64,000 nucleotides of DNA, taken from the NCBI RefSeq assembly GCF_029910095.1, contig NZ_CP094526.1:5332001-5396000 (forward strand), read 5' to 3'. This stretch comes from Bradyrhizobium sp. ISRA464. Its GTDB lineage: Bacteria > Pseudomonadota > Alphaproteobacteria > Rhizobiales > Xanthobacteraceae. Positions 1 through 64,000 of the stretch are shown here, piece after piece. The notes under the pieces are model-generated. The model did not search any database and was not told where the DNA came from. It was given only the letters and a program-made list of their open reading frames with translations. Made by a program: the position numbers and the translations under genes. The stretch's first letter is position 1. Each line of letters starts with the position of its first letter.

Positions 1-2768
1 CCGCTGCCCGGGGTGTAGACGAAGGTGTCGTTTCCCGCGCCTCCGAAAATCCAGTCGTTGCCGCCGCCGCCGTTGAGGACGTCGTCGCCGCTTGAGCCCA
101 CGATGCGGTTGGCCAGCTGATTGCCGGTGCCGCTGAGCCCGCCCATCATCATGGTCAGGTTTTCGACGTTGTCCGGCAGGGTATAGGAAGTCCAGGCTTC
201 GACACTGTCGATGCCGCCGCCGGGATTCTCGATGATCTTCTGGTTCGGGTTGTTGACGACGTAGGTGTCGTCACCGGTCCATCCGACCATCGTGTCGTCG
301 TAGTTGAACGCCGTGATCTTGTCGTTGGCCGAGGTCCCGTAGATCGTATGGCTGCTGGTGCTTCCGTTGATCCAGGATGTGATCAGGCCGCCGACCGGGA
401 GCGAACCAGGAAGCTGGAAATCGTCGCTGGTGAACGACGAGACCGTGGTGTTGCGCAAGACAAGAGTGTCCTGGCTCGTCAGCGCCAGATAGACGTCGTT
501 CCCGACCTGGGTCATCGCCGCCTGGATGTCGCTGAACGAGGTGAAGGCAAAGCCGTTGAGCTGGATGACGTCATGCCCTGCCCCCGAGCCCGGGGTGAAA
601 TCGGTGATGATGTCCGAACCGTCCCCGGCATTGAAGACGAACGTATCCGCGCCGCCGCCACCGGTCAGGATGTCATTGCCGAGCCCGCCGGTGATGACGT
701 TCGCGGCATCATTGCCGATGATGATGTTGGACTGCGAGTTACCGGTAGCGTTGATCGCAGCTGAACCGGTAAGCGTCAGGTTCTCGACATAGTCAGGAAG
801 CGTGTAGGTGACCGATGATTTCACCGTGTCAATGCCGCCACCATAGCTTTCGACGACCTTGGCGTTCGGGTCGGAGACGATATAGGTGTCGTCGCCGGCG
901 CCGCCGCTCATGGTGTCAGCGCCCCCCGCTCCGTCGATCAAATCGTTGCCCGATGTGCCGGTCAGGGTGTCCGCGCCCGCGGTTCCGGTGATCGTGTTGG
1001 TCGGCGCTCCGCTGGCGAGCAACGTATAGTTTGCAAGCGTGTATTCCGGCAGCTGATATGCGGTAATGGAATCGATCGATACGCTCGCCGTCGCGTCTGG
1101 GGCGGCATTGCCGGCCCAGCTCCCGCCCATGGCAAGGTTGGCAATCATGTACATCGCCGTGTTCATGTCGGAGGGTGTGGCCACCTGCCCCACCTCCGCA
1201 CCGTCAACGAAATAGGTCAACGTGTACGGCGTCCATTCGACCGCGAAAGTATGCTGGCCAGCGGTCAGATCGGCCGTATTCGCCCAATATCCCTGGGCAG
1301 GTGTGGTCGAGGATCGGAAACCCCAATGCGACTGATCGGGATGCGTGCCGAGCGCTTCGAGCACGTCGAGCTCCGTGGCGAGACCGTGCGGATTGGTGGG
1401 CAGCATCCAGAACGCAGGCCATGCGCCGGGCGTGCCGGACAGCGTAGCCGTCATTTGAAAATAGCCGTAGGTCTGGGCGAAGCTGTTCTGGCTCGAGATC
1501 ATACCCGACGAGAACTGGTGATTGCCGACATACGGCGCATCGCTCGCGGGCAGCGGCTGCGCGGTGATGACGAGATGGCCGTCCTGGATCGAGAATGGGT
1601 TGAGGCCGAGCGGCGCTGGCGCCTGGCTTCCCGGCAATCCCGAAAAGCTCGGGTCGACATAGACCTCCTGCTCACCCGAGAGCGAGTAACTCGCTGGGCC
1701 GCTCCAGGCATAGCTCGTGCGCCATGTCAGGTGCGGGTCCTGGCCCACTGAGAGCGTGTTGAAATCGTCGTTGAAGGTCTGCACCATATCAGTGCGCGGC
1801 TCGACGATATTGATGTTGGCCGCCGTGAAATCCCCGACCTTGGCATTATTCATCCTGATGGTTTCGCCGCTGCTGAGCGTGAGGACGGTATCGGTGCCGA
1901 CCTGCTTCATCGCGGCGGTGACGTCGGACAGCGTGTGGAAGCCGGTGCCATTGAGTTGCAGGATGTCGCCGCCGGCGCCTGTCTTGAAATCGGTGATAAC
2001 ATCGTTGCCGTTTCCGACAGCAATGACAAAGGTGTCGATGCCGCCGCCGCCGTTGAGCACGTCATTACCCTTGCCGCCATCGATGATGTTGTTGCCGGCG
2101 TTGCCGATGATAATGTTGTCGAGATCGTTGCCGGTCGCAGGCGATGAGTAGCTGCCCCCCAAAATCAGATTCTCGACATTGGGCGCATTGACGAGGCTGT
2201 AGCCGTCGATCATCCCGTCGTTGATCGTATCGATGCCCTGGCCGGGCTGTTCGACCACCTTGGTGTTGTGGTCGTACATGAAGTAGGTGTCGTCGCCCGC
2301 ACCTCCGATCAGGGTGACGCCGGTTCCAAGCGCCTGCAGGGAGTCGTTCATCGCACTGCCGGTCAGCGTGTCGCCGGCCTGGACCGTGAGCGCCGCCGTG
2401 TTCGGCGCGGCGCTGCCCTGAAGCGGATTGTCGAGCACGACATTGGAGGCGACAAGCGAGGAAAGCGCGACGTTCTGCAACGTCAGGGTTTCGGTGCTGG
2501 ACAGGGTGACGACCGTGTCGGTTCCCACCTGCCTGGCGGCGGCAAGAAAGCTTGCGAAGGTCGGAAACCCGTAGTTCTGAACCCGCAGGACATCACCGCC
2601 GACGCCGGCCTGAAAGTCGCTGATCGTGTCAGAGCCATACCCCTTCGAAATAGCGAAGATGTCGCTGCCGGCTCCGCCGGTGAGAAGATCGTTTCCAGTG
2701 CCTCCGAAGAGAATGTCTGATCCGGAAGTTCCGATGATAACACTCGCGTAGGTTGCGTTTACTGTCAT
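1..2768 (-). CDS. RTX-repeat secreted GH16 glycanase, 3' end outside window
   Basis: The reading frame runs from an ATG at 2768 off the left edge without a stop (922 codons visible). Calcium-binding RTX nonapeptide blocks lie at about residues 20-40 (GGTGNDLLTGG), 215-240, 635-665, 705-730 and beyond 890. A GH16 domain sits between them at about 326-573, with the catalytic motif ELDVLE near 465-470, which holds nucleophile and acid/base glutamates. There is no N-terminal signal peptide, which fits type I secretion through a C-terminal signal that would lie outside the window. Rhizobial ExsH, a secreted endoglycanase that shortens succinoglycan, has the same combination of RTX repeats and GH16; the equivalence here is inferred. 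The gene probably cleaves the polysaccharide made by this locus. The repeats differ enough to make simple assembly error unlikely. Confidence 0.9.
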   Translation of the reverse strand, partial: MTVNATYASVIIGTSGSDILFGGTGNDLLTGGAGSDIFAISKGYGSDTISDFQAGVGGDVLRVQNYGFPTFASFLAAARQVGTDTVVTLSSTETLTLQNVALSSLVASNVVLDNPLQGSAAPNTAALTVQAGDTLTGSAMNDSLQALGTGVTLIGGAGDDTYFMYDHNTKVVEQPGQGIDTINDGMIDGYSLVNAPNVENLILGGSYSSPATGNDLDNIIIGNAGNNIIDGGKGNDVLNGGGGIDTFVIAVGNGNDVITDFKTGAGGDILQLNGTGFHTLSDVTAAMKQVGTDTVLTLSSGETIRMNNAKVGDFTAANINIVEPRTDMVQTFNDDFNTLSVGQDPHLTWRTSYAWSGPASYSLSGEQEVYVDPSFSGLPGSQAPAPLGLNPFSIQDGHLVITAQPLPASDAPYVGNHQFSSGMISSQNSFAQTYGYFQMTATLSGTPGAWPAFWMLPTNPHGLATELDVLEALGTHPDQSHWGFRSSTTPAQGYWANTADLTAGQHTFAVEWTPYTLTYFVDGAEVGQVATPSDMNTAMYMIANLAMGGSWAGNAAPDATASVSIDSITAYQLPEYTLANYTLLASGAPTNTITGTAGADTLTGTSGNDLIDGAGGADTMSGGAGDDTYIVSDPNAKVVESYGGGIDTVKSSVTYTLPDYVENLTLTGSAAINATGNSQSNIIIGNDAANVITGGLGNDILTGGGGADTFVFNAGDGSDIITDFTPGSGAGHDVIQLNGFAFTSFSDIQAAMTQVGNDVYLALTSQDTLVLRNTTVSSFTSDDFQLPGSLPVGGLITSWINGSTSSHTIYGTSANDKITAFNYDDTMVGWTGDDTYVVNNPNQKIIENPGGGIDSVEAWTSYTLPDNVENLTMMMGGLSGTGNQLANRIVGSSGDDVLNGGGGNDWIFGGAGNDTFVYTPGS

Positions 2769-2960
2769 GATGGCTACTGTGCTCCTTTGCACTCACACCC
2801 ATCACGAAGGCGTTCAAGCCGGCTTACGAACTTCGAAACAAATTGAAGCATGCGTCTGAATGCACGGACTCACGTGCAACCGAGTTGCGAGAAGTTCCTC
2901 TATGGGAACAAACGCGCCGATGACGCCGCGCTCTGTAGCCGAGCTCTCAGTCTTGATCTA

Positions 2961-2978
2961 ACCCGTAGTGCTACGGGT
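2961..2978. promoter_or_regulatory. Perfect 18-bp dyad upstream of the RTX glycanase
   Basis: ACCCGTAG-TG-CTACGGGT is a perfect inverted repeat with a 2-base centre, in the 295-base gap between the ABC exporter (ends 3064) and the RTX glycanase start (2768), about 190 bases upstream of the latter. Its size resembles LuxR/TraR-type boxes, and the half site ACC(C)GTAG looks like the Vibrio lux-box half ACCTGTA. No T run follows it, so an operator is favoured over a terminator. The binding protein is unknown. Confidence 0.4.
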
Positions 2979-3063
2979 GAGGAAATGATCGCGCCGTGTC
3001 GACGGCATGGCCGTGGAATCTCCGACCTCATAATCCGCGCCAAACTGTCGCGCGACGGTCAGC

Positions 3064-4896
3064 TCAAGGCGCGGCCCGGACGGCTCCCAAGCGAAGGTTC
3101 CGGGAAAAGAGATTACTGGAGTCCGCGAGCAACCTCGCCGGGGGCCCTTCCGCGCAAACCCGACCACCCTCGAGGCACACCACGTGATCCGCGTCGAGCA
3201 CCGACTCCAGCCGGTGGGTAATGAGCAGCAAGGTCCGGCCGTTGAGCTGCTGCTGGATGGCGCGCTTGACACTGTCCTCCAACGAGCGATCGAGAGCGCT
3301 CATGGCCTCGTCAAGAATCAGGAACTCAGGCTTGCGTACGATCGCGCGGGCAAGGCCAAGGCGCTGGCGTTGTCCGCCCGAAAAGCGCGTGCCGTGCTGC
3401 CCGATCCAGGAGTCGTACTTGTCGGGCAACGCCTCAACGATTTCCGAAATACCTGCGACGCGCAACGCGTGCAAAATCTCCGCCTCCGACGCGTCGTTCT
3501 TGGACATGCGCACATTGTCGATCACCGTGCCTTCGACGAGGTCGACGTCCTGGCCGGCAATCGCGAGCAGGCCAAGCCATTCCGGTCGGCGGAGATCCTC
3601 GATGGGGCGACCATCGACAAGGATGCATCCCTCGGTCGCCGAATAAAGACCGAGCAGAAGGTTCACGATCGTGGTCTTGCCCGCCCCGCTCGCACCAACG
3701 AGCGCGGTGATCTTACCTGCCGGAATGTCAAAGGAGACGTCGCGAAGCGCCGGATCGGATCCAGCATCGTAGCGGAAGGTGACGTTGCGGAACGAGATCC
3801 TGTCGCCCAGCCTGTCGATCGCAAGGTGTCCGGGCTTCGGATATTCCTTGTCGTCCTTCGCCAGCATGAGACGGATGGAGCGCAGCTGCGGTTCGATCTG
3901 CGCCATGTACAGCAGGCTGGTCTCCAGCTCGCGCATATGCGGCTGCAACCGATAGAGCAAGGCAACCGCTGTAAGACTGGTCGCAAACCCGATTCCCCAC
4001 ATATTGGCGGACGCGATGACGAGGCAGAGCACCACGAGGTATCCCACTTCCGTAAGCGGAGACACCAGCGCGGACAGGCGCGCGAGTCCCAGCGCGACCC
4101 GGCGCGCCTCCGCCGACGCACCCTCGAAACGCTCCTGGTGCACCTTCTCCTGGCCATACGCACGGATCGTCCGCATACCCTGAAGGGTCATCAGCATGTG
4201 CTCTCCCAGTCTCTGGTGAACCAGCTTCACTCCGCTGCCGAGTTCCTGCATCGGCCTGGAAAGGTGACGCATCCCGGCGGATACGGCCATGGATGCCGCG
4301 ATTGCGATCACCGTAATCTTCACCGAAAGCGCAAGAAGAAACGACAGGAAGAGAACGATCGAGCAGGAGCTGACGATGATGCGGGTCAGGTTGCTGTAGG
4401 CTCCGGAGATCAACCATGTCTCGGTCCCAAGAACCTCCATCAGGTAGGCTTCGTCATGGCGCTGAAAGAACGAATATGAGGTCGACAGATATTGCAGATG
4501 GACGCGGTTGCGCGCGACTTCATTGATCTGCTCGCCGACATGGGCGCTGATCAGCGTATTGGCGAAGGCGAGCGCGCCGCGCACAATGATGAGAAGAAGC
4601 ACCACCAGAGCGGTCTCAGTCGAGCTGTGAAACCAGCTGGTCGCATGCCGGAGCGCATCGCCCAGAATGCCGCTCGTCGACGTCGCGAGTTCCACCTGCC
4701 CCATCGCAAGATAGAAGAAGAGCAGCACCAGCGTGATCCCGACCGTCTCGGCCAGCGATGACGCCACGCCAAGGACGATCAGCAGCGGCGTCGCCCAACG
4801 CGGCAACGGTGCCACCTTGAGGAGCCGCCACAGTTCGGCCAATGCCGCGCGCCGCGCGGCTCTCGGCCTCTTCATATCGTCTGTGTTTTCTGCCAT
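3064..4896 (-). CDS. ABC exporter with fused membrane and ATPase domains
   Basis: This 610-residue half-transporter has an N-terminal membrane domain (about residues 35-330, with several hydrophobic helices) and a C-terminal nucleotide-binding domain. Visible motifs are Walker A GASGAGKTT near 399, signature FSGGQRQRLGLARA near 502, Walker B FLILDEAMSALD near 525 and the H-loop ITHR. It belongs to the MsbA/lipid-exporter-like ABC families and probably moves a lipid-linked saccharide or another polysaccharide precursor across the inner membrane. It is the last gene of the 10979-3064 chain. A start at 4896 overlaps the upstream glycosyltransferase by 25 bases; an internal ATG at 4875 would give the 4-base ATGA overlap seen elsewhere in this operon and may be the true start. 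No adaptor protein lies beside it, so it is not an obvious type I secretion ATPase for the RTX glycanase. Confidence 0.85.
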   Translation of the reverse strand: MAENTDDMKRPRAARRAALAELWRLLKVAPLPRWATPLLIVLGVASSLAETVGITLVLLFFYLAMGQVELATSTSGILGDALRHATSWFHSSTETALVVLLLIIVRGALAFANTLISAHVGEQINEVARNRVHLQYLSTSYSFFQRHDEAYLMEVLGTETWLISGAYSNLTRIIVSSCSIVLFLSFLLALSVKITVIAIAASMAVSAGMRHLSRPMQELGSGVKLVHQRLGEHMLMTLQGMRTIRAYGQEKVHQERFEGASAEARRVALGLARLSALVSPLTEVGYLVVLCLVIASANMWGIGFATSLTAVALLYRLQPHMRELETSLLYMAQIEPQLRSIRLMLAKDDKEYPKPGHLAIDRLGDRISFRNVTFRYDAGSDPALRDVSFDIPAGKITALVGASGAGKTTIVNLLLGLYSATEGCILVDGRPIEDLRRPEWLGLLAIAGQDVDLVEGTVIDNVRMSKNDASEAEILHALRVAGISEIVEALPDKYDSWIGQHGTRFSGGQRQRLGLARAIVRKPEFLILDEAMSALDRSLEDSVKRAIQQQLNGRTLLLITHRLESVLDADHVVCLEGGRVCAEGPPARLLADSSNLFSRNLRLGAVRAAP

Positions 4897-5888
4897 CGGG
4901 ATTGACTGGGATCACCGATCAGGAATGACGGCGATGGCCGTCGGAGCTTTCTGTGCCGCAGACTGCGGACCGTCCACCACACCGCGGAGACGATGTCCCG
5001 CGGCAGGTCAAGCACAGCGACCTTGACCGCCAGCGCGGGATTTCGCCCGAACAGCAGCATGAAGACCGGTGCAAAGTAACCCACACGACCACCAGTCAAC
5101 GCTCTTCGAAGCAGCCACCGGGCGTAATTGCTGATTCCGCGATCCAGCAAGGCAATGCGATCGGGATGTCGAGCCGCCATCTCATCGGCAACCAGCATCC
5201 AGGAGCGGAACATCCGCGTCATGTCACTGGACATGTTGTTCGGCAGATAGCGGTAGCCGATCTCATATTCGGGAACCACCGCGAAGTGATAGCTTTCCGC
5301 GACGCGGCAATAAAACAGCAGATCTTCGCAACCCTGAGCGCCCGATGCCCGCAGGCCGCTCTCGAATCCGCGCGCCGCGATCAAGGCTTCTCTGCGGACC
5401 ATTGCCGAACTTCCGTTGCCGATGAAATTGCTCTCGAACAGATAGTCCAGCACGTCGCCGGCATGAAACACGGGATCGGATTTCACGCTCACGCGGCTCT
5501 TCGCGTCGATCCAGGCGTACCAGCTGTAGACGAGGCCCGTTTTCTCTCCCCCGTCAATCATGGCCTGGAGCTGCCGCTCGATCTTGCCCGGCGCCCACAG
5601 GTCATCGGCGTCGATGAACGCGATGAATTCCGCACGCGCGGCCTGCCACCCGGCATTGCGAGCGGCCGCCACACCGGCGTTATCCTGCCTGATGATCGTG
5701 ATACGCGGATCGCGGTCCGCATGCCGCTCCGCGACCGCGACCGTGTCGTCTGTGGATCCATCGTCCACCACGATGATCTCGAGCCGCTCGTGTGACTGCG
5801 ACCGGACGCTGCAAAGCGTCTCGTCGATCGTCGCCTCGGCGTTGAACGCTGGAATGACGACACTGACCAGGCACGTACTTGTACTCAT
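4872..5888 (-). CDS. Family 2 glycosyltransferase
   Basis: This is a 338-residue GT-A enzyme that should transfer a sugar from a nucleotide donor to the growing lipid-linked repeat unit on the cytoplasmic side. The N-terminus has the GT2 signature VSVVIPAFNAEATI, then VVDDGSTDDT and the metal-binding FIDADD at about 90-100. The start at 5888 is chosen because its ATG overlaps the stop of the upstream fusion gene (ATGA); an ATG six codons earlier lies inside that gene. The acceptor and donor cannot be read from sequence. The C-terminal third is less conserved and contains a hydrophobic patch that may touch the membrane. Confidence 0.85.
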   Translation of the reverse strand: MSTSTCLVSVVIPAFNAEATIDETLCSVRSQSHERLEIIVVDDGSTDDTVAVAERHADRDPRITIIRQDNAGVAAARNAGWQAARAEFIAFIDADDLWAPGKIERQLQAMIDGGEKTGLVYSWYAWIDAKSRVSVKSDPVFHAGDVLDYLFESNFIGNGSSAMVRREALIAARGFESGLRASGAQGCEDLLFYCRVAESYHFAVVPEYEIGYRYLPNNMSSDMTRMFRSWMLVADEMAARHPDRIALLDRGISNYARWLLRRALTGGRVGYFAPVFMLLFGRNPALAVKVAVLDLPRDIVSAVWWTVRSLRHRKLRRPSPSFLIGDPSQSRWQKTQTI

Positions 5889-8824
5889 TGATACCGCTCC
5901 AAGCACTGCACAAACGCCCCCAGACTTTGGTCGCCCCTCACTTCGATGCGCGGAAGGTCGAGCAAGTCATCCTGCAACCCGGCGGCCCGATCGACCGTGT
6001 TGAATATGGCCTTATAGCCGCACTCCGCCGCTAAAATTCTGAACCGCTGGTCGGTGCATCCAAACGGAGCCGCAAGCGACGTCGTCGGGCGCTCCAGCCA
6101 GGTCTCGAGCTGGATCCGTGACCGCAGTAATTCTTCGGCTAGTTCCGAGCTTGAAAGCCTATCGCTGCGAGGATGGCGCGCGAGGTGACTGCCAAACATC
6201 GCGCCTTCGCCGGCAAGCGCGATGATCCTGCCGGCATCCATCAGCGGCGCCGGCGTTCCGAACGATGCGTCCCACTCGGCTCGCGCGCCAACCAGATCAG
6301 TGACAATGAACACTTCCGCGGAGAGGTCATTGGCTTTCAGTATGGGCCACGCCTGTTCGGCAAAATCCTGATATCCGTCGTCGAAGGTGATCAGCAGCGG
6401 CCTGCCTTCAAACGGGTGGCTGTTGGCCACAAACCATGCCAGCTGCTCCGAGTTGATTGTGTGGTAGCCATTTCTCCGTAACCACAACATCTGCGCGGCA
6501 AAGGCATCCGGATCGACACGATAGCGCGCAAGCTGCTCCGGCCCATCGGTTGCGACTCGATGGTACATCAGGACCGGAACGTGCGAGCGTCTTTCCGATT
6601 GCAGGACTTCCGATCGCCGCCTGACGGCGCCATTCCGCACGACAAATCGCGCGACCTCCCTTTCGATAGGCGCATCAATTTGCGCAACCGTCACCTGCGG
6701 CTCGGGCGCAACCTCGTCAGGCGCAAGGCGCCGGTAGCGATCGACGCGATAGAGCTCGGTCTGTATCGATGCCTCAAGCGCGAGCTCGGGCAACTTTCCC
6801 ATCACCCGTGCAATCGTCTCAGCTCCGTACGGATTTTCCCAATCGAATCCGGTACGAGACGTATCGTCCTTCAGGACGTAACTGTGCGCAGTGATGAGAT
6901 GCCCGCCGGGACGCAAGGCTCGCGCGATCCTCTGCGCAACGCGCGCCAGCTCCGCCTCGTCATCCAGGTAGTAAAGCACCTCGGAGCAACAGATGAGATC
7001 CATCGCATCGGGGAGACGGTCGGCCGATAGATCAAGCTTGGCGAAATCCGCGTTGCGGATTCCGTTACAGCGCAAGCGAGCCCGCGCGAGCGCTGTCGAT
7101 GAAATATCGGATGCCAGGAGATGCCCGACCTTCGGCGCCAGCTGCCGGCTGAAATGGCCTTCCGCGCATGCCAGCTCGATCGCACGTTCCGGCCGCTCAG
7201 GCGGCAACAACTCCAGTTGCCGACGGTACTTCTCCTGCTCATAGGGCGAGCCGTAGTTCCATGGATCCTCTCTTTGAAAGAACCTCTCCCAGAACACCTC
7301 ACGTCCAATGTCGCATGGACCTCCTTCGACAGCATGGCTCTCACTGCTGCCCGTGCCCGGTACCAGCGCGCTGGGCACAGAGCGCGATTTCGCTTCGCTC
7401 GCTATGCGTTCCTGCAACACCTGCAGCCGGTGCCGGTGGCTATCCGGCTCGCTCCGCGCGGGCTTCCGAACTCGCCTTATCAACCTGGCGGGCCGGCTCA
7501 GATGTCGAAGTCGCCAGCCCCTGCCCATAGGCAAATGGGTGAGGTGTTCGCGAATCAGCTTCACCCAGAATTCGAAATCCACGGCTCCGATCAATCCGAC
7601 ATCGAGCAAGGCCAAGACTTGCGGTCCATCGCACATGTAGATGTAGAGCCGGTCGACATGACGGGACGGGTAAAACGCGGGAAGCTGCTGAAGGTCGACG
7701 CGGAGACCCAGTGTCAGGGCAAGTTCGCGCGGCGCCGAGAGGTCATCATAGTCGAGCAGGATGCGCTCGAACCGATACTGGATCTTTCGAGCTTCTGCCG
7801 GATCACTCCAGACTTGCCCGATTGCAGTGATCAGCTCGGTCACATGCTCGCCAAACTCCCGCCAGCGACCTGCCAATCTCGCCGGCGTTGCACGAGCCCC
7901 GACTGAGACTGAGTCCAGCAAGCTATAAGCAATCTGATCGGCCGCGGTTGTCGATTGCGGTATATCGGCAAGCACCGCTCGTGAAAGGCCGCCCCTGTTC
8001 CCTCGAGCGCAGTCGATGCCGCAGCACCAAAGCGCGAAATAGGCATGCGCTGCCGCTTGCGACCTGCCGAAAGCGGCCGATGCCCCGTTCTGATGCTCCG
8101 GCGCCGCATTCTCCACACGTTGATCGGTAGAGAATCCACGAGCAATAACAGCATTCCCGTCAGCCAGCATTTGCCGGACGTCGCCGGACAACGAATGCTC
8201 GCTCGACCAATAGTAACTGAGCAACTCATCGACATGTATCCAGTTGCCGCCGGTTCGCGCGATCCGCTGCCACAGATCCCATTCCTCGCAGGTTCGAAGA
8301 TTGGCATCAAAACCGCCAACCGCCATGACTGCGCTTCTTTTGACAAGGACACCGTGAACGGCAACGGGACAACTGCGCGCGAACGCTTCGAATGGATTGG
8401 CCGCAACCGCCGCATTACGATAGCGAGGCGTCTGTTCGCCATCAGGCATCACGCGACAATGATCACAGCAAGCAGTGATCGCGGAAGGATCTTCGTCCAG
8501 CGCCGCGTTCATTTTGATCAGGAATTGCGCGTCAATCCAGTCGTCGCTGTCGAGGAATAGAAGCCGCTCGCCGCTCGCGCGGGATAGACCGACATTGCGG
8601 GCCGTCGATACGCCTCGCCCGCCGGACCTCAGCAACGCGAACCGGGTGTCTCGCGCGGCATATCCCGCAACGATTGCATGCGTCGCATCGACGGAACCGT
8701 CATCTACAATCAGCGCTTCCCATCCGGGGTCGGTCTGGGCCAACAGGCTTTCAAGCGTTCTGGCGATGGTTTTCTCAGCATCGCGAGCAGGGATTACGAT
8801 CGAGGTGAGTGAGCTGGCCATCAT
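5885..8824 (-). CDS. Fusion: GT2 + SAM methyltransferase + NodB-type deacetylase
   Basis: This 979-residue protein combines three enzymes. Residues 1-250 are a GT2 domain (TSIVIPARDAEKT, VDDGSVDAT, LFLDSDDW). Residues about 510-700 are a class I methyltransferase of NodS-like appearance, beginning EVFWERFFQREDPWNYGSPYE with AIELACAEGHFS near 546. Residues about 745-975 are a polysaccharide deacetylase with LITFDDGYQD near 811, the metal motif SHLARHP and a PFG motif 3. The 250-510 linker is unassigned. The start at 8824 overlaps the previous stop (ATGA) and is preceded by AAGGGGA; a longer frame to 8950 lies inside the neighbour. It probably adds a residue and then N- or O-methylates and deacetylates it, but the substrate is unknown. 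The domain calls are firm; the coupling of the activities is inferred. Confidence 0.88.
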   Translation of the reverse strand: MMASSLTSIVIPARDAEKTIARTLESLLAQTDPGWEALIVDDGSVDATHAIVAGYAARDTRFALLRSGGRGVSTARNVGLSRASGERLLFLDSDDWIDAQFLIKMNAALDEDPSAITACCDHCRVMPDGEQTPRYRNAAVAANPFEAFARSCPVAVHGVLVKRSAVMAVGGFDANLRTCEEWDLWQRIARTGGNWIHVDELLSYYWSSEHSLSGDVRQMLADGNAVIARGFSTDQRVENAAPEHQNGASAAFGRSQAAAHAYFALWCCGIDCARGNRGGLSRAVLADIPQSTTAADQIAYSLLDSVSVGARATPARLAGRWREFGEHVTELITAIGQVWSDPAEARKIQYRFERILLDYDDLSAPRELALTLGLRVDLQQLPAFYPSRHVDRLYIYMCDGPQVLALLDVGLIGAVDFEFWVKLIREHLTHLPMGRGWRLRHLSRPARLIRRVRKPARSEPDSHRHRLQVLQERIASEAKSRSVPSALVPGTGSSESHAVEGGPCDIGREVFWERFFQREDPWNYGSPYEQEKYRRQLELLPPERPERAIELACAEGHFSRQLAPKVGHLLASDISSTALARARLRCNGIRNADFAKLDLSADRLPDAMDLICCSEVLYYLDDEAELARVAQRIARALRPGGHLITAHSYVLKDDTSRTGFDWENPYGAETIARVMGKLPELALEASIQTELYRVDRYRRLAPDEVAPEPQVTVAQIDAPIEREVARFVVRNGAVRRRSEVLQSERRSHVPVLMYHRVATDGPEQLARYRVDPDAFAAQMLWLRRNGYHTINSEQLAWFVANSHPFEGRPLLITFDDGYQDFAEQAWPILKANDLSAEVFIVTDLVGARAEWDASFGTPAPLMDAGRIIALAGEGAMFGSHLARHPRSDRLSSSELAEELLRSRIQLETWLERPTTSLAAPFGCTDQRFRILAAECGYKAIFNTVDRAAGLQDDLLDLPRIEVRGDQSLGAFVQCLERYQ

Positions 8825-9984
8825 TCGCGCTTCCCCTTGCTGTGGTAGAAGCGGAATCCCGACATGCAGCCGGCGATCTCCTCCTTGAGAAAGCGGTCGA
8901 CAACGCGCTTGCGTCCGATGGCCCTGCGGAGCAGCCGGTAGGAGTACCATGTCGGAAGATACAGGTACGCGCGCACCCGGTTTTCCTGAAGAGCTGTTCG
9001 CTCATACTGGACCAGCAGCGCCGCGACGTGGCCTCGCATGTAGTAATAGATTTGGCTCGCGAGCCCTTCCATCGTCCGTCGGTGAGAATGGAACGCCACG
9101 GAGGAAGGCGCGTAGCGGCAGGTGTAGCCGTTTACGAGCAAGCGGTACCAATATTCCGAATCCCCGGAGCATCCTGCCTGGCCGACGTCGAGACGTTCAT
9201 CGAACAGACCGATCCGTTCAAATACGTCGCGGCGGAATGCCATGCTGGCCCCGGCGCCAATGTCCCACGCCGGGAACGCATCCCGGCGATGCGACTTGAA
9301 GCATGAGCTGTCGAAGTCCCGCTCCAGGTAACCCTTGCCGAATCCCCAATAGGTCTCGAAGTGCCATTGCGCCTCGGTTGCCAGTTCTGCTGGAAGGACG
9401 AGCCCTGTCACGGCGGCGACCTGCGGCTGATCGAATGCGGCCACCAGTCGCTCCAACCAACGTGGGTGAAGCATGACGTCGTCGTCGGTAAAGGCCACGA
9501 TGTCGCCGGTTGCGCGAAGCACGCCGGTATTGCGGGCGATATCGAGCCCGGGCCGGTCTTCGCGTATGTAGATCACTCCCGCGGCCGACACGACATCGCG
9601 CGTGCGCCGATCTCTTGACGCGTTATCGACCACGATGATCTCACGCGGCCGAAAGCTTTGCCGCGGCAATGACGCGAGGCACGCGGCGAGTTCTTCCGGC
9701 CGGTCCCGTGTACAGATCACCACGCTTGCCGAGACAGTCGGCTTGACCTGCCTTTGCAATTCATCCCCGATAACCTGGAGAAAGTCGGCATCGACGTGAC
9801 CAATGCGCGAGCCGATCTGCCGCCCCTGATGCATCAGCACGTGGCCGATCGGGCGATCCTCGTGCCAGAACACGGTCATGCCCTCGCGCAATTCCGTTCC
9901 GGCGATGTCCGCGGGCGACGTCATCGCGACATGCGCGACCCCCTCGCCTAGCGGCAGGTCTGTGATCGAAGGGAGCATGGCCAT
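8821..9984 (-). CDS. Family 2 glycosyltransferase with N-terminal extension
   Basis: A protein of 387 residues. After about 80 residues of unassigned N-terminal sequence comes a GT2 core with SVVICTRDRPEELAACLASL, VVDNASRD and the metal motif AFTDDDV, followed by a C-terminal part with WDIGAGASMAFRR and GDSEYWYRL, typical of the acceptor side of rhamnosyl/galactosyl GT2 enzymes. The start at 9984 avoids a 28-base overlap with galE that the ATG at 10023 would impose; an ATG at 9978 is also possible. The stop overlaps the next gene by four bases, so the two are probably translationally coupled. A cytoplasmic role in repeat-unit assembly is inferred from the operon. Confidence 0.85.
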   Translation of the reverse strand: MAMLPSITDLPLGEGVAHVAMTSPADIAGTELREGMTVFWHEDRPIGHVLMHQGRQIGSRIGHVDADFLQVIGDELQRQVKPTVSASVVICTRDRPEELAACLASLPRQSFRPREIIVVDNASRDRRTRDVVSAAGVIYIREDRPGLDIARNTGVLRATGDIVAFTDDDVMLHPRWLERLVAAFDQPQVAAVTGLVLPAELATEAQWHFETYWGFGKGYLERDFDSSCFKSHRRDAFPAWDIGAGASMAFRRDVFERIGLFDERLDVGQAGCSGDSEYWYRLLVNGYTCRYAPSSVAFHSHRRTMEGLASQIYYYMRGHVAALLVQYERTALQENRVRAYLYLPTWYSYRLLRRAIGRKRVVDRFLKEEIAGCMSGFRFYHSKGKRE

Positions 9985-9995
9985 TCGTTGCTGGA

Positions 9996-10979
9996 TCAGG
10001 CCGGCGGATGACGGTCCCGCCACTCAAGTGCAGTCTCGATGATAAAGTCGATATCGGATTGCTGCGGCCGCCAGCCGAGGTCTCGCTCGGCCTTCGCAAA
10101 CGATGCAACGAGCCTGGCGGGATCGCCCGCCCGGCGCGCGCCACGGCGCACGACCGGCTCGCTGCGGGCGACACGCTTCACCGCCGCGACCAACTCGAGC
10201 ACGCTGGTGCCGACGCCGGTGCCAAGGTTGAACACGTGAGTGCCACCCCGCTCGAGCAGCATTTCGCCTGCAAGCACGTGGGCTCGCGCCAGATCGTTGA
10301 CGTGGACGTAGTCCCTGACGGCACTGCCGTCAGCCGTTGGAAAATCCGTGCCCAGTATTGTGAATGGCCGATCGGTTCGGCGCGCGGCTTCGATCGCCAG
10401 CGGAATGACATGAGTTTCCGGCTCATGCCGCTCGCCAATTTCACCGTCGGGATCCGCCCCAGCGGCGTTGAAATAGCGCAAGGACACCGATCCGATTCCA
10501 TAAGCCTGACCAAAATCCTCCAGCATTCGCTCGATGATCATCTTCGACCAACCATAGGGGTTGATCGGCGCCTGCGGATGGCTTTCATCGATCGGGACGC
10601 GCTGGGGGACGCCGTAACTGGCACAAGTGCTTGAGAACAGAATATAGCTGCACCCTGTTGCGCGCATCCCGTTCAGCAGCGCTAGCGTGCCGGCAGTGTT
10701 GTTCTCGTAGTAGATCGCCGGGTTCTCGACTGATTCGCCAACATAGGCGAACGCCGCGAAATGCGCGACCAAATCCGGCTTATGCGTCTCCAGCGCCGCC
10801 CGTACCGCGCGTGGATCGCAAACATCGCATTCCACCAGTGGCCCCCAACGCACCGCGGCGCGCCAACCGCGCGAGAGGTTATCGAGCGCCACAACATTCC
10901 AGCCGGCCCTGGCGAATGCCTTGCAGCAGTGAGAGCCCACATATCCCGCACCGCCGGTGACCAGTACTGTCCTGGTCAT
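9996..10979 (-). CDS. galE: UDP-glucose 4-epimerase
   Basis: This 327-residue extended short-chain dehydrogenase interconverts UDP-glucose and UDP-galactose and so supplies galactose for the polysaccharide. The Rossmann motif GGAGYVGS is at residues 9-16, the catalytic serine region FSSTCASYG is near 120, and the catalytic YxxxK pair appears as YGWSK near 147-151. SLRYFNAAGAD and RDYVHVNDLA are diagnostic for GalE. Rhizobia call the EPS-linked copy exoB. It is the first gene of the minus-strand chain, so the operon promoter should lie just to its right. The ATG at 10979 gives the usual family length. Confidence 0.93.
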   Translation of the reverse strand: MTRTVLVTGGAGYVGSHCCKAFARAGWNVVALDNLSRGWRAAVRWGPLVECDVCDPRAVRAALETHKPDLVAHFAAFAYVGESVENPAIYYENNTAGTLALLNGMRATGCSYILFSSTCASYGVPQRVPIDESHPQAPINPYGWSKMIIERMLEDFGQAYGIGSVSLRYFNAAGADPDGEIGERHEPETHVIPLAIEAARRTDRPFTILGTDFPTADGSAVRDYVHVNDLARAHVLAGEMLLERGGTHVFNLGTGVGTSVLELVAAVKRVARSEPVVRRGARRAGDPARLVASFAKAERDLGWRPQQSDIDFIIETALEWRDRHPPA

Positions 10980-11650
10980 GCGGCCTCTCCGGCGTGGTCA
11001 CAACTCACCTTGCTGACGTAACCAGCGATCGCCCTTGCACCTCGTTGGCAAGGTAGCGCGCGCGGCGACCAGGAGAGGCCTCCGCGCACGTACACCGTGA
11101 CGGCCTGGCCTTCGGAAACTGGGAGCACGCTGGAACTCGATAGTCTGATTTGACGCCGAAACTGGATTGGCCTCACTCCCCGCGCAATCGTCTCTTTCAA
11201 AGTGGCTCAGCAGTATTTCCAAGTCGATTACCAATCTATCGATTCAAAATGCGGCTTCTTCGCGGTGAGTGACAAGCAGCGCACGCCACCATGCATTGTG
11301 GACACTCCGGTTCCATGATCGCGGATCGATGGCGCGAAGATCGTGCAAGCTGCTGTGTATATCCTCAGCGTGCGTGTGCCGAAGTTCCACTGCATCAGTT
11401 GCGATGACAGTCAACGCGGCCTGCCGCATCACAAGGCACACACATGCTTCCGATTGAGCAGATTAGATTCATGCCTGCAGTTGCGGCAGCTGCAACCGTC
11501 GAGTTCTATCAAGCGACGGCGATGCGGCCGCGCAATCGCTGATAGTTCCCTCGATTCAGCATATGAGAGAAATAACGGACGGCACGCTCCCGAGCGGCTC
11601 CTGCCAATCCAAGCGATGTCATGCAATCATCACGGAACGCTGGATCCCGC
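10980..11650. other. Intergenic region upstream of galE, no gene seen
   Basis: Between galE and the small lipoprotein gene no reading frame has convincing codon usage or family motifs. It must hold the promoter of the galE operon. A small dyad, CCTTGC-N9-GCAAGG, lies at 11033-11053, about 55-75 bases upstream of the galE start. No clear -35/-10 pair was recognised. Confidence 0.5.
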
Positions 11651-12046
11651 TCAAGGCTTGTGTTCCGCTAGCTCATCGGAGGGGTAGTAGCGCGCCTTGC
11701 GCGCCTCGGACAAAACCTCTCCGGTCGCCGATTTAGCCTGCGCAGTCCATTGGTACACACCCGGGCTGCACGGACCGAAAGTTCGGAAGGTTCCGGACGG
11801 CAGGATGCCGTTCGCTGGAATCGGCAGTTCCTCTCCACCCATCTCCCTGACACCTTGGGTCAGGGTCAACGACAGGCTCTTGGCGCCTGCGGGAACATTA
11901 TGGAGATGAAATTCCGGATTCGGGAAAAGCGTGACGCAACCTTTGGCCCCGCCCCAGGAAAAATCAAGCGTCATCGGATCAGCAACAGCCGCAGAGCAGC
12001 CCGCGAGCCATCCGGCCATGGCGACAACAACGAACCTAGATGACAT
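11651..12046 (-). CDS. Putative small lipoprotein, PEBP-like features
   Basis: A protein of 131 residues starting at 12046, with GGGGG six to ten bases upstream. The N-terminus is a lipoprotein signal with a hydrophobic stretch and the lipobox LAGC near residue 17, so a periplasmic lipid-anchored location is expected. The mature part has VPAGAKSLSLTLTQ and GPCSPGVYQW, which faintly recall the phosphatidylethanolamine-binding (YbhB-like) fold; this is a weak resemblance. An in-frame ATG 14 codons upstream is less likely because it lacks a ribosome site. It is a single gene between two EPS operons, and its link to the polysaccharide is only positional. Confidence 0.65.
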   Translation of the reverse strand: MSSRFVVVAMAGWLAGCSAAVADPMTLDFSWGGAKGCVTLFPNPEFHLHNVPAGAKSLSLTLTQGVREMGGEELPIPANGILPSGTFRTFGPCSPGVYQWTAQAKSATGEVLSEARKARYYPSDELAEHKP

Positions 12047-12534
12047 GGGACCCCCAAAGGATCGATCTGCTCGAAGGGCACACTGCACGCGTCATCCTCT
12101 GTCCCGCCGTGCGATGAGAGCAAGAACAATGTGCAGGCGCGAACGCGGGATCAAGGCACCGTCGCGTAGGCACTCCTTATGTGGCCGCTTTGAGGCAATG
12201 ACGCATGCCTCGACGACTTTTGAGCACGTCATGTGGTGGTCCGTTCGCCGCCACGGGCACTTGGCACCGATTTTGAATTCTCATCGACACAAGAATTTCT
12301 TACTCGTCGAATAGAAGCCGCGATCATGCCTCACTCCGCTGTTGTCCAATATTCGAGCAGAGTGCCTCCGCAACATCACGCGCACGCCAAGTTGCGCTGT
12401 GTTCAACAAGGTTCGAAGTTGAGGATAATGCAAACCGACGACAGACAGCTCCGACCCACCGATGGACCTCGAACGATCTCTCGTGAGAATTTTCGCGACG
12501 GTCGCGCGCCGGTCGCGGGATTGGCGGTGCGGTT
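12047..12534. other. Intergenic region with a possible sigma-54-like promoter
   Basis: No gene is supported here. This is the divergent upstream region of the lipoprotein (minus) and the 12535 operon (plus). At 12261-12277 the plus strand reads TTGGCACCGATTTTGAA, close to the -24/-12 pattern TTGGCAC-N5-TTGCA, but the -12 element has A where the key C should be. The rest shows no convincing promoter. Confidence 0.3.
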
Positions 12535-13749
12535 GTGAAGATCTTCGTGCACGACTACGCAGGACACCCCTTCCAGGTCGATCTCAGCCGCGAATTGGCG
12601 GTCCGGGGGCATGAAGTCAGCCACGCCTACTTCCACGGCGATCTCGGCCCAAAGGGCAAACTAGAGAGATCGTCCGCCGATCCCGCCCACCTCTCCTTTA
12701 CCGGTGTCAAGCTGTCGCGTCCCTACGACAAGGCGTCCTTCGTGCGCCGCCGATTTGACGACGTCGCCTACGGCAAGGCAGTTGCGAAATTGGTGCATTC
12801 GGACAAGCCGGACATCGTGATCTCCGGCAATACACCAACGGAAGCCCAATCGGCCATCGTCAACGCATGCAAGCAGACCGGCACCAAGTTCGTGTTCTGG
12901 GTTCAGGACTTCTACAGCGTTGCGGTGTCGCAGCTATTGCGCAAGAAGCTTGGGCCGCCCGGCGCTATGGTCGGGGCCTACTATCGGTTTCTCGAGCGGC
13001 GCCAGTTTCAGAGCTCCGATGCGGTCGTCGTCATCACGAACGCCTTCTCGCCGCTCGCGAGCAAGTGGACCGGCACTGAAGACAACGTTTTTGTGATCGA
13101 GAACTGGGGTGCGCTGAATGATATTGTTCCTCACCCCAAGGACAACGCGTGGGCTCGCCGTCACGGGCTGCACAACTCGTTCAACTTTCTCTATTCGGGC
13201 ACGCTCGGGCTGAAGCACAATCCTGACCTGTTGGTGCAGCTCGCCAAGATGGTGAAAGGACGTGCCAATGTGGTGACCGTCAGCCAGGGCGTTGGCGTCA
13301 CGCATCTCGAGCAGGCCAAGGCCGAGCTCGGGCTGGACAATCTCATCCTGCTGCCGCTGCAGCCCTTCGCGGATCTCCCGATGGTGCTCGCTACCTCCGA
13401 TGTCGCCGTTGCGACGATCGAACCGGAGGCGGGAATATTCTCGGTACCTTCAAAGGTGCAATCCTATTTCTGCGCCGGGCGTCCTGTGCTGCTTGCAGCG
13501 CCGAAGGAAAATCTCGCTTCTGATCTGGTTCGCCGCAATGGCGCCGGATTAGTCGTTGATCCCGTCGATCAGGCGGCCTTCCTCAAGGCTGCGCTGCGGC
13601 TTCTCGACGACGAAGCCTTGAGAGCAAATGCAGCTGCCAAAGCGAGGTCATTTGCACTCGAAAACTACGACATCAAATCGGTGACCGACCGATTTGAGAC
13701 AGTATTTGACTATGCAATCGGTTCGAAAACTGCGGAAAGGAAAATCTAA
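12535..13749 (+). CDS. Family 4 glycosyltransferase (WbuB-like)
   Basis: This is a 404-residue GT-B enzyme. The N-terminal half begins MKIFVHDYAGHPFQVDLSRE, typical of the acceptor domain, and the C-terminal donor domain carries FNFLYSGTLGLKHNPDLL near 220 and the sugar-nucleotide motif region AGIFSVPSKVQSYFCAGRPV near 297-317. WbuB-type enzymes are retaining transferases that act on lipid-linked O-antigen or EPS intermediates. Its stop shares one base with the next start (TAATG), which implies a two-gene coupled unit with the GDP-sugar epimerase. The donor could therefore be the epimerised GDP-hexose; that is an inference. Confidence 0.88.
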   Translation: MKIFVHDYAGHPFQVDLSRELAVRGHEVSHAYFHGDLGPKGKLERSSADPAHLSFTGVKLSRPYDKASFVRRRFDDVAYGKAVAKLVHSDKPDIVISGNTPTEAQSAIVNACKQTGTKFVFWVQDFYSVAVSQLLRKKLGPPGAMVGAYYRFLERRQFQSSDAVVVITNAFSPLASKWTGTEDNVFVIENWGALNDIVPHPKDNAWARRHGLHNSFNFLYSGTLGLKHNPDLLVQLAKMVKGRANVVTVSQGVGVTHLEQAKAELGLDNLILLPLQPFADLPMVLATSDVAVATIEPEAGIFSVPSKVQSYFCAGRPVLLAAPKENLASDLVRRNGAGLVVDPVDQAAFLKAALRLLDDEALRANAAAKARSFALENYDIKSVTDRFETVFDYAIGSKTAERKI

Positions 13750-14741
13750 TGGCGACAAAGAGCATGTCCACCGCACTGGTCTGCGGCGCGGGTGGATTCA
13801 TTGGCGGGCACCTGGTCAAGCGGCTCAAACGCGAGGGCTTCTGGGTGCGTGGTGTCGACCTGAAATTTCCGCCATTCGCGGAGACCGAAGCCGATGATTT
13901 CGTCGTTGGCGATCTTCGCGACCAGAATTTCTGCAGGCAGATCACCGACCGCAAGTTCGACGAGGTGTATCAGCTCGCCGCCGACATGGGCGGCGCCGGC
14001 TACATCTTCACCGGCGAACATGATGCCGACGTGATGCATAATTCGGCGACCATCAACCTCAACATGCTCGATGCCTGCCAGAAGCGCAATGTGCGCGGCA
14101 TGTTCTATTCGTCGTCGGCCTGCATGTATCCGGAGCATAACCAGAAGGACCCGGACAATCCGAACTGCGCGGAAGATTCGGCCTATCCGGCGGCGCCCGA
14201 CAGCGAATACGGCTGGGAAAAGCTGTTTTCGGAGCGATTATATCTCGCCTACAACCGCAACTACGGAATGCGGAACCGCGTCGCGCGCTATCACAACATC
14301 TTCGGGCCCGAGGGCACCTGGGAAGGTGGCAAGGAGAAGGCGCCCGCCGCGGTGTGCCGCAAGGTGGCCCAGGCTTCCAATCATGGCGAAGTCGAGATTT
14401 GGGGCGACGGCACGCAGACACGCTCATTCCTCTATATCGATGAGTGCCTGGAAGGCACCATTCGCCTGACCCGATCGGACTTCGAAGGTCCGGTCAATGT
14501 CGGATCGGAGGAGATGGTCACAATCAACCAGCTCGTCGATCTCGTATCCGACATCGCCGGCAAGAAGGTGATCAAGAAGCACATTCCGGGTCCGCTCGGC
14601 GTGCGCGGCCGCAACTCGGACAACCGCCTGATTGGCCAGAAGCTCGGTTGGAAGCCGTCCGCGACACTCCGCTCCGGTCTCGAGAAGACCTATGAATGGA
14701 TCGAACGCCAGATCCGCAGCAATACCAGGGCCGCCGCCTGA
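13749..14741 (+). CDS. GDP-mannose 3,5-epimerase-like SDR enzyme
   Basis: A protein of 330 residues in the extended short-chain dehydrogenase family, with the nucleotide motif CGAGGFIGGH near residue 12. Several stretches match the plant GDP-mannose 3,5-epimerase signature from memory: LAADMGGAGYI, YSSSACMYPE, the catalytic YGWEK, GTWEGGKEKAPAAVCRK, DGTQTRSFLYIDEC and HIPGPLGVRGRNSDN. The plant enzyme converts GDP-D-mannose to GDP-L-galactose or GDP-L-gulose for vitamin C and cell walls. Here the product would feed EPS assembly, probably through the coupled GT4 gene immediately upstream. The family call is strong; the exact product is not proven. Confidence 0.88.
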   Translation: MATKSMSTALVCGAGGFIGGHLVKRLKREGFWVRGVDLKFPPFAETEADDFVVGDLRDQNFCRQITDRKFDEVYQLAADMGGAGYIFTGEHDADVMHNSATINLNMLDACQKRNVRGMFYSSSACMYPEHNQKDPDNPNCAEDSAYPAAPDSEYGWEKLFSERLYLAYNRNYGMRNRVARYHNIFGPEGTWEGGKEKAPAAVCRKVAQASNHGEVEIWGDGTQTRSFLYIDECLEGTIRLTRSDFEGPVNVGSEEMVTINQLVDLVSDIAGKKVIKKHIPGPLGVRGRNSDNRLIGQKLGWKPSATLRSGLEKTYEWIERQIRSNTRAAA

Positions 14742-14865
14742 CGGGCGGCCCAACCGGCCGGGGCTCACGAGACGAGGAACATTCGCGCAGACTAGGCTAT
14801 GACCGGCACGATCATTTGCACGACCATTTGGAAGGCTCGATAGGGTAACCGGTGGGAGCTTCGCA

Positions 14866-16737
14866 ATGATTGCAGACTTGATCTACGACGTTGGCCTGCA
14901 CAAGGGCGAGGATGCGGCCTTTTATCTCAAGAAAGGCTTCAAGGTTCTTGGGATTGAGGCCAACCCGGAGCTCGTGCAACACTGCCGGACGCGATTTCGC
15001 AACGAAGTCGCGACCGGGCAGTTGCGGATCATCGAGGGCGCAATCGCGCCGGAGTCCGACGGACCCACCATCACCTTCTACAAGAATTCGGACTCCGTCC
15101 TCTCCACCATCAACAAGAACAGAGCCGAGCGCACCAAGAAATTGGGCCACAAGAGCGAATGCATCGTGCTGCCGCGCATCGACGTTGTCGACGTCTACCG
15201 CTCCTGCGGCGTGCCCTATTTCCTCAAAATCGACGTCGAGGGAGCCGATCAGCTGGTGTTGGAAGGGCTGAAGCAGCAGCCCAACCGCCCGCAATACATT
15301 TCGGTCGAATCCGATAAGATCGACTTTGATGAGGTCGAGGCCCAGCTCGGCCTCTTGCGCGACCTTGGCTACCGGAAGTTTAAGGCGGTGCAGCAGCAGC
15401 GAGTTCCGGGATCACGGGTCGACACCAAGGCGCTTGACGGCTCGAAGGTCGCACATGTTTTCGAAAGCGGCGCGTCCGGTCCGTTCGGCGAAGATCTCGG
15501 CAGTCAATGGCTGGACTTTGACGGCATCGTACGCCGCTACCGATCGATATTCCGAGACTATCGGTACTTTGGCGACGACTCCCTGTTGGCCAAATTTCCC
15601 GTTTTGGCGCTGCCGTTCAAGGCGGTCTACAAGCTCTGCACGGGTCAACGCGGCTCGTTGCCCGGATGGTACGATACACATACATGCCGGCCTGTAGACG
15701 ACGCTCCCGACAAAATCGCGCTCACCCTCCCCGCCTGGCGACGCGCGCAGGACCTGATCGTGGATTCTGATCCAACCAGAGAGATTGACGTATCGATCGT
15801 CATCTGCACGCGCAATCGTGCGAGCCGCCTGTCGGGGACGCTGGGCGCGATGCGGGCGTTGCGTACCGATCACGCTTACGAGGTGATCTGGGTCGACAAC
15901 GCCTCGACCGACGATACAACGGCCGTGCTTCAGCGCGCTTTCGTCAACGACCCGGCTTCAAGATACATCCGCTGCGAGCGGATCGGTCTCGGCGCTGCCC
16001 GCAATCTCGGCTGGGAAAATGCCCGCGGCAGGATCGTCGCCTTCACTGACGACGACTGCTATCCTTCGCCCGACTATGTCGATGCGATCCTCGCGGCGTT
16101 TGCCGATCATCCCGGCGCGGGCGTGATCGGAGGCCGCATCCTTCTCTACAACCCGAACCACGCCAGGATCACGATCGAGGAAAGCGAGGCACCGCGCGTC
16201 TATCCAAAACGGACCTTTGTCAGGGCCGGCACGCTACAGGGCGCAAATCTCGCGTTTCGGCGCGAGGCCCTGCTGGCGATCGGCGGCATAGACCCCGACT
16301 TTGGCGCGGGCACGCGCTTTCCCTGCGAGGACATTGATGCGGTGACCGCAGTGCTGTGGGCGGGATTCGACGCCTGTTACGACCCCCGCCCGACCGTGCA
16401 GCACGATCATGGCCGCGTCGACGCCGACGTGCCGGCGCTGCTCAATTCGTATGATCGCGGCCGCGGCAGCTTTTACGCCAAGTACATCCTGCGGCCCGAT
16501 ACCCGAGCGACCTTCATCCTGCGCTGGCTCAGCTCGACCTGGCGCCGGCGCGACTGGCAAGGGCTTCGTACGCTGCGAACCGAGCTGCGCACGGCAGGCC
16601 AATACGCGATCGCCAAACGGAGATTTGGAGCGCTTGCGCTGGCCGTCCCGCTGGGTCTGGCCGCGCTGGCCGTACAGTCCGTCGTGTCCTTCGGCTTCTC
16701 GTCCGGGCGTCGTCTTTGGGAGACAAGGAGCCGGTGA
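14866..16737 (+). CDS. Fusion: FkbM-type methyltransferase + GT2 glycosyltransferase
   Basis: A protein of 623 residues. Residues about 1-210 form a FkbM-family SAM methyltransferase (LIYDVGLHKGEDAAFYL, LGIEANP, FLKIDVEGADQLVLEGL), which usually O-methylates sugars. After a 100-residue linker comes a GT2 domain from about 305, with DVSIVICTRNRASRL, VIWVDNASTDDT and AFTDDDCYPS, then GANLAFRREALL and an HDHGR motif in the 500s. The C-terminus has a hydrophobic segment (about 590-612). The protein probably adds a sugar and methylates it or its neighbour. A 124-base gap separates it from the epimerase, so it may have its own promoter. The GT2 half resembles the transferase at 18992-19849 (same HDHGR and SFYAKY/AVYAKH features). 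Confidence 0.87.
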   Translation: MIADLIYDVGLHKGEDAAFYLKKGFKVLGIEANPELVQHCRTRFRNEVATGQLRIIEGAIAPESDGPTITFYKNSDSVLSTINKNRAERTKKLGHKSECIVLPRIDVVDVYRSCGVPYFLKIDVEGADQLVLEGLKQQPNRPQYISVESDKIDFDEVEAQLGLLRDLGYRKFKAVQQQRVPGSRVDTKALDGSKVAHVFESGASGPFGEDLGSQWLDFDGIVRRYRSIFRDYRYFGDDSLLAKFPVLALPFKAVYKLCTGQRGSLPGWYDTHTCRPVDDAPDKIALTLPAWRRAQDLIVDSDPTREIDVSIVICTRNRASRLSGTLGAMRALRTDHAYEVIWVDNASTDDTTAVLQRAFVNDPASRYIRCERIGLGAARNLGWENARGRIVAFTDDDCYPSPDYVDAILAAFADHPGAGVIGGRILLYNPNHARITIEESEAPRVYPKRTFVRAGTLQGANLAFRREALLAIGGIDPDFGAGTRFPCEDIDAVTAVLWAGFDACYDPRPTVQHDHGRVDADVPALLNSYDRGRGSFYAKYILRPDTRATFILRWLSSTWRRRDWQGLRTLRTELRTAGQYAIAKRRFGALALAVPLGLAALAVQSVVSFGFSSGRRLWETRSR

Positions 16738-16744
16738 AGCGGAG

Positions 16745-18079
16745 ATGAGGCATGCGACGCGAAGAACGCTGCTCAAGGGCTCGGTCGGACTTGCATTGAC
16801 GACCGTCGGCCCGCTCACGGTCTTCGACACACAGGCGGCGGCGGAAGGAGTATTGTCATTCGGCGACGCCACCATCACCGTGGTGGATACGACGGTGCGA
16901 TCCACCGAGCTCTGGGCGGAAGTGCCCGTCAAGCTCAACGCGCCGACCGCGTGCACGATCGTGCTGGAATACGAGACGCTCAATGGAAACGGAACGGTCG
17001 GCGTGCTGCCCGGCGCGGCGACCGCCGGCGCCGACTTCGTCACGGCTCGCGGCTTCCTGATCTTTCAGCCCGGCGACCAGGTCAAACTGGTGAAGATCCG
17101 CCTTGTGCGGCCGCTTGCGGCGGGCAAGTCAATTGTCTTGCAGATATCGGACTTCGGATATCCGCTGTTCGGTCACGCGCACACCACCGGCGAGGTGAAA
17201 TGGAGCGAGCAGCCCCCGATCGTGGCCTCCTATGCCAATGACGACGTCCCGCTGCCGCCGCTGCCTTCGCACGGCTCAGTGATATTTTCGGATCGTCTGC
17301 TCGATCGCGATTTCGCCAGCGACGACGGGTTTACGCCCAGCGGCACGCCGTGCTGGCAAAGTCGTCTTGTCACCGGACGTCGCCAGGAGGGCAACAAGGA
17401 ATTGGGTTACTATGCCGACCCGGCGCTCAATCCGGAAACCACGGTGTGGGGAATAGACCCGGCAACGGGCTGCCGCTTCATCCAGGCCGAGTATCACAAG
17501 GAGGGGCTATCGGATGGACAGGGCGGCAAACTGGCGCCGGGCTGGCGGAAAGAAACGCCGTTCCGGTTTTCCGCCGCCATGGTGACATCGCGGACCTTGT
17601 TCAACCGCATCACCCTCAACAGTTACGTCGAGTTCAATGTCAGACTGATGAAGGTCGCAGGCAGCTGGCCGGGGCTGTGGTTGCTGCCTGTCACCCCCGG
17701 CTGGCCGCCGGAAATCGATGTCCTCGAGGCCTACATCACCGCATCGCCGCAGTATCGGGAAGACGTCATCTTCTCCAGCATTCACTGGAAGGGCGAGAAA
17801 GGACCCGACGCCCGCGGCACGGCGATGCCGCTCGGCCTGGTCGAAGAGGGCGCCAACCTGTTCTCCCGGTTCAACCGCTTCGGCTGCCTGATCGGGAAGC
17901 AACAGATCGTCTACTACCTAAACGACAAGCCCTATTGCGCCATGCCGAACCTGGTCGGCGCAGGGCCCTGGTACATGCTGATGGACGTTGCCATCGGCGG
18001 TCCGGCGGGCGAGCCGAGCGATCCCAGCGCTTTTCCCGCCAGAATGCATATCGCCGGCGTCAAGGTCATCCAGTTCTGA
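16745..18079 (+). CDS. Tat-exported Calx-beta / GH16 protein
   Basis: A protein of 444 residues. The N-terminus RRTLLKGSVGLALTTVG is a twin-arginine signal, so the protein is expected to be folded before export. Residues about 40-140 look like a Calx-beta domain (VNLSYETL-type strands, FQPGDQVKLVKIRLV). The second half is a GH16 glycanase with PGLWLLP and the catalytic motif EIDVLE near 322-327. The start at 16745 is the ATG eight bases after the preceding stop; the open frame continues upstream inside the FkbM-GT2 gene but without signal or domain character. The role is probably cleavage or transglycosylation of the EPS in the periplasm. A Calx-beta plus GH16 combination under a Tat signal is unusual for an EPS glycanase. 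Confidence 0.85.
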   Translation: MRHATRRTLLKGSVGLALTTVGPLTVFDTQAAAEGVLSFGDATITVVDTTVRSTELWAEVPVKLNAPTACTIVLEYETLNGNGTVGVLPGAATAGADFVTARGFLIFQPGDQVKLVKIRLVRPLAAGKSIVLQISDFGYPLFGHAHTTGEVKWSEQPPIVASYANDDVPLPPLPSHGSVIFSDRLLDRDFASDDGFTPSGTPCWQSRLVTGRRQEGNKELGYYADPALNPETTVWGIDPATGCRFIQAEYHKEGLSDGQGGKLAPGWRKETPFRFSAAMVTSRTLFNRITLNSYVEFNVRLMKVAGSWPGLWLLPVTPGWPPEIDVLEAYITASPQYREDVIFSSIHWKGEKGPDARGTAMPLGLVEEGANLFSRFNRFGCLIGKQQIVYYLNDKPYCAMPNLVGAGPWYMLMDVAIGGPAGEPSDPSAFPARMHIAGVKVIQF

Positions 18080-18113
18080 AGCTTGTCGAGACGAAGACGC
18101 GCGCGCCTCTCGC

Positions 18114-18995
18114 TCAACGATGAAAATCGCGCCGGATCTGATCCGCGGCTTCCTCAAGCTTCGAGACAGCCCTCGCGAGCGCGATATCGGAACTGAGCAC
18201 CGGCTCCATCTCGCTCAACCGCCGCAATCCGCGCGCGGCGGCATAGGGCAGCGTGTCGTTGGCTGCTCCGACGGCCAGTTGAATCAGCCGGTTCTTGCTG
18301 GACATCCAGTTGCCATCCCTGCCCGTCTTGGAAACCCAGAGGTCGTGCAACGTCGCAGGAAAGGTCGGGTAGGGTCGGAGATCGATCCTGAGGGCGCCGG
18401 CCCAATCCGACCATTTGAATCGATGCGATCGGTGGAACGGAAGCACCGGCACCCAGGGCACCCGTAGCGCATCCGCCACGATGGCGCCGTGCATCGCCTC
18501 GGTAATGACCGTGCTCGAGGCCTGGATCATCTCGAGAACCCGATCGACCGGCCAACGCGGATCGATCAGTTCGACGTCCGCCAATTCACAGGCCCTGGGC
18601 CAGTTGCCGTTCAACAGGCTCTGCCAATGCGGGATGTAGCTGACCTTGAAGCGCTTCGGGACCTCTTTCCTCAAGTGCCGATTGACCAGCACAGCGGCGT
18701 CGGCTGCGACCAGCCGTTCGTCGAGTCCGAGCGCTTGCGCGGTCAGCGGTCCGCGCACGCAATAGACCTTCCATCGCTCGTCGAGCCGAGGTGCCGCGGT
18801 GTACTGCCCGAATCCCGACCCAAACACCACTTTCATGGCCTGCTGCGGATGATGGTCGAACAGGACCGACCCAATCGCGAGGAACAGGGTCAGATCGTCT
18901 TCATCAAAGAAGCCCGGGAAGACCTTCGGCATGAGCACATTGTTCAGATCGTCGCCGAAGTTCGGTGCGGTGCTCCGATAGAAGTAGAGTTTCAT
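18114..18995 (-). CDS. exoV: Polysaccharide pyruvyl transferase (ExoV-like)
   Basis: A protein of 293 residues. It begins MKLYFYRSTAPNFGDDLNNV, typical of ExoV-type ketal pyruvate transferases, with CVRGPLTAQALGL near residue 80 and the family hallmark TEAMHGAIVADALRVPWVPV near 165-185. These enzymes move pyruvate from phosphoenolpyruvate onto a sugar as a 4,6-ketal, giving the polymer a negative charge. Its start overlaps the stop of the neighbouring GT2 gene (ATGA), so the modified sugar may be the one that GT2 adds. It is convergent with the GH16 gene, with only 34 bases between stops. The symbol reflects family resemblance, not proven orthology. Confidence 0.85.
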   Translation of the reverse strand: MKLYFYRSTAPNFGDDLNNVLMPKVFPGFFDEDDLTLFLAIGSVLFDHHPQQAMKVVFGSGFGQYTAAPRLDERWKVYCVRGPLTAQALGLDERLVAADAAVLVNRHLRKEVPKRFKVSYIPHWQSLLNGNWPRACELADVELIDPRWPVDRVLEMIQASSTVITEAMHGAIVADALRVPWVPVLPFHRSHRFKWSDWAGALRIDLRPYPTFPATLHDLWVSKTGRDGNWMSSKNRLIQLAVGAANDTLPYAAARGLRRLSEMEPVLSSDIALARAVSKLEEAADQIRRDFHR

Positions 18996-19849
18996 GATCG
19001 CGGCTGACGCAGCATGGTCGAGTAATATTGCACGGCCCCTCCGAATAGCGGCCCCACGGCGGCGCGCTTCCTGATCTGTCTGCGGATGTCCCGCGCGATC
19101 TCCACGACGGTCGCAGGCGCATGCGCAGTCAAAAGGTGCTTGGCGTACACCGCGCCGGCGCCGATGTCGTAGTAGTGCCCGCGAACGAACGCCTCGTCGT
19201 CAAAGCGGCCGTGATCGTGAGCCACGCTTGGCTCCGGGAAATACCCGCCCGTCCAGCCGGCATATGACGCTCTGACGGCAACTTCCCATTCCTCGCCGGC
19301 AAACGGCGTGCCGGCCCCAAAGCGGCTGTCGAACATGCCGGCATCGGTCAAACACTGACGCCTGAATGCCATGTTGGACCCCTGAACGAATCCTCGCTGA
19401 ACAAAGGTGGACGAGGATAGAATCTGTGTTGTGGTGCTGGTGTTGCAGCCAAGCGGCGACTGCTGTGCGTCATACGGCAGGATTCTTCCCGAACCAAAGC
19501 CCAATCCGGGATCTTGCGCGAATACCGTTCTCCAGGCCGATGCAAAACCGCGATCAGGGTAGCAATCATCGTCGATGAAGAGGATGACTTCGCCGGAAGA
19601 CGCCGCAACTCCGGTATTTCGACCGGCCGAATTGCCCGGCTTGCTCTCCAGGATGGCGCGCCACAGAGCAGGGTTGGCCGTGCAGAACTCCTGCATGGCC
19701 GCGAAGGTGCCATCCGTCGAACCATTGTCGACGAGCACAACCTCGATAGCATCAGCGCCGTCCATCGACCGGATATGATCCAGACATTTTCCGACGGTCC
19801 TCATTCCATTTCGAGAGCACAGGACCAACGTTAGTGCAACTTCGTGCAT
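18992..19849 (-). CDS. Family 2 glycosyltransferase
   Basis: A protein of 285 residues with LTLVLCSRNGMRTVGKCL at the N-terminus, VVLVDNGSTDGT near 40 and metal motif LFIDDDCYPD near 95, then GSNMAFRRQCL and HDHGRFD. The ATG at 19849 starts directly at the GT2 fold. The frame stays open far upstream to 20929, but that part is antisense to the flippase and has no family character. An alternative ATG about 25 codons upstream cannot be excluded. It is coupled to exoV by a 4-base overlap and sits downstream of the Wzx gene. Confidence 0.85.
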   Translation of the reverse strand: MHEVALTLVLCSRNGMRTVGKCLDHIRSMDGADAIEVVLVDNGSTDGTFAAMQEFCTANPALWRAILESKPGNSAGRNTGVAASSGEVILFIDDDCYPDRGFASAWRTVFAQDPGLGFGSGRILPYDAQQSPLGCNTSTTTQILSSSTFVQRGFVQGSNMAFRRQCLTDAGMFDSRFGAGTPFAGEEWEVAVRASYAGWTGGYFPEPSVAHDHGRFDDEAFVRGHYYDIGAGAVYAKHLLTAHAPATVVEIARDIRRQIRKRAAVGPLFGGAVQYYSTMLRQPRS

Positions 19850-19953
19850 TCTATTTGCTCGGGCCTTGATCAGGTTCGAGAACCGATGACATCTGACGCA
19901 GTGAACGTCGGCCAACATTACGGTCATTGAGTCAGGTAGCGCAACCGACATGT

Positions 19954-21459
19954 TCAACCAGGCGTAGACGCCACTCCTTGATGCCGCTGCGACTTCGACC
20001 CGATCGATCCAGCGAGCAGCCTCGCGACATCCATGGTCTGATCCCTGGCGATCACCAGCATCGTCGCAAGATATGACACCGCTCCAACAGCAATGCTGAT
20101 AGTCAGCGCAACGACTGGCGGAAGCTCTGGAAGAACATGTCGTGTGGCGGCAATGACCGCGACCATGATCGCGCTGGAGCCGGCCGGACCGACGAAGACC
20201 CGTAGATAATCCGACACCGGCTCCGACAGGAGCCGCGAGGTCTTGATCACGGCAAACGGCCATCGGGCGATGGTCGCGATCAGGACGGCAGCCAGCAGCG
20301 TGGTCACGCCGAACCTCGACATCAGCACCAGGATGCCCAGCGTGACGATTCCGGCGGCAAGCTGGTAATAAAACCACCAATGCGCGTGGCCGCGGCTGTT
20401 GATGAGGCTGCCCTGAATCACACCGATGCAGGCCATCAAGCCCAGGCCGCAATACAGCCGGATCGGATCGACCGTATCGACCCAGCGCGATCCGAAAACG
20501 ACGGGGACCGCGAGATCCGCCACCATCGCAAACCCGATGAAGACCGGAAACGACAACGCCGAAGACAGAAACGTCGCAAGCAGGAACCCCTTCCTGACCC
20601 GATCGACGTTTTCCTGGATCGACGAGAACATCGGATGGGCCACCGCGCCGATCGGCGTCGCCAGGACGTTGAGGATCATTTGGAACAGGTTCCGGGAAAA
20701 GGCATAGATGCCCGCTTGATGCGGCCCCAGGTAGAGTCCGACGATCGCCGGATCCGCTTGCGTCGTCAGCGCCTGCATCGCGCGTGTTCCCGACGAAAAC
20801 GCGCCGTAACGCGCGAGCGATTTGAGCGCATCCAAGCTGATCCGGAATTTCGGCCGCCACCCTGCTCCCCACATCGCGGCCACCGTCGCGGTGACGGATG
20901 AGGACAGTTGCGCGATGAGGAGTGCCCAAACACCGTAGCCGGCCACGAGAAGGAGCACGGTCAGTGCAGCCGACACCACCGTGGCGAGCAATGTCCGACC
21001 GGCAATCAGTTCAAAGGACATTCTTCGCGTAATGATGGCCTGCGGAACGATGCCGGCGGCATCCGCGAACAATCTGAGCCCGGCGACGGGCAGCAGCACG
21101 GCTACCCACTCCGAGCCGAGCATTCGACTGAACGGTCCACTGCAGATCGCAAGCACGGCGTACGCGACGAGCGCGCAGATCGACGCCGCCCAGAACGTCG
21201 AGTCGAGATGAATATCGTCCACCGACGACCTCTGAACGATCGCCTCGGCAAAACCGGAAGGCAACAACACCGCGAGCAACGCAACGAGACTGCCCGCAAG
21301 GGCGACAACGCCAAACTCGGCGGGACCGAGATAGCGCGACGTCACCAGGAAAACGAGGAAGCCGGCAAGCGACGGTATGACCGAATTGACGCTCGACCAG
21401 AACACGCCTCGGATCGCGCGAACGGCGTGTGTACGGTTGCCAGGCTCAGTGCCTACCAT
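19954..21459 (-). CDS. Wzx-type oligosaccharide flippase
   Basis: A membrane protein of 501 residues with 12-14 hydrophobic helices, belonging to the MOP/polysaccharide transporter superfamily. The opening, AIRGVFWSSVNSVIPSLAGFL, and TSRYLGPAEFGVVALA match the usual first two helices of Wzx and ExoT-like flippases. RYGAFSSGTRAMQALTTQADPAIVG is the mid-protein signature of this group. It should move the completed undecaprenyl-linked repeat unit to the periplasmic face, where the Wzy protein (29229-30509) can polymerise it. It lies upstream of the GT2-exoV pair on the same strand, 104 bases away. Confidence 0.9.
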   Translation of the reverse strand: MVGTEPGNRTHAVRAIRGVFWSSVNSVIPSLAGFLVFLVTSRYLGPAEFGVVALAGSLVALLAVLLPSGFAEAIVQRSSVDDIHLDSTFWAASICALVAYAVLAICSGPFSRMLGSEWVAVLLPVAGLRLFADAAGIVPQAIITRRMSFELIAGRTLLATVVSAALTVLLLVAGYGVWALLIAQLSSSVTATVAAMWGAGWRPKFRISLDALKSLARYGAFSSGTRAMQALTTQADPAIVGLYLGPHQAGIYAFSRNLFQMILNVLATPIGAVAHPMFSSIQENVDRVRKGFLLATFLSSALSFPVFIGFAMVADLAVPVVFGSRWVDTVDPIRLYCGLGLMACIGVIQGSLINSRGHAHWWFYYQLAAGIVTLGILVLMSRFGVTTLLAAVLIATIARWPFAVIKTSRLLSEPVSDYLRVFVGPAGSSAIMVAVIAATRHVLPELPPVVALTISIAVGAVSYLATMLVIARDQTMDVARLLAGSIGSKSQRHQGVASTPG

Positions 21460-21894
21460 TTGCAGTGTTCTTCCCAGCCCGTGATGTTGCCGACGCCATA
21501 AGCGTCGGAAACAGTGAATGTATGGAACCGTGCAAAGACCGACCCGCGCACAGCCTGTTGTCCTCCAGGCAGTCTCTGACGTTCATGCAACCCAATTTGC
21601 ATCAGATGGTCCCGCAAAGAAGATCAGTCGAAGATGCGCCCGGCGCGGGCCGCGTCACCCGTCCATCGCCAATCCGTCGAGGAAACCACTGGCAAGCTAC
21701 CAGCCCTGCACGTGCAAGAGGCACGCCGGGCTCTTCGCGATTTCGGTACGGATCACATATCAGCTCTCAACCAGCTCCGAAATGCGACCAAATTGTAGCC
21801 AAGCACGCCGCACGCGCCATGATCTGCTTCCGGCAAATCATGGCCGCACCAGGGTTTCCCGACCATCAAATGCAAGCAATGCGACGGGAACGTG
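21460..21894. other. Intergenic region upstream of the flippase gene
   Basis: No supported gene in 435 bases. At 21706-21724 the sequence CTGCACGTGCAAGAGGCAC is matched in 18 of 19 positions by 24383-24401, in another upstream region of this locus. The segment contains a TGCACGTGCA palindrome and could be a shared regulatory site for the flippase operon. Confidence 0.35.
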
Positions 21895-22800
21895 TCACAT
21901 ACGCGCGTTGCGTTGCCGGATCATGACTGCAAGTTGATCGGAGACGGCGGCGTCGGTGACCTTGCGACAAAACAACAGTTCGCCGGAGCCGTAGATGCCA
22001 TCGATCCTCATGCGCGGATTGGCGCGGAACATCGCGATGTGGCGCTCGCCGATCTCCGACGGGTTTGCTCCGCCCCCGCTCCAGTCCGAATAGGTGATGC
22101 TGCGCCGCATGTTCGAACGAAACGGCGAGTTCGCAAGGATGGTCTGAAACACCATCTCATCGGGCACATGGGTGTTCTCATAGAACTTCATGAACTTCGG
22201 ATGATCGGCAGCGAATTTCTGGATGTAGATGCACGCGCCGCGAGTCAGCGCCCACCACTGGTTGCCGGCGTGAGGGACGAGCTCGCCGAACCACTTCTTG
22301 TAGTCGCGCGCCATCGGCACCAAGCCGAGCCCCCCGAGCAGCCTACGGCCCTTGCCGACGCACCAGCCAACCGGTCCGGGACGGCCCTTGTAGTGTGTCA
22401 GGCGCGACAGCGGTTTTGCAGCAGCCTCGGACGGCATCGCCACCGAATCGATGAATTCAAGGCCGTTGTTTTCACGAAAGAAATCCTCAATTTCGGCCGC
22501 CGAGCGGAGCGGATAATCCGTCCCGCTGATCAAGACCAGATAATCGTGGCGGCGCGGCGACACCAACGCCTCCTCCATGAGCACAAGGGCCGCCCGGATC
22601 AACGAATAGTCGCCCCAATGAATAGGAATTCGGTTCGTCGTGAAATGTGCGCGGAAACCGACCGCCCGGCGGAACGGATCGATGTCCGCATGGGCATCGA
22701 TATGCACAAACATCTCCGTGGACGGTGACTGGAGCTCACAAACCAGCCGAGCAAGCTGCTCCGGCCGTGTGTGGGCAAGGATGAGATAAGCGACATTCAT
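21895..22800 (-). CDS. GT14-like (core-2/I-branching type) glycosyltransferase
   Basis: A protein of 301 residues. The beginning, MNVAYLILAHTRPEQLARLV, with FVHIDAH, IHWGDYSLIRAAL and LVLISGTDYPLRS, is diagnostic of the core-2/I-branching beta-1,6-N-acetylglucosaminyltransferase family (GT14), as are GNQWWALTR near 180 and HVPDEMVFQTIL near 210. Bacterial members add GlcNAc or xylose branches to capsules and EPS. The start codon at 22800-22798 lies inside a perfect 19-bp tandem duplication, so the ribosome site and ATG are duplicated out of frame. The nearest upstream gene is 347 bases away. Confidence 0.85.
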   Translation of the reverse strand: MNVAYLILAHTRPEQLARLVCELQSPSTEMFVHIDAHADIDPFRRAVGFRAHFTTNRIPIHWGDYSLIRAALVLMEEALVSPRRHDYLVLISGTDYPLRSAAEIEDFFRENNGLEFIDSVAMPSEAAAKPLSRLTHYKGRPGPVGWCVGKGRRLLGGLGLVPMARDYKKWFGELVPHAGNQWWALTRGACIYIQKFAADHPKFMKFYENTHVPDEMVFQTILANSPFRSNMRRSITYSDWSGGGANPSEIGERHIAMFRANPRMRIDGIYGSGELLFCRKVTDAAVSDQLAVMIRQRNARM

Positions 22801-22835
22801 CTCTTGATCGTCCCGACATCTCTTGATCGTCCCGA
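22798..22835. repeat. Perfect 19-bp tandem duplication over a start codon
   Basis: CATCTCTTGATCGTCCCGA occurs twice without mismatch at 22798-22816 and 22817-22835. The first copy contains the GT14 start codon (read on the minus strand), so the second presents an extra ATG 19 bases upstream in another frame. Such repeats can expand or contract by slippage. Confidence 0.85.
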
Positions 22836-23146
22836 TATGGTCATGCGCTTGCGCTGAGGCGCGCCGGGTTCAGTGACAAAATCAGAATGCTGGTGGGCCA
22901 AGCCCGCAAAATCGTTATGAGAGTTGCGAGTTCCGCGACCTAGTTCCGCAATAGAGATTCAAGCGAAGCCACACTCAACACCACCACATCCATGAGGATC
23001 CCGCAGCCCGCATAACGACCGCTGATTGCAGAGCGCCTCTGCACCACGCGCATGCATGACGTGGTCAGTTCGGCAAGAAAACAGTTCGGCAAGAGAAGAA
23101 GACTCCGTAACGGCTTGTTCAAGAAGTAGACAAGGTTGTTCGCGTA
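22836..23146. other. Intergenic region with a 16-bp tandem repeat
   Basis: No gene is supported. At 23066-23081 and 23082-23097 the unit CAGTTCGGCAAGAAAA is repeated with one mismatch (A to G). The region lies upstream of the GT14 gene and downstream of the acyltransferase gene. Confidence 0.4.
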
Positions 23147-24280
23147 CTACTCACCCGCCGGCTGGACCATGGAGACCGACGAGCCTGCCTCCTGCAATCG
23201 CCGGCCTGTTCGCACACGCTCGACCGCGAAGACTGAAAGAAACTGCCCACGCAGCCACCGCGTCATCGGACGCTCGACCTTGAAGTAGACCACAAATCCC
23301 ACCAGCAGCGAGACCGTCGCGGCAAGAATTGCGAATGACGCAAACTGCAGCGGGCCTTCCAATGGCAGCCGAAGAAACAAGCGGCGAAATACGAAGAGCG
23401 TCAACGCGTGCGTCAGATAGATCGAATAGCTCGCATCCCCAAGCAGTCGCAGCCAACCCATGTCGGGTATCTTGAATGATCGTTCAGCCGCAACCGCACC
23501 GACCATGATCGATGCTGCGCACAATCCGTTCAACAGGAACAAATGCGGAAGCTGCAAGGCATGCACCGCGAACAGCGCCACAAACCCTATCGGCAAGAGC
23601 AGCCAGAGGTTGGGGATCTTCCCGTTCAGGAACAACCATCCCAACACAATGCCGCCCGCGAACTCCAGCATCAGGGGGTGCGTATACATCAAGAGCGGGT
23701 GCGTGTAGGTGTGAAAGATCGATTCATCGGTCGAGACAAAGAGCCCCAACGCAACGAGCAGCGAGATCAGGCAAAGCGAGATCAGCAGCGGTTTGCGAAA
23801 CAACAGGCCGATCGCAAAGATCAGGTAGAAGAACATTTCGAAATAAAGCGTCCAGCCTGGATTCAGCACCGGCCAGATCGTGCTGGGAAAGATCGAGCTG
23901 TGGTGCGGAACGAACATCGCGGAAAGCATCACGTCGTTCACGAGCGGGAGGCCGGGCTTGGCCCCTCCGGACAGCAAGAGCAGGCTCGCCGCACACAACG
24001 TCAGGATCCAGTACAGAGGCGCAACCCGAATGAGCCGCAATCCGGCGAAAACTGCAGGCGATTCAACCCGCGACGAAACGTACATCACCACACCGCTGAT
24101 GATGAAAAAGATATCGACTCCAGCCTCGCCCATCGCGAATTTCTCGAGCGGGTTGTACAGATTCGGCCAGGGATTCCTGATGTGGTGCAGGACCACCATC
24201 ACGGACGCGACGCCGCGCAGATACTGAATGGTCAAGAGCTGCTTAGAGGATTTTTGATCCAGCGCCGTTCCAGGTGTCAT
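23147..24280 (-). CDS. Acyltransferase 3 family membrane protein (ExoZ-like)
   Basis: A protein of 377 residues with about ten hydrophobic helices. The N-terminal signature LLTIQYLRGVASVMVVLHH carries the catalytic histidine of the acyltransferase 3 family, and GEAGVDIFFIISGVVMY with RLIRVAPLYWILTL follows as expected. WPVLNPGWTLYFEMFFYLIF and LLGDASYSIYLTHAL are further hallmarks. ExoZ in succinoglycan synthesis acetylates a glucose residue from cytoplasmic acetyl-CoA, and a similar O-acetylation of the EPS is inferred. A second member of the family lies at 30822-31829, so two positions or two acyl groups are possible. Confidence 0.88.
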   Translation of the reverse strand: MTPGTALDQKSSKQLLTIQYLRGVASVMVVLHHIRNPWPNLYNPLEKFAMGEAGVDIFFIISGVVMYVSSRVESPAVFAGLRLIRVAPLYWILTLCAASLLLLSGGAKPGLPLVNDVMLSAMFVPHHSSIFPSTIWPVLNPGWTLYFEMFFYLIFAIGLLFRKPLLISLCLISLLVALGLFVSTDESIFHTYTHPLLMYTHPLMLEFAGGIVLGWLFLNGKIPNLWLLLPIGFVALFAVHALQLPHLFLLNGLCAASIMVGAVAAERSFKIPDMGWLRLLGDASYSIYLTHALTLFVFRRLFLRLPLEGPLQFASFAILAATVSLLVGFVVYFKVERPMTRWLRGQFLSVFAVERVRTGRRLQEAGSSVSMVQPAGE

Positions 24281-24551
24281 CAGCCGTCACATCAAGAAGA
24301 GAGAAATTACGCTGAACCGATCAGCAGATAGCGGATTGTTCCGAAAGAGAGTTAGGGCGCGTTACGGTCGCATAACGAGCTGCTGCACATGCAAGAGGCA
24401 CCGCGCTTCACAGCTTTGCCACAAACCTCTCGCTGAGAGTTCATGCGAACTTGGTGCTATGCATCTGCCGGGCCAGAGGGGCATGCTATCCTGGCCGAGC
24501 CATCGCGCGATGCGCAGCATCAGAGCCCACGACGTCCATGCGAGACAATTC

Positions 24552-25358
24552 ATGCTGACCTTCATCATACCAGTGCGCCATCCGGCAAATTCCAAGAACT
24601 GGGACGCTCTCAAAGCGCGGCTGGCACAAACCATAACATCGATCTCGGGTCAGAATAGTGACCGCTGGCAAGCCATCATTGTGGCGAATAACGGTGCGGA
24701 CCTGCCTGCCCTGCCGAAAGGCTTTTCAGTCGAACGCGTCGATTTTGCGCCAAACCCGAAGCATGAACGTGGTGCCGCAGACGATGTCGAGGTCTTCCGC
24801 GATTTCTTCCGCATCGATAAGGGACGCCGCGTGCGCGCAGGAATGCTGGCCGCGCAGAATGCTAGCTTCTTTATGATTGTCGACGATGACGATTTCGTCA
24901 GTTCCCGGCTCGCCGACTACGTCGCCCGGCATCCCGACGAGAATGGCTGGTATATCGACCGCGGCTACATGTGGAGTGAGGGCAACCTGTTGCTCGGAGC
25001 CATTTCAAAGTTCTTCATGCTTTGCGGCACCTCTCATATCATCAACGCCCGGCTGTATGATTTGGAGAGGCTCAAAGGAAACGATGCGAACGACTACCTG
25101 AAGCGCATGCTTGGCAGCCATATCGCCGTTGCCCAAGAGTTGGCCGCAGCGGGAACCCCGCTCAAGGTGCTCCCATTCTTCGGCGCGATCTATCGGGTCG
25201 GACATCCGGGAGCCCACAGCAATTCCGCCGGGCTGCTCGCCACCTTCTTCAAGAAAGCAACGCTGGCCAATCCGCTCCGCTTCATCAGGACCGCACTATC
25301 GCTCAGACTCCTGACACCGAAGCTGCGGCGCGAGTTCTTCGGAGCCGAGCGGGCATAA
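24552..25358 (+). CDS. Family 2-like glycosyltransferase
   Basis: A protein of 268 residues. It begins MLTFIIPVRHPANSKNWDAL and contains WQAIIVANNGAD and the metal-binding MIVDDDDFVSSRLADYV, which together place it in the GT2 superfamily, though it is more divergent than its neighbours (no canonical DDGS). The C-terminal half has GHPGAHSNSAG and basic helices that may lie on the membrane. The ATG at 24552 starts the fold; the frame is open another 72 codons upstream but with no family similarity. It is transcribed away from the acyltransferase gene and is a single-gene unit. Confidence 0.75.
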   Translation: MLTFIIPVRHPANSKNWDALKARLAQTITSISGQNSDRWQAIIVANNGADLPALPKGFSVERVDFAPNPKHERGAADDVEVFRDFFRIDKGRRVRAGMLAAQNASFFMIVDDDDFVSSRLADYVARHPDENGWYIDRGYMWSEGNLLLGAISKFFMLCGTSHIINARLYDLERLKGNDANDYLKRMLGSHIAVAQELAAAGTPLKVLPFFGAIYRVGHPGAHSNSAGLLATFFKKATLANPLRFIRTALSLRLLTPKLRREFFGAERA

Positions 25359-25422
25359 CGAACGCGCCACGCCACCGTATGTCGGTTGGCATGAACGACG
25401 ACAGCACCGTCAGCCCGCAGCA

Positions 25423-26802
25423 TCAATGCGATTGTGACTGCGGCGCCTGCACATCCAGGTTTAATAGCTTGCACACCGTCGCCTTTGGGGGCTGGACGAC
25501 CTCCGTGCTGCATGTCACAGGACTCGACAACGTCTGCTTTGTTCCGTTGCCGTTGTTCACCTCTGAGGCCAGCCGGCCAAACAGAATATAGTTTCCGGGG
25601 CGCCCCACGGCGGGCAGCGAGGCCATCGCAGTGATCGAGCCGTCGGCCGGCTTCTTGCCGGGTTCGACCTGCAGTTTGGTATTGGCTGACGACACGATGG
25701 CTCCGGTCGCCTTGTCGTAAACAGTCAGCTGAAGCGTCCGGTTGGACGGATAATCGGCCGGGACTTTCAGGGGAATTTCGACGTTGAGCTTGTCGCTGGT
25801 GCTCAGCGCCAGGACGCCCGCGTTGGGCTGCTTGCCCGCGACCACCTTGCTGACAGGCAGGAACGCCGGTTTCGCCATGTCGTTAAGCGGCGCAGAATAG
25901 CCGAATTGCTTCGGATCCGGCGTCAATTGGCTCGGCCCGCATTGCCGGCCGCCGCGTTCGGAGGTCGTGTACTGACACACGCGCACATAATCGATCTTGA
26001 AGGTCTGCGGAAACGCGGCCTCGTCAATGCCGTGCCGCCCAGCCCATTTGCTGCCGCCGACGGCAAAGTTGAGATCGACATGCGCGGGCGGTCCAAGCTT
26101 TCCGTCGCTGCGCAGCCATTGGTAGTTACGCGTGTAGATCAGCTTGCCATCCCAGAACAGCGAGATCTTGTCGGGCGCCCACACGAAGCCGGCGGTGTGC
26201 CACCCCTGATTGAGATCCTCGCTTCCATACATGTTCTGGAATTTGAGCTCGAACGAGCGGTCGACATGGGTGTATTGCTTCGGATCGAAGGGCGCCACCA
26301 CATTCGAGTGCAGCGAGTTCGCCTTGTCCTCGACGCCATTGATGACAAACTCGAAGATGTCGATCTCCGGCGGATGCCAGGTCTTGCCGTCGATATCGTA
26401 GTCGGCCTCGAGCCAGAACGCCGGCCAGACTCCCTTGGCGTTGGGCAGGAACACGCGCGCTTCATAATACCCGTAGTAGAACGTTCGATGACTGCGGATC
26501 ATCGCGGATTCGTACAGGTTGGGCGATCCCGGCATCTTCTTTGCAATCAGATTTAGAACGCCGTCCGCCACGACGTGGCCGTCGCGATAGCGTTGGTTCT
26601 CGTCGTTGAAGTGGTCCATCGTCTCATTCGAATAAAGATAACGCGTGGCCCATTTGGTGCGATCGAGCTTGTCGCCGTTGAACTCGTCCGAAAACACCAG
26701 TTCCCATCCTGCCGACCGCGCCGGCGTCGACGTTGCTGTCAGCGCCGCAGTCAACAACAGCAGTATCGGGAGAACGCGCTTAGCAATCTCGGTGAGGTTC
26801 AT
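25423..26802 (-). CDS. Sec-exported GH16 glycanase (ExoK-like)
   Basis: A protein of 459 residues. A Sec signal peptide covers about residues 1-30 (VLPILLLLTAALTATSTPARSAG). The GH16 domain spans about 32-290, with ELVFSDEFNGDKLDRTKW, WPAFWLEADY and the catalytic motif EIDIFE near 145-150. The C-terminal 150 residues form an extra beta-rich domain with VEIPLKVPADYPSNRTLQL and no known family. ExoK of S. meliloti is a similar but shorter secreted endoglycanase that sets EPS chain length. It is divergent from the GT25 gene and shares a 233-base or longer upstream region with it. Confidence 0.88.
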   Translation of the reverse strand: MNLTEIAKRVLPILLLLTAALTATSTPARSAGWELVFSDEFNGDKLDRTKWATRYLYSNETMDHFNDENQRYRDGHVVADGVLNLIAKKMPGSPNLYESAMIRSHRTFYYGYYEARVFLPNAKGVWPAFWLEADYDIDGKTWHPPEIDIFEFVINGVEDKANSLHSNVVAPFDPKQYTHVDRSFELKFQNMYGSEDLNQGWHTAGFVWAPDKISLFWDGKLIYTRNYQWLRSDGKLGPPAHVDLNFAVGGSKWAGRHGIDEAAFPQTFKIDYVRVCQYTTSERGGRQCGPSQLTPDPKQFGYSAPLNDMAKPAFLPVSKVVAGKQPNAGVLALSTSDKLNVEIPLKVPADYPSNRTLQLTVYDKATGAIVSSANTKLQVEPGKKPADGSITAMASLPAVGRPGNYILFGRLASEVNNGNGTKQTLSSPVTCSTEVVQPPKATVCKLLNLDVQAPQSQSH

Positions 26803-27089
26803 TCAGCGAGCCTTCTGACTGATCGTGTGCGATTTCGATGACAAGGCTCACGTCTTGATCGACGAGCGACGGTCAAGTTGACAGCCTTGCGCCGGTAAGA
26901 CAGGTTAGCCTCGCACTCCAACGATCGACCATTCACATCGACGAATTGGACGAAGACGTGGCCTCGGATAAAATACATCAAGCTTGTCGATGATGTGATC
27001 GGGCTGCCGAATTTATGTCCGGAGCATGACGAAATTTGCGGCAGCATCACTCGTGCTGTGCAAGCGGTAAAATCAAACGTGAGAGCATC

Positions 27090-27887
27090 GTGGGAACCGA
27101 CGCGACCATACCAGCCTTCGTCATCAATCTTGATCGTGACATCGCGCGATGGCAGGACATCTCGAGCTCGCTGACGCGGCTCGGAGTTCCCTATGAACGG
27201 ATCTCCGCGATCGACGCCAAGAACCGGATGACGCTTATTCGCCGGGTGATCCGTCGCGAGTTCCAGTTTGCGCCAGCCAATCGCCCGATGAAGGCGGGAG
27301 AAATCGGCTGCTACCTCTCGCACATCGCCGCGCTGAAACGCATCGTGCGCAAGGGTCTGCCGATGGCGATCATCTTCGAGGATGATGCGGCTTTCGACGA
27401 ACGTTTTCAGCTATTCTACCGGCGCGACCTGCCGCGCTTTCTGATGAAGAGCGACATCGTGAAGTTCGAAGGCATTCACTATGCGCACACGTCCAAATCA
27501 GGTGTTTCGCTGATCAAGGGCGAAGCGGCACAGCTCGTCGTTCCCTTGAAGCCCGCGCTCGGATCTGCCGCCTATGCCGTCACCCGAAAGGGCGCAATAG
27601 AACTGATCAGAGCGCTTTCGGTTGCCGACCGGCCTTTGGACCACAAGCTGGTCTATTACGATCGGCACGGAATTGATTTTGCCGAGACTCTACCGTTTCT
27701 CGTCAGTCAGGCGGCCTACGAAAGCAGCATCGAGCTGCGCAATCTCGATGCGCCTCCACTGCAGCCCGTGAAACGGCTGCGTCGAGCGGTTGCCTCCGCC
27801 GGTCGTGGCGCGAAGCGGATCGCTTACGTCGCAAGACTGCTGGTCAAGCGGCGCCTGCTCGGCGCGAAATCTCCGTCCGCCGCCTGA
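27090..27887 (+). CDS. Family 25 glycosyltransferase (LPS type)
   Basis: About 265 residues with IPAFVINLDRDIARWQDI at the N-terminus, MKAGEIGCYLSHIAALKRIV near 70 and the metal motif AIIFEDDAAFD near 95. These are the three hallmarks of GT25, the family of LOS galactosyl- and glucosyltransferases. GSAAYAVTRKGAIELI follows, as in other members. The likely start is the GTG at 27090, close to the fold and preceded by GAGAG; a TTG 18 codons upstream is an alternative. It is the first gene of a plus-strand run with a GT4-like enzyme, Wzy and an acyltransferase. Confidence 0.82.
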   Translation: MGTDATIPAFVINLDRDIARWQDISSSLTRLGVPYERISAIDAKNRMTLIRRVIRREFQFAPANRPMKAGEIGCYLSHIAALKRIVRKGLPMAIIFEDDAAFDERFQLFYRRDLPRFLMKSDIVKFEGIHYAHTSKSGVSLIKGEAAQLVVPLKPALGSAAYAVTRKGAIELIRALSVADRPLDHKLVYYDRHGIDFAETLPFLVSQAAYESSIELRNLDAPPLQPVKRLRRAVASAGRGAKRIAYVARLLVKRRLLGAKSPSAA

Positions 27888-27960
27888 TCCCGATGAGCGC
27901 GTGCGTGCCTTCGGCGTCGGCATCGATATTCTTTGCTGAGCGTTCCTTTGAGATCGAGCG

Positions 27961-29151
27961 ATGAAGAAGATTCTCTGGATCATCGGCCGCATCCCCTCGC
28001 CGCTCTTCAGCGGCGATGCGCTCTATTCCGCAGGGATACTCACGGCACTGTCGAGAACCGGACAGACTGACGTGACGGTTGTCGGCGCGCGACGCGAGAA
28101 CGGGCCGGTCGAAGACCGCCTGCTCCGCTTGCCGCGCACGGTCTTTCCCGAGGCACCGTGGCCGCGACGGCTCGGGACGCTGAGCCTGCTGACATCATTG
28201 CCGAGAGACGCCTATAGCCTCGCACCGCCTTCGATCGGCGCTACTCTCGCCGAGCTCCTGAGCCAGCGCTGGGACTGGATCGTGTTCGATCACGCGCGCT
28301 CCGCCGCGTTGCTACCGATGGTATTGCAGCGCCGGAAGCAAGCCTCCATCGGCTATCTCGCACACAACGCCGAAGGGAAGATCAGGCCCGCGATCGCGAA
28401 GGACTTCACCAACCCGCTGCGCCGTTCAATCATGCGCTGGGATGCTGAGAAGTACCGGCGGCTGGAGCAACGCATTGTCGACGCCGCCGACAGCATTCTC
28501 TGCATAACCGACGCCGACGCGGCTTATTTCGCGCGGTCCGGCAAAACCACGTTGGTGGTGCCGCCGATCTATCTCGGAGCGGTCGCGCCGAGCGATCGCA
28601 TCGAGGCGACCCGACCGAAGTCCATCCTGCTGCTCGGCTCGTTCGAATGGGTCGCAAAGCAGCGCAATCTCGAACACATTGTCAGCACACTGCTGCCGGC
28701 CCTGAAGAGCCGAAACGTCACCCTGGATGTGGTCGGAAACGTTCCTGAGGACATCAAGGCACGTTACGCCCATGAACGGCCGAACCTGGTGTTCCATGGT
28801 CCGGTGGCCGATCTCTCGAGCGTGCTTGCGAGGTCGCGTGGCGGGCTTGTGGCGGAGACGCTCGGCGGAGGGTTCAAACTGAAGCTGTTGGACTACGCCT
28901 TCGCGCGACTTCCTATATTCGGACTTCGCGCGGCGGTCGACGGCACCACGTCCGAGGAGCAGTCGGCGATGTATCTCGCCGACACCATGGACGGTCTGGC
29001 ACAAACCATCATCGACGGGATCGACGACCTGGCTGCGCTCAACCGGAGCCAGGCCACACTGTTCGAACTGATGTCGAACCGCTTCGGGCTTGAGCAGGGA
29101 ACCAGGCGCATGCATGATATCCTGATTAAGAAGGCTGACGCGGCGGCATGA
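27961..29151 (+). CDS. GT-B glycosyltransferase (family 4-like)
   Basis: A protein of 396 residues starting MKKILWIIGRIPSPLFSGDA. The N-terminal domain has GYLAHNAEGKI, and the C-terminal domain has SILLLGSFEWVAKQRNLEHI and FHGPVADLSSVLARSRGGLV, followed by GGGFKLKLLDYAFARLPIFG. This is the layout of GT4 enzymes that handle a nucleotide-sugar donor in the C-terminal Rossmann domain. The usual EX7E motif is not obvious, so the family number is less certain than the GT-B fold. It lies between the GT25 gene and wzy, with gaps of 73 and 77 bases. Confidence 0.78.
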   Translation: MKKILWIIGRIPSPLFSGDALYSAGILTALSRTGQTDVTVVGARRENGPVEDRLLRLPRTVFPEAPWPRRLGTLSLLTSLPRDAYSLAPPSIGATLAELLSQRWDWIVFDHARSAALLPMVLQRRKQASIGYLAHNAEGKIRPAIAKDFTNPLRRSIMRWDAEKYRRLEQRIVDAADSILCITDADAAYFARSGKTTLVVPPIYLGAVAPSDRIEATRPKSILLLGSFEWVAKQRNLEHIVSTLLPALKSRNVTLDVVGNVPEDIKARYAHERPNLVFHGPVADLSSVLARSRGGLVAETLGGGFKLKLLDYAFARLPIFGLRAAVDGTTSEEQSAMYLADTMDGLAQTIIDGIDDLAALNRSQATLFELMSNRFGLEQGTRRMHDILIKKADAAA

Positions 29152-29228
29152 CTGGAACCGTAGATCGATCGATACAAATTGCCGAACTGTGCTAGCGTGA
29201 CCGCGATTCACCCGGGCAAAACGTCGCG

Positions 29229-30509
29229 ATGACTTTTGAGATTCAGGTTCCTATGGCGGCGCCGGCCGGAGCTGCGCATTCACAGCTGGCGGCGTCGGAC
29301 ACCGAACTCAGCAAGTCGGGACGATATGCCGTATGGGCATCGATCGTCTCCATTCTGTTCCTGTCGCAAATTGCCTACAACATCAACACGTTCCCGGCGT
29401 CGACCGACCTCATCTGCTATGCCGCCGTGACGGCATATCTGCTGATCAGCGGCTTCGCTTCGATCGGATTCCTGTCTCTGGCGCTGTTCGTCGTCGCGCT
29501 GGTGTTCGCCTGTTTCGGGACAGTGACCGCGACATCGTCGACGTCGTGGACCTCGCTGATGCTGCTCTTCGTTCTCTATGCGCCGTTCGCCATTCGGTTG
29601 AAGGGGGAGCCGGAGGGAGTCCACGAATACATCCTGTCCGCCTACGTCTCGGCAGCAACCTTCATCGCCGGCGTTGCGATCGTACAGATCGTGCTCGTCA
29701 ACGCCACCAAATCGTCGCTACTGACCAACATCTACTTCAATCTGCCCGAAGCCATTCGCGGTGCCGGACACTACACCTTCGTCCGCGAAGGCGGCGGCAT
29801 CATCAAGGCAAACGGCTTCTTCCTCCGCGAGTCGGCTGACCTTTCGCTCGTCGTTGCGCTAGCCCTCATCATCGAGGTCGGGTCGCGGGCGAGACTGCGC
29901 ACCATGGGCATTCTCGTGGCAGGATTGCTGTGTTCGCTATCCGGCACCGGCCTGCTCGCGATCACGGCCGGCTTCTTGCTGCCGAGATCCGTCTTTCGCA
30001 TCCCGCTGTTCATCGTCTATCTCGTCGGTCTGATCCTGGCGCTGTACCTGCTTTACAGTCTGGACGTTCCGGGTCTGGACCTGTGGTTCGACCGCCTCTC
30101 GGAGTTTCAAACACCGAATACCAGCGCCTATGCGCGCTTCGTCGCGCCGATGGAAATGATCGGACACAGCTTTGACAACGGCCTGCTCGCCACCTGGTTC
30201 GGCAATGGCGCGGGCAGCTATCTCAGGGACGTCCAACTCTACCACATGAACTATGAGGTCAACGATCCGACCTGGGCAAAGCTCACTTATGAGTATGGCC
30301 TGTTCGGCTTTGTCCTGATCTTTGCCATTCTCGTGCAACGATTGTACTCGAGCCGGCTGCGCATCGAGATCTGCAACTTTCTGCTGTTCAGCTGGATCAG
30401 TGTCGGCCTCGTGCTCAAGCCGAGCTTTGCGCTGATCGTCTGGTTGCTGACATTGGTCGGAAACCCGGCACGCCGACCGCCCCAACGCACAAGACCACCA
30501 GCGGGTTGA
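29229..30509 (+). CDS. Wzy-type EPS polymerase
   Basis: A 426-residue protein with about ten membrane helices and a large periplasmic loop at roughly residues 275-350. The fold and the region GIIKANGFFLRESADLSLVV with SLSGTGLLAITAGFLL resemble O-antigen polymerase/ExoQ proteins. RFVAPMEMIGHSF and GNGAGSYLRD are typical of the loop region. It should join undecaprenyl-linked repeat units in the periplasm after Wzx flipping, under chain-length control by ExoP. Wzy proteins are very divergent, so this rests on topology, loop motifs and context. Confidence 0.78.
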   Translation: MTFEIQVPMAAPAGAAHSQLAASDTELSKSGRYAVWASIVSILFLSQIAYNINTFPASTDLICYAAVTAYLLISGFASIGFLSLALFVVALVFACFGTVTATSSTSWTSLMLLFVLYAPFAIRLKGEPEGVHEYILSAYVSAATFIAGVAIVQIVLVNATKSSLLTNIYFNLPEAIRGAGHYTFVREGGGIIKANGFFLRESADLSLVVALALIIEVGSRARLRTMGILVAGLLCSLSGTGLLAITAGFLLPRSVFRIPLFIVYLVGLILALYLLYSLDVPGLDLWFDRLSEFQTPNTSAYARFVAPMEMIGHSFDNGLLATWFGNGAGSYLRDVQLYHMNYEVNDPTWAKLTYEYGLFGFVLIFAILVQRLYSSRLRIEICNFLLFSWISVGLVLKPSFALIVWLLTLVGNPARRPPQRTRPPAG

Positions 30510-30821
30510 CGCTCCACTAGCTTCATGTGGCGCCGGTTGCGCGCTCCTCACGACGTACTCCTCGCAAAGCGACACTAGTTGATCGTCGCGCCCCAAGCGG
30601 AACCGCGTCGCAAAAACACCGCATAGCGTCCACACGGACAACGAAGTCCGCCGGGAAGATGGAAGCTTCCGCGGATGAACCGGACGCCGAGAGAACCGGC
30701 GGCCGCGCTTTGCACCGCAGATGCCCGACATGCGAAGGACTGATGGCCGCGCATGCAACGTCGTTGCGCGGAACCGTCAAGGACGCCTCTCGGGCCGTGA
30801 CAGTCACTACGGGAGACAGCA
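30510..30821 (+). other. 312-base gap, no gene seen
   Basis: No reading frame with coding character in the operon direction was found between wzy and the acyltransferase gene. A ribosome site GGGAG lies just before the TTG start at 30822. The length suggests a separate promoter, but none was recognised. Confidence 0.4.
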
Positions 30822-31829
30822 TTGGCCAGGCTTCTCTCTATCCAATATTTGCGAGCATTTGCAGCTTTCGGGGTCGTCGCTTTTCACGCGCAAGGCTTCA
30901 CCTACGGCCGGACGCTCGTCATCGGCAGCGCCGGCGTGGACATATTCTTTGTGGTCAGCGGATTCGTCATGTGGACCGTGAGCGCATACCGCACGCAGAC
31001 GCCGGCGGAGTTCTTTGTAAGCCGCATCGTCCGAATCGTCCCGATGTATTGGTTCGTGACGCTTTCCTTCGTCGCCGCGGCACTTGTCTTTCCGGCGCTG
31101 TTTCCGCGGCTCGTCGTCAGCACCACGCACACGCTCGCATCTCTCTTCTTTGTTCCGATGCGATCTCCGAGCAACGGCGAGATCTGGCCGGTGGTGGTGC
31201 CAGGGTGGACCCTGAACTGCGAGATGTTCTTCTATGCCATTTTTGCCTTGGCACTCTTCCTCGACAACACCAGGCGGCTGCTCTTCCTGGCCGCGACGTT
31301 CTTCGTTATGATCCTGGTCGGTCGCCTCTACACCGGCGACAGTCCGCCGATCATTTTCTACACCAACCCGATCATGCTTGAGTTCCCGGCGGGGATTCTG
31401 CTGGGAAGAGCCTTCGAGCAGGATCGCCTGCCGCGGCTCCGCTGGGGTTATGTCGCGCTGGCGGCCGGTCTATTGCTGTTTGCCGCCTCAGCCTGGCTCG
31501 CGATCGACTCGCCGCGCGTGGCGGTGTGGGGCATTCCGGCGTTCCTCGTCGTTGCTGGAGCCGTCATCATCGAAAAGAACCGGAGCGTCCGCCTTGTTCC
31601 TGTCCTTGCCCTGCTCGGCGATGCCTCATACTCGATCTACCTGACGCATACCCTCACCATTTCCGCGATCGGAAAGTTCAAGGCATACTTGAATCCAGCG
31701 ACGTTCTTCGTTGCAAGCTTGGCGCTTTCGGCCTTGATCGGCGTCGCCGCATGGCGGCTGGTCGAGCGTCCCTTCGCCGAGTTTCTCAAGCCACGTCCCA
31801 GGGTTCAGCAACCGCATTTCGCGGAGTGA
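30822..31829 (+). CDS. Acyltransferase 3 family membrane protein (second copy)
   Basis: A protein of 335 residues with about ten hydrophobic helices, related to the gene at 23147-24280. It has LLSIQYLRAFAAFGVVAFHA with the catalytic histidine, GSAGVDIFFVVSGFVMW, RIVRIVPMYWFVTL, WPVVVPGWTLNCEMFFYAIF and LLGDASYSIYLTHTL. The start is a TTG at 30822 with GGGAG six bases before it; it places the first motif at the expected distance from the N-terminus. It probably O-acylates the polysaccharide or its lipid-linked precursor. It converges with the GT2 gene on the other strand, leaving 18 bases between stops. Confidence 0.87.
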   Translation: MARLLSIQYLRAFAAFGVVAFHAQGFTYGRTLVIGSAGVDIFFVVSGFVMWTVSAYRTQTPAEFFVSRIVRIVPMYWFVTLSFVAAALVFPALFPRLVVSTTHTLASLFFVPMRSPSNGEIWPVVVPGWTLNCEMFFYAIFALALFLDNTRRLLFLAATFFVMILVGRLYTGDSPPIIFYTNPIMLEFPAGILLGRAFEQDRLPRLRWGYVALAAGLLLFAASAWLAIDSPRVAVWGIPAFLVVAGAVIIEKNRSVRLVPVLALLGDASYSIYLTHTLTISAIGKFKAYLNPATFFVASLALSALIGVAAWRLVERPFAEFLKPRPRVQQPHFAE

Positions 31830-31847
31830 ATGATACCTTGTTTCGGA

Positions 31848-32921
31848 TCAGGCAGCCGCTGGCGCTTTCTTCACCACGCGGAGCAGACTGAGCGCTCGCC
31901 TCATCCATTGCGGCCGGGCCGTCGGCACATAGCGCCAGCTCACCACGGAGCGCCGCAAGCCGCGCGGGCCGAACAATGCAAGGATCATCCACAAGAACAG
32001 CGACGTCCGCTGCGCCTGTGAGAAGCCTTGCGGAAACGCCAATGCCTTGAAAGTGGCAGATGCAATCTGCATCGCGCTATCGCCCGGAATGGGATGAATG
32101 TCCGGCCGCAACGAGTACGACGCCGCGCGCAGGCACAGGAACAGCAAATTCCTGTTGAGCGCGCCAGCATCCACCGACATGCCGACGCTGCTTGCCACTT
32201 CCGTGAAGAATTTGTGACGTCGACGCGTGAGGTCGACCTCGCGCGTGAAGCGGCTGTCGTCCAGATGCAGATGCGCGCCGTGGTTTAGCCCGTGAACGCG
32301 ATAGTCCACCAGCGGCTTCGGGATCGTGATGACGTCGCCATATACGGGGGCCGCCGCGATCAAATAGCTATCGGGCGCGCGATCGATGAAATCAGATTCA
32401 AAACTGAAGATTCGCTCAACCACCGACCGCGGATAGGCGCTGCCCGATCCTGGAGGCGTCGGATAGACACCGGTCGTCGTAACCCAGGTGCGAATGTCCC
32501 GAGGCGTGGGATGTGAGTAGTATTGTGGCAGGATACTGCCCGTCGGGTGTCCCTTGGCATCGACGACCCGCATCTGAAACTGGAACTTGCTGGCCGCGTC
32601 GGACCAGGCTGCTGCAATTTCAGTCATAATGTCTGGATGAAGAGCATCATCGGAATCAAGAAATATCACGACGTCGCCAGTGCAGCGACGGAACCCGTTG
32701 ACGCAAGACGGCATCTGACCGGCATTCACCTGGCTGATGATGGTGATCTTGTCGGCATAGGCTTTGATCACCTCGAGCGAATTGTCCGTCGATCCATCAT
32801 CAACGACGATCACCTCGACATTCGGCCAGCGAATGTCGAGCGCGCTCTTGACCGCAGTGCCTACATAATCGGCGTAATTGTGATTGGGAATTACGACTGA
32901 CAGGACGAGTTCATTCGTCAC
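31848..32921 (-). CDS. Family 2 glycosyltransferase
   Basis: A protein of 357 residues with LSVVIPNHNYADYVGTAV at the N-terminus, VIVVDDGSTDNS near 40 and FLDSDDALHPD near 90. The middle has PPGSGSAYPRSVVERIF and VDYRVHGLNHG, a common acceptor-domain arrangement. The C-terminus carries a hydrophobic segment followed by a basic tail, likely membrane-associated. It is a single minus-strand gene between two plus-strand operons, divergent from the FkbH module with about 250 bases between starts, and that gap probably contains both promoters. Confidence 0.85.
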   Translation of the reverse strand: MTNELVLSVVIPNHNYADYVGTAVKSALDIRWPNVEVIVVDDGSTDNSLEVIKAYADKITIISQVNAGQMPSCVNGFRRCTGDVVIFLDSDDALHPDIMTEIAAAWSDAASKFQFQMRVVDAKGHPTGSILPQYYSHPTPRDIRTWVTTTGVYPTPPGSGSAYPRSVVERIFSFESDFIDRAPDSYLIAAAPVYGDVITIPKPLVDYRVHGLNHGAHLHLDDSRFTREVDLTRRRHKFFTEVASSVGMSVDAGALNRNLLFLCLRAASYSLRPDIHPIPGDSAMQIASATFKALAFPQGFSQAQRTSLFLWMILALFGPRGLRRSVVSWRYVPTARPQWMRRALSLLRVVKKAPAAA

Positions 32922-33174
32922 TTCGGGTTCCTCACGTGCAATCGAAGCCGAGTCCTTATTTGGTATTTGTGCGGCGTGACAACAGATTATCTCTGCACCC
33001 GCATGCGTTGCATTCTTGATAACGTCGAAACCGTGTCATCGCTTCCGCATATGTGGCCGCCTTTTCACTCGCCATGAAACTGTCGAATTATGGATAAAGA
33101 TTGTGGCTAACAACAGTGAGGGGAACGCAAGCGAGTCGGGCAATAAGCGTGTTGCCAAAATAAAGGGAACGGCC

Positions 33175-35097
33175 GTGTCCGCAGAGCTATATCGAGAACT
33201 CGCCTGGCTTCCAAAACCTCCGTCCGATTTCTCGATCCGCTGCAGGGAACTGGCAAGCGGTTCCGACAGCGCCCCCGGAAAGAAAATCAGAGCACTCGCG
33301 ACCTACGCACTCGATGAGCGGCAACTGTCGAGACTCGGACGGACGATTCGATCGTTGCAACTCGGCGGCGAGTCTCTCGCACCGCTCGTCCCCTTTCGCC
33401 TCGGCTTGATCGGAAACGGAACGCTCGACCTGATCGTTCCCGTTTTGGTTGCAACGGCGGCCCGCCATGGTTTTGCGCTCGAATGCGTCACCGGCGCCTA
33501 TGATCAATATCTGCAAGACGCGCTGCAGCCAGAGTCCCTTCTCAACAAGGCGCAGCCCGACGCAGTCCTTGTTGCGCTCGATCATCGGGGATTGTCGCTG
33601 CATCCCTGCCCGGGCAACGAGCAACTAGCCACCGAGACCGTTGACGCGGCAATCGGACTTCTCGATTCGATCCGTGCCGGCATATCGCGCAACAGCGGCG
33701 CGCTGTGCATCTTGCAAACGCTCGCCGCGCCGCCCGAAGGACTGTTCGGATCCTTCGACCGCTCTCTGGCCGGCACGGCCCGCAATCTGGTCGATCGCGT
33801 CAATCAGAAGATCTCGCACGCGGTGCTGCAGTCGACCGACATGCTGCTCGACGTCGCCGGGATCGCCGAGACCGTTGGCCTTGCCGACTGGCACTCTCCG
33901 GCCCAGTGGAATCTCGCAAAACTGCCGTTCGCGGATGCCCTGGTGCCGCTTTACGCCGAGCATGTCGTGCGCATCATCGGCGCGCTGCGCGGCAAGAGCC
34001 GCCGCGTGCTCGTGCTCGATCTCGACAACACCGTCTGGGGTGGCGTGATCGGCGACGACGGCATGGAAGGCATCCAGATCGCGCAGGGCGACGCCACCGG
34101 CGAGGCGCATCTTTCCGTCCAGCAGCTCGCGCTGACATTGCGGGCGCGCGGCATCGTGCTCGCGGTGAGCTCAAAGAACACCGACAGCGTCGCGCGGCGG
34201 CCGTTCAAGGAACACCCGGACATGCTGTTGAAGGAAGAGCACATCGCGGTGTTCCAGGCCAACTGGAACGACAAGGCGACCAACATCCGCGCCATCGCAA
34301 AGGAGCTTGCGCTCGGACTCGATTCCTTCGTCTTCCTCGATGACAATCCGGTCGAACGCGGCCTGATCCGGCAGGAGCTTCCAGAGGTGGCGGTGCCCGA
34401 GCTCGATGCCGACCCCGCGAGCTACGCCCGCACGCTGGCCGCGGCCGGCTACTTCGAGGCGATCAATTTCTCCGAGGAAGACCGCGCGCGCGCCGAAATG
34501 TATCAGGCCAATGCACGCCGGCTCAGCCTCCAGGGCCAGGCGACCGATCTCAAGTCCTACCTGCGGTCACTGGAAATGCGCATCGTGTTCGGCCCCTTCG
34601 ACCGGACAACGCGAGCCCGCGTCACCCAGCTGATCAACAAGAGCAACCAGTTCAACCTGACGACGCGCCGCTACACCGAATCCCAGGTCGAGCAGTTGGA
34701 GGCCGACGACGGCGTCATGACGCTGCACGCGCGGCTGATCGACAAGTTCGGCGACAACGGCATCATCTGCGTGATCATCTGTCGCGCCACCGGCCGCAAC
34801 ACCTGGACGATCGACAGCTGGCTGATGAGCTGCCGGGTGCTCGGACGATGCGTCGAGCAGGCCGTGCTGGCCGAGATCGTCTTGCGGGCGCGCGCCGCCG
34901 GCATCACGACCCTCGAGGGCGTCTATCTTCCGACCGACAGGAACGAGATGGTCCGCGACCACTACGGCAAGCTCGGCTTCGCGCGCCTTGACGATGGCGC
35001 TGACGGAAGCAGCCGCTGGGCACTCCGGACCGACGTTGAACTGGAAGCTTTGCCGATGACGGTTCAGCGCGACGAGAAGCAGTTTGAGCCGGCTTGA
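33175..35097 (+). CDS. FkbH-type HAD-IIIC enzyme (hydroxyacyl-carrier-protein loading)
   Basis: About 640 residues. After an N-terminal region typical of the family (ELAWLPKPPSDFSIRC), an SGNH-like part spans 60-250. The HAD phosphatase motif LDLDNTVWGGVIGDDG is near 280, with the nucleophilic aspartate in DLDNT, then SSKNT and FLDDNPVERGLI. The C-terminal GNAT-like part has IDSWLMSCRVLGR near 550, containing a cysteine that may carry the acyl group. FkbH enzymes in polyketide pathways dephosphorylate bisphosphoglycerate and load a glyceryl group onto an acyl carrier protein. A carrier protein gene lies 2.7 kb downstream in the same operon. The start is the GTG at 33175, preceded by AAGGGA; longer starts (33103, 33016) are possible. 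Confidence 0.88.
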   Translation: MSAELYRELAWLPKPPSDFSIRCRELASGSDSAPGKKIRALATYALDERQLSRLGRTIRSLQLGGESLAPLVPFRLGLIGNGTLDLIVPVLVATAARHGFALECVTGAYDQYLQDALQPESLLNKAQPDAVLVALDHRGLSLHPCPGNEQLATETVDAAIGLLDSIRAGISRNSGALCILQTLAAPPEGLFGSFDRSLAGTARNLVDRVNQKISHAVLQSTDMLLDVAGIAETVGLADWHSPAQWNLAKLPFADALVPLYAEHVVRIIGALRGKSRRVLVLDLDNTVWGGVIGDDGMEGIQIAQGDATGEAHLSVQQLALTLRARGIVLAVSSKNTDSVARRPFKEHPDMLLKEEHIAVFQANWNDKATNIRAIAKELALGLDSFVFLDDNPVERGLIRQELPEVAVPELDADPASYARTLAAAGYFEAINFSEEDRARAEMYQANARRLSLQGQATDLKSYLRSLEMRIVFGPFDRTTRARVTQLINKSNQFNLTTRRYTESQVEQLEADDGVMTLHARLIDKFGDNGIICVIICRATGRNTWTIDSWLMSCRVLGRCVEQAVLAEIVLRARAAGITTLEGVYLPTDRNEMVRDHYGKLGFARLDDGADGSSRWALRTDVELEALPMTVQRDEKQFEPA

Positions 35098-35156
35098 TCG
35101 GATCAGATCGCCGACAGACTTGAACGATAACTTCTGAGAGCCTCGAGCCCACGGAC

Positions 35157-36596
35157 ATGAGTCTGACATCGCCCCTGTTTTTTGCCTTTCTTGCCGCGGT
35201 CGTTGTGGCCTTTCACATCAGTGAATCGGTCGGCTATCGACGGTTCGTGCTTGGGGCCGCGAATGCGATCTTCATCGCAAGCTACTTGAGCGACGTCACG
35301 CAGGTGTTGCCGCTGCTCGCCTTCCTGGCACTCGGCTATGTCTGTGTATCCGCGCTTTACCTGCGCCAGTCGCCTCTGGTGCTGACGGCGGGCGTCGTCG
35401 CGATCCTTTGCTGCTACGTGTTCCTGAAGCGGTTCTCCTTCTTTGAAGGGTTGGGCCAACTTCCGTTCCCGTATCTGACGGTCGGGCTTTCGTACATCCT
35501 GTTCCGCATCCTGCACATCATGGTGGATGTGCGATCCGGAGATCTCACCGAGCGAATTGGTCCGCTGGCGTTCCTTCGCTTCACCTGCAACTTCCTGTGC
35601 TTCGTCTCCGGCCCGATCCAGCGCTATCAGGATTTCAACGCGATGGATGGGAAGGCCGCAGTCCGGCTCGACGCGTCGGTGGTTTATGCGGCGTTTTCCA
35701 GAATCGCGACCGGCTACGTGAAATTTGTCATCATTGCCGCGACCGCCGACTACGCCTTTACGTTTGTGAGTCCGCATCTGCTGCAGCCGGCCGGCCTTTC
35801 GTTCCTCAAGCTGTGCGCTGTCTATGCAACGGTCGCTTCGCTCTATACGGTCTATCTCTATTTCAATTTCTCCGGCTACATGGACATCGTGATCGGCATC
35901 GGAACCCTGCTCGGGCAAACGTTGCCGGAAAACTTCGACAGGCCGTTTTCGGCGCGCAGCTTCCTCGAGTTCTGGCAGCGCTGGCACATGACGCTGTCGC
36001 AATGGTTCAAGTTCTATCTCTTCAATCCCCTCCTGATGTTCCTGATGACCTGGCTGCCGTCACCGGCGCTGACGTCCTATCTGGGCGTTCTCGCGTTCTT
36101 CATCACGTTCGGCGTGATGGGCGTCTGGCACGGCACGACCGCGGTCTTCGTCATCTACGGCCTCCTGATGGGCGCCGGCGCTAGCATCAACAAGCTCTGG
36201 CAGGTGGCGTGCACCGAACGCCTCGGCAAGAAGCGCTATCGCGCGCTGACCGAATCCACCGCCTACATCTATGTCGCGCGTGGCCTCACGGTCGCCTATT
36301 TCGTGCTGGCACTGACCTGCCTCTGGGTCCCCGAGCTGCCTCAGTTCACCGCTCTGCTGGCGCGGCTCGGCTTCGCCGGTGTGGTCGCAACCTTCGTCGT
36401 GGTGGCGGCGGCGTTCGGGATCGCTGCGCTCATCCTGGATGTCGTCCAGGCTCGTCTTCGCATCCCCGTTACTCTGTCGGCGATCCGGAGCGGCGAGATC
36501 ACCAGAAATCTGCACTTGGCAGGCAAGATGATGGCGATCGTCGCCGTCGCGACCCTGCTGCACAAGGCTCCGGACTTCGTCTACAAGGCGTTCTGA
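35157..36596 (+). CDS. MBOAT-family membrane O-acyltransferase (DltB/AlgI-like)
   Basis: A protein of 479 residues with about eleven hydrophobic helices. Hallmarks of the membrane-bound O-acyltransferase family are FNFSGYMDIVIGIGTLLG, the motif EFWQRWHMTLSQW near 270 and the invariant histidine in GVMGVWHG near 323. Members such as DltB and AlgI take an activated acyl group from the cytoplasmic side and pass it to a periplasmic or extracellular polymer. Here a carrier protein, an FkbH loader and an SGNH partner are encoded around it, so the donor may be an acyl-ACP rather than acetyl-CoA. It starts 59 bases after the FkbH stop. Confidence 0.92.
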   Translation: MSLTSPLFFAFLAAVVVAFHISESVGYRRFVLGAANAIFIASYLSDVTQVLPLLAFLALGYVCVSALYLRQSPLVLTAGVVAILCCYVFLKRFSFFEGLGQLPFPYLTVGLSYILFRILHIMVDVRSGDLTERIGPLAFLRFTCNFLCFVSGPIQRYQDFNAMDGKAAVRLDASVVYAAFSRIATGYVKFVIIAATADYAFTFVSPHLLQPAGLSFLKLCAVYATVASLYTVYLYFNFSGYMDIVIGIGTLLGQTLPENFDRPFSARSFLEFWQRWHMTLSQWFKFYLFNPLLMFLMTWLPSPALTSYLGVLAFFITFGVMGVWHGTTAVFVIYGLLMGAGASINKLWQVACTERLGKKRYRALTESTAYIYVARGLTVAYFVLALTCLWVPELPQFTALLARLGFAGVVATFVVVAAAFGIAALILDVVQARLRIPVTLSAIRSGEITRNLHLAGKMMAIVAVATLLHKAPDFVYKAF

Positions 36597-36598
36597 AA

Positions 36599-37714
36599 TT
36601 GAAATACATCCTTCGACAGTCGGCGTTCACCTTGTTGTCGTTCGCCTTTCTATATGTGCTGCTCGCCGGCGCGTCGTTCCTCGTCTTTCCGGGCCCATCG
36701 AGCGCCGGTCCGCGGGATTTCCAGGCCGCGGGAGAAACGCTCTACATGACAGTTCCCAAATATGTCTTCCTTGGCCGCAGCGTGCTGGCCAACCCGGATC
36801 GGAAGATCATTCTGGTGGGAGCATCGAATACCGGAGTCGGATTCCGGCAGAAGCTCGTGCAGTCGAAACTCGCCTGCGCCAAGGTCAGCAACCTCGCGAT
36901 GGGGGGCGCCAACATCACCGAGGTCAGGCAGGTGATCGATCTTGTCCACGATGTGCAGACCGATCAGGAGCGCCGGCAAAATACCTTCGTCATCGGCATC
37001 TGGTTCGGCATGTTCATCGATTCGGATGTGAAATTTGCCGATGGCGACCGCCATCGCGGCGAGAGCGATATCGATATCGAACGGTACCGCTACGGCTTCT
37101 ATCGTCGCACGCCCGACGGTCCGGTTGCGGTGTTGCCACCGCAATGGCTGGACGCGGGTGTCATGGCGATCCGGCCGTTCCTGCTGCTCGAGAAGGCCGC
37201 GCGCGAGGCCCGGGCCGGCGTCAATCTCGTGATGACCGGCCGCACCAGCGCCCAACGCACCGACGACGAGCGCGAAAGCGTCGTGATGACGGAGGCGGAC
37301 AAGCAAAAGGCGTTGCAATACTGGACGGAGACCATGGGGCGCCCCAACGACATTGCTCCAGGCCAGGTCGACGTCCTGAAAAAGACCATCCAGGCGCTGC
37401 TGGATTCAGGAGAGAAGGTCGTGCTCGTCGACCTGCCGATCCCCGCCTGGCATCGCGATGCAAGCCCGTATGAACCGAGCTACCGGCTGGCGCTGAAGGG
37501 CCTGCTTCAGGAATTCGGCGATCAGCCGAACTTCGCCTCGCTGAGCATGGACGACCTCGACAACGACCTCGACTATTCGGACGAGGTGCACGCCAAGCGG
37601 CATCTGGCCGATGTCTGGTCGATCAGGCTGGCGAAGACGCTGGATTCGTTCCTCTGCCAGCAGAAGCCCGACAACGCGCCACGGGTCACCACCGTGCGCT
37701 CTTCGGAGGGGTGA
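36599..37714 (+). CDS. SGNH-like membrane-anchored MBOAT partner (DltD/AlgJ-like)
   Basis: About 371 residues from a TTG at 36599, two bases after the MBOAT stop. Residues 8-30 are one membrane helix (FTLLSFAFLYVLLAGASFLV), the rest periplasmic. The motif ILVGASNTGVGF near 77 fits an SGNH nucleophile block and SDEVHAKRH near 326 fits the catalytic Asp-x-x-His block; LAMGGANITEVRQ is the block II glycine region. Partners of this kind (DltD, AlgJ, AlgX, PatB) complete acyl transfer outside the membrane. The open frame extends upstream over the MBOAT gene in another frame, but that part has no signal. No family name beyond SGNH-like is claimed. Confidence 0.8.
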   Translation: MKYILRQSAFTLLSFAFLYVLLAGASFLVFPGPSSAGPRDFQAAGETLYMTVPKYVFLGRSVLANPDRKIILVGASNTGVGFRQKLVQSKLACAKVSNLAMGGANITEVRQVIDLVHDVQTDQERRQNTFVIGIWFGMFIDSDVKFADGDRHRGESDIDIERYRYGFYRRTPDGPVAVLPPQWLDAGVMAIRPFLLLEKAAREARAGVNLVMTGRTSAQRTDDERESVVMTEADKQKALQYWTETMGRPNDIAPGQVDVLKKTIQALLDSGEKVVLVDLPIPAWHRDASPYEPSYRLALKGLLQEFGDQPNFASLSMDDLDNDLDYSDEVHAKRHLADVWSIRLAKTLDSFLCQQKPDNAPRVTTVRSSEG

Positions 37715-37793
37715 CAGCGGTTCCGGACAACTGACCGGCACGCAATCCGCGCGCCGCGCGCCACCACAACTCAGTCGACAAAGGAAGACGCAA

Positions 37794-38033
37794 ATGGAGA
37801 AGGCCGAAGTCTACAGCAAGCTCACCGCCGTTTTTCAGGACGTCTTTGACGAGGACGACCTTGCGCTGACGCCGCAAACCACTGCCGACGACGTCGATGG
37901 CTGGGACAGCCTGTCTCATATCCGCCTTGTGCTGGCCGTATCGAAGGCCTTCGGCGTGAAGTTCTCGGCTTCCGAGATCGGCGGCCTCAAGAATGTCGGC
38001 GAGTTCGCCGACCTGATCGAGAAGAAGGCGTAA
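37794..38033 (+). CDS. Acyl carrier protein
   Basis: A protein of 79 residues, the normal ACP length. The phosphopantetheine serine is in the motif GWDSLSHIRL near residue 40, followed by helix III features (FGVKFSASEIGGLKNVGEFADLI). Acidic residues dominate helix II, as expected. The ATG at 37794 has AAGGAAG eight bases upstream. It is not beside fatty-acid synthesis genes; its neighbours are an SGNH protein and a VOC protein, so it probably carries the hydroxyacyl group loaded by FkbH for the MBOAT enzyme, as DltC does for D-alanine. Confidence 0.92.
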   Translation: MEKAEVYSKLTAVFQDVFDEDDLALTPQTTADDVDGWDSLSHIRLVLAVSKAFGVKFSASEIGGLKNVGEFADLIEKKA

Positions 38034-38039
38034 CGGCGC

Positions 38040-38504
38040 GTGAACCACCCGGCGAACCACATCGCGTCAGCATCGGACGTACTGGCCTTCCATCACCTCG
38101 GGCTTGCGGTCGCCGCCCCGGAGGAGGCCTTTCGTTACCTGGCGTCACTCGGCTATGTCCCGGGAAACTCCGCTTACGATCCGATACAGCGGGTCAACCT
38201 CGCCATGCGGCATCACCCGGTGATGCCGGATGTCGAGGTGATCTGGCCGGGCGACGGCCCCTCCCCCATCGACAAGCTGATCAAGCGGACCGGCACCATG
38301 ATCTACCATTTGTGCTACGCCTGCCCCAATGCCGAACGCGCGCTCGATGCGCTGGCGGCGTCCGGGGTCGAGATCGTGCCGGTCGGCACGCCCGCGCCGG
38401 CGATATTGTTCGGCGGCCAGAAGGTCTCGTTTCACCACGTTTCCGGTTTCGGCCTCATTGAGCTTCTCGAAACCGACATTGAACCTCAGGCGACGATTGC
38501 ATGA
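38040..38504 (+). CDS. VOC-superfamily protein (glyoxalase/epimerase-like)
   Basis: A protein of 154 residues with one vicinal-oxygen-chelate domain. FHHLGLAVAAPEEAFRYL near residue 17, IYHLCYACPNAERALDAL near 90 and GLIELLE near 140 supply histidine and glutamate ligands in the order found in methylmalonyl-CoA epimerase-like proteins. It starts with a GTG six bases after the ACP stop and ends by overlapping the next start (ATGA), so it is translationally tied to the ACP gene. It may epimerise or otherwise process the ACP-bound acid; the reaction is not known. Confidence 0.8.
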   Translation: MNHPANHIASASDVLAFHHLGLAVAAPEEAFRYLASLGYVPGNSAYDPIQRVNLAMRHHPVMPDVEVIWPGDGPSPIDKLIKRTGTMIYHLCYACPNAERALDALAASGVEIVPVGTPAPAILFGGQKVSFHHVSGFGLIELLETDIEPQATIA

Positions 38505-38962
38505 AGACCGCTTACTGGGTACGCCGCTTCAGTCATGTCAGCCGCATTCCGTGCAGCCTGACGCTCGCTGCCCTGCTTGTCGCAGTGCCGGCACAGGCTC
38601 AGGTCGTCGGCTTCGGACGATCGTCGGCGCCAATGTACGGAGGAACCGGCGTGTCGCCGATGCCCGCGAACCCGTTCCCGCCGATGAAGGGTACATATGC
38701 GCCGCCCCATAAGGCGCCGGACGGGACAGCCTGCATATCGGTCCATCCGTCGACGCATCCGCAGGTCATCAATCCGAAGATCATCGATCAGATCGTGACC
38801 TTGAACAACGCTTGCGGCCAGTCCATCAACGTTCAGGTCTGCTATGCCGGCAGTTCGGACTGCATCAAGGTTGCACTGAGCGGCTACCAGAAGCTGCAAA
38901 GGATCCTCGGGATCTCGGCGGGCTCGACCGCATTCCGCTACGAGTACCGCGAGCTCTATTGA
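38501..38962 (+). CDS. Secreted protein of unknown function
   Basis: A protein of 153 residues with a Sec signal (IPCSLTLAALLVAVPAQAQ, cleavage after AQA likely). The mature part is proline-rich at first (PMPANPFPPMKG), then has four cysteines (CISV, NACGQ, VCYAG, DCIKV) that could form two disulphides. No family was recognised. It overlaps the VOC gene by four bases and the next small frame by one base, so it belongs to the same transcript as the ACP and MBOAT genes, and a periplasmic role in the same modification is likely but unproven. Confidence 0.7.
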   Translation: MKTAYWVRRFSHVSRIPCSLTLAALLVAVPAQAQVVGFGRSSAPMYGGTGVSPMPANPFPPMKGTYAPPHKAPDGTACISVHPSTHPQVINPKIIDQIVTLNNACGQSINVQVCYAGSSDCIKVALSGYQKLQRILGISAGSTAFRYEYRELY

Positions 38963-39096
38963 TGGCGCAGTCAACACCACCCGCAGCCCTTGTCGGGTCG
39001 CACGATGCTTGCCCGCCGACGCATGTGGTCACTCATGACATCCTGACGGAGATCTACCGCGCCGAATTCAGCATCCTCACTCGAACCGGGCCTTGA
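38962..39096 (+). CDS. Putative 44-residue coupled small protein
   Basis: A short frame whose ATG shares one base with the stop of the secreted-protein gene (TGATG) and whose stop is four bases before the SDR start. The product begins MAQSTPPAALVGSHDACPPT; it has no membrane segment and no known family. Position and tight spacing suggest a translated gene; it could also be a remnant or a coupling leader. Confidence 0.4.
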   Translation: MAQSTPPAALVGSHDACPPTHVVTHDILTEIYRAEFSILTRTGP

Positions 39097-39100
39097 GCGC

Positions 39101-40084
39101 ATGTCCAACACCACTCAGGCAATCGTATTCGGAGGTGCCGGCTTCATCGGAACGCATCTGATGAACCGGCTGGTCGCATCCGGGCAATACCGGCGGGTCG
39201 TTGCCGCCGACATCGGCAAACCGAGAACCCTGGTTGCCGGCGTCGAATATGTCCATCACGATGTCCGCGAGCCGGTCGACCCTAAGCTCGCACGCGGCCT
39301 GCCTGCCGACATCTTCAATCTGGCGGCGATCCACACGACACCGGGCCACCCGGACGGCGAATACTACTACACCAATGTGCTCGGAGCGGTGAACGTGTGC
39401 CGGTTTGCCAAGGAAACTGGCAGCCGGAATATCACTTTCACAAGCTCGATATCCATTTACGGTCCGAGCGAAGCCCCGCTTGACGAAGACTCGCAGCCCG
39501 CGCCGGTCAGCGCCTACGGACGTTCAAAGCTATCGGCCGAAGCCATCCATCGTCTTTGGCAGTCAGAGGACGCGGCAAGACGACTCACGATCGTTCGCCC
39601 CGCCGTTATCTACGGCCTCTATGAGGGAGGCAATTTCACGCGGCTGTCGCGGCTGCTGCAAAGACGGGCTTTCGTCTATCCCGGCCGAACCGATACCATC
39701 AAGTCGTGCGGCTATGTGAAGGACCTGGTGTCGTCGATGCTCTTCATGGCGGCACGCAACGATGGCGTGTCGGTCTACAATTTCTGCTACGAGCACCGCT
39801 ACACGATCAGCGACATCTGCGCAGCGTTCACGCAGGCCGCCGGCTACAAGAAGCCAACGCTGACCATTCCGATATGGTTCATGAATCTCGCCGTCCTTCC
39901 GTTCGAGGTGCTGCACAAGGCCGGCATCAAGACCGGGATCAACCGCGAACGCATCCGGAAGTTGTGGTTCTCAACGAACATCCTGCCGAAGCGGTTGGTC
40001 GCCAGCGGGTTCAAGTTCGACTACGACGTAACGAGCTCGCTTCACGAATGGAAGCACGACTCCGGCATCGGCGATTTCGATTGA
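39101..40084 (+). CDS. NAD-dependent epimerase/dehydratase (extended SDR)
   Basis: A protein of 327 residues with the nucleotide motif FGGAGFIGTHL near residue 10, FTSSISIYGPSEAPLDE near 118 (catalytic serine), and YGRSK near 142 (catalytic tyrosine and lysine). It belongs to the nucleotide-sugar epimerase/dehydratase branch, but substrate motifs do not point to a known member. IPIWFMNLAVLPFEVLHKAG near 260 is unusually hydrophobic and may touch the membrane. It is the last gene of the FkbH-MBOAT-ACP run. It may make the sugar that receives the acyl group. Confidence 0.82.
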   Translation: MSNTTQAIVFGGAGFIGTHLMNRLVASGQYRRVVAADIGKPRTLVAGVEYVHHDVREPVDPKLARGLPADIFNLAAIHTTPGHPDGEYYYTNVLGAVNVCRFAKETGSRNITFTSSISIYGPSEAPLDEDSQPAPVSAYGRSKLSAEAIHRLWQSEDAARRLTIVRPAVIYGLYEGGNFTRLSRLLQRRAFVYPGRTDTIKSCGYVKDLVSSMLFMAARNDGVSVYNFCYEHRYTISDICAAFTQAAGYKKPTLTIPIWFMNLAVLPFEVLHKAGIKTGINRERIRKLWFSTNILPKRLVASGFKFDYDVTSSLHEWKHDSGIGDFD

Positions 40085-40110
40085 TCACCGCGCGATCTCT
40101 AACTGGTCTC

Positions 40111-40300
40111 TGACAGGCCAAGAACGTCCTGAAGTACGGCTTGGTCGACGACAGTTGGCGACGATCCGCCTCGGCTTGGCGTTCTCTTCCTCGAGCTGAC
40201 GCTGCCGCTTTCACCTCCGTCGGCATCCAGCCCGCCACACTTCGTTGCGCCAGTTGTAGAACGTCGCGTCCCTGATCTCCGGCTGGCCGGAGACCTTCTC
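40111..40300 (-). pseudogene. Relic of an IS3-family OrfA transposase
   Basis: Read on the minus strand in three frames, the fragments resemble IS3-type OrfA: RDATFYNWRNE (helix-turn-helix part), then QLEEENAKPRRIVAN and VVDQAVLQDVLG (leucine-zipper part). The frames change between fragments and no start or OrfB is present, so it is a decayed remnant. The calls come from remembered family patterns. Confidence 0.6.
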
Positions 40301-40733
40301 GAGACCTTCTCAACCGATACCCATCCTCGCCTGTCGGGCGGTGCGAAAGTTCCCATGTCCACCCATGGAACCCGGACCTCGCGCGCGGTACCGCCACTGA
40401 AAAGAGCCACTCCGGTCACAGCTTTGGCCGCGCGTCCTTCTGATCGTATTTTCTTCTACTTGCTCGCCTGTCGTCTTTCGTTCGACTTGTTGTTGTACGC
40501 GGCCGGCTATGCGCCGACGACCGGCACGAGAATTGCTCGGTTTGACCGGAACCGCAGTCGACCAGCGATAGTGCCCCGCGACCCAAGGCAAGTTCCGCAA
40601 ATGTATGATGCACCGCACTCTTGCTGACACATTTGTTTGGCACGTTCGAGGGGCTGATGCGTTCAGCGTGGGCCAATTTTTGCTCACTTCGGCGCGGCAC
40701 AATCCAGGAACTCAAGTCAGGTAGACGAGCCGG
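40301..40733. other. Region upstream of exoP, no gene seen
   Basis: No supported gene between the OrfA relic and exoP. It should contain the exoP promoter. A TGGCAC at about 40640 lacks a matching -12 element, so no sigma-54 site is claimed. Confidence 0.35.
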
Positions 40734-43148
40734 ATGCTCCAAACTCGAATCACACCCCCTCGCGAGATCGAATCTCCCACGCAAGAGTCGGCTTCGCTGG
40801 AGCAGACGATTTCTGCCGCGGTCGCGCTGATCGGCCGCCAGTACCCTGTGATGATTTTCGTGATGTGCCTGTGCATCGGTCTGGCCGGCGTCTATTTGGT
40901 GACCGCACCGAAGCGATATACCGGCACCGCCGTGCTCCTGATCGACAGCCGCAAGATGCAGGGCCTGCAGACCCAGCAGGCAACCACCGCCGACAGTTCG
41001 ATCGACTCGGCCATGGTCGACAGCCAGGTCGAAGTGCTGAAGTCCGAGACCATTGCGACAAACGTCATCAAGCAGCTGCACCTGCTCGATTCGCCTGAGT
41101 TCACCGGCGAGGAAGCTGGGCTGCTCTCCAGCGTCTCGAACCTGTTTTCCTGGATGTTTCCGGAACAGCGCCCGTCCGAAGCCGCATTGATGCGTATCGC
41201 GATCGGCAAGGTGCTCGGCAACCTCTCGATCAAGCGCGTCGGCCTGAGCTATGTCATCGAGATTTCCTACCAGTCGCGCTCGCCCGACGAGGCCGCACGT
41301 ATCGCGAATGCGGTGGCCGAAGGCTACATCAACGATTCGCTGGAGTCGAAATATCAGGCGTCACGGCGCGCGGCGGTCTGGCTACAGGATCGGCTGAAGG
41401 AACTGCGGACGGAGGCATCCACCGCAGAACGCGCCGTCGTCGACTTCAAGGCGAAGAACAACATCGTCGATGCCGGCGGGCGGCTGCTGACCGAGCAGCA
41501 GCTGGCGGAGATCAACAGTTCTCTGACGCAGGCTCGCGCACAGCGCGCCGAAGCGCAGGCCAAGCTCGAGCGGATCACGGCAATTCTGAATTCGGACGAC
41601 GGCGACTCCAAGGTCATCCTGAATGATCTGGCGACCGTGACCGACACCATGAACAATCCGGTGATCACCAAACTGCGGCAGACCTATCTCGATTACGCGG
41701 CGCGTGAGGCCGACTGGTCCAATCGATACGGACCGACCCACCTTGCGGTCGTCAACCTGCGCAACCAGATGCGCGAAATCAGGCATTCGATCACCGATGA
41801 GCTGCGGCGCACGGCCGAGGTCTACAAGAGCGACCTCGCGATTGCGAAAGCGCGCGAGGAATCCAGTCAAAAGAGCCTGAACGATACAATCGCGTTGTCC
41901 AATGGCACCAATCAGGCACAGATCGCCTTGCGCGATCTGGAGAGCAATGCACAGAGCGCCCGCGCGCTGTCGGACAACTTCCTGCAGCTCTACATGGTCT
42001 CGGTTCAGCAGCAATCGTTTCCGATCACTGAAGCGCGCGTGATCACGCAGGCGTCCAATGCTCCCAACAAGACATCGCCCAAGACGACCCTCATTCTGCT
42101 GGCGACGCTGATCGGCGGGGCAATCCTCGCAGGGGGCGTCGCCGTGCTGCTCGACATGATGGATCGGGTGTTCAGAACGGTGTCTCAGGTCGAGCAGTAC
42201 CTCCACACTAGCTGCCTTGCCTCGATCCCGACGATCGGCAGCGAGCAGAACGCGCGCCTGGCCTCGCATCCTCTGCTGTCCAGAGCAGGACGGCTGTTCA
42301 ACAGGCGAACGAAGAAACCGCAGCCAGCGGCACCAAAGCCGGTTGCAGCGGCAGCTTCGGGTCTGCCGCTGGGAAAACCCGAACTCAGGTCAAGACACCC
42401 GCAGCCACATGGCGATCGTCTATTGGCGGCCGACCAGAGCGTCGGCAGATACGTGATCAACTCGCCCTTCTCGCGCTTTGCGGAGGGCTTCCGTTCGATC
42501 AAGCTTGCATGCGATCTCAGCAGCTACGGATCGTCCAACAAGGTGGTGGGCATTACCTCCGGGCTTCCCAATGAGGGCAAATCCACGGTCAGCGAGGCGC
42601 TGGCCCAGACCGTTGCACAGAGCGGCTCCCGGACGCTCCTGATCGACGGTGATATCCGCAATCCAAGCCTCACCGCGAGGCTGGCGTCCTCCGCGCAGGC
42701 CGGCTTGATCGACGTTGTCCTGGGCAGGGTCGATTGGACGGATGCGGTCTGGATCGATCCCCAGACCAATCTTCATTTCATGCCGTGCGTTGTGACCTCA
42801 CGCTTCTCCAATTCCAGCGACGTGCTGGCCTCGCAGCAAATGGAACGATTGTTCCAGCATCTGAGGGAGCACTACGATCGCATCATCCTCGACCTCAGCC
42901 CGCTCGCACCAGTGATCGACGTTCGCGCCACCGGGGCGCTGGCGGATTCGTATATTCTGGTCGTCGAATGGGCCAAGGCCAAGGTCGACATTCTCGAGCG
43001 CGTGCTGAGCGAAGCCCCTGTCGTCCGCGAACGCATGCTTGGTGCAGTCCTTAACAAAGTGAACATGGCGGTGATGAGCCGCTACGACATCTACAGCGCC
43101 GGCTACTACCGCAATCGGTACTACAAGCGGTACGGCTACGTCGACTAG
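40734..43148 (+). CDS. exoP: ExoP: polysaccharide co-polymerase fused to BY-kinase
   Basis: A protein of 804 residues. An N-terminal Wzz domain lies between two membrane helices (about 38-58 and 451-474), with a coiled-coil periplasmic part of about 390 residues. The C-terminal tyrosine-kinase domain has Walker A GLPNEGKST near 608, Walker A' LLIDGDIRNP near 635 and Walker B IILDLSPL near 717. The tail is a tyrosine cluster (eight tyrosines in the last 21 residues, including GYYRNRYY) for autophosphorylation. ExoP/Wzc controls chain length and couples polymerisation to export through the OPX lipoprotein. It stands alone, with transposase relics on each side, so it may have been rearranged into this place. 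Confidence 0.94.
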   Translation: MLQTRITPPREIESPTQESASLEQTISAAVALIGRQYPVMIFVMCLCIGLAGVYLVTAPKRYTGTAVLLIDSRKMQGLQTQQATTADSSIDSAMVDSQVEVLKSETIATNVIKQLHLLDSPEFTGEEAGLLSSVSNLFSWMFPEQRPSEAALMRIAIGKVLGNLSIKRVGLSYVIEISYQSRSPDEAARIANAVAEGYINDSLESKYQASRRAAVWLQDRLKELRTEASTAERAVVDFKAKNNIVDAGGRLLTEQQLAEINSSLTQARAQRAEAQAKLERITAILNSDDGDSKVILNDLATVTDTMNNPVITKLRQTYLDYAAREADWSNRYGPTHLAVVNLRNQMREIRHSITDELRRTAEVYKSDLAIAKAREESSQKSLNDTIALSNGTNQAQIALRDLESNAQSARALSDNFLQLYMVSVQQQSFPITEARVITQASNAPNKTSPKTTLILLATLIGGAILAGGVAVLLDMMDRVFRTVSQVEQYLHTSCLASIPTIGSEQNARLASHPLLSRAGRLFNRRTKKPQPAAPKPVAAAASGLPLGKPELRSRHPQPHGDRLLAADQSVGRYVINSPFSRFAEGFRSIKLACDLSSYGSSNKVVGITSGLPNEGKSTVSEALAQTVAQSGSRTLLIDGDIRNPSLTARLASSAQAGLIDVVLGRVDWTDAVWIDPQTNLHFMPCVVTSRFSNSSDVLASQQMERLFQHLREHYDRIILDLSPLAPVIDVRATGALADSYILVVEWAKAKVDILERVLSEAPVVRERMLGAVLNKVNMAVMSRYDIYSAGYYRNRYYKRYGYVD

Positions 43149-43189
43149 CGCTTGATCCGGCGAAGGGATAGACCCGATCATCCGGGCGG

Positions 43190-43390
43190 CCAATGAGACG
43201 ACGCGCCGTGGGCGCGGACTCATTAGTGCGCAGCCAAATTCGGATTGATGCGAGTTTGACGAGCGCCAGATAGTTGGCTGCGAGCTTGTCATATCGGGTT
43301 GCGACGCGCCGACATTGCTTGATCTTTGTTGAAGAGCCGTTCGATCAAGATAAGCGCGCGATACAGATAGGGGTTGAAGCTGCTTCCGAC
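43190..43390 (-). pseudogene. Relic of an IS5-family transposase C-terminus
   Basis: On the minus strand FNPYLYRALILIERLFNK is followed, after a one-base insertion, by KIKQCRRVATRYDKLAANYL and VKLASIRIWLRTNESAP, the typical end of IS5-type transposases. The extra base breaks the frame and the 5' part is missing. No flanking inverted repeats or target duplication were recognised. The rest of 43390-43737 shows nothing identifiable. Confidence 0.7.
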
Positions 43391-43737
43391 GCCATAGCGG
43401 ACTTGGCCGGACTTGCTACTGGCTCGCCCCGGTCGCGAATGACCCATCTGAGACATCTGCCGACGCGCAGCATCACTTGTCGTGCAACACTTGCGGAATC
43501 CACAGTGATGGCGACAAGTATGTGAAACATGGGCCATGCATGTACCGTCGCGTGGCGCGTGATAGCGCCTCCTCAGCCCGCTGAAGGGCTTGAGGCGTCT
43601 GCGCGTCAAGCAGCATCGCCAACCGCACGCTAACTTCGCCCGATATCAAGCGGGATTCTCCAGTTGAGATTGTGGCTGAACAGTTCCGGGCACGGAACAA
43701 ACCCGCGACAGACAGGCGCCCTAGCCGAAAGGATGAG

Positions 43738-43779
43738 TCGTGGTAAACTAAACCAAATTCGTGGTAAACTAGATTAAAT
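43738..43779. promoter_or_regulatory. Two 21-bp direct repeats upstream of the LuxR-type regulator
   Basis: Units 43738-43758 and 43759-43779 share TCGTGGTAAACTA and AAAT with three mismatches between. The spacing of 21 bp is two helical turns, so a protein would bind the same face twice. They lie 123 bases upstream of the regulator start in an AT-rich patch, and they suit an operator. No binding protein is known. Confidence 0.5.
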
Positions 43780-43901
43780 TGTCAGATTCAATTTCATTCG
43801 GTAGCAGCGCCTTGGACATCGTGATGCGATGGTCCCGGCGCAGGGCCGCGCAAATTGCGACACCGGGCAAGATGCCTCTCAACGTTGCCTAGGATGAAGT
43901 C

Positions 43902-44657
43902 ATGGTCACCGATCATACTTTCCGACACAGCGCGCCTGTCATCAATTTTGAAAAGGATTGCACGCTTGCTGCGACAAGGTCGGGAATCCCCGAAGCCGTC
44001 CTTGTGATCGCCACGCGAAACGAGATCACAGCAGCCGGAATGAAAACCGTACTGCATGCGGCCGGTTACCGTGTGGCGGCGCACTGCTCATGCGAAGATG
44101 ACCTCCTGCGTTCCCTGGATGCCTACCGCCCGGATATCATCATGCTGGCCGAAACCATTGCCGGACGGGACGCCATGAGGGTGGTGTCGCGACTCCGCGC
44201 CTGCGACTGCTCTCTGGCGATAATCTTTCTGGTGGAGGAGCACCACGCGATTGCGGCCTCGGATCTTCTGGTCCTTGACGTGGAGGGGATTCTGTCGAGC
44301 GGCGTCGCCTGCGCCAAGAGCTTCATCGAGTGTGTGCAGAGCGTGCATCATGGCAGGAAGTGGATCGACCTAGACTTGTTGCGCCAGCTCGCGATCGCGG
44401 AACGGTCCTCCGCAATTACGCGCGCACTGACGTCGCGCGAAGCTGATATAGCCCATCTCGTATCGCGAGGCTTGCACAACAAGCAAATCGCCCGCGTACT
44501 CGATTTGTCCGAAGGCACCGTCAAGATGCACTTGCATCACATCTACGGGAAGCTTCAACTTGAGGGCAGAACGCAGTTAGTGCTGTCGATGACTGGAGTA
44601 TCGGGCCCCGCGGGAGAGCCGACCCCTCCTGATCTCGTGGCCGTTGCAAGGCGCTAA
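43902..44657 (+). CDS. LuxR-type regulator with degenerate receiver domain
   Basis: A protein of 251 residues. The first 150 residues look like a response-regulator receiver (VLVIATRNEITAAGMKTVL, then PDIIMLAETIAGRDAMRVVSRLR). The position of the phospho-accepting aspartate is alanine followed by glutamate (MLAET), and the acidic pair near the N-terminus is missing, so phosphorylation is unlikely. The C-terminal LuxR helix-turn-helix is intact: LTSREADIAHLVSRGL near 176 and NKQIARVLDLSEGTVKMHLH. It is probably a DNA-binding regulator of the EPS or peptide genes, controlled without phosphorylation. No sensor kinase is nearby. The repeats at 43738 may be its own operator. Confidence 0.85.
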   Translation: MVTDHTFRHSAPVINFEKDCTLAATRSGIPEAVLVIATRNEITAAGMKTVLHAAGYRVAAHCSCEDDLLRSLDAYRPDIIMLAETIAGRDAMRVVSRLRACDCSLAIIFLVEEHHAIAASDLLVLDVEGILSSGVACAKSFIECVQSVHHGRKWIDLDLLRQLAIAERSSAITRALTSREADIAHLVSRGLHNKQIARVLDLSEGTVKMHLHHIYGKLQLEGRTQLVLSMTGVSGPAGEPTPPDLVAVARR

Positions 44658-45033
44658 CCGAGTGGGTTAGCCGAGGGATTCCGCCTGCCGAAGCCCGGGA
44701 TCCATGACTCCCAATACAGACCGGGAAGAGGAGATCCGGGGGCCCGCGTTGGTGCTCCCGGCTTTACTACGAAACGTCTCTTCGCAAACCCTATCGCGTC
44801 CGCGCTGCCGGCGTTCGCCAGCACGTTGGGCTGCACTCCCGGGGCTGAGCTGCCTGCCAGCGGCCTATATCCATCGATTACTATCGAAGGAATGCTATCG
44901 AGGTGCGAATAGACGCGCGCGCGCATTTCACGGTAACGCTTCGATGGCCCGCTACGTCGGCAGCCGGATCAGACTTACGCCAGGCGTAATGGTCGGTGAA
45001 AGCTTCGGTATCACTCTCAACAGGAGGGTAACC
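44658..45033 (+). other. Upstream region of the secreted-peptide genes
   Basis: No gene is supported. A weak direct repeat, CTATCGAAGG and CTATCGAGG, lies near 44880-44905, with 14-base spacing. A strong ribosome site AGGAGG precedes the start at 45034. The promoter was not recognised. Confidence 0.4.
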
Positions 45034-45318
45034 ATGTCACGAGCCGCTTACCTGTCGCTACTTGCAGCGATCACTTCATTCGCACTTGCCTCGAGCGCTG
45101 CCCTAGCGGACAGCACAAACGGGAATAAGACCGGATTTAACACGACGTCTACAACAACGACCACGAGCGGTCAGGGTGGAAGCGGCAATACCTGCAACGA
45201 CAATCCCGGGTGCACTACAACGACCTCCACCACGACCACTACACAGAATAACGGTGGCAACAACAGCTCTTCAACTTCATCGTCGACATGCGATGGCCCA
45301 GCGGGGCAGTGCAAGTAG
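45034..45318 (+). CDS. Secreted Thr/Asn/Gly-rich cysteine peptide, copy 1
   Basis: A protein of 94 residues. A Sec signal (SLLAAITSFALASSAALA) is followed by DSTNGNKTGF and low-complexity Thr, Ser, Asn and Gly runs. Two cysteine motifs stand out: CNDNPGC near 55 and the C-terminal CDGPAGQCK. The start has AGGAGG seven bases upstream. It is paralogous to the gene at 45429, sharing the post-signal DSTNGNK and both cysteine motifs. No family was recognised. The two genes stand directly before a MacAB-type exporter. Function unknown; an exported peptide, surface protein or bacteriocin-like factor are options. Confidence 0.82.
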   Translation: MSRAAYLSLLAAITSFALASSAALADSTNGNKTGFNTTSTTTTTSGQGGSGNTCNDNPGCTTTTSTTTTTQNNGGNNSSSTSSSTCDGPAGQCK

Positions 45319-45428
45319 GCCGCTCGGCACATGGTATCTTACTGCTTGCGAATAACGCCAAGATGGGCGTCGTGGGTCACACAGCCTTAGGTTCCATCAA
45401 GATGCTCTAGCGAAACAGGAGGAAATCC

Positions 45429-45665
45429 ATGACACGGCTGATCTCTGTTCTCGTGCTAGTAGGTTCAGTTGCCTCGAGTGCTGCCCTCGCGGATAGCACT
45501 AACGGAAATAAGAACGGATTTACGACGACGACAACCACCACCCAGGGCGGGAGCACCAATACCTGCAACGGCAATCCAGGGTGCACTACAACGACCACCA
45601 CGCAGAACGGGGGCGGAAACAACAGTTCATCAACCTGCGACGGCCCAGCCGGGCAGTGCAAGTAA
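45429..45665 (+). CDS. Secreted Thr/Asn/Gly-rich cysteine peptide, copy 2
   Basis: A protein of 78 residues with a Sec signal (ISVLVLVGSVASSAALA), then DSTNGNKNGF, Thr-rich runs, CNGNPGC and the C-terminal CDGPAGQCK. AGGAGG lies six bases before the ATG. It is a shorter copy of the gene 110 bases upstream, with the Thr and Ser runs reduced; the signal cleavage region (SSAALADSTNGNK) is almost identical. The DNA of the repeats is similar enough for recombination between the copies. The four cysteines could form two small disulphide loops. Confidence 0.82.
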   Translation: MTRLISVLVLVGSVASSAALADSTNGNKNGFTTTTTTTQGGSTNTCNGNPGCTTTTTTQNGGGNNSSSTCDGPAGQCK

Positions 45666-45692
45666 CGCAGAAAACGTGATCTGATCAGCGCT

Positions 45693-45719
45693 GTGGTCGA
45701 GGCGTCAAGCCGCGGCCAC
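45693..45719 (+). terminator. Possible hairpin between peptide genes and exporter
   Basis: GTGGTCGAGGC pairs with GCCGCGGCCAC around a short loop with one mismatch and one wobble. There is no T run, so it is a weak terminator or an attenuator that could lower exporter expression relative to the peptides. Confidence 0.25.
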
Positions 45720-45751
45720 GGCACTGGCTCAATAGGCGGTGGGCACCAGCG

Positions 45752-47137
45752 ATGTGGAAGCCGTTGGTGGTTTTCATTGGTTCGATCGGGATTGGCCTCC
45801 CTGCCGCGATCATACTTGCAGCAACGGAGACGAAGGAGCTGTCGGAGACTCAGCCGACCCCGTATCGGCTCGCTGAGGTCAGTCGTGGGCCCGCCGTAAC
45901 CAAGGTGCTGGCGGCGGGTACCATCCAGCCCGTCGTGAGCGTTGTCGTTGGTTCGCAGGTATCGGGCCAGGTTCAAGAGATCCTGGTCGACTACAACGAT
46001 TCAGTCAAAGAAGGGCAGCCTATTGCGCGGCTCGATCCGCAGCTCTTTGTCACGCGTGTGGAACAAGCACGGGCCGAGGTCGATGTGGCGAGACAGGCCG
46101 TGCGGATTGCGATGGACGAGGTGGCGACTGCGGAGGCCGCCGGGAACAGCGCAGCGGCCGAGCGCAACAAGGCGGAGGCGGAAGTCAAACGCGCCGAGGT
46201 CGTTGCGGACAACGCCTTGCGCCGGTTCGAGCGCAAAACTCAGCTGGTAAAGAGCGGCTCAAGTTCGGTCAGCGATCTCGACGATGCTCGCACCGCCCAT
46301 GAGGCAGCGGCTGCAGATGTGGAGTCGATCAAGGCACAGTTGGCGTCACAGCAAGCCCGTGCACAGGAGGCCGGTGCTAAACTTGGCGTGGCGCGCTCCC
46401 GCGTGGCTCACAGCGAAGCGCAGGTCCGGCGCAGCGAGGCGGCATTGCGGCAAGCTGAAGCCGATTTGGAACGTACCGTGATCCGTGCGCCGATGGACGG
46501 TGTGGTCATCGAGCGGAGCGTTACAGCGGGCCAGACGGTCGCCGCCAGTTTTCAGGCGCCAACGCTGTTCACAATCGGTGATCTTAGCGCAGTTTCGATC
46601 GAGCTCGCCATTGATGAGGCCGACATCGGCCAGATCGCTCTCGGCCAATCGGTCACATTCTCAGTAGACGCATACCCGAACAAAGCCTTCGATGGCCGTG
46701 TTGTGCAAATTCGGAAAGCTCCGCACACGCAAGACAGCGTGGTGACATACACCGTCGTCGCATCCGCAACGAACGAGGGCCAGCTACTGTTTCCCGGGAT
46801 GACAGCCAAGGCCGAGATCATCACCGACGTGAGACCCGATGCCCTGCAGGTTCCCAGCGCCGCCCTCCGCTATCGGCCGCAAGGTATCGTCGAACCATCT
46901 GGATCGCATGTTTGGGTTTTTGATCGTGACAGCATCCATCCCATCGCCGTGCGAGTGGGTCTTAGCAGCGGCGGCTTGACCGAGATCGTTGGGCCTCTTC
47001 GAAAAGGGACGACGATTATCGTCGGCAATCTCGTGCAGGAAGCCCACCGGGATACTGTGACGCAAACGCTCCGCCTGATGCTAGCGAGTTGGACCGGATG
47101 GGTGCGCGCTGCGGTGGCCGAACGAGCCCGGTCTTAG
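45752..47137 (+). CDS. MacA/HlyD-type periplasmic adaptor protein
   Basis: A protein of 461 residues with an N-terminal membrane anchor (VVFIGSIGIGLPAAIILAA). A lipoyl-like half (VGSQVSGQVQEILVDYNDSV), a long coiled coil (about 105-240, rich in Ala, Glu and Arg), the second lipoyl half (VIRAPMDGVVIERSVTAGQTV) and a beta-barrel (ELAIDEADIGQIALGQSVTF) follow in the usual order. It should link the inner-membrane ABC pair to an outer-membrane channel, as MacA does. No outer-membrane factor is encoded beside it. It is ten bases before the ATPase gene and in one operon with it. Confidence 0.88.
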   Translation: MWKPLVVFIGSIGIGLPAAIILAATETKELSETQPTPYRLAEVSRGPAVTKVLAAGTIQPVVSVVVGSQVSGQVQEILVDYNDSVKEGQPIARLDPQLFVTRVEQARAEVDVARQAVRIAMDEVATAEAAGNSAAAERNKAEAEVKRAEVVADNALRRFERKTQLVKSGSSSVSDLDDARTAHEAAAADVESIKAQLASQQARAQEAGAKLGVARSRVAHSEAQVRRSEAALRQAEADLERTVIRAPMDGVVIERSVTAGQTVAASFQAPTLFTIGDLSAVSIELAIDEADIGQIALGQSVTFSVDAYPNKAFDGRVVQIRKAPHTQDSVVTYTVVASATNEGQLLFPGMTAKAEIITDVRPDALQVPSAALRYRPQGIVEPSGSHVWVFDRDSIHPIAVRVGLSSGGLTEIVGPLRKGTTIIVGNLVQEAHRDTVTQTLRLMLASWTGWVRAAVAERARS

Positions 47138-47147
47138 GAGGCTGAGT

Positions 47148-47840
47148 GTGCCCGGGTACGTCATTGAGGGGGATAGGCTGAGCAAGCACTACCGTTTGGG
47201 GGGGCGCACCGTGATCGCTCTCGATGATGTCTCGCTGGTGGTCGAAGCAGGGGACTACGTTGCCGTTACCGGTGCTTCGGGCTCCGGCAAGACGACTCTC
47301 ATGAAAATCCTGGGCTGCCTGGAACGCCCCAGTAGCGGACAATATCGCCTCAGCGGCATCGATGTTGCGGGCCTGACTGCGGACCAGATGGCAGAAGTCC
47401 GCAATCGCGCCATCGGCTTTCTGTTCCAGTCCTTTCTGCTGCTGCCACAGAGCACCGCCGTTGAGAACGTCGAGATGCCGCTTGCCTATGCGGGGGTGTC
47501 GCGGTCGGAACGACAAAGGCGGGCGCGCGCTGCGCTGGCGAGCGTCGGATTGGCCGATCGCGAGGATCACCGGCCCGGGCGCTTATCCGGCGGGGAGCAG
47601 CAACGGGTGGCCCTCGCGCGGGCCGTCGTTAACCGCCCCAAACTCCTGCTCGCGGACGAGCCGACCGGAGCGCTCGACGGTGCCTCGGCGGGCGAGGTGA
47701 TGCGCCTCTTCGCCGAACTCCACCACTCGGGTGTTACGATCGTGCTGGTGACCCATGACATGTCCATCGCGGACCACGCCCGGCGCGTGTTGCGCTTCAA
47801 GCTGGGGCGGTTGGAGACGGAGGAGATGATTGCTCGATGA
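47148..47840 (+). CDS. MacB-type ABC ATPase
   Basis: A protein of 230 residues starting with a GTG at 47148, preceded by GGAGG. Walker A GASGSGKTT is near 42, the Q-loop FLFQSFLLLP near 92, signature LSGGEQQRVALARA near 146 and Walker B LLLADEPTGALD near 168, with an H-loop VTHDMS. It is of the LolD/MacB subfamily (about 230 residues, EPTGALD). It pairs with the separate permease that follows, overlapping it by four bases. In MacB the ATPase and permease are fused; here they are split. Confidence 0.92.
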   Translation: MPGYVIEGDRLSKHYRLGGRTVIALDDVSLVVEAGDYVAVTGASGSGKTTLMKILGCLERPSSGQYRLSGIDVAGLTADQMAEVRNRAIGFLFQSFLLLPQSTAVENVEMPLAYAGVSRSERQRRARAALASVGLADREDHRPGRLSGGEQQRVALARAVVNRPKLLLADEPTGALDGASAGEVMRLFAELHHSGVTIVLVTHDMSIADHARRVLRFKLGRLETEEMIAR

Positions 47841-49066
47841 GGCTCGCGACAACACTGGTACCAGCGCTACATGCGCTCAGGGTGCATCGACTTCGCACCG
47901 GACTGGCGCTGCTTGGCATCTGTTTCGGTGTTGCGGCGATAGTACTCATAGTCGTCCTGGGTTCGACCACCCAGGCGAAACTCGACGCAGAGATCAGGGA
48001 GCTCGGGGCCGACGTGCTTCTCGTGCTGCCTGGCCCAGCGCGCAGCAAGGGAGCCTGGAGCACCAAGGGCAAGCCGGCGGTGACCGAAGCGGACGGCGAT
48101 GCGATCGCGCAGGAAATCTCGGGGCTCGTCGCAGTGGCTCCCGCCCTGCGCGGATCGACGCAGGTGGTCGCCGGAAACCGTAACCAGTCCACTACGGTGC
48201 GCGGAGTTACGCCAGGCATGTTCGAGGCACGGCCGTGGCCGCTGACAACAGGGCGACCACTCGTCGAGGAGGATGTCCGGCGATCAGCCAAGGTGGCACT
48301 ACTCGCGCATGGAATCGCGAGAACCCTGTTCGGCGATGAGGATCCGAGCGGCCAGGTTGTCCGCATCAAGCAGATTCCGTTCGTTGTCGCCGGCGTTCTG
48401 GAGGAGAAGGGGCATAGTCTGGACGGCGACGATCTCGACAACCAGATCTTCATTCCCATCACGACCGCCCGTAAGCGTGTCTTGGGCTTCTTCCGGGGCC
48501 ACCCGACAGCCGTTGGAGGGATCACGTTGCGAGTGGCCAATACGGCCGAAATGGAGCAAGCGAGCGCAGGTGTGCGCGGTCTCTTGCGCGAACGTCACCG
48601 CATAGGACGCAACGATCTCGACGACTTCGTCGTGCGTGACCTGGCGGCCGCACAGCGCGCGCAATCGCAATCGGCCTGGCTTACCACATTGATGCTCACA
48701 GGAGCAGCGGCGGTCTCCCTCGTCGTCGGCGGCGTTGGAATCATGAACGTGATGCTCGTTTCGGTGAGTGAGCGCCGACAAGAGATCGGGTTGCGCATGG
48801 CAATTGGCGCGCGTCGTCGCGAGATCGGCTGCCAGTTCTTGATCGAAGCCGGCCTGCTTTCGCTATTGGGGTCAGGAGTCGGCGTGGTGCTGGGAGTGTG
48901 CGGCGCGCTCTTTTTCGGTGCTGGGCCAGCAATCGAGCGTCCGGAAACGGGGCTGGCCATTCTATGCGCGGCGGGCGCGGCAACGCTGATCACCATCGTG
49001 TCCAGCCTCTATCCGTCGCGAAAAGCAGCCCGTTTAGACCCCGCCGAGGCACTGACCCAAGGCTGA
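47837..49066 (+). CDS. MacB/FtsX-type ABC permease
   Basis: A protein of 409 residues with one N-terminal helix (GLALLGICFGVAAIVLIVVLG), a large periplasmic domain (MacB_PCD, about 45-275), and three C-terminal helices in the FtsX region (SLVVGGVGIMNVMLVSVSERRQEIGLR is diagnostic). The topology is that of MacB permeases, which act as mechanotransmitters and expel peptides or toxins from the periplasm. The ATG at 47837 overlaps the ATPase stop. A stem of eight base pairs follows the stop. Confidence 0.9.
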   Translation: MRLATTLVPALHALRVHRLRTGLALLGICFGVAAIVLIVVLGSTTQAKLDAEIRELGADVLLVLPGPARSKGAWSTKGKPAVTEADGDAIAQEISGLVAVAPALRGSTQVVAGNRNQSTTVRGVTPGMFEARPWPLTTGRPLVEEDVRRSAKVALLAHGIARTLFGDEDPSGQVVRIKQIPFVVAGVLEEKGHSLDGDDLDNQIFIPITTARKRVLGFFRGHPTAVGGITLRVANTAEMEQASAGVRGLLRERHRIGRNDLDDFVVRDLAAAQRAQSQSAWLTTLMLTGAAAVSLVVGGVGIMNVMLVSVSERRQEIGLRMAIGARRREIGCQFLIEAGLLSLLGSGVGVVLGVCGALFFGAGPAIERPETGLAILCAAGAATLITIVSSLYPSRKAARLDPAEALTQG

Positions 49067-49077
49067 TGCAAACTTGA

Positions 49078-49101
49078 TGAGCGCGGTTTTCATCGCGCTC
49101 A
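49078..49101 (+). terminator. Stem-loop after the permease gene
   Basis: TGAGCGCG and CGCGCTCA form a perfect 8-bp stem with the loop GTTTTCAT, 12 bases after the macB-like stop. There is no downstream T run, so termination may be weak or Rho-assisted. Confidence 0.4.
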
Positions 49102-49210
49102 GATGGACGGCGCCGATGCGACTCCTGGACTTTCACTGTTCCCACGTGGGCGGACCAGACGAGCTCCTGGATCAGCGGGCTGGTGCGATGCCATGACTTG
49201 CCGGTTCTTC

Positions 49211-49228
49211 TAAGCGGAGGGCCGCTTA
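49211..49228. terminator. Stem-loop between convergent genes
   Basis: TAAGCGG-AGGG-CCGCTTA is a perfect 7-bp stem in the 246-base convergent gap between the MacAB operon and the OPX gene. Further right, GCCGGC-GAT-GCCGGC at 49279-49293 is another. Either could end transcription in both directions. Confidence 0.4.
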
Positions 49229-49312
49229 TGGCCCATCGTGTCATCTCGCTGCGCTGCAGATTTAGGCCGAGGTGTTGAGCCGGCGATGCCGGCCCAGCCC
49301 CCTTGCCAAGTG

Positions 49313-50509
49313 TCACTGGCGCGAGTTGATTCGTAGGATCTGCGCGTTGTTCGCGGCGACAATCGTGCTGTTGGCGGTGCCGACTACCGCCTGGACGAAC
49401 TGCAGGAACTTTGTCGTGTCGACGGTCGCGGCGTTTGCGGCAAACAACACGTCCTTGTCCCGCATTTCAAACTTGCTGGCGAGGAAGAAGCCGGACGGAT
49501 CGCGGAAGTCGGCATTGTAGACCACGGGCACCAGCGGACCGGTGAACCTGGAGCAGTCGACGCCCAGTCGTTCCACCAGCTCGCGCGGCTCGCGCCGATA
49601 GACATAGACGCCCGCGGGTTCTGCCTGCGCATCAATCAGGCCACCAGCCTTGGCCATCGCCTGCGCCATGGTGATCTTCCACATATCGAATGGGAATTGG
49701 GCCTGCCCGCCGAAGTTTCCTCCGATCGTGAACGCGCCAAAGGCGAGGAAGACCTGCGGTTCGCGGTAGACATAGATCGTGTCGCCGGGATGGACCCAGA
49801 CGTTGTTAGCCGGCTGATACACCAAGGCTCCGAACGGAACCGTGGCGCGCTTGCCGCCGCGCTCCAGCGTCACCCAACTCTCCCAGCCCGGCCCCGTCAG
49901 GCCGCCGGCGCGCGCGATCAGGTCAAGCACCCGCTCGCCGGCCGCATTCGCGGTCAAACGGGCCGGCGTTCTCACTTCACCCAGCACGCTGATAAGAGAA
50001 GTGTTTTGCGTGATCAAGGACACCACGACTTGCGGTTCAATGGCGCGGTTTCCGATTGCCTTCACGATATCGCGCTGGATGTCGGTCGGGGTACGGCCGT
50101 TGGCCTTCACTTGACCTGCGTAGGGAACTGTAATGTTCCCGTTCAAATCAACGTTCTGGTTTGGCAAGGCCACAAAGTTACCTGGCCGCACACCGGCCTC
50201 TGCCGGGATAAACAAGCCTCCGGCGGCGGCTTCGAAGATCGACACGGCCACCGTGTCTCCGATGCCAAATCTGATGCCTGGCGGTGGCCGACGATCGGGA
50301 AACGACCCCGCGATGGCTCCAGGGCCATATTCCTTCAGGATGTCGACAACGGTCGGTGTGAGCTTGACCAAGACGTAATCCGGCCCCGACCGCGTAATCT
50401 CGCTCTTGATGACGTGATCTTCCGGCCCGGACGATGGCATGATCGCGCATCCCGCGGAAGAAAGCAGAATGCCGAGCAAGACTCCCCATACTAAAACGCT
50501 ACGCCTCAC
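49313..50509 (-). CDS. Outer-membrane polysaccharide export lipoprotein (OPX, Wza/ExoF type)
   Basis: A protein of 398 residues. The signal ends in a lipobox (SSAGC near 21) followed by AIMPSSGP, the usual Wza start. A polysaccharide-export domain with FGIGDTVAVSIFEAA and NVDLNGNITVPYAGQVKANG spans about 80-165, then SLBB-like repeats (ISVLGEVRTPARLTANAAGERVLDLIARAGG) to about 290. The C-terminal VLFAANAATVDTTKFLQFV may include the outer-membrane helix. It should form the export channel for polymer handed over by ExoP. It is transcribed alone on the minus strand. Confidence 0.9.
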   Translation of the reverse strand: MRRSVLVWGVLLGILLSSAGCAIMPSSGPEDHVIKSEITRSGPDYVLVKLTPTVVDILKEYGPGAIAGSFPDRRPPPGIRFGIGDTVAVSIFEAAAGGLFIPAEAGVRPGNFVALPNQNVDLNGNITVPYAGQVKANGRTPTDIQRDIVKAIGNRAIEPQVVVSLITQNTSLISVLGEVRTPARLTANAAGERVLDLIARAGGLTGPGWESWVTLERGGKRATVPFGALVYQPANNVWVHPGDTIYVYREPQVFLAFGAFTIGGNFGGQAQFPFDMWKITMAQAMAKAGGLIDAQAEPAGVYVYRREPRELVERLGVDCSRFTGPLVPVVYNADFRDPSGFFLASKFEMRDKDVLFAANAATVDTTKFLQFVQAVVGTANSTIVAANNAQILRINSRQ

Positions 50510-51002
50510 AACGCGTCCCCCCTCACTCCAGGCTACACTTCGTCAAATTCCCCAAGCCGCGTCAACGAAGCCCTAGGAGATGGTGAGAATAAGGAGATGA
50601 TGTTGCAGCGCAGTTACAGGTAAGCGCGATTTTAAATGGGCAGCGACACTGTCTAATACAGGAGCGCTGCCCAATATTCGTTGTGTCGGCACGCAGGTAC
50701 CAGGCAATGTGAATGCAAATGACTGCTCCCTTCAGCAGTTCCATGCGCGCGGTTCCACCGTGATACTGATCCCTCTGATGTTCCGATTGACGCAGGGCCG
50801 GAATGCGTCTGACACCAAATCGCCACGGTTACTGTCGCGTCGACGGCTTGAAATCAAACTCCGGCGGATCGAGATCCGCGCCTGCGGACCAAAATCGGCA
50901 CAACGGCATTGCCGGTTGCTTGCAACAAAATTGAGCGGTGCAACCGATCATCTTTTGATACTAGTGCGACGTTGTTGGGCAAGACGTCCAGCACCGGCTC
51001 AA
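50510..51002. other. Intergenic region with a strong inverted repeat
   Basis: No gene is supported in 493 bases. At 50637-50673 TGGGCAGCG and CGCTGCCCA pair perfectly; inside, a symmetrical 3x3 bulge and a second stem CTGT/ACAG leave a 5-base loop (CTAAT). The structure could be an operator, a terminator of a leftward transcript or a small RNA. Confidence 0.5.
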
Positions 51003-51629
51003 ATGAAGGTTCCGTCATCATTGCCCATGATACGTCCAATACTGCTGTGCGCTGCTCTACTGGTTGTCGCTCATGGTTCCAGCCGGGCCGAGACGCCACG
51101 TCCGGGCATGATGAACTGCGCGTCCGGTGTCAGTCCCGAGCAGCGACAGCGGTGCGACGAGGAGGCCTTCAAGCAGGTTGAGGCCGGCAGCCAATCGACA
51201 CAGCTCGATGGCGGCTGGCGATTGGTGAGAAGCAGAGACCCCGACGGCGGCACCGACGCCATTTCGGCGATGCATGTGGTCGATAGTGCCAGATCGGATG
51301 CGCGTCTTGCAGGCTTGAGCCTGCAATGCGGACGCGACGGGATCGACGTTGCGCTCATCGTCCTCGAGCCCTTGTCGCGCTCGGAGCGGCCGACCGTGAT
51401 CTTGACGACGGGAGGAAAACGCGCGGAGTTCGAAGCGTCCGTGGTCCAGGGCGGTGCAGCGTTACGGCTGCCCGCGGATGCGTCGAAGCTTGCGGCCAGT
51501 GATTGGCAGAACGCCACTGAGCTCTCCGTCGAAATCGCGGCCAAGCCGAACGCGATCCTTGGTGCCGTGCCGATCAGTGGACTGCCGACGGCTCTCAGCT
51601 ACCTGTCGCAAAATTGCCATGCCCGGTAG
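51003..51629 (+). CDS. Secreted protein of unknown function
   Basis: About 208 residues with a Sec signal (IRPILLCAALLVVAHGSSRA, cut after SRA). Cys residues (MMNCASG, QRCDEE, LQCG, QNCHA) could form two disulphides. WRLVRSRDPDGGTDAISAMHV and VALIVLEPLSRSERPTVIL are reminiscent of VasI-like secretion accessory proteins with an immunoglobulin-like fold, but this is a weak resemblance. The start is taken at 51003; an ATG at 51027 is equally possible, and neither has a good ribosome site. The next gene is an O-antigen-ligase-like protein. Confidence 0.65.
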   Translation: MKVPSSLPMIRPILLCAALLVVAHGSSRAETPRPGMMNCASGVSPEQRQRCDEEAFKQVEAGSQSTQLDGGWRLVRSRDPDGGTDAISAMHVVDSARSDARLAGLSLQCGRDGIDVALIVLEPLSRSERPTVILTTGGKRAEFEASVVQGGAALRLPADASKLAASDWQNATELSVEIAAKPNAILGAVPISGLPTALSYLSQNCHAR

Positions 51630-51839
51630 GTCGATGGCGGGAACCTCGTGGGTTCCCTGTGTGAAGAAGCGCTTCGAGCATCCTGCCGGCAAACGCCGAG
51701 CGTAAATTGCAATCTCGACAGGCAACGATTGGCCGCGTGTTGGCGTCGCGCATTCGTATATGCGATAGTTGGGACTGGCCGCCCTTGTCGCGGTGAAATC
51801 ATTCCCGCCCCATTCCAGCCCAGCTTCGAAGTCTCGCAT

Positions 51840-53144
51840 TTGTCGGTTGCCTCTTCCCTCCTGACCATACTGCTAGCCGCGGTTCCGACCTTGGTCATCG
51901 CAAACGGCGTTTTCGCGCAGCAAGCGATCGCACTTGTCGCCGCCGTCATGCTGGCCTTGGCGGTCAGGGGAGCCGACGCCGAACTCACATCGACCGCGCA
52001 GTTGCTCAAGCGATTTTCGGCCGCAATCCTGATCCCAGTTGTCTGGATAGTGGTCCAAATCCTGCCATTGCCGTTCTCGTCGTTGGTAAACCCAATCTGG
52101 TCGGCAACTTCGATCGCGCTGAACGCGCCATCGCTGCCGGTCCGCATCAGCCTTGATCCCGGCGCGACACTGCAAGGCCTGTTTGCTTATCTGGTCTACG
52201 TGTCGCTGGCGGTGTCGACTATCATCATCAGCAGGGATCGCCACAGGGCCGAAACGATCCTGTTCGTGTTGTGTGCAGTGACGACTTTCATGTCGCTCGA
52301 AGTCCTGCTCGGCCGGCTTGATTTTTTTGCCGCCATGACTCCGGCCGCAGACGCCCCAACGAGCCCGTTTCCCGCAGCAGCCGCGCTGGCCACGGTCGCC
52401 AACACCGCACTCGTTGCCCGGGCGTTCGAACGGCACCTGCACCGGCGGGACATCCGCGATCTGGCCTCGGTCCGGCTCTGGCTCGGGCTCCTTTCCGGTT
52501 CGTTCGGAATTGTCGTGGCGATCGCCGCGATGGCGACCCTCGCGCGAGGAGCGCTGCTGGCGGTCGCCGGACTGGGATTGACCGCGATCGTCTTCATTGC
52601 TGCGGTCCGCCGCCTCGGCTTTCGCTCGTGGCCATCCGCGGTCTTGTTTGCGATTCTCGTGGCGATCGTCGGCTCGCTCGCCGTGCCGCGCTTTCAGTCC
52701 GGCGGTTCGAGCCTGCTTGGATTGGTCAGGTTCGCTCCCGAAACAGTGGCATTGGCAGGTCACATGCTCTCCGATGCACCGTGGTTGGGAAACGGCGTCG
52801 GAACGTTTTCCGTGGCGTCGCGGACCTATCAGAACATTGACGCCGCGGCGCCGGCGGTCGCTCCTTCCACCGCGGTCCTAGTCGCGATCGAGTCCGGACG
52901 GCCTGCGCTCGTGATCCTCGCGGGCTTCGCCGCCCAACTGTTTTTCGCCATGTTTCGCGGCGCCGTTCGGCGAGGACGCGATTCCTTCTTCGCGTCGGCC
53001 GCGGCTGCCGGCGTTCTAGTTGTATTCTTCGAGGGCTTCCTTGACTCAAGCTTCTCGAGCCCCGCGGTCAGGATCGTCGTAGCCGTCATGATCGGATTGG
53101 GACTTGCACAATCTGCCGGCCGGACAAGCGGCCTCAAACGCTAG
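51840..53144 (+). CDS. O-antigen ligase / Wzy-like membrane protein
   Basis: About 434 residues with ten or more membrane helices and a periplasmic loop, like members of the O-antigen ligase (Wzy_C) superfamily. The segment GHMLSDAPWLGNGVGTFSVAS near 300 matches the family's conserved H...G.G.F pattern in the main loop. The frame is open back to a GTG at 51648, but those 64 residues are polar and arginine-rich and look untranslated; the TTG at 51840 (GAAG upstream) starts just before the first helix. It may polymerise or transfer the EPS and is distinct from the Wzy at 29229. The next gene begins about 60 bases later. Confidence 0.75.
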   Translation: MSVASSLLTILLAAVPTLVIANGVFAQQAIALVAAVMLALAVRGADAELTSTAQLLKRFSAAILIPVVWIVVQILPLPFSSLVNPIWSATSIALNAPSLPVRISLDPGATLQGLFAYLVYVSLAVSTIIISRDRHRAETILFVLCAVTTFMSLEVLLGRLDFFAAMTPAADAPTSPFPAAAALATVANTALVARAFERHLHRRDIRDLASVRLWLGLLSGSFGIVVAIAAMATLARGALLAVAGLGLTAIVFIAAVRRLGFRSWPSAVLFAILVAIVGSLAVPRFQSGGSSLLGLVRFAPETVALAGHMLSDAPWLGNGVGTFSVASRTYQNIDAAAPAVAPSTAVLVAIESGRPALVILAGFAAQLFFAMFRGAVRRGRDSFFASAAAAGVLVVFFEGFLDSSFSSPAVRIVVAVMIGLGLAQSAGRTSGLKR

Positions 53145-53207
53145 GCGACCACCTGCTCGCACCATAGTAGGATGGCTCTACGCTCACGTCTGACCTCTGG
53201 ATCGGAA

Positions 53208-53879
53208 ATGGCTTCATTGAGCAGGATTCGTATCCCTCTGATGGCGCTGGCGCTGGCCATCGGATTCCATGTCGTCGTCTCCGCCGTCACGGAGATGACG
53301 GCGCTCGAGCACGTGCCATTTCCGTCCGATGCCGCCAAGATCAGCTCGCCCTGGGCCGGGGACGTGCCTTCGCTTTCGGCAATGCTCTCACCTTTCGGAT
53401 CGGAGCTGGAAAGCAACCACGCCTTGATCAGCGCGCTGCTGGCTCTCGAGGCCAGCCGGAAAAAGCAGACGACCGTACAGTCCGCCCAGTACACCAACGC
53501 CATCGGGCGGGTCAGGCGGACACTGTCGATTTCGCCTTACAATCCCGAGCTCTGGCTCGCGCTGGCACTGCTTCAGGCTCAACGCGATCCGCACGATCCT
53601 GTCGTGTTCGAGGCACTGAAGATGACCTATTTCACCGCTCCAAACGATACGCGGTTGGTGCCGGTGCGGCTCGACGTCGCAGGCCGTTTCGATATGCTTG
53701 CTGATCCGGACATCAAGGACCTTGCGCGGAGCGACATTCGGTTGATCATGACCCACCGGCCAGAGCTAAAGCCCGCGATCGTGTCGGCCTTTCGACGGGC
53801 GTCGGATCGCGGCAAGGCCTTCCTGCAAGAAGCCGTTCAGTCGATCGATCCGGCATTCGCGCAAACCCTACGTGGCTAA
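53208..53879 (+). CDS. Single-pass membrane protein of unknown function
   Basis: About 223 residues with one N-terminal membrane helix (IPLMALALAIGFHVVVSAV) and a mainly helical, presumably periplasmic, domain. ISPYNPELWLALALLQAQ near 110-130 resembles a TPR helix pair. The gene lies 63 bases downstream of the ligase-like gene, so it may be its partner; proteins with TPR parts often assist Wzy-family enzymes. The start at 53208 (GGATCGGA upstream) is preferred over an ATG 12 codons earlier. No name can be given. Confidence 0.6.
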   Translation: MASLSRIRIPLMALALAIGFHVVVSAVTEMTALEHVPFPSDAAKISSPWAGDVPSLSAMLSPFGSELESNHALISALLALEASRKKQTTVQSAQYTNAIGRVRRTLSISPYNPELWLALALLQAQRDPHDPVVFEALKMTYFTAPNDTRLVPVRLDVAGRFDMLADPDIKDLARSDIRLIMTHRPELKPAIVSAFRRASDRGKAFLQEAVQSIDPAFAQTLRG

Positions 53880-54055
53880 AAGTCGGGCACGACACAATCG
53901 CGAATTCGGAAAGCTGACAGACAACGCAAGACGCAGACGGGCTCATTGACCCATCTTGGCCACACTTCATCCAATTTTCCGTCGGCAGTATCGTTCCGGT
54001 TGCTCGTCCCGGCGCGAGCACTTAAGGTCTGATCGCGATCAGGGGAGCGGAAGCG

Positions 54056-54388
54056 ATGTCACGATGCTATGTCGGTCTTGTTGTACTCGCCTCGACAGTG
54101 ATCATTTCGGCCGCGCCGGCGTGCGCCGCCGACTATGCTGTCCATCCGCGGAAAGCGCGCTCCGCAGTGTCCGTCCTGCATATTGACCGTGGGCCGAGCC
54201 CTTATTGCGGCCCGCGATGCGGCTGCCCCGCTCCGGTTTATGTTCGGCACCGCTCGCTCGAGCAGGCCTATCCCTACACGTTCGATCCGCGCACCAAGAG
54301 CGACGAGCCGCATTATTACTATGGACGTAACCGCACTTACGTCCGCTACGTGAATCCGCGCAATCCCGATCTGGTGTTTCAATACTGA
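54056..54388 (+). CDS. Small secreted cysteine- and tyrosine-rich protein
   Basis: A protein of 110 residues with a Sec signal (VGLVVLASTVIISAAPACAA) and a mature part containing YCGPRCGCPAPVYVRHR and tyrosine-rich stretches (HYYYGRNRTYVRYV). GGGGAG lies eight bases before the ATG. No known family. The CGPRCGC pattern could bind metal or form disulphides. The gene is isolated between two small convergent genes. Confidence 0.65.
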   Translation: MSRCYVGLVVLASTVIISAAPACAADYAVHPRKARSAVSVLHIDRGPSPYCGPRCGCPAPVYVRHRSLEQAYPYTFDPRTKSDEPHYYYGRNRTYVRYVNPRNPDLVFQY

Positions 54389-54519
54389 GCCGGATCCAAC
54401 GGCGTGTGAATCGGTCGATGAGAGCGGCGCCATCGCCGGCGTCGCGGTCCTTCGCATTGGCATCCAGACGTAAGCGATTGCTGCATGATTGAGGCATTGA
54501 GGCGACGAGTGGCGATGGC

Positions 54520-54774
54520 CTACGGGCGCGATTGAGACCACTCCCAGGCCTGACGCGATATCCCGCGCTCCAATTCGTCCGAACGTTGGCCCAGCGGTCG
54601 GCTGTCGGACCATGCGGGCCATGATTCCGGAAAGCTCGAACCGCTTTGCGAGGACATGTAGCGCCCATACATCATGTGGTGCGCACGGCGCTTGCGCGAG
54701 CGCTGTGCACGCGTCGCGTAGCCGAGGACGAATCCGAGCAGGAAAGACGCCACCAAGATCAAAGCTGGAAGCAT
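54520..54774 (-). CDS. Small membrane protein of unknown function
   Basis: A protein of 84 residues with one N-terminal helix (ALILVASFLLGFVLGYATR), then a strongly basic stop-transfer (RSRKRRAHHMM) and a polar tail. An AGGA lies about nine bases before the ATG at 54774. It has no recognised family and converges with the gene at 54056. Confidence 0.5.
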   Translation of the reverse strand: MLPALILVASFLLGFVLGYATRAQRSRKRRAHHMMYGRYMSSQSGSSFPESWPAWSDSRPLGQRSDELERGISRQAWEWSQSRP

Positions 54775-55397
54775 GTTTTATGTCCTGTGCAGATGGCGAA
54801 TATTTTCATTTCTGGGCTATGACGTCATCATAATTCCCGCATCGCACGATCGTTCATCCCTCAAATCTTTGTGCAGGGCAGCACCGCGCGAATAATCAGT
54901 TCAGGAGAACAGCCACGTCGCAAACTCGCCCAATTTCGAACAGCCCGTACAACGTCCGAGCGGCACGTTACGAGCTCCACTCGTCAACTCGTTTCTGTCC
55001 TGCAAGGAGGCGACAACCTGGCGCAGCCACATATGCAGCCACATATATGGAGTGAACCGTGGGCGCGCTTGCACAGAATCCATAGTGAGACTATGCAGTT
55101 TATGATCCCATGCGGAACCCAGGCGCTTGTCGGGCATAACGCAACACGGTGACGATCGGAATCATGCCAAGCCAGGCTTGCTCTTTGCCCCTTTCAACGG
55201 CGCCTTGTGCCAGCTCGCAAGCGCCTGCGAGCACGTGTGTGCGAGTTTGACTTCGCACCGCACCAGAAGATCTGAGCATGTCCAATCCCACGACGTCTCG
55301 TCTGGACCGCTTCTGCCTGTGCTTCGGCCCCCCAACAAGCGCTTGCGAAGCTTGACTAGCGAAACCGCGTTCGCGGTTGGAACACATCGGAGCTAAC
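54775..55397. other. Long intergenic region with a 12-bp tandem repeat
   Basis: No supported gene in 623 bases. GCAGCCACATAT occurs twice in tandem at 55023-55034 and 55035-55046, followed by ATGG. A promoter for the phosphoesterase gene should lie near its right end. Confidence 0.4.
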
Positions 55398-56174
55398 ATG
55401 TTCCGACCCTTTCGCGAGCGTCCCCGCCGTCAGATATTGTCACCACGCCGATCTCATCCGTCGAAGCACAAGCCAAGACTTCCGGATGGGGTACGCATCT
55501 ACGCGATGACCGATATTCACGGTTGCGCTCATTTGTTGAAGCAGATGCTGCGGGTGATCGACGCCGACGTCGCGCGGAGCCGTCCGCGCTATGCCATCGA
55601 AGTGTATATGGGCGATTACGTCGACCGTGGCCCGGACTCACGAGCCACCCTCGATATCCTGGTCAACCGCAGCCGGCGGGGCAACACGGTCTTCCTGAAA
55701 GGAAACCACGAAGTGTTTCTCGGCAATGTCCTGCGCAATCCGTCGCTCCTGACCGAGTGGCTCCACGTCGGCGGGCTATACACGCTGATGTCCTACGGGT
55801 TGGCGCCCTCCTCCGCCCCAGGAGAAGAGGAGCGGCACGCTCTGGTACGAGATTTGGCGCGCGCGATGCCGCGCCAACATCTGGAGTTTCTCGACAAATT
55901 GCGCCTGACGTTCAGCTGCGGCGACTTCTTCTTCGTCCACGCCGGCGTCCGCCCAGGAGTGCCGCTTGCCGAGCAGCAGGAGACAGACCTGCTCTGGATC
56001 CGCGAGGAATTTCTGCAAAGCAAGCAGAACTTCGGCAAGTACATCGTGCACGGCCACACGCCCGTGCAAATGCCTGAGCTGCTGGACAACCGTGCCAATA
56101 TCGACACTGGCGCGTTTGCGACCGGCAATCTCACTTTGCTGACGATTCAGGGCACCAGCATGCTCGCCGTCTAA
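55398..56174 (+). CDS. Metallophosphoesterase (PPP-type serine/threonine phosphatase)
   Basis: A protein of 258 residues with all metal motifs of the PPP family in order: AMTDIHGCAHL near 38, GDYVDRGPDSR near 73, FLKGNHEVFL near 100, then FVHAGVRPG and IVHGHTPVQ. It belongs to the group that includes bacterial ApaH- and PrpA-like phosphatases. It may dephosphorylate a protein (the ExoP tyrosine kinase is a conceivable target) or a nucleotide; the sequence does not say. The ATG at 55398 has CGGAG six bases upstream. Confidence 0.88.
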   Translation: MFRPFRERPRRQILSPRRSHPSKHKPRLPDGVRIYAMTDIHGCAHLLKQMLRVIDADVARSRPRYAIEVYMGDYVDRGPDSRATLDILVNRSRRGNTVFLKGNHEVFLGNVLRNPSLLTEWLHVGGLYTLMSYGLAPSSAPGEEERHALVRDLARAMPRQHLEFLDKLRLTFSCGDFFFVHAGVRPGVPLAEQQETDLLWIREEFLQSKQNFGKYIVHGHTPVQMPELLDNRANIDTGAFATGNLTLLTIQGTSMLAV

Positions 56175-56178
56175 GGCC

Positions 56179-56192
56179 CGCTCGCGGGAGCG
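56179..56192. terminator. Stem-loop between convergent genes
   Basis: CGCTC-GCGG-GAGCG forms a short perfect stem five bases after the phosphoesterase stop and before the converging priming transferase gene. No T run follows, so it is a weak candidate. Confidence 0.3.
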
Positions 56193-56267
56193 CCCTCGAC
56201 TGACAATAATCGGCGACGCGTAAACATCGCAACCCTCGCCGCCGCAGCAGCAGCATGGCGACTGGTC

Positions 56268-57707
56268 TCAATAGGCCTCCTGGTACATCAGCGCGGTCGC
56301 CGTCCGGATGATGATCCGGATGTCGAGCCAGATGCTCCAATTGCTCACATACCAGACGTCATACTCGACGCGCTTTTCCATCAGATCGATGGTCGGGGTT
56401 TCGCCGCGGAAGCCGTTGACCTGGGCCCATCCGGTCAGGCCGGGCTTCATGTGGTGCCGGTAGACGTATTTGCTGATCAGCTGGTCGTAGTAATTGTCGT
56501 GGGCCAGCGCGTGCGGACGCGGACCGACCAGGGACATCTCGCCGCGCAGCACGTTCCAGAGCTGCGGCAACTCGTCGATGCTGGTCTTGCGCAGGAAGCG
56601 TCCGACCCGCGTCACCCGCTTGTCCTGCTTGGTGGCCTGCGTGACGGTGGAGCCGTTCTCGGCTACGGTCATGCTGCGGAATTTCCAGATCTGGAATGGC
56701 TTGCCGTTGAAGCCGCGGCGCGACTGCCGGAAGATGATCGGACCGGGTGTATCGAGCTTGACGAGCAGCGCCGCCGTCAGGATCAGCGGCGCCAGCATCA
56801 GCAGGGCAAAGGACGCCAGTCCGATGTCGAGGCAGCGCTTCTGGACCCGCTCGAACACGGACAGCGGCGGCCGCTGGATCTCGATCGCCACGGTCCCGCT
56901 GACCGGCAGGAACGGCCGCGACACCAGATCGGCGATCGGAAAATCGGGCAGCAGGCGGATCGGCTGCGGAACCACCCGAAGATGCTGGCTCAGCTTCTGC
57001 AGCATCGGCAGCTCGTTCCAGTCGATCGCCACGAGATATTCGTCGACGTCAGCCGCACGCGACTGACGGATCACGTCGGCGATCTGCTGGCTCCAGGCCC
57101 GGTCGTCCTGCTCCGGACCCACGCTGAGCACGAAATGGCGCACGACGTCGAAACCGTGCTTGCGAAGATCCTTGAAACGGTTCGACGTGAAATCCAGCGA
57201 GCGCAGGCTGAGCATGATGACCTTGCGGTCGATCAGCCGCTCCTTGGCAAAGGACGACGACAGGCAGTAGCGCCAGATCACACGGTGCGCGACAAGCCCA
57301 AGCGCTCCGATCACCGTGAACAGGATGATCGTGCCGCGAGACAGGTTGGCCGTCGACTTCAAAAGGAACGCCGCGACGGCCAGTGTCGTCAGCGCGAACA
57401 GCCAGGTGAACAGGACCTTGCGCGATTGCCAGAGCGTATTCAGCAATCTGTGGTTGTCATAGGTGCCCTGAAAATAAGCGGCTACCACGAACACGATGCC
57501 GACAATCAGTCCGGCGCCGACCGAATTGTCCGGGTCGGTCGGCGAATTCATGAACGCACGATAGAGCGTGCTCGCAGCCATGTAGCTGAGCAGGATGAGA
57601 AGGAAGTCGCCGGCGATGACGAAAAGCTGAAACGGTCTCTGCAGCGAGGTCCCGCGGTTCGACGTCAGTATGTGGATTCCATCGGAGCCGTATGCTGTTG
57701 CAGACAT
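56268..57707 (-). CDS. Undecaprenyl-phosphate hexose-1-phosphate transferase (WbaP/ExoY type)
   Basis: About 479 residues. Four or five N-terminal helices (GDFLLILLSYMAAS, VGIVFVVAAYF, FTWLFALTTLAVAAFLL), a nucleotide-binding-like middle and a C-terminal bacterial sugar transferase domain from about 290: KRCLDIGLASFALLMLAPLI, WKFRSMTV, DELPQLWNVLRGEMSLVGPRP and KPGLTGWAQVNGFRGET. Members move glucose-1-P or galactose-1-P to undecaprenyl phosphate, the first step of the repeat unit. The start at 57707 has GAGG seven bases upstream; ATGs at 57722 and 57719 are possible, and a frame open to 58052 is not coding-like. Confidence 0.92.
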   Translation of the reverse strand: MSATAYGSDGIHILTSNRGTSLQRPFQLFVIAGDFLLILLSYMAASTLYRAFMNSPTDPDNSVGAGLIVGIVFVVAAYFQGTYDNHRLLNTLWQSRKVLFTWLFALTTLAVAAFLLKSTANLSRGTIILFTVIGALGLVAHRVIWRYCLSSSFAKERLIDRKVIMLSLRSLDFTSNRFKDLRKHGFDVVRHFVLSVGPEQDDRAWSQQIADVIRQSRAADVDEYLVAIDWNELPMLQKLSQHLRVVPQPIRLLPDFPIADLVSRPFLPVSGTVAIEIQRPPLSVFERVQKRCLDIGLASFALLMLAPLILTAALLVKLDTPGPIIFRQSRRGFNGKPFQIWKFRSMTVAENGSTVTQATKQDKRVTRVGRFLRKTSIDELPQLWNVLRGEMSLVGPRPHALAHDNYYDQLISKYVYRHHMKPGLTGWAQVNGFRGETPTIDLMEKRVEYDVWYVSNWSIWLDIRIIIRTATALMYQEAY

Positions 57708-58256
57708 CTCGAACCTCATCATCACTTCAACGGTCGCGCGCCGCGTGAAAGAAAATGGACAAAGCCAACAAACTTCGGTGGGAACGACTCGACCACCGCG
57801 AAACGATCTAGCGCCAAAAGCTTGCCTGGGAAGTTCGGGTTCGCGCGAAGCCAGCGGAAGTTGTTTAGCAAACGAAGCGATATTGTGGCGCCGCACTAGG
57901 AAAATCAATTTCGCTCTTCGCATTGCAAAAATGTGACGCGCACTTCGATCACAGCATGATGCATGAGCAATCAATTCGTGATGCGCGATTGTTCGGCGCG
58001 CAGGGAACTCATGCGTCATGAGTACTGCGCAATGAAGAGCGACTGATTGCACAGCTTGACATCATGCGATTGAGATTTCCCTGTGCAACGCACCGCTGCT
58101 CGCGACGAGCGCGTACGAAACAGGTTCGTTGATTCGTCTCTCCAGGCATGCAGTTCGTTCCGCACACCACTCTGATGTCACGACAATTCGACTGTGGCGC
58201 TTAAACCAATCTTAGCTCGCCGTCGTTAGGGACTGTGGCGTCGAGGAGTAACGAGT
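57708..58256. other. Divergent promoter region with a dyad
   Basis: 549 bases between the priming transferase and the small membrane protein; no gene is supported. At 58008-58022 CTCATG-CGT-CATGAG is a perfect inverted repeat. A TTGACA near 58056 would be a -35 box for the plus direction but lacks a good -10 at the normal distance. Confidence 0.4.
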
Positions 58257-58547
58257 GTGACCACATTGGCGATCTGCTGTACTTTGTTCGGTGTGGCACT
58301 GGGTGTCCGATTCAGGTTCTTCGTTCTCGTGCCGATGCTGTTGCTGGGCGCGCTCCTCGCCGTCGTGCTGTCGGTTGCACAGGAACTGACCTTCGGTCAG
58401 GCACTAACCATCACCGCCGTGTTCGCCGGCTGCCTGCAGTTCGGATATTTGATCAGCGCCCTGCTCAGGCACATGGTCGGCCCCGCGATGGTTATCGACC
58501 GAAAGGAACCGCTGCCGGTGCGGAGTTCCGCTGAGCGCCGAATCTGA
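58257..58547 (+). CDS. Small membrane protein, possible ExoX-like regulator
   Basis: A protein of 96 residues from a GTG with GGAG eight bases upstream. Three hydrophobic stretches (LAICCTLFGVALGV, FFVLVPMLLLGALLAVVLSVA, LTITAVFAGCLQFGYLISALL) make it nearly all membrane. Its divergent position from the ExoY-type gene mirrors exoX-exoY of Sinorhizobium, where the small ExoX protein restrains EPS production through ExoY. The similarity is positional and by size; sequence homology to ExoX was not recognised. Confidence 0.65.
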   Translation: MTTLAICCTLFGVALGVRFRFFVLVPMLLLGALLAVVLSVAQELTFGQALTITAVFAGCLQFGYLISALLRHMVGPAMVIDRKEPLPVRSSAERRI

Positions 58548-58666
58548 CCCCACCGAAACGCAGCGAAAGCTGACGCAATCCTGGCACAAAGGCGGTGGCC
58601 GCCTGATGTCGACAGTCGGGAACTCGCGTTGCCAATGCATCTTGGTTCAGAGCTGGTGGGAAGGAG

Positions 58667-58696
58667 TTCCAGCCGGAACCGGTTCCAATGCTGGAA
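58667..58696. repeat. Nested inverted repeat in convergent gap
   Basis: TTCCAGC at 58667-58673 and GCTGGAA at 58690-58696 form a perfect dyad; nested inside is the palindrome GGAACCGGTTCC at 58675-58686. The gap between the genes ending at 58547 and 58823 has no gene. A terminator or protein-binding site is possible. Confidence 0.5.
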
Positions 58697-58822
58697 TCAG
58701 ACTTGCTTACGGTATAGGCGATCGAAAGCCATCGCCGCCTCTCGGTTCCTCATGGTCGATGGTCGCAGTGGCCCCGGTTACGCGGCGCGCGTGAGCAGAC
58801 CAGGGCTCCCGAGCGTCGAGCT

Positions 58823-59833
58823 TCAGACGCGATAATAGTCGCGAAACCAGGCGACGAACGTCTCGATCCCCTGCTCGATCGCCACCCGCGGCCGGAAGCC
58901 GACGTCGCGCATGAGGTCATCGACGTCGGCAAAAGTCTCGAGCACATCGCCCGGCTGCATCGGCAGCAGGTTCTTTTGCGCAACACGACCGAACCCCTTC
59001 TCGAGCAGCGCGACCACATGCATCAGGTCTTCCGGCTTGCTGTTACCGACATTGTAGATGCGCCACGGCGCCCTGCTCGTGCCCGGATTCGGCGTTGCGT
59101 CGGACCAGTTCGGATCGCCTTGCGGCACGCGATCGACGATCCGGGCGATCGCCTCGACGACATCATCGATATGGGTGAAGTCGCGCCGCATCTTGCCGTG
59201 ATTGAACAGGTTGATCGGCTCACCGGTGGTGATTGCCTTGGCGAACAGATAGAGCGCCATGTCGGGCCGGTACCACGGTCCATAGACCGTGAAGAGACGA
59301 AGGCCGGTCGCCGGAAGGCCATAGAGGTGGCTGTAGGAATGGGCCAGCAACTCGTTGGCCTTCTTGGTCGCCGCATAAAGGCTCACCGGATGGTCGACAT
59401 TGTCGTGCACCGAGAACGGCAGCTTGGTGTTGGCGCCATAGACCGACGATGACGATGCGAACACGAGATGCCGGCAGTCGTTCCGGCGGCACCCCTCCAG
59501 CACGTTGACGAAGCCTTCCAGATTGGAATCGGCGTAAGCATGGGGATTTTGCAGTGAGTACCGCACGCCGGCCTGGGCGGCGAGGTGCACCACAGCCGGA
59601 AAGCGATATTGCGCAAACAACGCCTGCATTCCCGCCCGATCGGCCAGGTCGAGCTTCTGGAAGGTGAAGTTGGGACGCGCCCTCAGGCGGTCGAGCCGCG
59701 CCAGCTTGAGCGCCGGATCGTAATAGTCGTTGAGATTGTCGATGCCGACAACCGCCCTGCCCTCGTCCAGCAGGCGCTGCGCGAGATGAAAGCCGATAAA
59801 GCCCGCACAACCTGTCACTAGCAAACTGGCCAC
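58823..59833 (-). CDS. lspL: UDP-glucuronate 4-epimerase (LspL-like)
   Basis: A protein of 336 residues, extended SDR family: TGCAGFIGFHLAQRLL near 8, VVGIDNLNDYYDPALK near 28 (signature of the UDP-glucuronate epimerase group), catalytic FASSSSVYGAN and YAATKKANE near 153-161, and FTVYGPWYRPDMALYLF. It interconverts UDP-glucuronate and UDP-galacturonate, supplying galacturonic acid to EPS or LPS; rhizobial LspL is the named member. The start is a GTG with GGAAGCGG upstream. It is on its own on the minus strand. Confidence 0.9.
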   Translation of the reverse strand: MASLLVTGCAGFIGFHLAQRLLDEGRAVVGIDNLNDYYDPALKLARLDRLRARPNFTFQKLDLADRAGMQALFAQYRFPAVVHLAAQAGVRYSLQNPHAYADSNLEGFVNVLEGCRRNDCRHLVFASSSSVYGANTKLPFSVHDNVDHPVSLYAATKKANELLAHSYSHLYGLPATGLRLFTVYGPWYRPDMALYLFAKAITTGEPINLFNHGKMRRDFTHIDDVVEAIARIVDRVPQGDPNWSDATPNPGTSRAPWRIYNVGNSKPEDLMHVVALLEKGFGRVAQKNLLPMQPGDVLETFADVDDLMRDVGFRPRVAIEQGIETFVAWFRDYYRV

Positions 59834-60064
59834 AATCCGCTTCCCACCAATGCTGCCGGAGGGCGTCGCGCCCGATGAAATCGCTTCAGGTCAAACGGGC
59901 TACGCGCCTCAAGAGCACGATCTTCACCGGATTCCATCCGGATTTGCCCAAACGGGCGTTATTCCTACCGATATTGAGTGGAGGATCAAGCATCAAGGGC
60001 GGCGCCCGGGAGCCGGACTGTCGCGTCACCGCGGAAAATGCGCCGTCTTGCCGTGCTGGCGGGG

Positions 60065-60478
60065 CTAGCCGGCGACAGACACCTTGTAGTTGGGAAAGCG
60101 GCTCAGCACCGCGGCTTTCATGAACTTGAAATGAGCGATCTCGGCGGAGAGTTCCTTCAGCCGGCGCTGCCCATTGGCGATCTCGGCGGCGAACAGGTCC
60201 TGGTGATGGTTGTCGAGTTCCTCGCGCTCCAGGTATTCGTCGGTGCCGTTGCCGAACGTCACGGCGGCACGTGCCAGCACGTCGTCGACCCGGCGGCTCA
60301 GGCCGGATTGTTCGCTTTCGGCCGCATGCAGTGCGGCCTCGATCGCCGCCATGATTGAATCGATCCGGGCCCGGTCGGTCTCGGCATCGCGTTCTGGCGA
60401 GCGCGCCCTGAAGCCGTCGTCGCCCAGGCGGCCCTTGATGTAGTTTTGCGCTCGAGAGCGCAAGAACAGCTGAAACAT
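60065..60478 (-). CDS. Hypothetical helical protein
   Basis: A protein of 137 residues with no signal or membrane segment. It is rich in Glu, Arg and Ala and has long predicted helices (RIDSIMAAIEAALHAAESEQ, ELSAEIAHFKFMKAAVL), probably coiled coil. No family was recognised. It is a single minus-strand gene; its product cannot be linked to EPS from sequence. Confidence 0.6.
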   Translation of the reverse strand: MFQLFLRSRAQNYIKGRLGDDGFRARSPERDAETDRARIDSIMAAIEAALHAAESEQSGLSRRVDDVLARAAVTFGNGTDEYLEREELDNHHQDLFAAEIANGQRRLKELSAEIAHFKFMKAAVLSRFPNYKVSVAG

Positions 60479-60536
60479 CCGCGTTTGTCCGATTCAGGCG
60501 CAATCAGGAGACGATCATACCCAAAATCGCCTCGCC

Positions 60537-60821
60537 TTAGTTAAGAAAAGGTAAATCCTTTTTGCGCGCCATACGCGTATTCTCAATCCATTTCAACCAT
60601 GCACGATCGTGCTTGCGGTACAGTTCGAGCCAACGCCGCGCCGGCCCGCTGGCCGGGCGGCTCCCCGCGTCCCAAACCACATGCCCGGCATCGTGCAAGC
60701 TCGACTGGTGATCAAGCCGCTCGAACTCGAAGGTTTCCTCGAAGGTGAGGCCGATCAGCACGCGCCGGCCGTTGCCGTCGATGAAGTAGCGCCGTGGCGC
60801 ATTGTTCCCGAGGTCAGTCAT
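60537..60821 (-). CDS. Hypothetical small soluble protein
   Basis: A protein of 94 residues starting MTDLGNNAPRRYFIDGNGRR, followed by RVLIGLTFEETFEFERLD and a basic, aromatic C-terminus (RKHDRAWLKWIE). The ATG at 60821 overlaps the stop of the membrane-protein frame at 60814, which suggests coupling. No family was recognised. A longer frame to 60899 is possible but not coding-like. Confidence 0.55.
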   Translation of the reverse strand: MTDLGNNAPRRYFIDGNGRRVLIGLTFEETFEFERLDHQSSLHDAGHVVWDAGSRPASGPARRWLELYRKHDRAWLKWIENTRMARKKDLPFLN

Positions 60822-61059
60822 TCCATGTGAGCTCGTTTGCGATCGAGCAGCAGATCCAGCCGCGAGCCGCTCTCGAACCGATCCCGATGAACGTAGCAAC
60901 GCCGATCACGGACACCCACAGGACGACCAACCGGCGCAACGCGCCTGCTCCTCGACCAGACCAACCGATCGGCCTTGATCTCGCTGCAAGAACCACGCGA
61001 CCGCAATGACACGCGCCGTCGCTGGTGTCCAAGCGACGCTTGCTCGCGATCGTCGTCAC
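60814..61059 (-). CDS. Putative small membrane protein
   Basis: A frame of 81 residues with one clear helix (LVVLWVSVIGVATFIGIGS) and a C-terminal CCSIANELTWND. Its stop overlaps the start of the 94-residue gene by eight bases, supporting translation. The N-terminal 40 residues are arginine-rich and less convincing, so the real start may be nearer the helix. No family is known. Confidence 0.4.
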   Translation of the reverse strand: MTTIASKRRLDTSDGACHCGRVVLAARSRPIGWSGRGAGALRRLVVLWVSVIGVATFIGIGSRAARGWICCSIANELTWND

Positions 61060-61321
61060 ACCAAACGCGAACCTGCGGCGGCGCGACCATCAACATGGCT
61101 AGAATGCCCGCCGAGCATGACCGAATGTTGTGCAGGGTTGTCTCGATCTATCCGGCGTGTGTGGCAGCATGCGTCGCTTGTGCGATCGCCAGGCGCGCAT
61201 CCCGTATCCGGCGAAGAAGCCTGCGAAGAACGTCGTCAACAAGATCAGACCACCGAGCATGTCCGTCTTCCCAATTCATCCGCTGCGTATCTACAGTCCG
61301 AAGTTGTGACCACATCATGGT

Positions 61322-61519
61322 TCAGCGCGCCGAAAGATTGTTCATCCGCTGATTTTTTTGTGCGGCCCAACGATGCAGAACCAGCGCAAATTTCAGGAAC
61401 ATCGTGCTCAGCAGATAGATCCATCCCGTCATAGCAAGCAGAACCAATCCGACAAAGACGCCGGAAAGACTTCTTTCTTTCAACTGCGTCAGCAGAGGAA
61501 ATTTGAATCGATAAAGCAT
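61322..61519 (-). CDS. Putative small membrane protein
   Basis: A protein of 65 residues with one or two hydrophobic segments (GVFVGLVLLAMTGWIYLLSTMF). GGGGCGAG lies about seven bases upstream of the ATG at 61519. The fold is typical of tiny inner-membrane proteins common in bradyrhizobia, but no function is known. Confidence 0.45.
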   Translation of the reverse strand: MLYRFKFPLLTQLKERSLSGVFVGLVLLAMTGWIYLLSTMFLKFALVLHRWAAQKNQRMNNLSAR

Positions 61520-61924
61520 GTATAAGCTCGCCCCGTAGTCGCCGCACAGACGTACTCGGTAAATTCGATAATCTCATGACGCAGCGTCGTGAGATCGCCT
61601 GGCAGCGTGCACATGCGAGCGATCGCGCATTCACAATCGCGCGCTCGACTGATCGAGCAACGAACTGCACATCGTGTCCGTCGCGAGCCGATCGATCGCG
61701 CAGCACTATTTTCGCTTCGCGACATTTTGCGAGTGAGATCAGCTTGGCGAAGAACCTTTCGCAGGACGCGATAGCAGTCGAGGCGGCACGCCTGTCGGGC
61801 GGGTAGAAGCTCCCGCAAGTCCCTGCACCGACGCGGCAAATTTGCCCAACTGCCCCGTACCGCGGATAAAATCTGTGCTAGAGCTTGGCTGGGGCAACCC
61901 TTGGATCTGGCGGGCAGAGGTGCG
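61520..61924. other. Upstream region of rfbA, no gene seen
   Basis: No supported gene in 405 bases. A short dyad GCTCGA-CTGA-TCGAGC is at 61643-61658. The promoter of the rfbA-rfbB operon should be here; no clear -35/-10 was found. AGAGGT precedes the rfbA ATG. Confidence 0.35.
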
Positions 61925-62809
61925 ATGAAGGGGATAATTCTGGCGGGTGGGACCGGGACACGGCTTTACCCGGTGACGACGGTGGTCTCCAAGCAGCTAT
62001 TGCCGGTCTTTGACAAGCCGATGATCTACTATCCCTTGTCGACGCTGATGCTCGCAGGCATCAAGGATATCCTGATCATCACGACGCCGGATGATCAGCA
62101 CCTGTTTCGGCGGCTGCTCGGCGAAGGCGGCGAGATCGGACTCAAATTCTCCTACGCGGTCCAACAGCATCCACGCGGTCTGGCCGACGCCTTCCTGGTC
62201 GGACGCGATTTCATCGGCAGCGACAACGTCGCGCTGATCCTGGGAGATAATATCTTCTACGGTCATGGGTTGGCCGACAAATTGAAGCGGGCCGGCGGCA
62301 GGCCCAAGGGCGCGACAATCTTCGGCTACACGGTCGGCTCGCCGCAGAGCTATGGCGTGGTCGAGCTCGATGCCCTCGGACGGCCGGTCTCGATCGAGGA
62401 AAAACCTGCACAACCGAAATCGGATATCGCGGTGACCGGACTCTATTTCTACGACAATGCGGTCCTCGACATCGCGGCCTCGATGAAGCCGTCGGCGCGG
62501 GGCGAGCTCGAGATCACCGACGTCAATCGCGTCTACATGGAGCGCGGCGAACTTGCGGTCGAGATGCTTCACCGCGGCTTCGCCTGGCTCGATACCGGCA
62601 CGCATTCGTCGCTGGTCGAGGCCAGCCATTTCGTGCAGATTCTCGAACAGCGGCAGGGCTTGCGGATCGCGTGCATCGAAGAGATCGCGCTGCGGATGGG
62701 ATACATCACGCTCGACCAGTTCCACAGCCTCGCGCAGAGATCGGCCAGGAGCAGTTACGGCGAATATCTGCTCTCGGTCTATCACAGCTTCGCAAGATCG
62801 AAGCGTTAG
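61925..62809 (+). CDS. rfbA: Glucose-1-phosphate thymidylyltransferase
   Basis: A protein of 294 residues with the nucleotidyltransferase signature [18 protein letters not shown] at the start, [19 protein letters not shown] near 28, [13 protein letters not shown] near 105 and [19 protein letters not shown] near 220, all diagnostic of RmlA. It makes dTDP-glucose from dTTP and glucose-1-P, the first step to dTDP-rhamnose and other deoxysugars. The ATG at 61925 has AGAGGT upstream. It is nearly contiguous with rfbB, so they form an operon; rfbC and rfbD are not in this window. Confidence 0.94.
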
Positions 62810-62827
62810 CCACCATACGTGTCAAGC

Positions 62828-63928
62828 ATGAGTCAGAACCGATCAACGATCTTCGTAACGGGGGGAGCCGGCTTCATCGGCTCAGCCGTCATCAGACATT
62901 TGCTCGACACCACCGATGTCTCGATCGTCAACATCGACAAGCTGACCTATGCGTCGAGCCTGGCTTCGATTCCGCAAGCGGTCGCGCAATCGGCCCGCTA
63001 TGCGCTTGCGAGGACCGACATCTGCGACGGCGACGCACTGCGCGCGTTGTTCACGCAGTACGAGCCGCACGGCGTGATCCATCTGGCGGCCGAGAGCCAC
63101 GTCGACCGCTCGATCGACGGCCCGCAGGACTTCATCCGGACCAACATCAACGGCACATTCTCGCTGCTGCAGGAGACATTGCGCCATTGGCGCGTGTTGA
63201 CGCCGCGGGAGCGCAAGTCGTTCCGCCTGCTCCACGTCTCGACCGACGAGGTGTTCGGCTCGCTCGGCCCGGACGGTGCCTTCACCGAGCGGAGCCCCTA
63301 CGCGCCGAACTCGCCCTACTCCGCCAGCAAGGCCGCCTCCGATCATCTGGTCCGCGCCTGGTGCGAAACCTACGAACTGCCCTGCCTGATCTCGAACTGC
63401 TCGAACAATTACGGGCCGTATCAGTTTCCGGAGAAACTGATCCCGCACATGATCATCAAGGCGCTCGCCGGGGAGCCCCTTCCGGTCTATGGCGACGGCC
63501 GCAATGTTCGCGACTGGCTCTATGTCGAGGACCATGCGCGCGCGCTGCACACGATCCTCCAGCATGGAAAGGTCGGTGAGACCTATAATGTTGGCGGTCG
63601 CAACGAACGGACCAATCTCGAAGTCGTCGAACACCTCTGCCTGCTGCTCGATCGGTTGCAGCCGTCCAATCACGGTGACCGGAAGCAGTTGATTTCGTTC
63701 GTGGCCGATCGTCCCGGCCATGACCGCCGTTACGCGATCGACGCTTCGAAGCTGGAACGCGAGCTTGGCTGGACCGCGCGGGAGAACTTCGACAGCGGGC
63801 TCGACAAGACCGTTCGCTGGTATCTCGCCAACAAGTCATGGTGGCAGTCGATTCAGAACTCCGGCTACGATGCCAAGCGGCTCGGACTTTCCGTTCCGGC
63901 GTCGCAAGATACGAAAGGCGTCAACTAG
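62828..63928 (+). CDS. rfbB: dTDP-glucose 4,6-dehydratase
   Basis: A protein of 366 residues (family about 350). [17 protein letters not shown] is the NAD motif, [17 protein letters not shown] near 100 is the RmlB signature, [13 protein letters not shown] contains the catalytic Thr-Asp-Glu, and [15 protein letters not shown] near 165 has the YxxxK pair. [15 protein letters not shown] and [13 protein letters not shown] confirm the assignment. It converts dTDP-glucose to the 4-keto-6-deoxy sugar, using the product of rfbA. The ATG at 62828 is chosen; a GTG three codons earlier is possible. Nothing recognisable lies in the last 72 bases of the window. Confidence 0.93.
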
Positions 63929-64000
63929 GCTCGCTGCCGCCTTTAGCCTACATCGCGGGCGTGGATGCTCACCAAGCCCAAATTAGCCGCACTTGTGCAT

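Follow-up and report, generated by a model that had tools for sequence, protein, structure and literature searches.

Acylation tunes the viscosity, the gelling and the host recognition of bacterial polysaccharides. The Dlt pathway of teichoic acid D-alanylation (DltA, DltC, DltB, DltX and DltD) shares with the locus reported here a dedicated carrier, transfer by an MBOAT protein and a DltD-like SGNH fold. In polyketide pathways, the FkbH/ACP type of glyceryl-ACP supply is exemplified by OzmB. FkbH and a stand-alone ACP are also what the locus has in common with the polyketide supply involving FkbH and Mad7/Mad8, as outlined in parts of PMC7489565. According to sections of a 2025 paper (PMC12148441), PatA/PatB and AlgI-type O-acetylation likewise pairs an MBOAT protein that has FxYxxF at its C terminus with a stand-alone SGNH protein; the same sections describe MBOAT/SGNH pathways other than Dlt as lacking a carrier protein. 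Finally, the locus can be likened by description to the flagellin glycan locus of Campylobacter jejuni, which has cj1302 (an fkbH domain) and cj1301 (annotated as an epimerase) and whose product bears a glyceric acid derivative; that locus, however, serves a nonulosonic acid pathway. In the open-licence PMC literature, and in the part covered by wider searches, no paper was found to connect FkbH and MBOAT in the modification of polysaccharides.

In the window (the whole 64,000-nucleotide stretch analysed here), genes for FkbH, an MBOAT protein, an SGNH protein, an acyl carrier protein and a VOC protein form one plus-strand run (33175-38504) within an exopolysaccharide region of Bradyrhizobium. 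The gaps along the run, from FkbH to the small secreted protein that follows, are 59, 2, 79, 6 and -4 bases. All six genes named in an earlier note on this DNA are present on the same strand, and the key residues it listed are in place: DLDNT and the SCR cysteine of FkbH, the DSL serine of the carrier and the MBOAT histidine. Its right edge has to be moved from 39096 to 38962, where the run's last gene stops; 39096 is the stop of a short, overlapping ORF that found no support. We consider it fairly probable that the run encodes an MBOAT/SGNH machine for acyl transfer that is fed by a carrier, receives its charge from FkbH and would deliver glyceryl groups to exopolysaccharide. The module would resemble a route already known for modifying cell walls, with another enzyme doing the charging; its cargo would be a small acid drawn from central metabolism, probably glyceric acid.

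The first gene (33175..35097, plus strand, GTG start) encodes a 640-residue FkbH-type HAD-IIIC acyl-ACP loading enzyme that scores 296.4 bits against NCBIfam TIGR01686 (cut-off 146.65) and is the only match to this model in the genome. Residues 70-435 match PDB 3slr (E 5.9e-57), while the Pfam N-terminal FkbH domain stays below threshold (20.5 versus 27). DLDNT, the HAD DxDxT motif, lies at residue 282, and the cysteine of the SCR motif is Cys553; it is the C-terminal cysteine of FkbH that carries the acyl group. In this module FkbH occupies the place that the adenylating ligase DltA has in Dlt. The genome has no match over cut-off to the DltA model TIGR01734, and the 65 weaker matches to this model all fall outside the window. 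On the basis of family scans (Pfam and NCBIfam), we reject a polyketide context for the window: the Pfam scan, which covered 27 of its proteins, found no polyketide or peptide synthetase family. Unlike in polyketide supply, the acyl group would presumably be consumed by a membrane acyltransferase encoded among polysaccharide genes and not by a polyketide enzyme.

The dedicated acyl carrier protein (37794..38033, plus strand; 79 residues, PF00550), with Ser39 in a DSL motif, is encoded between the SGNH and VOC genes. It falls far under the cut-off for housekeeping ACPs (TIGR00517, 22.7 versus 70.45 bits) and matches PDB 2lml (E 6.5e-20). The adjacent VOC protein (38040..38504, plus strand; 154 residues, PF13669) has no counterpart in Dlt, from which the module also differs in its Gram-negative exopolysaccharide setting. 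It scores below the cut-off of the methylmalonyl-CoA epimerase model TIGR03081 (31.3 versus 114.95 bits), and shares with these epimerases the fold and four metal ligands (His19, Glu66, His90 and Glu141 in an alignment of 22 sequences). In its structure model (pLDDT 87.8) it resembles both a glyoxalase and methylmalonyl-CoA epimerases, the closest structures being 3hdp and 2qh0, which bear the name lactoylglutathione lyase, followed by the epimerases.

The MBOAT acyltransferase (35157..36596, plus strand; 479 residues) scores 45.8 bits against PF03062 (cut-off 27) and, like FkbH, is the only match to its family model in the genome. Sequence searches of the PDB return only the DltB structures 8jem and 6bug (E ~6e-30), and with the DltB equivalog TIGR04091 the protein reaches 175.6 bits, below the curated cut-off of 375. 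In an alignment of the window protein with 19 homologues picked from the best 120 listed, His277 and His325 are invariant, as are F474, Y476 and F479, and all 20 sequences have a strict FxYxxF at the C terminus. Parts of PMC12148441 describe this hexapeptide motif and its role as an acyl shuttle. Read from the sequence, the last six residues of the MBOAT protein, FVYKAF with Tyr476 (36576..36593, plus strand), are a candidate acyl-shuttle hexapeptide and a new point, absent from the earlier description. The motif varies, being strict in 8 of 14 Sphingomonas MBOAT proteins reached via FkbH, with the tyrosine kept in all 14; its frequency in the 45 loci described below cannot be counted fairly, since one of the fetching patterns included it. 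The comparison with Dlt proposed in the earlier note is therefore kept in part: the layout of Dlt recurs in the carrier, the MBOAT protein and the SGNH partner, FkbH takes the position of the adenylating enzyme and DltB structures are the only solved relatives of the MBOAT protein, but the fused FxYxxF gives the layout of PatA/AlgI, whereas Dlt has DltX as a separate shuttle.

The SGNH partner (36599..37714, plus strand; 371 residues, TTG start, N-terminal helix 2-29) finds no Pfam family at E 0.001 and none over cut-off in Pfam and NCBIfam, its one SGNH match being sub-threshold (16.1 versus 27). Ser76, Asp328 and His331 are invariant in a 20-sequence alignment. The structure model (pLDDT 83.6) has an SGNH fold, and its six Foldseek matches at E ≤ 0.001 are all Dlt entries: four are chains that bear the name DltD, and the other two belong to 3bma, which we take to be DltD. 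Their TM-scores are low (0.38-0.45), and a second structure aligner lists no DltD among its best 50 matches; the model thus resembles DltD at the level of the fold only. SGNH proteins of other types were seen, by eye from motifs, near four other loci (L033, L039, L133 and L125).

To the right of the run lies the gene for the small secreted protein (38501..38962, plus strand), which has a signal-like N terminus (by eye) followed by four cysteines. Among the 45 MBOAT loci, only the 13 from Bradyrhizobium have a match to it, a restriction that rules it out as a part of the machine; the earlier note had counted it as a member of the module, and we regard it as accessory, not core. The next gene, for an NAD-dependent epimerase/dehydratase (39101..40084, plus strand; PF01370), is syntenic in the 13 Bradyrhizobium loci (L002-L014), and its product scores best with sugar-epimerase models. 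Further out are genes for a Wzc-like polysaccharide co-polymerase with a kinase domain (40734..43148, plus strand; TIGR01007 116.1 bits, cut-off 108.05), a Wza-like polysaccharide export protein (49313..50509, minus strand; PF02563 52.1 bits, cut-off 28) and a WcaJ-type initiating sugar-phosphate transferase (56268..58052, minus strand; TIGR03023 456.7 bits, cut-off 410.75). Two AT3 acyltransferases are also encoded in the window.

The acceptor has to be considered in the light of these neighbours. That the same machine acts on a lipopolysaccharide, a lipid-linked sugar or a glycoprotein is, in our estimate, rather unlikely: the module sits among glycosyltransferase, Wzc, Wza and WcaJ-type genes, a WcaJ-type gene lies directly upstream in a distant locus (L020), and Wzy- and Wzx-type genes lie just upstream in another (L041). 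On the other side, the two AT3 acyltransferases could serve the exopolysaccharide instead, the Campylobacter parallel concerns a flagellin glycan, and a Sphingomonas FkbH-ACP-MBOAT locus (L135) has a flagellin-like ORF nearby (by eye). For Bradyrhizobium sp. ISRA464 itself, no polymer structure was found.

The earlier note had called for a genome-neighbourhood search, and the gene set proves to be conserved well beyond this strain. Among 45 loci reached via MBOAT, FkbH is present in 39, the carrier in 40 and an SGNH protein of this type in 38, whereas PatA/AlgI-type systems are said, in the sections at hand of PMC12148441, to lack a carrier and to be fed by acyl-CoA. FkbH, carrier and SGNH protein occur together in 33 of the 45, with VOC in addition in 23, and the gene order differs in other groups. 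Five of the six loci lacking FkbH lie on short or early-ending stretches, the exception being L044. Since an MBOAT gene occurs in 161 of 195 Bradyrhizobium genomes, which rules it out as a marker of the module, the SGNH profile was used instead (up to 10 candidates per genome being scored). It marks 13 of the 195 genomes, and in all 13 FkbH lies 1596-1617 bases away; an FkbH of any kind over cut-off is found in 54. Hence, the module is widely conserved, not local.

The association was also followed from the side of FkbH. We took 30 Sphingomonas stretches from 37 over-cut-off FkbH places, mostly the better-scoring ones and with one MBOAT-reached place excluded. A carrier is found in 24 and an MBOAT gene in 14 (raw counts), 13 of the 14 being within 1.7 kb; the other 16 stretches have no MBOAT gene. 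Across 20 FkbH loci in 19 genomes of other Hyphomicrobiales, some of them cut by contig ends, 13 have a carrier and none an MBOAT gene. Two other, weaker places over the FkbH cut-off (L179 and L180) have neither. FkbH-carrier pairs thus occur without MBOAT too. In a quick-method FkbH tree of 86 rows (56 with MBOAT; matches under ~450 residues excluded), the window falls in a group of 39 rows, all with MBOAT. Because 34 of the 39 consist of the window and rows reached through MBOAT, the group says little about the association; one more row comes from a genome reached via MBOAT, and four are FkbH-fetched Sphingomonas rows, of which L139 has a partial MBOAT match only, 8.3 kb away.

These counts bear on whether the MBOAT/SGNH pair could be an ordinary acetyl-CoA-fed O-acetylase, with FkbH and ACP a separate route that is its neighbour by chance. 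The 13 of 20 Hyphomicrobiales loci with FkbH and ACP but no nearby MBOAT are what that reading would expect, and other MBOAT/SGNH systems with a similar fused hexapeptide are said to use acyl-CoA (sections of PMC12148441). Furthermore, portions of PMC10143770 describe a cyanobacterial peptide cluster in which FkbH (glycerate loading) and MBOAT (sugar acylation) serve separate steps. We nevertheless judge this quite improbable, as the two are co-located in 13 of 13 Bradyrhizobium cases at near-constant spacing, the set recurs with other gene orders in other groups, no polyketide or peptide synthetase family turned up among the 27 window proteins covered by the Pfam scan, and among solved structures the MBOAT protein has carrier-fed DltB as its sole relative in sequence. 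The single FkbH and the single MBOAT match in this 8.46 Mb genome, as given by profile searches, lie 59 bases apart, for which a simple estimate gives a chance of ~1e-5. Together with the conservation of the set elsewhere, this adjacency is more than chance.

From the parts, residues and recurrent association that the sequence shows, we infer each chemical step of the carrier-fed machine, glyceryl as its cargo, an epimerase role for VOC and the acceptor, as follows. FkbH would draw on a short hydroxyacyl phosphate, of which 1,3-bisphosphoglycerate is the likeliest, strip it of its distal phosphate and load the remaining glyceryl group onto the phosphopantetheine arm at Ser39 of the dedicated carrier. 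The VOC protein may then adjust the acyl thioester, most likely by inversion at C2 from D- to L-glyceryl. The MBOAT protein would carry the acyl group across the membrane and hand it to Tyr476 in the hexapeptide at its C terminus. From there the SGNH protein could accept it on Ser76 and esterify the exopolysaccharide produced by the Wzc/Wza/WcaJ-type genes around the module.

The tailoring slot varies among loci, so that the group may not be plain glyceryl: VOC is found in 28 of the 45 MBOAT loci and not in 17, and in L020, the sole locus of the latter kind checked, an SDR gene lies between ACP and FkbH. Another small hydroxyacyl group, such as lactyl or a hydroxymalonyl derivative, formed by FkbH with VOC or, elsewhere, SDR and esterified to polysaccharide by the same machine, would fit this variation and the nearness of the VOC model to both glyoxalase and epimerase structures. 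Parts of PMC7489565 also report that in methoxymalonyl routes dehydrogenases oxidise glyceryl-ACP further, while in tetronate routes glyceryl-ACP is the likely FkbH product. Even so, such a cargo seems unlikely here: the window has a VOC protein, no acyl-ACP dehydrogenase-like protein appears among the scanned neighbours, and the epimerase/dehydratase next door best fits sugar-epimerase models.

Gellan, which carries L-glycerate according to a portion of PMC9104527, offered a comparison for the glyceryl reading. To find its producer, a PCR primer given in PMC6796983 was searched against 295 Sphingomonas genomes; it matched one alone (G524), with one mismatch. Of six phaC primers, four have 1 to 3 mismatches in that region; the remaining two mismatch at 5 of 18 positions, a fit that chance would give as well. 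G524 is, given these weak fits, at best a relative. Its FkbH-like gene scores below cut-off and lies beside a weak ACP-like match, and the 40 kb covered there hold no MBOAT gene. Similarly, 12 weak FkbH-like loci (10 below cut-off, 2 just over) have an ACP-like match in 9 cases and MBOAT in none, and when a Sphingomonas FkbH served as the query of a protein search, no gellan producer was named among the best 120 of 7974 matches. Overall, these comparisons lean slightly against a gellan link for the module.

Taken together, these results allow a broader proposal, which we put forward tentatively as possible but doubtful: a third way to power the transmembrane acylation of surface polymers. In it, 1,3-bisphosphoglycerate would provide both the acyl group and its activation, with no need for an ATP-dependent ligase or acyl-CoA; FkbH would load the carrier, VOC would act as a glyceryl-ACP epimerase, and the fused-shuttle MBOAT and SGNH proteins would write L-glyceryl esters on polysaccharides in several phyla. 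If true, this glyceryl-carrier logic could explain the source of L-glycerate in gellan-type gums. A set that is carrier-fed, has its shuttle fused and is widespread would contradict the no-carrier rule for MBOAT/SGNH pathways other than Dlt and would link polymer decoration directly to a glycolytic intermediate; the module also gives a short list of candidate genes for the hydroxyacyl decoration of gums.

Six plus-strand genes run from 33175 to 38962, spaced by 59, 2, 79, 6 and -4 bases, in a host genome of one 8.46-Mb contig that has Bradyrhizobium as its closest named kin: FkbH (33175-35097; FkbH domain and HAD-IIIC above cut-off), an MBOAT (35157-36596; family score above cut-off), an SGNH protein (36599-37714; Ser76, Asp328, His331), an acyl carrier protein (ACP; 37794-38033; carrier protein domain), a VOC protein (38040-38504; Glyoxalase_4 match) and a small secreted protein with four cysteines (38501-38962). 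This is the set that the earlier note had described, and the key residues it named are in place: DLDNT at 282 and Cys553 in FkbH, Ser39 in the ACP, His277 and His325 in the MBOAT. Among solved structures, the MBOAT's only relatives by sequence are DltB of the Dlt pathway, while the ACP's top match is 2lml; the ACP scores far under the housekeeping ACP model. Among the 45 loci compared below, matches to the secreted protein are confined to those of Bradyrhizobium, and at L006 the match sits upstream of FkbH.

In keeping with the proposal that FkbH replaces an adenylating enzyme, a genome-wide profile search with the DltA model gave zero matches above cut-off, and none of the 65 matches below it falls within the window (5332001-5396000 of the contig).

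To assess conservation, 45 loci were taken from a scan with the MBOAT alignment, partner-gene profiles were built from them, and partners were counted within each fetched stretch. FkbH was found in 39/45, the ACP in 40/45, the window-type SGNH in 38/45 and the VOC in 28/45 (not found in 17/45 stretches). FkbH, ACP, MBOAT and SGNH occur together at 33/45 loci, and all five genes at 23/45. FkbH and the MBOAT share a strand in 39/39 cases, and the FkbH-bearing loci span Pseudomonadota, Myxococcota, Planctomycetota and Bacillota. FkbH is absent from six fetched stretches (L017, L034, L036, L040, L042, L044), of which all except L044 are short or end early. Gene order is FkbH-MBOAT-SGNH-ACP-VOC in Bradyrhizobium, MBOAT-SGNH-ACP-FkbH at Rhizobacter-type loci and VOC-FkbH-ACP-MBOAT at two Bacillota loci (L045, L046). 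Because the MBOAT's C-terminal motif was itself one of the two fetching patterns, the 45 loci are unfit for counting that motif. The gene set extends past this strain, as the earlier note's hypothesis required, and the module is real and conserved.

L020 (Rhodoferax, no VOC) has a short-chain dehydrogenase between ACP and FkbH (13195-13848), an exchange that may recur at loci with a similar gap. On an Omnitrophota contig (L034, 7-14 kb), three MBOAT matches, one truncated by the contig end, and two tandem SGNH genes surround a single ACP, with no FkbH in reach. A Planctomycetota locus (L035, 15.7-19.1 kb) carries a second FkbH that has diverged, accompanied by an ACP-like ORF and by a VOC encoded on the other strand. 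A Sphingomonas FkbH-ACP-MBOAT locus (L135, ~11.8-14.7 kb) lies, by eye, near a flagellin-like ORF, a hint that for some members the decorated target is a flagellar glycan.

The window also encodes, by family scans, glycosyltransferases, a Wzc-like co-polymerase, a WcaJ-type transferase and a Wza-like exporter. Two AT3 acyltransferases (23147-24280, minus; 30822-31829, plus) and a GH16 hydrolase (25423-26802, minus) point to additional acylation of the polymer and to its trimming. The scanned window proteins gave zero Wzx matches; a 426-residue protein at 29229-30509, matched by no family, could be a Wzy. At the two loci annotated outside the window, the module lies directly 3' of a WcaJ-type gene (L020) and of Wzy- and Wzx-type genes (L041).

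The acyl group from 1,3-bisphosphoglycerate has the D form. Gellan, in contrast, is described in PMC9104527 as bearing L-glycerate. Given this difference and its epimerase-like fold, the VOC protein would invert C2 of the acyl group. The MBOAT would then hand the group to its Tyr476, and SGNH Ser76 would accept it and esterify the polysaccharide.

Searches independent of the MBOAT place FkbH above cut-off in 54/195 Bradyrhizobium genomes and SGNH profile matches in 13/195 (at most 10 candidates scored per genome); in 13/13 of the latter, FkbH shares the contig of the SGNH gene at a distance of 1596-1617 bases (hypergeometric 1.8e-8, kinship ignored). Sphingomonas has 38 FkbH places above cut-off in 30/295 genomes. 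Of the 37 places not reached by MBOAT, 30 supplied the midpoints of the stretches counted, which hold the ACP in 24/30, an MBOAT in 14/30 (13/14 at ≤1.7 kb, 12/14 on the same strand), the VOC in 4/30 and the window-type SGNH, by profile search, in 0/30. Two more places above cut-off have neither ACP nor MBOAT. Shorter FkbH-like proteins (~520 residues, under cut-off; L167/L168, L170-L177) sit beside a weak ACP-like match, with no MBOAT nearby. Across Hyphomicrobiales, FkbH passes the cut-off in 20/297 genomes, the window's own included; the 20 loci from the 19 others hold the ACP in 13/20, the VOC in 1/20 and an MBOAT in 0/20.

The occurrence of FkbH-ACP with and without an MBOAT across genera argues, at the level of sequence, that FkbH and the ACP are a portable supplier, with the MBOAT-SGNH pair presumably one among its users. 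Within MBOAT/SGNH acylation, the module stands apart by its predicted charging through FkbH and by its combination of a carrier with a fused shuttle.
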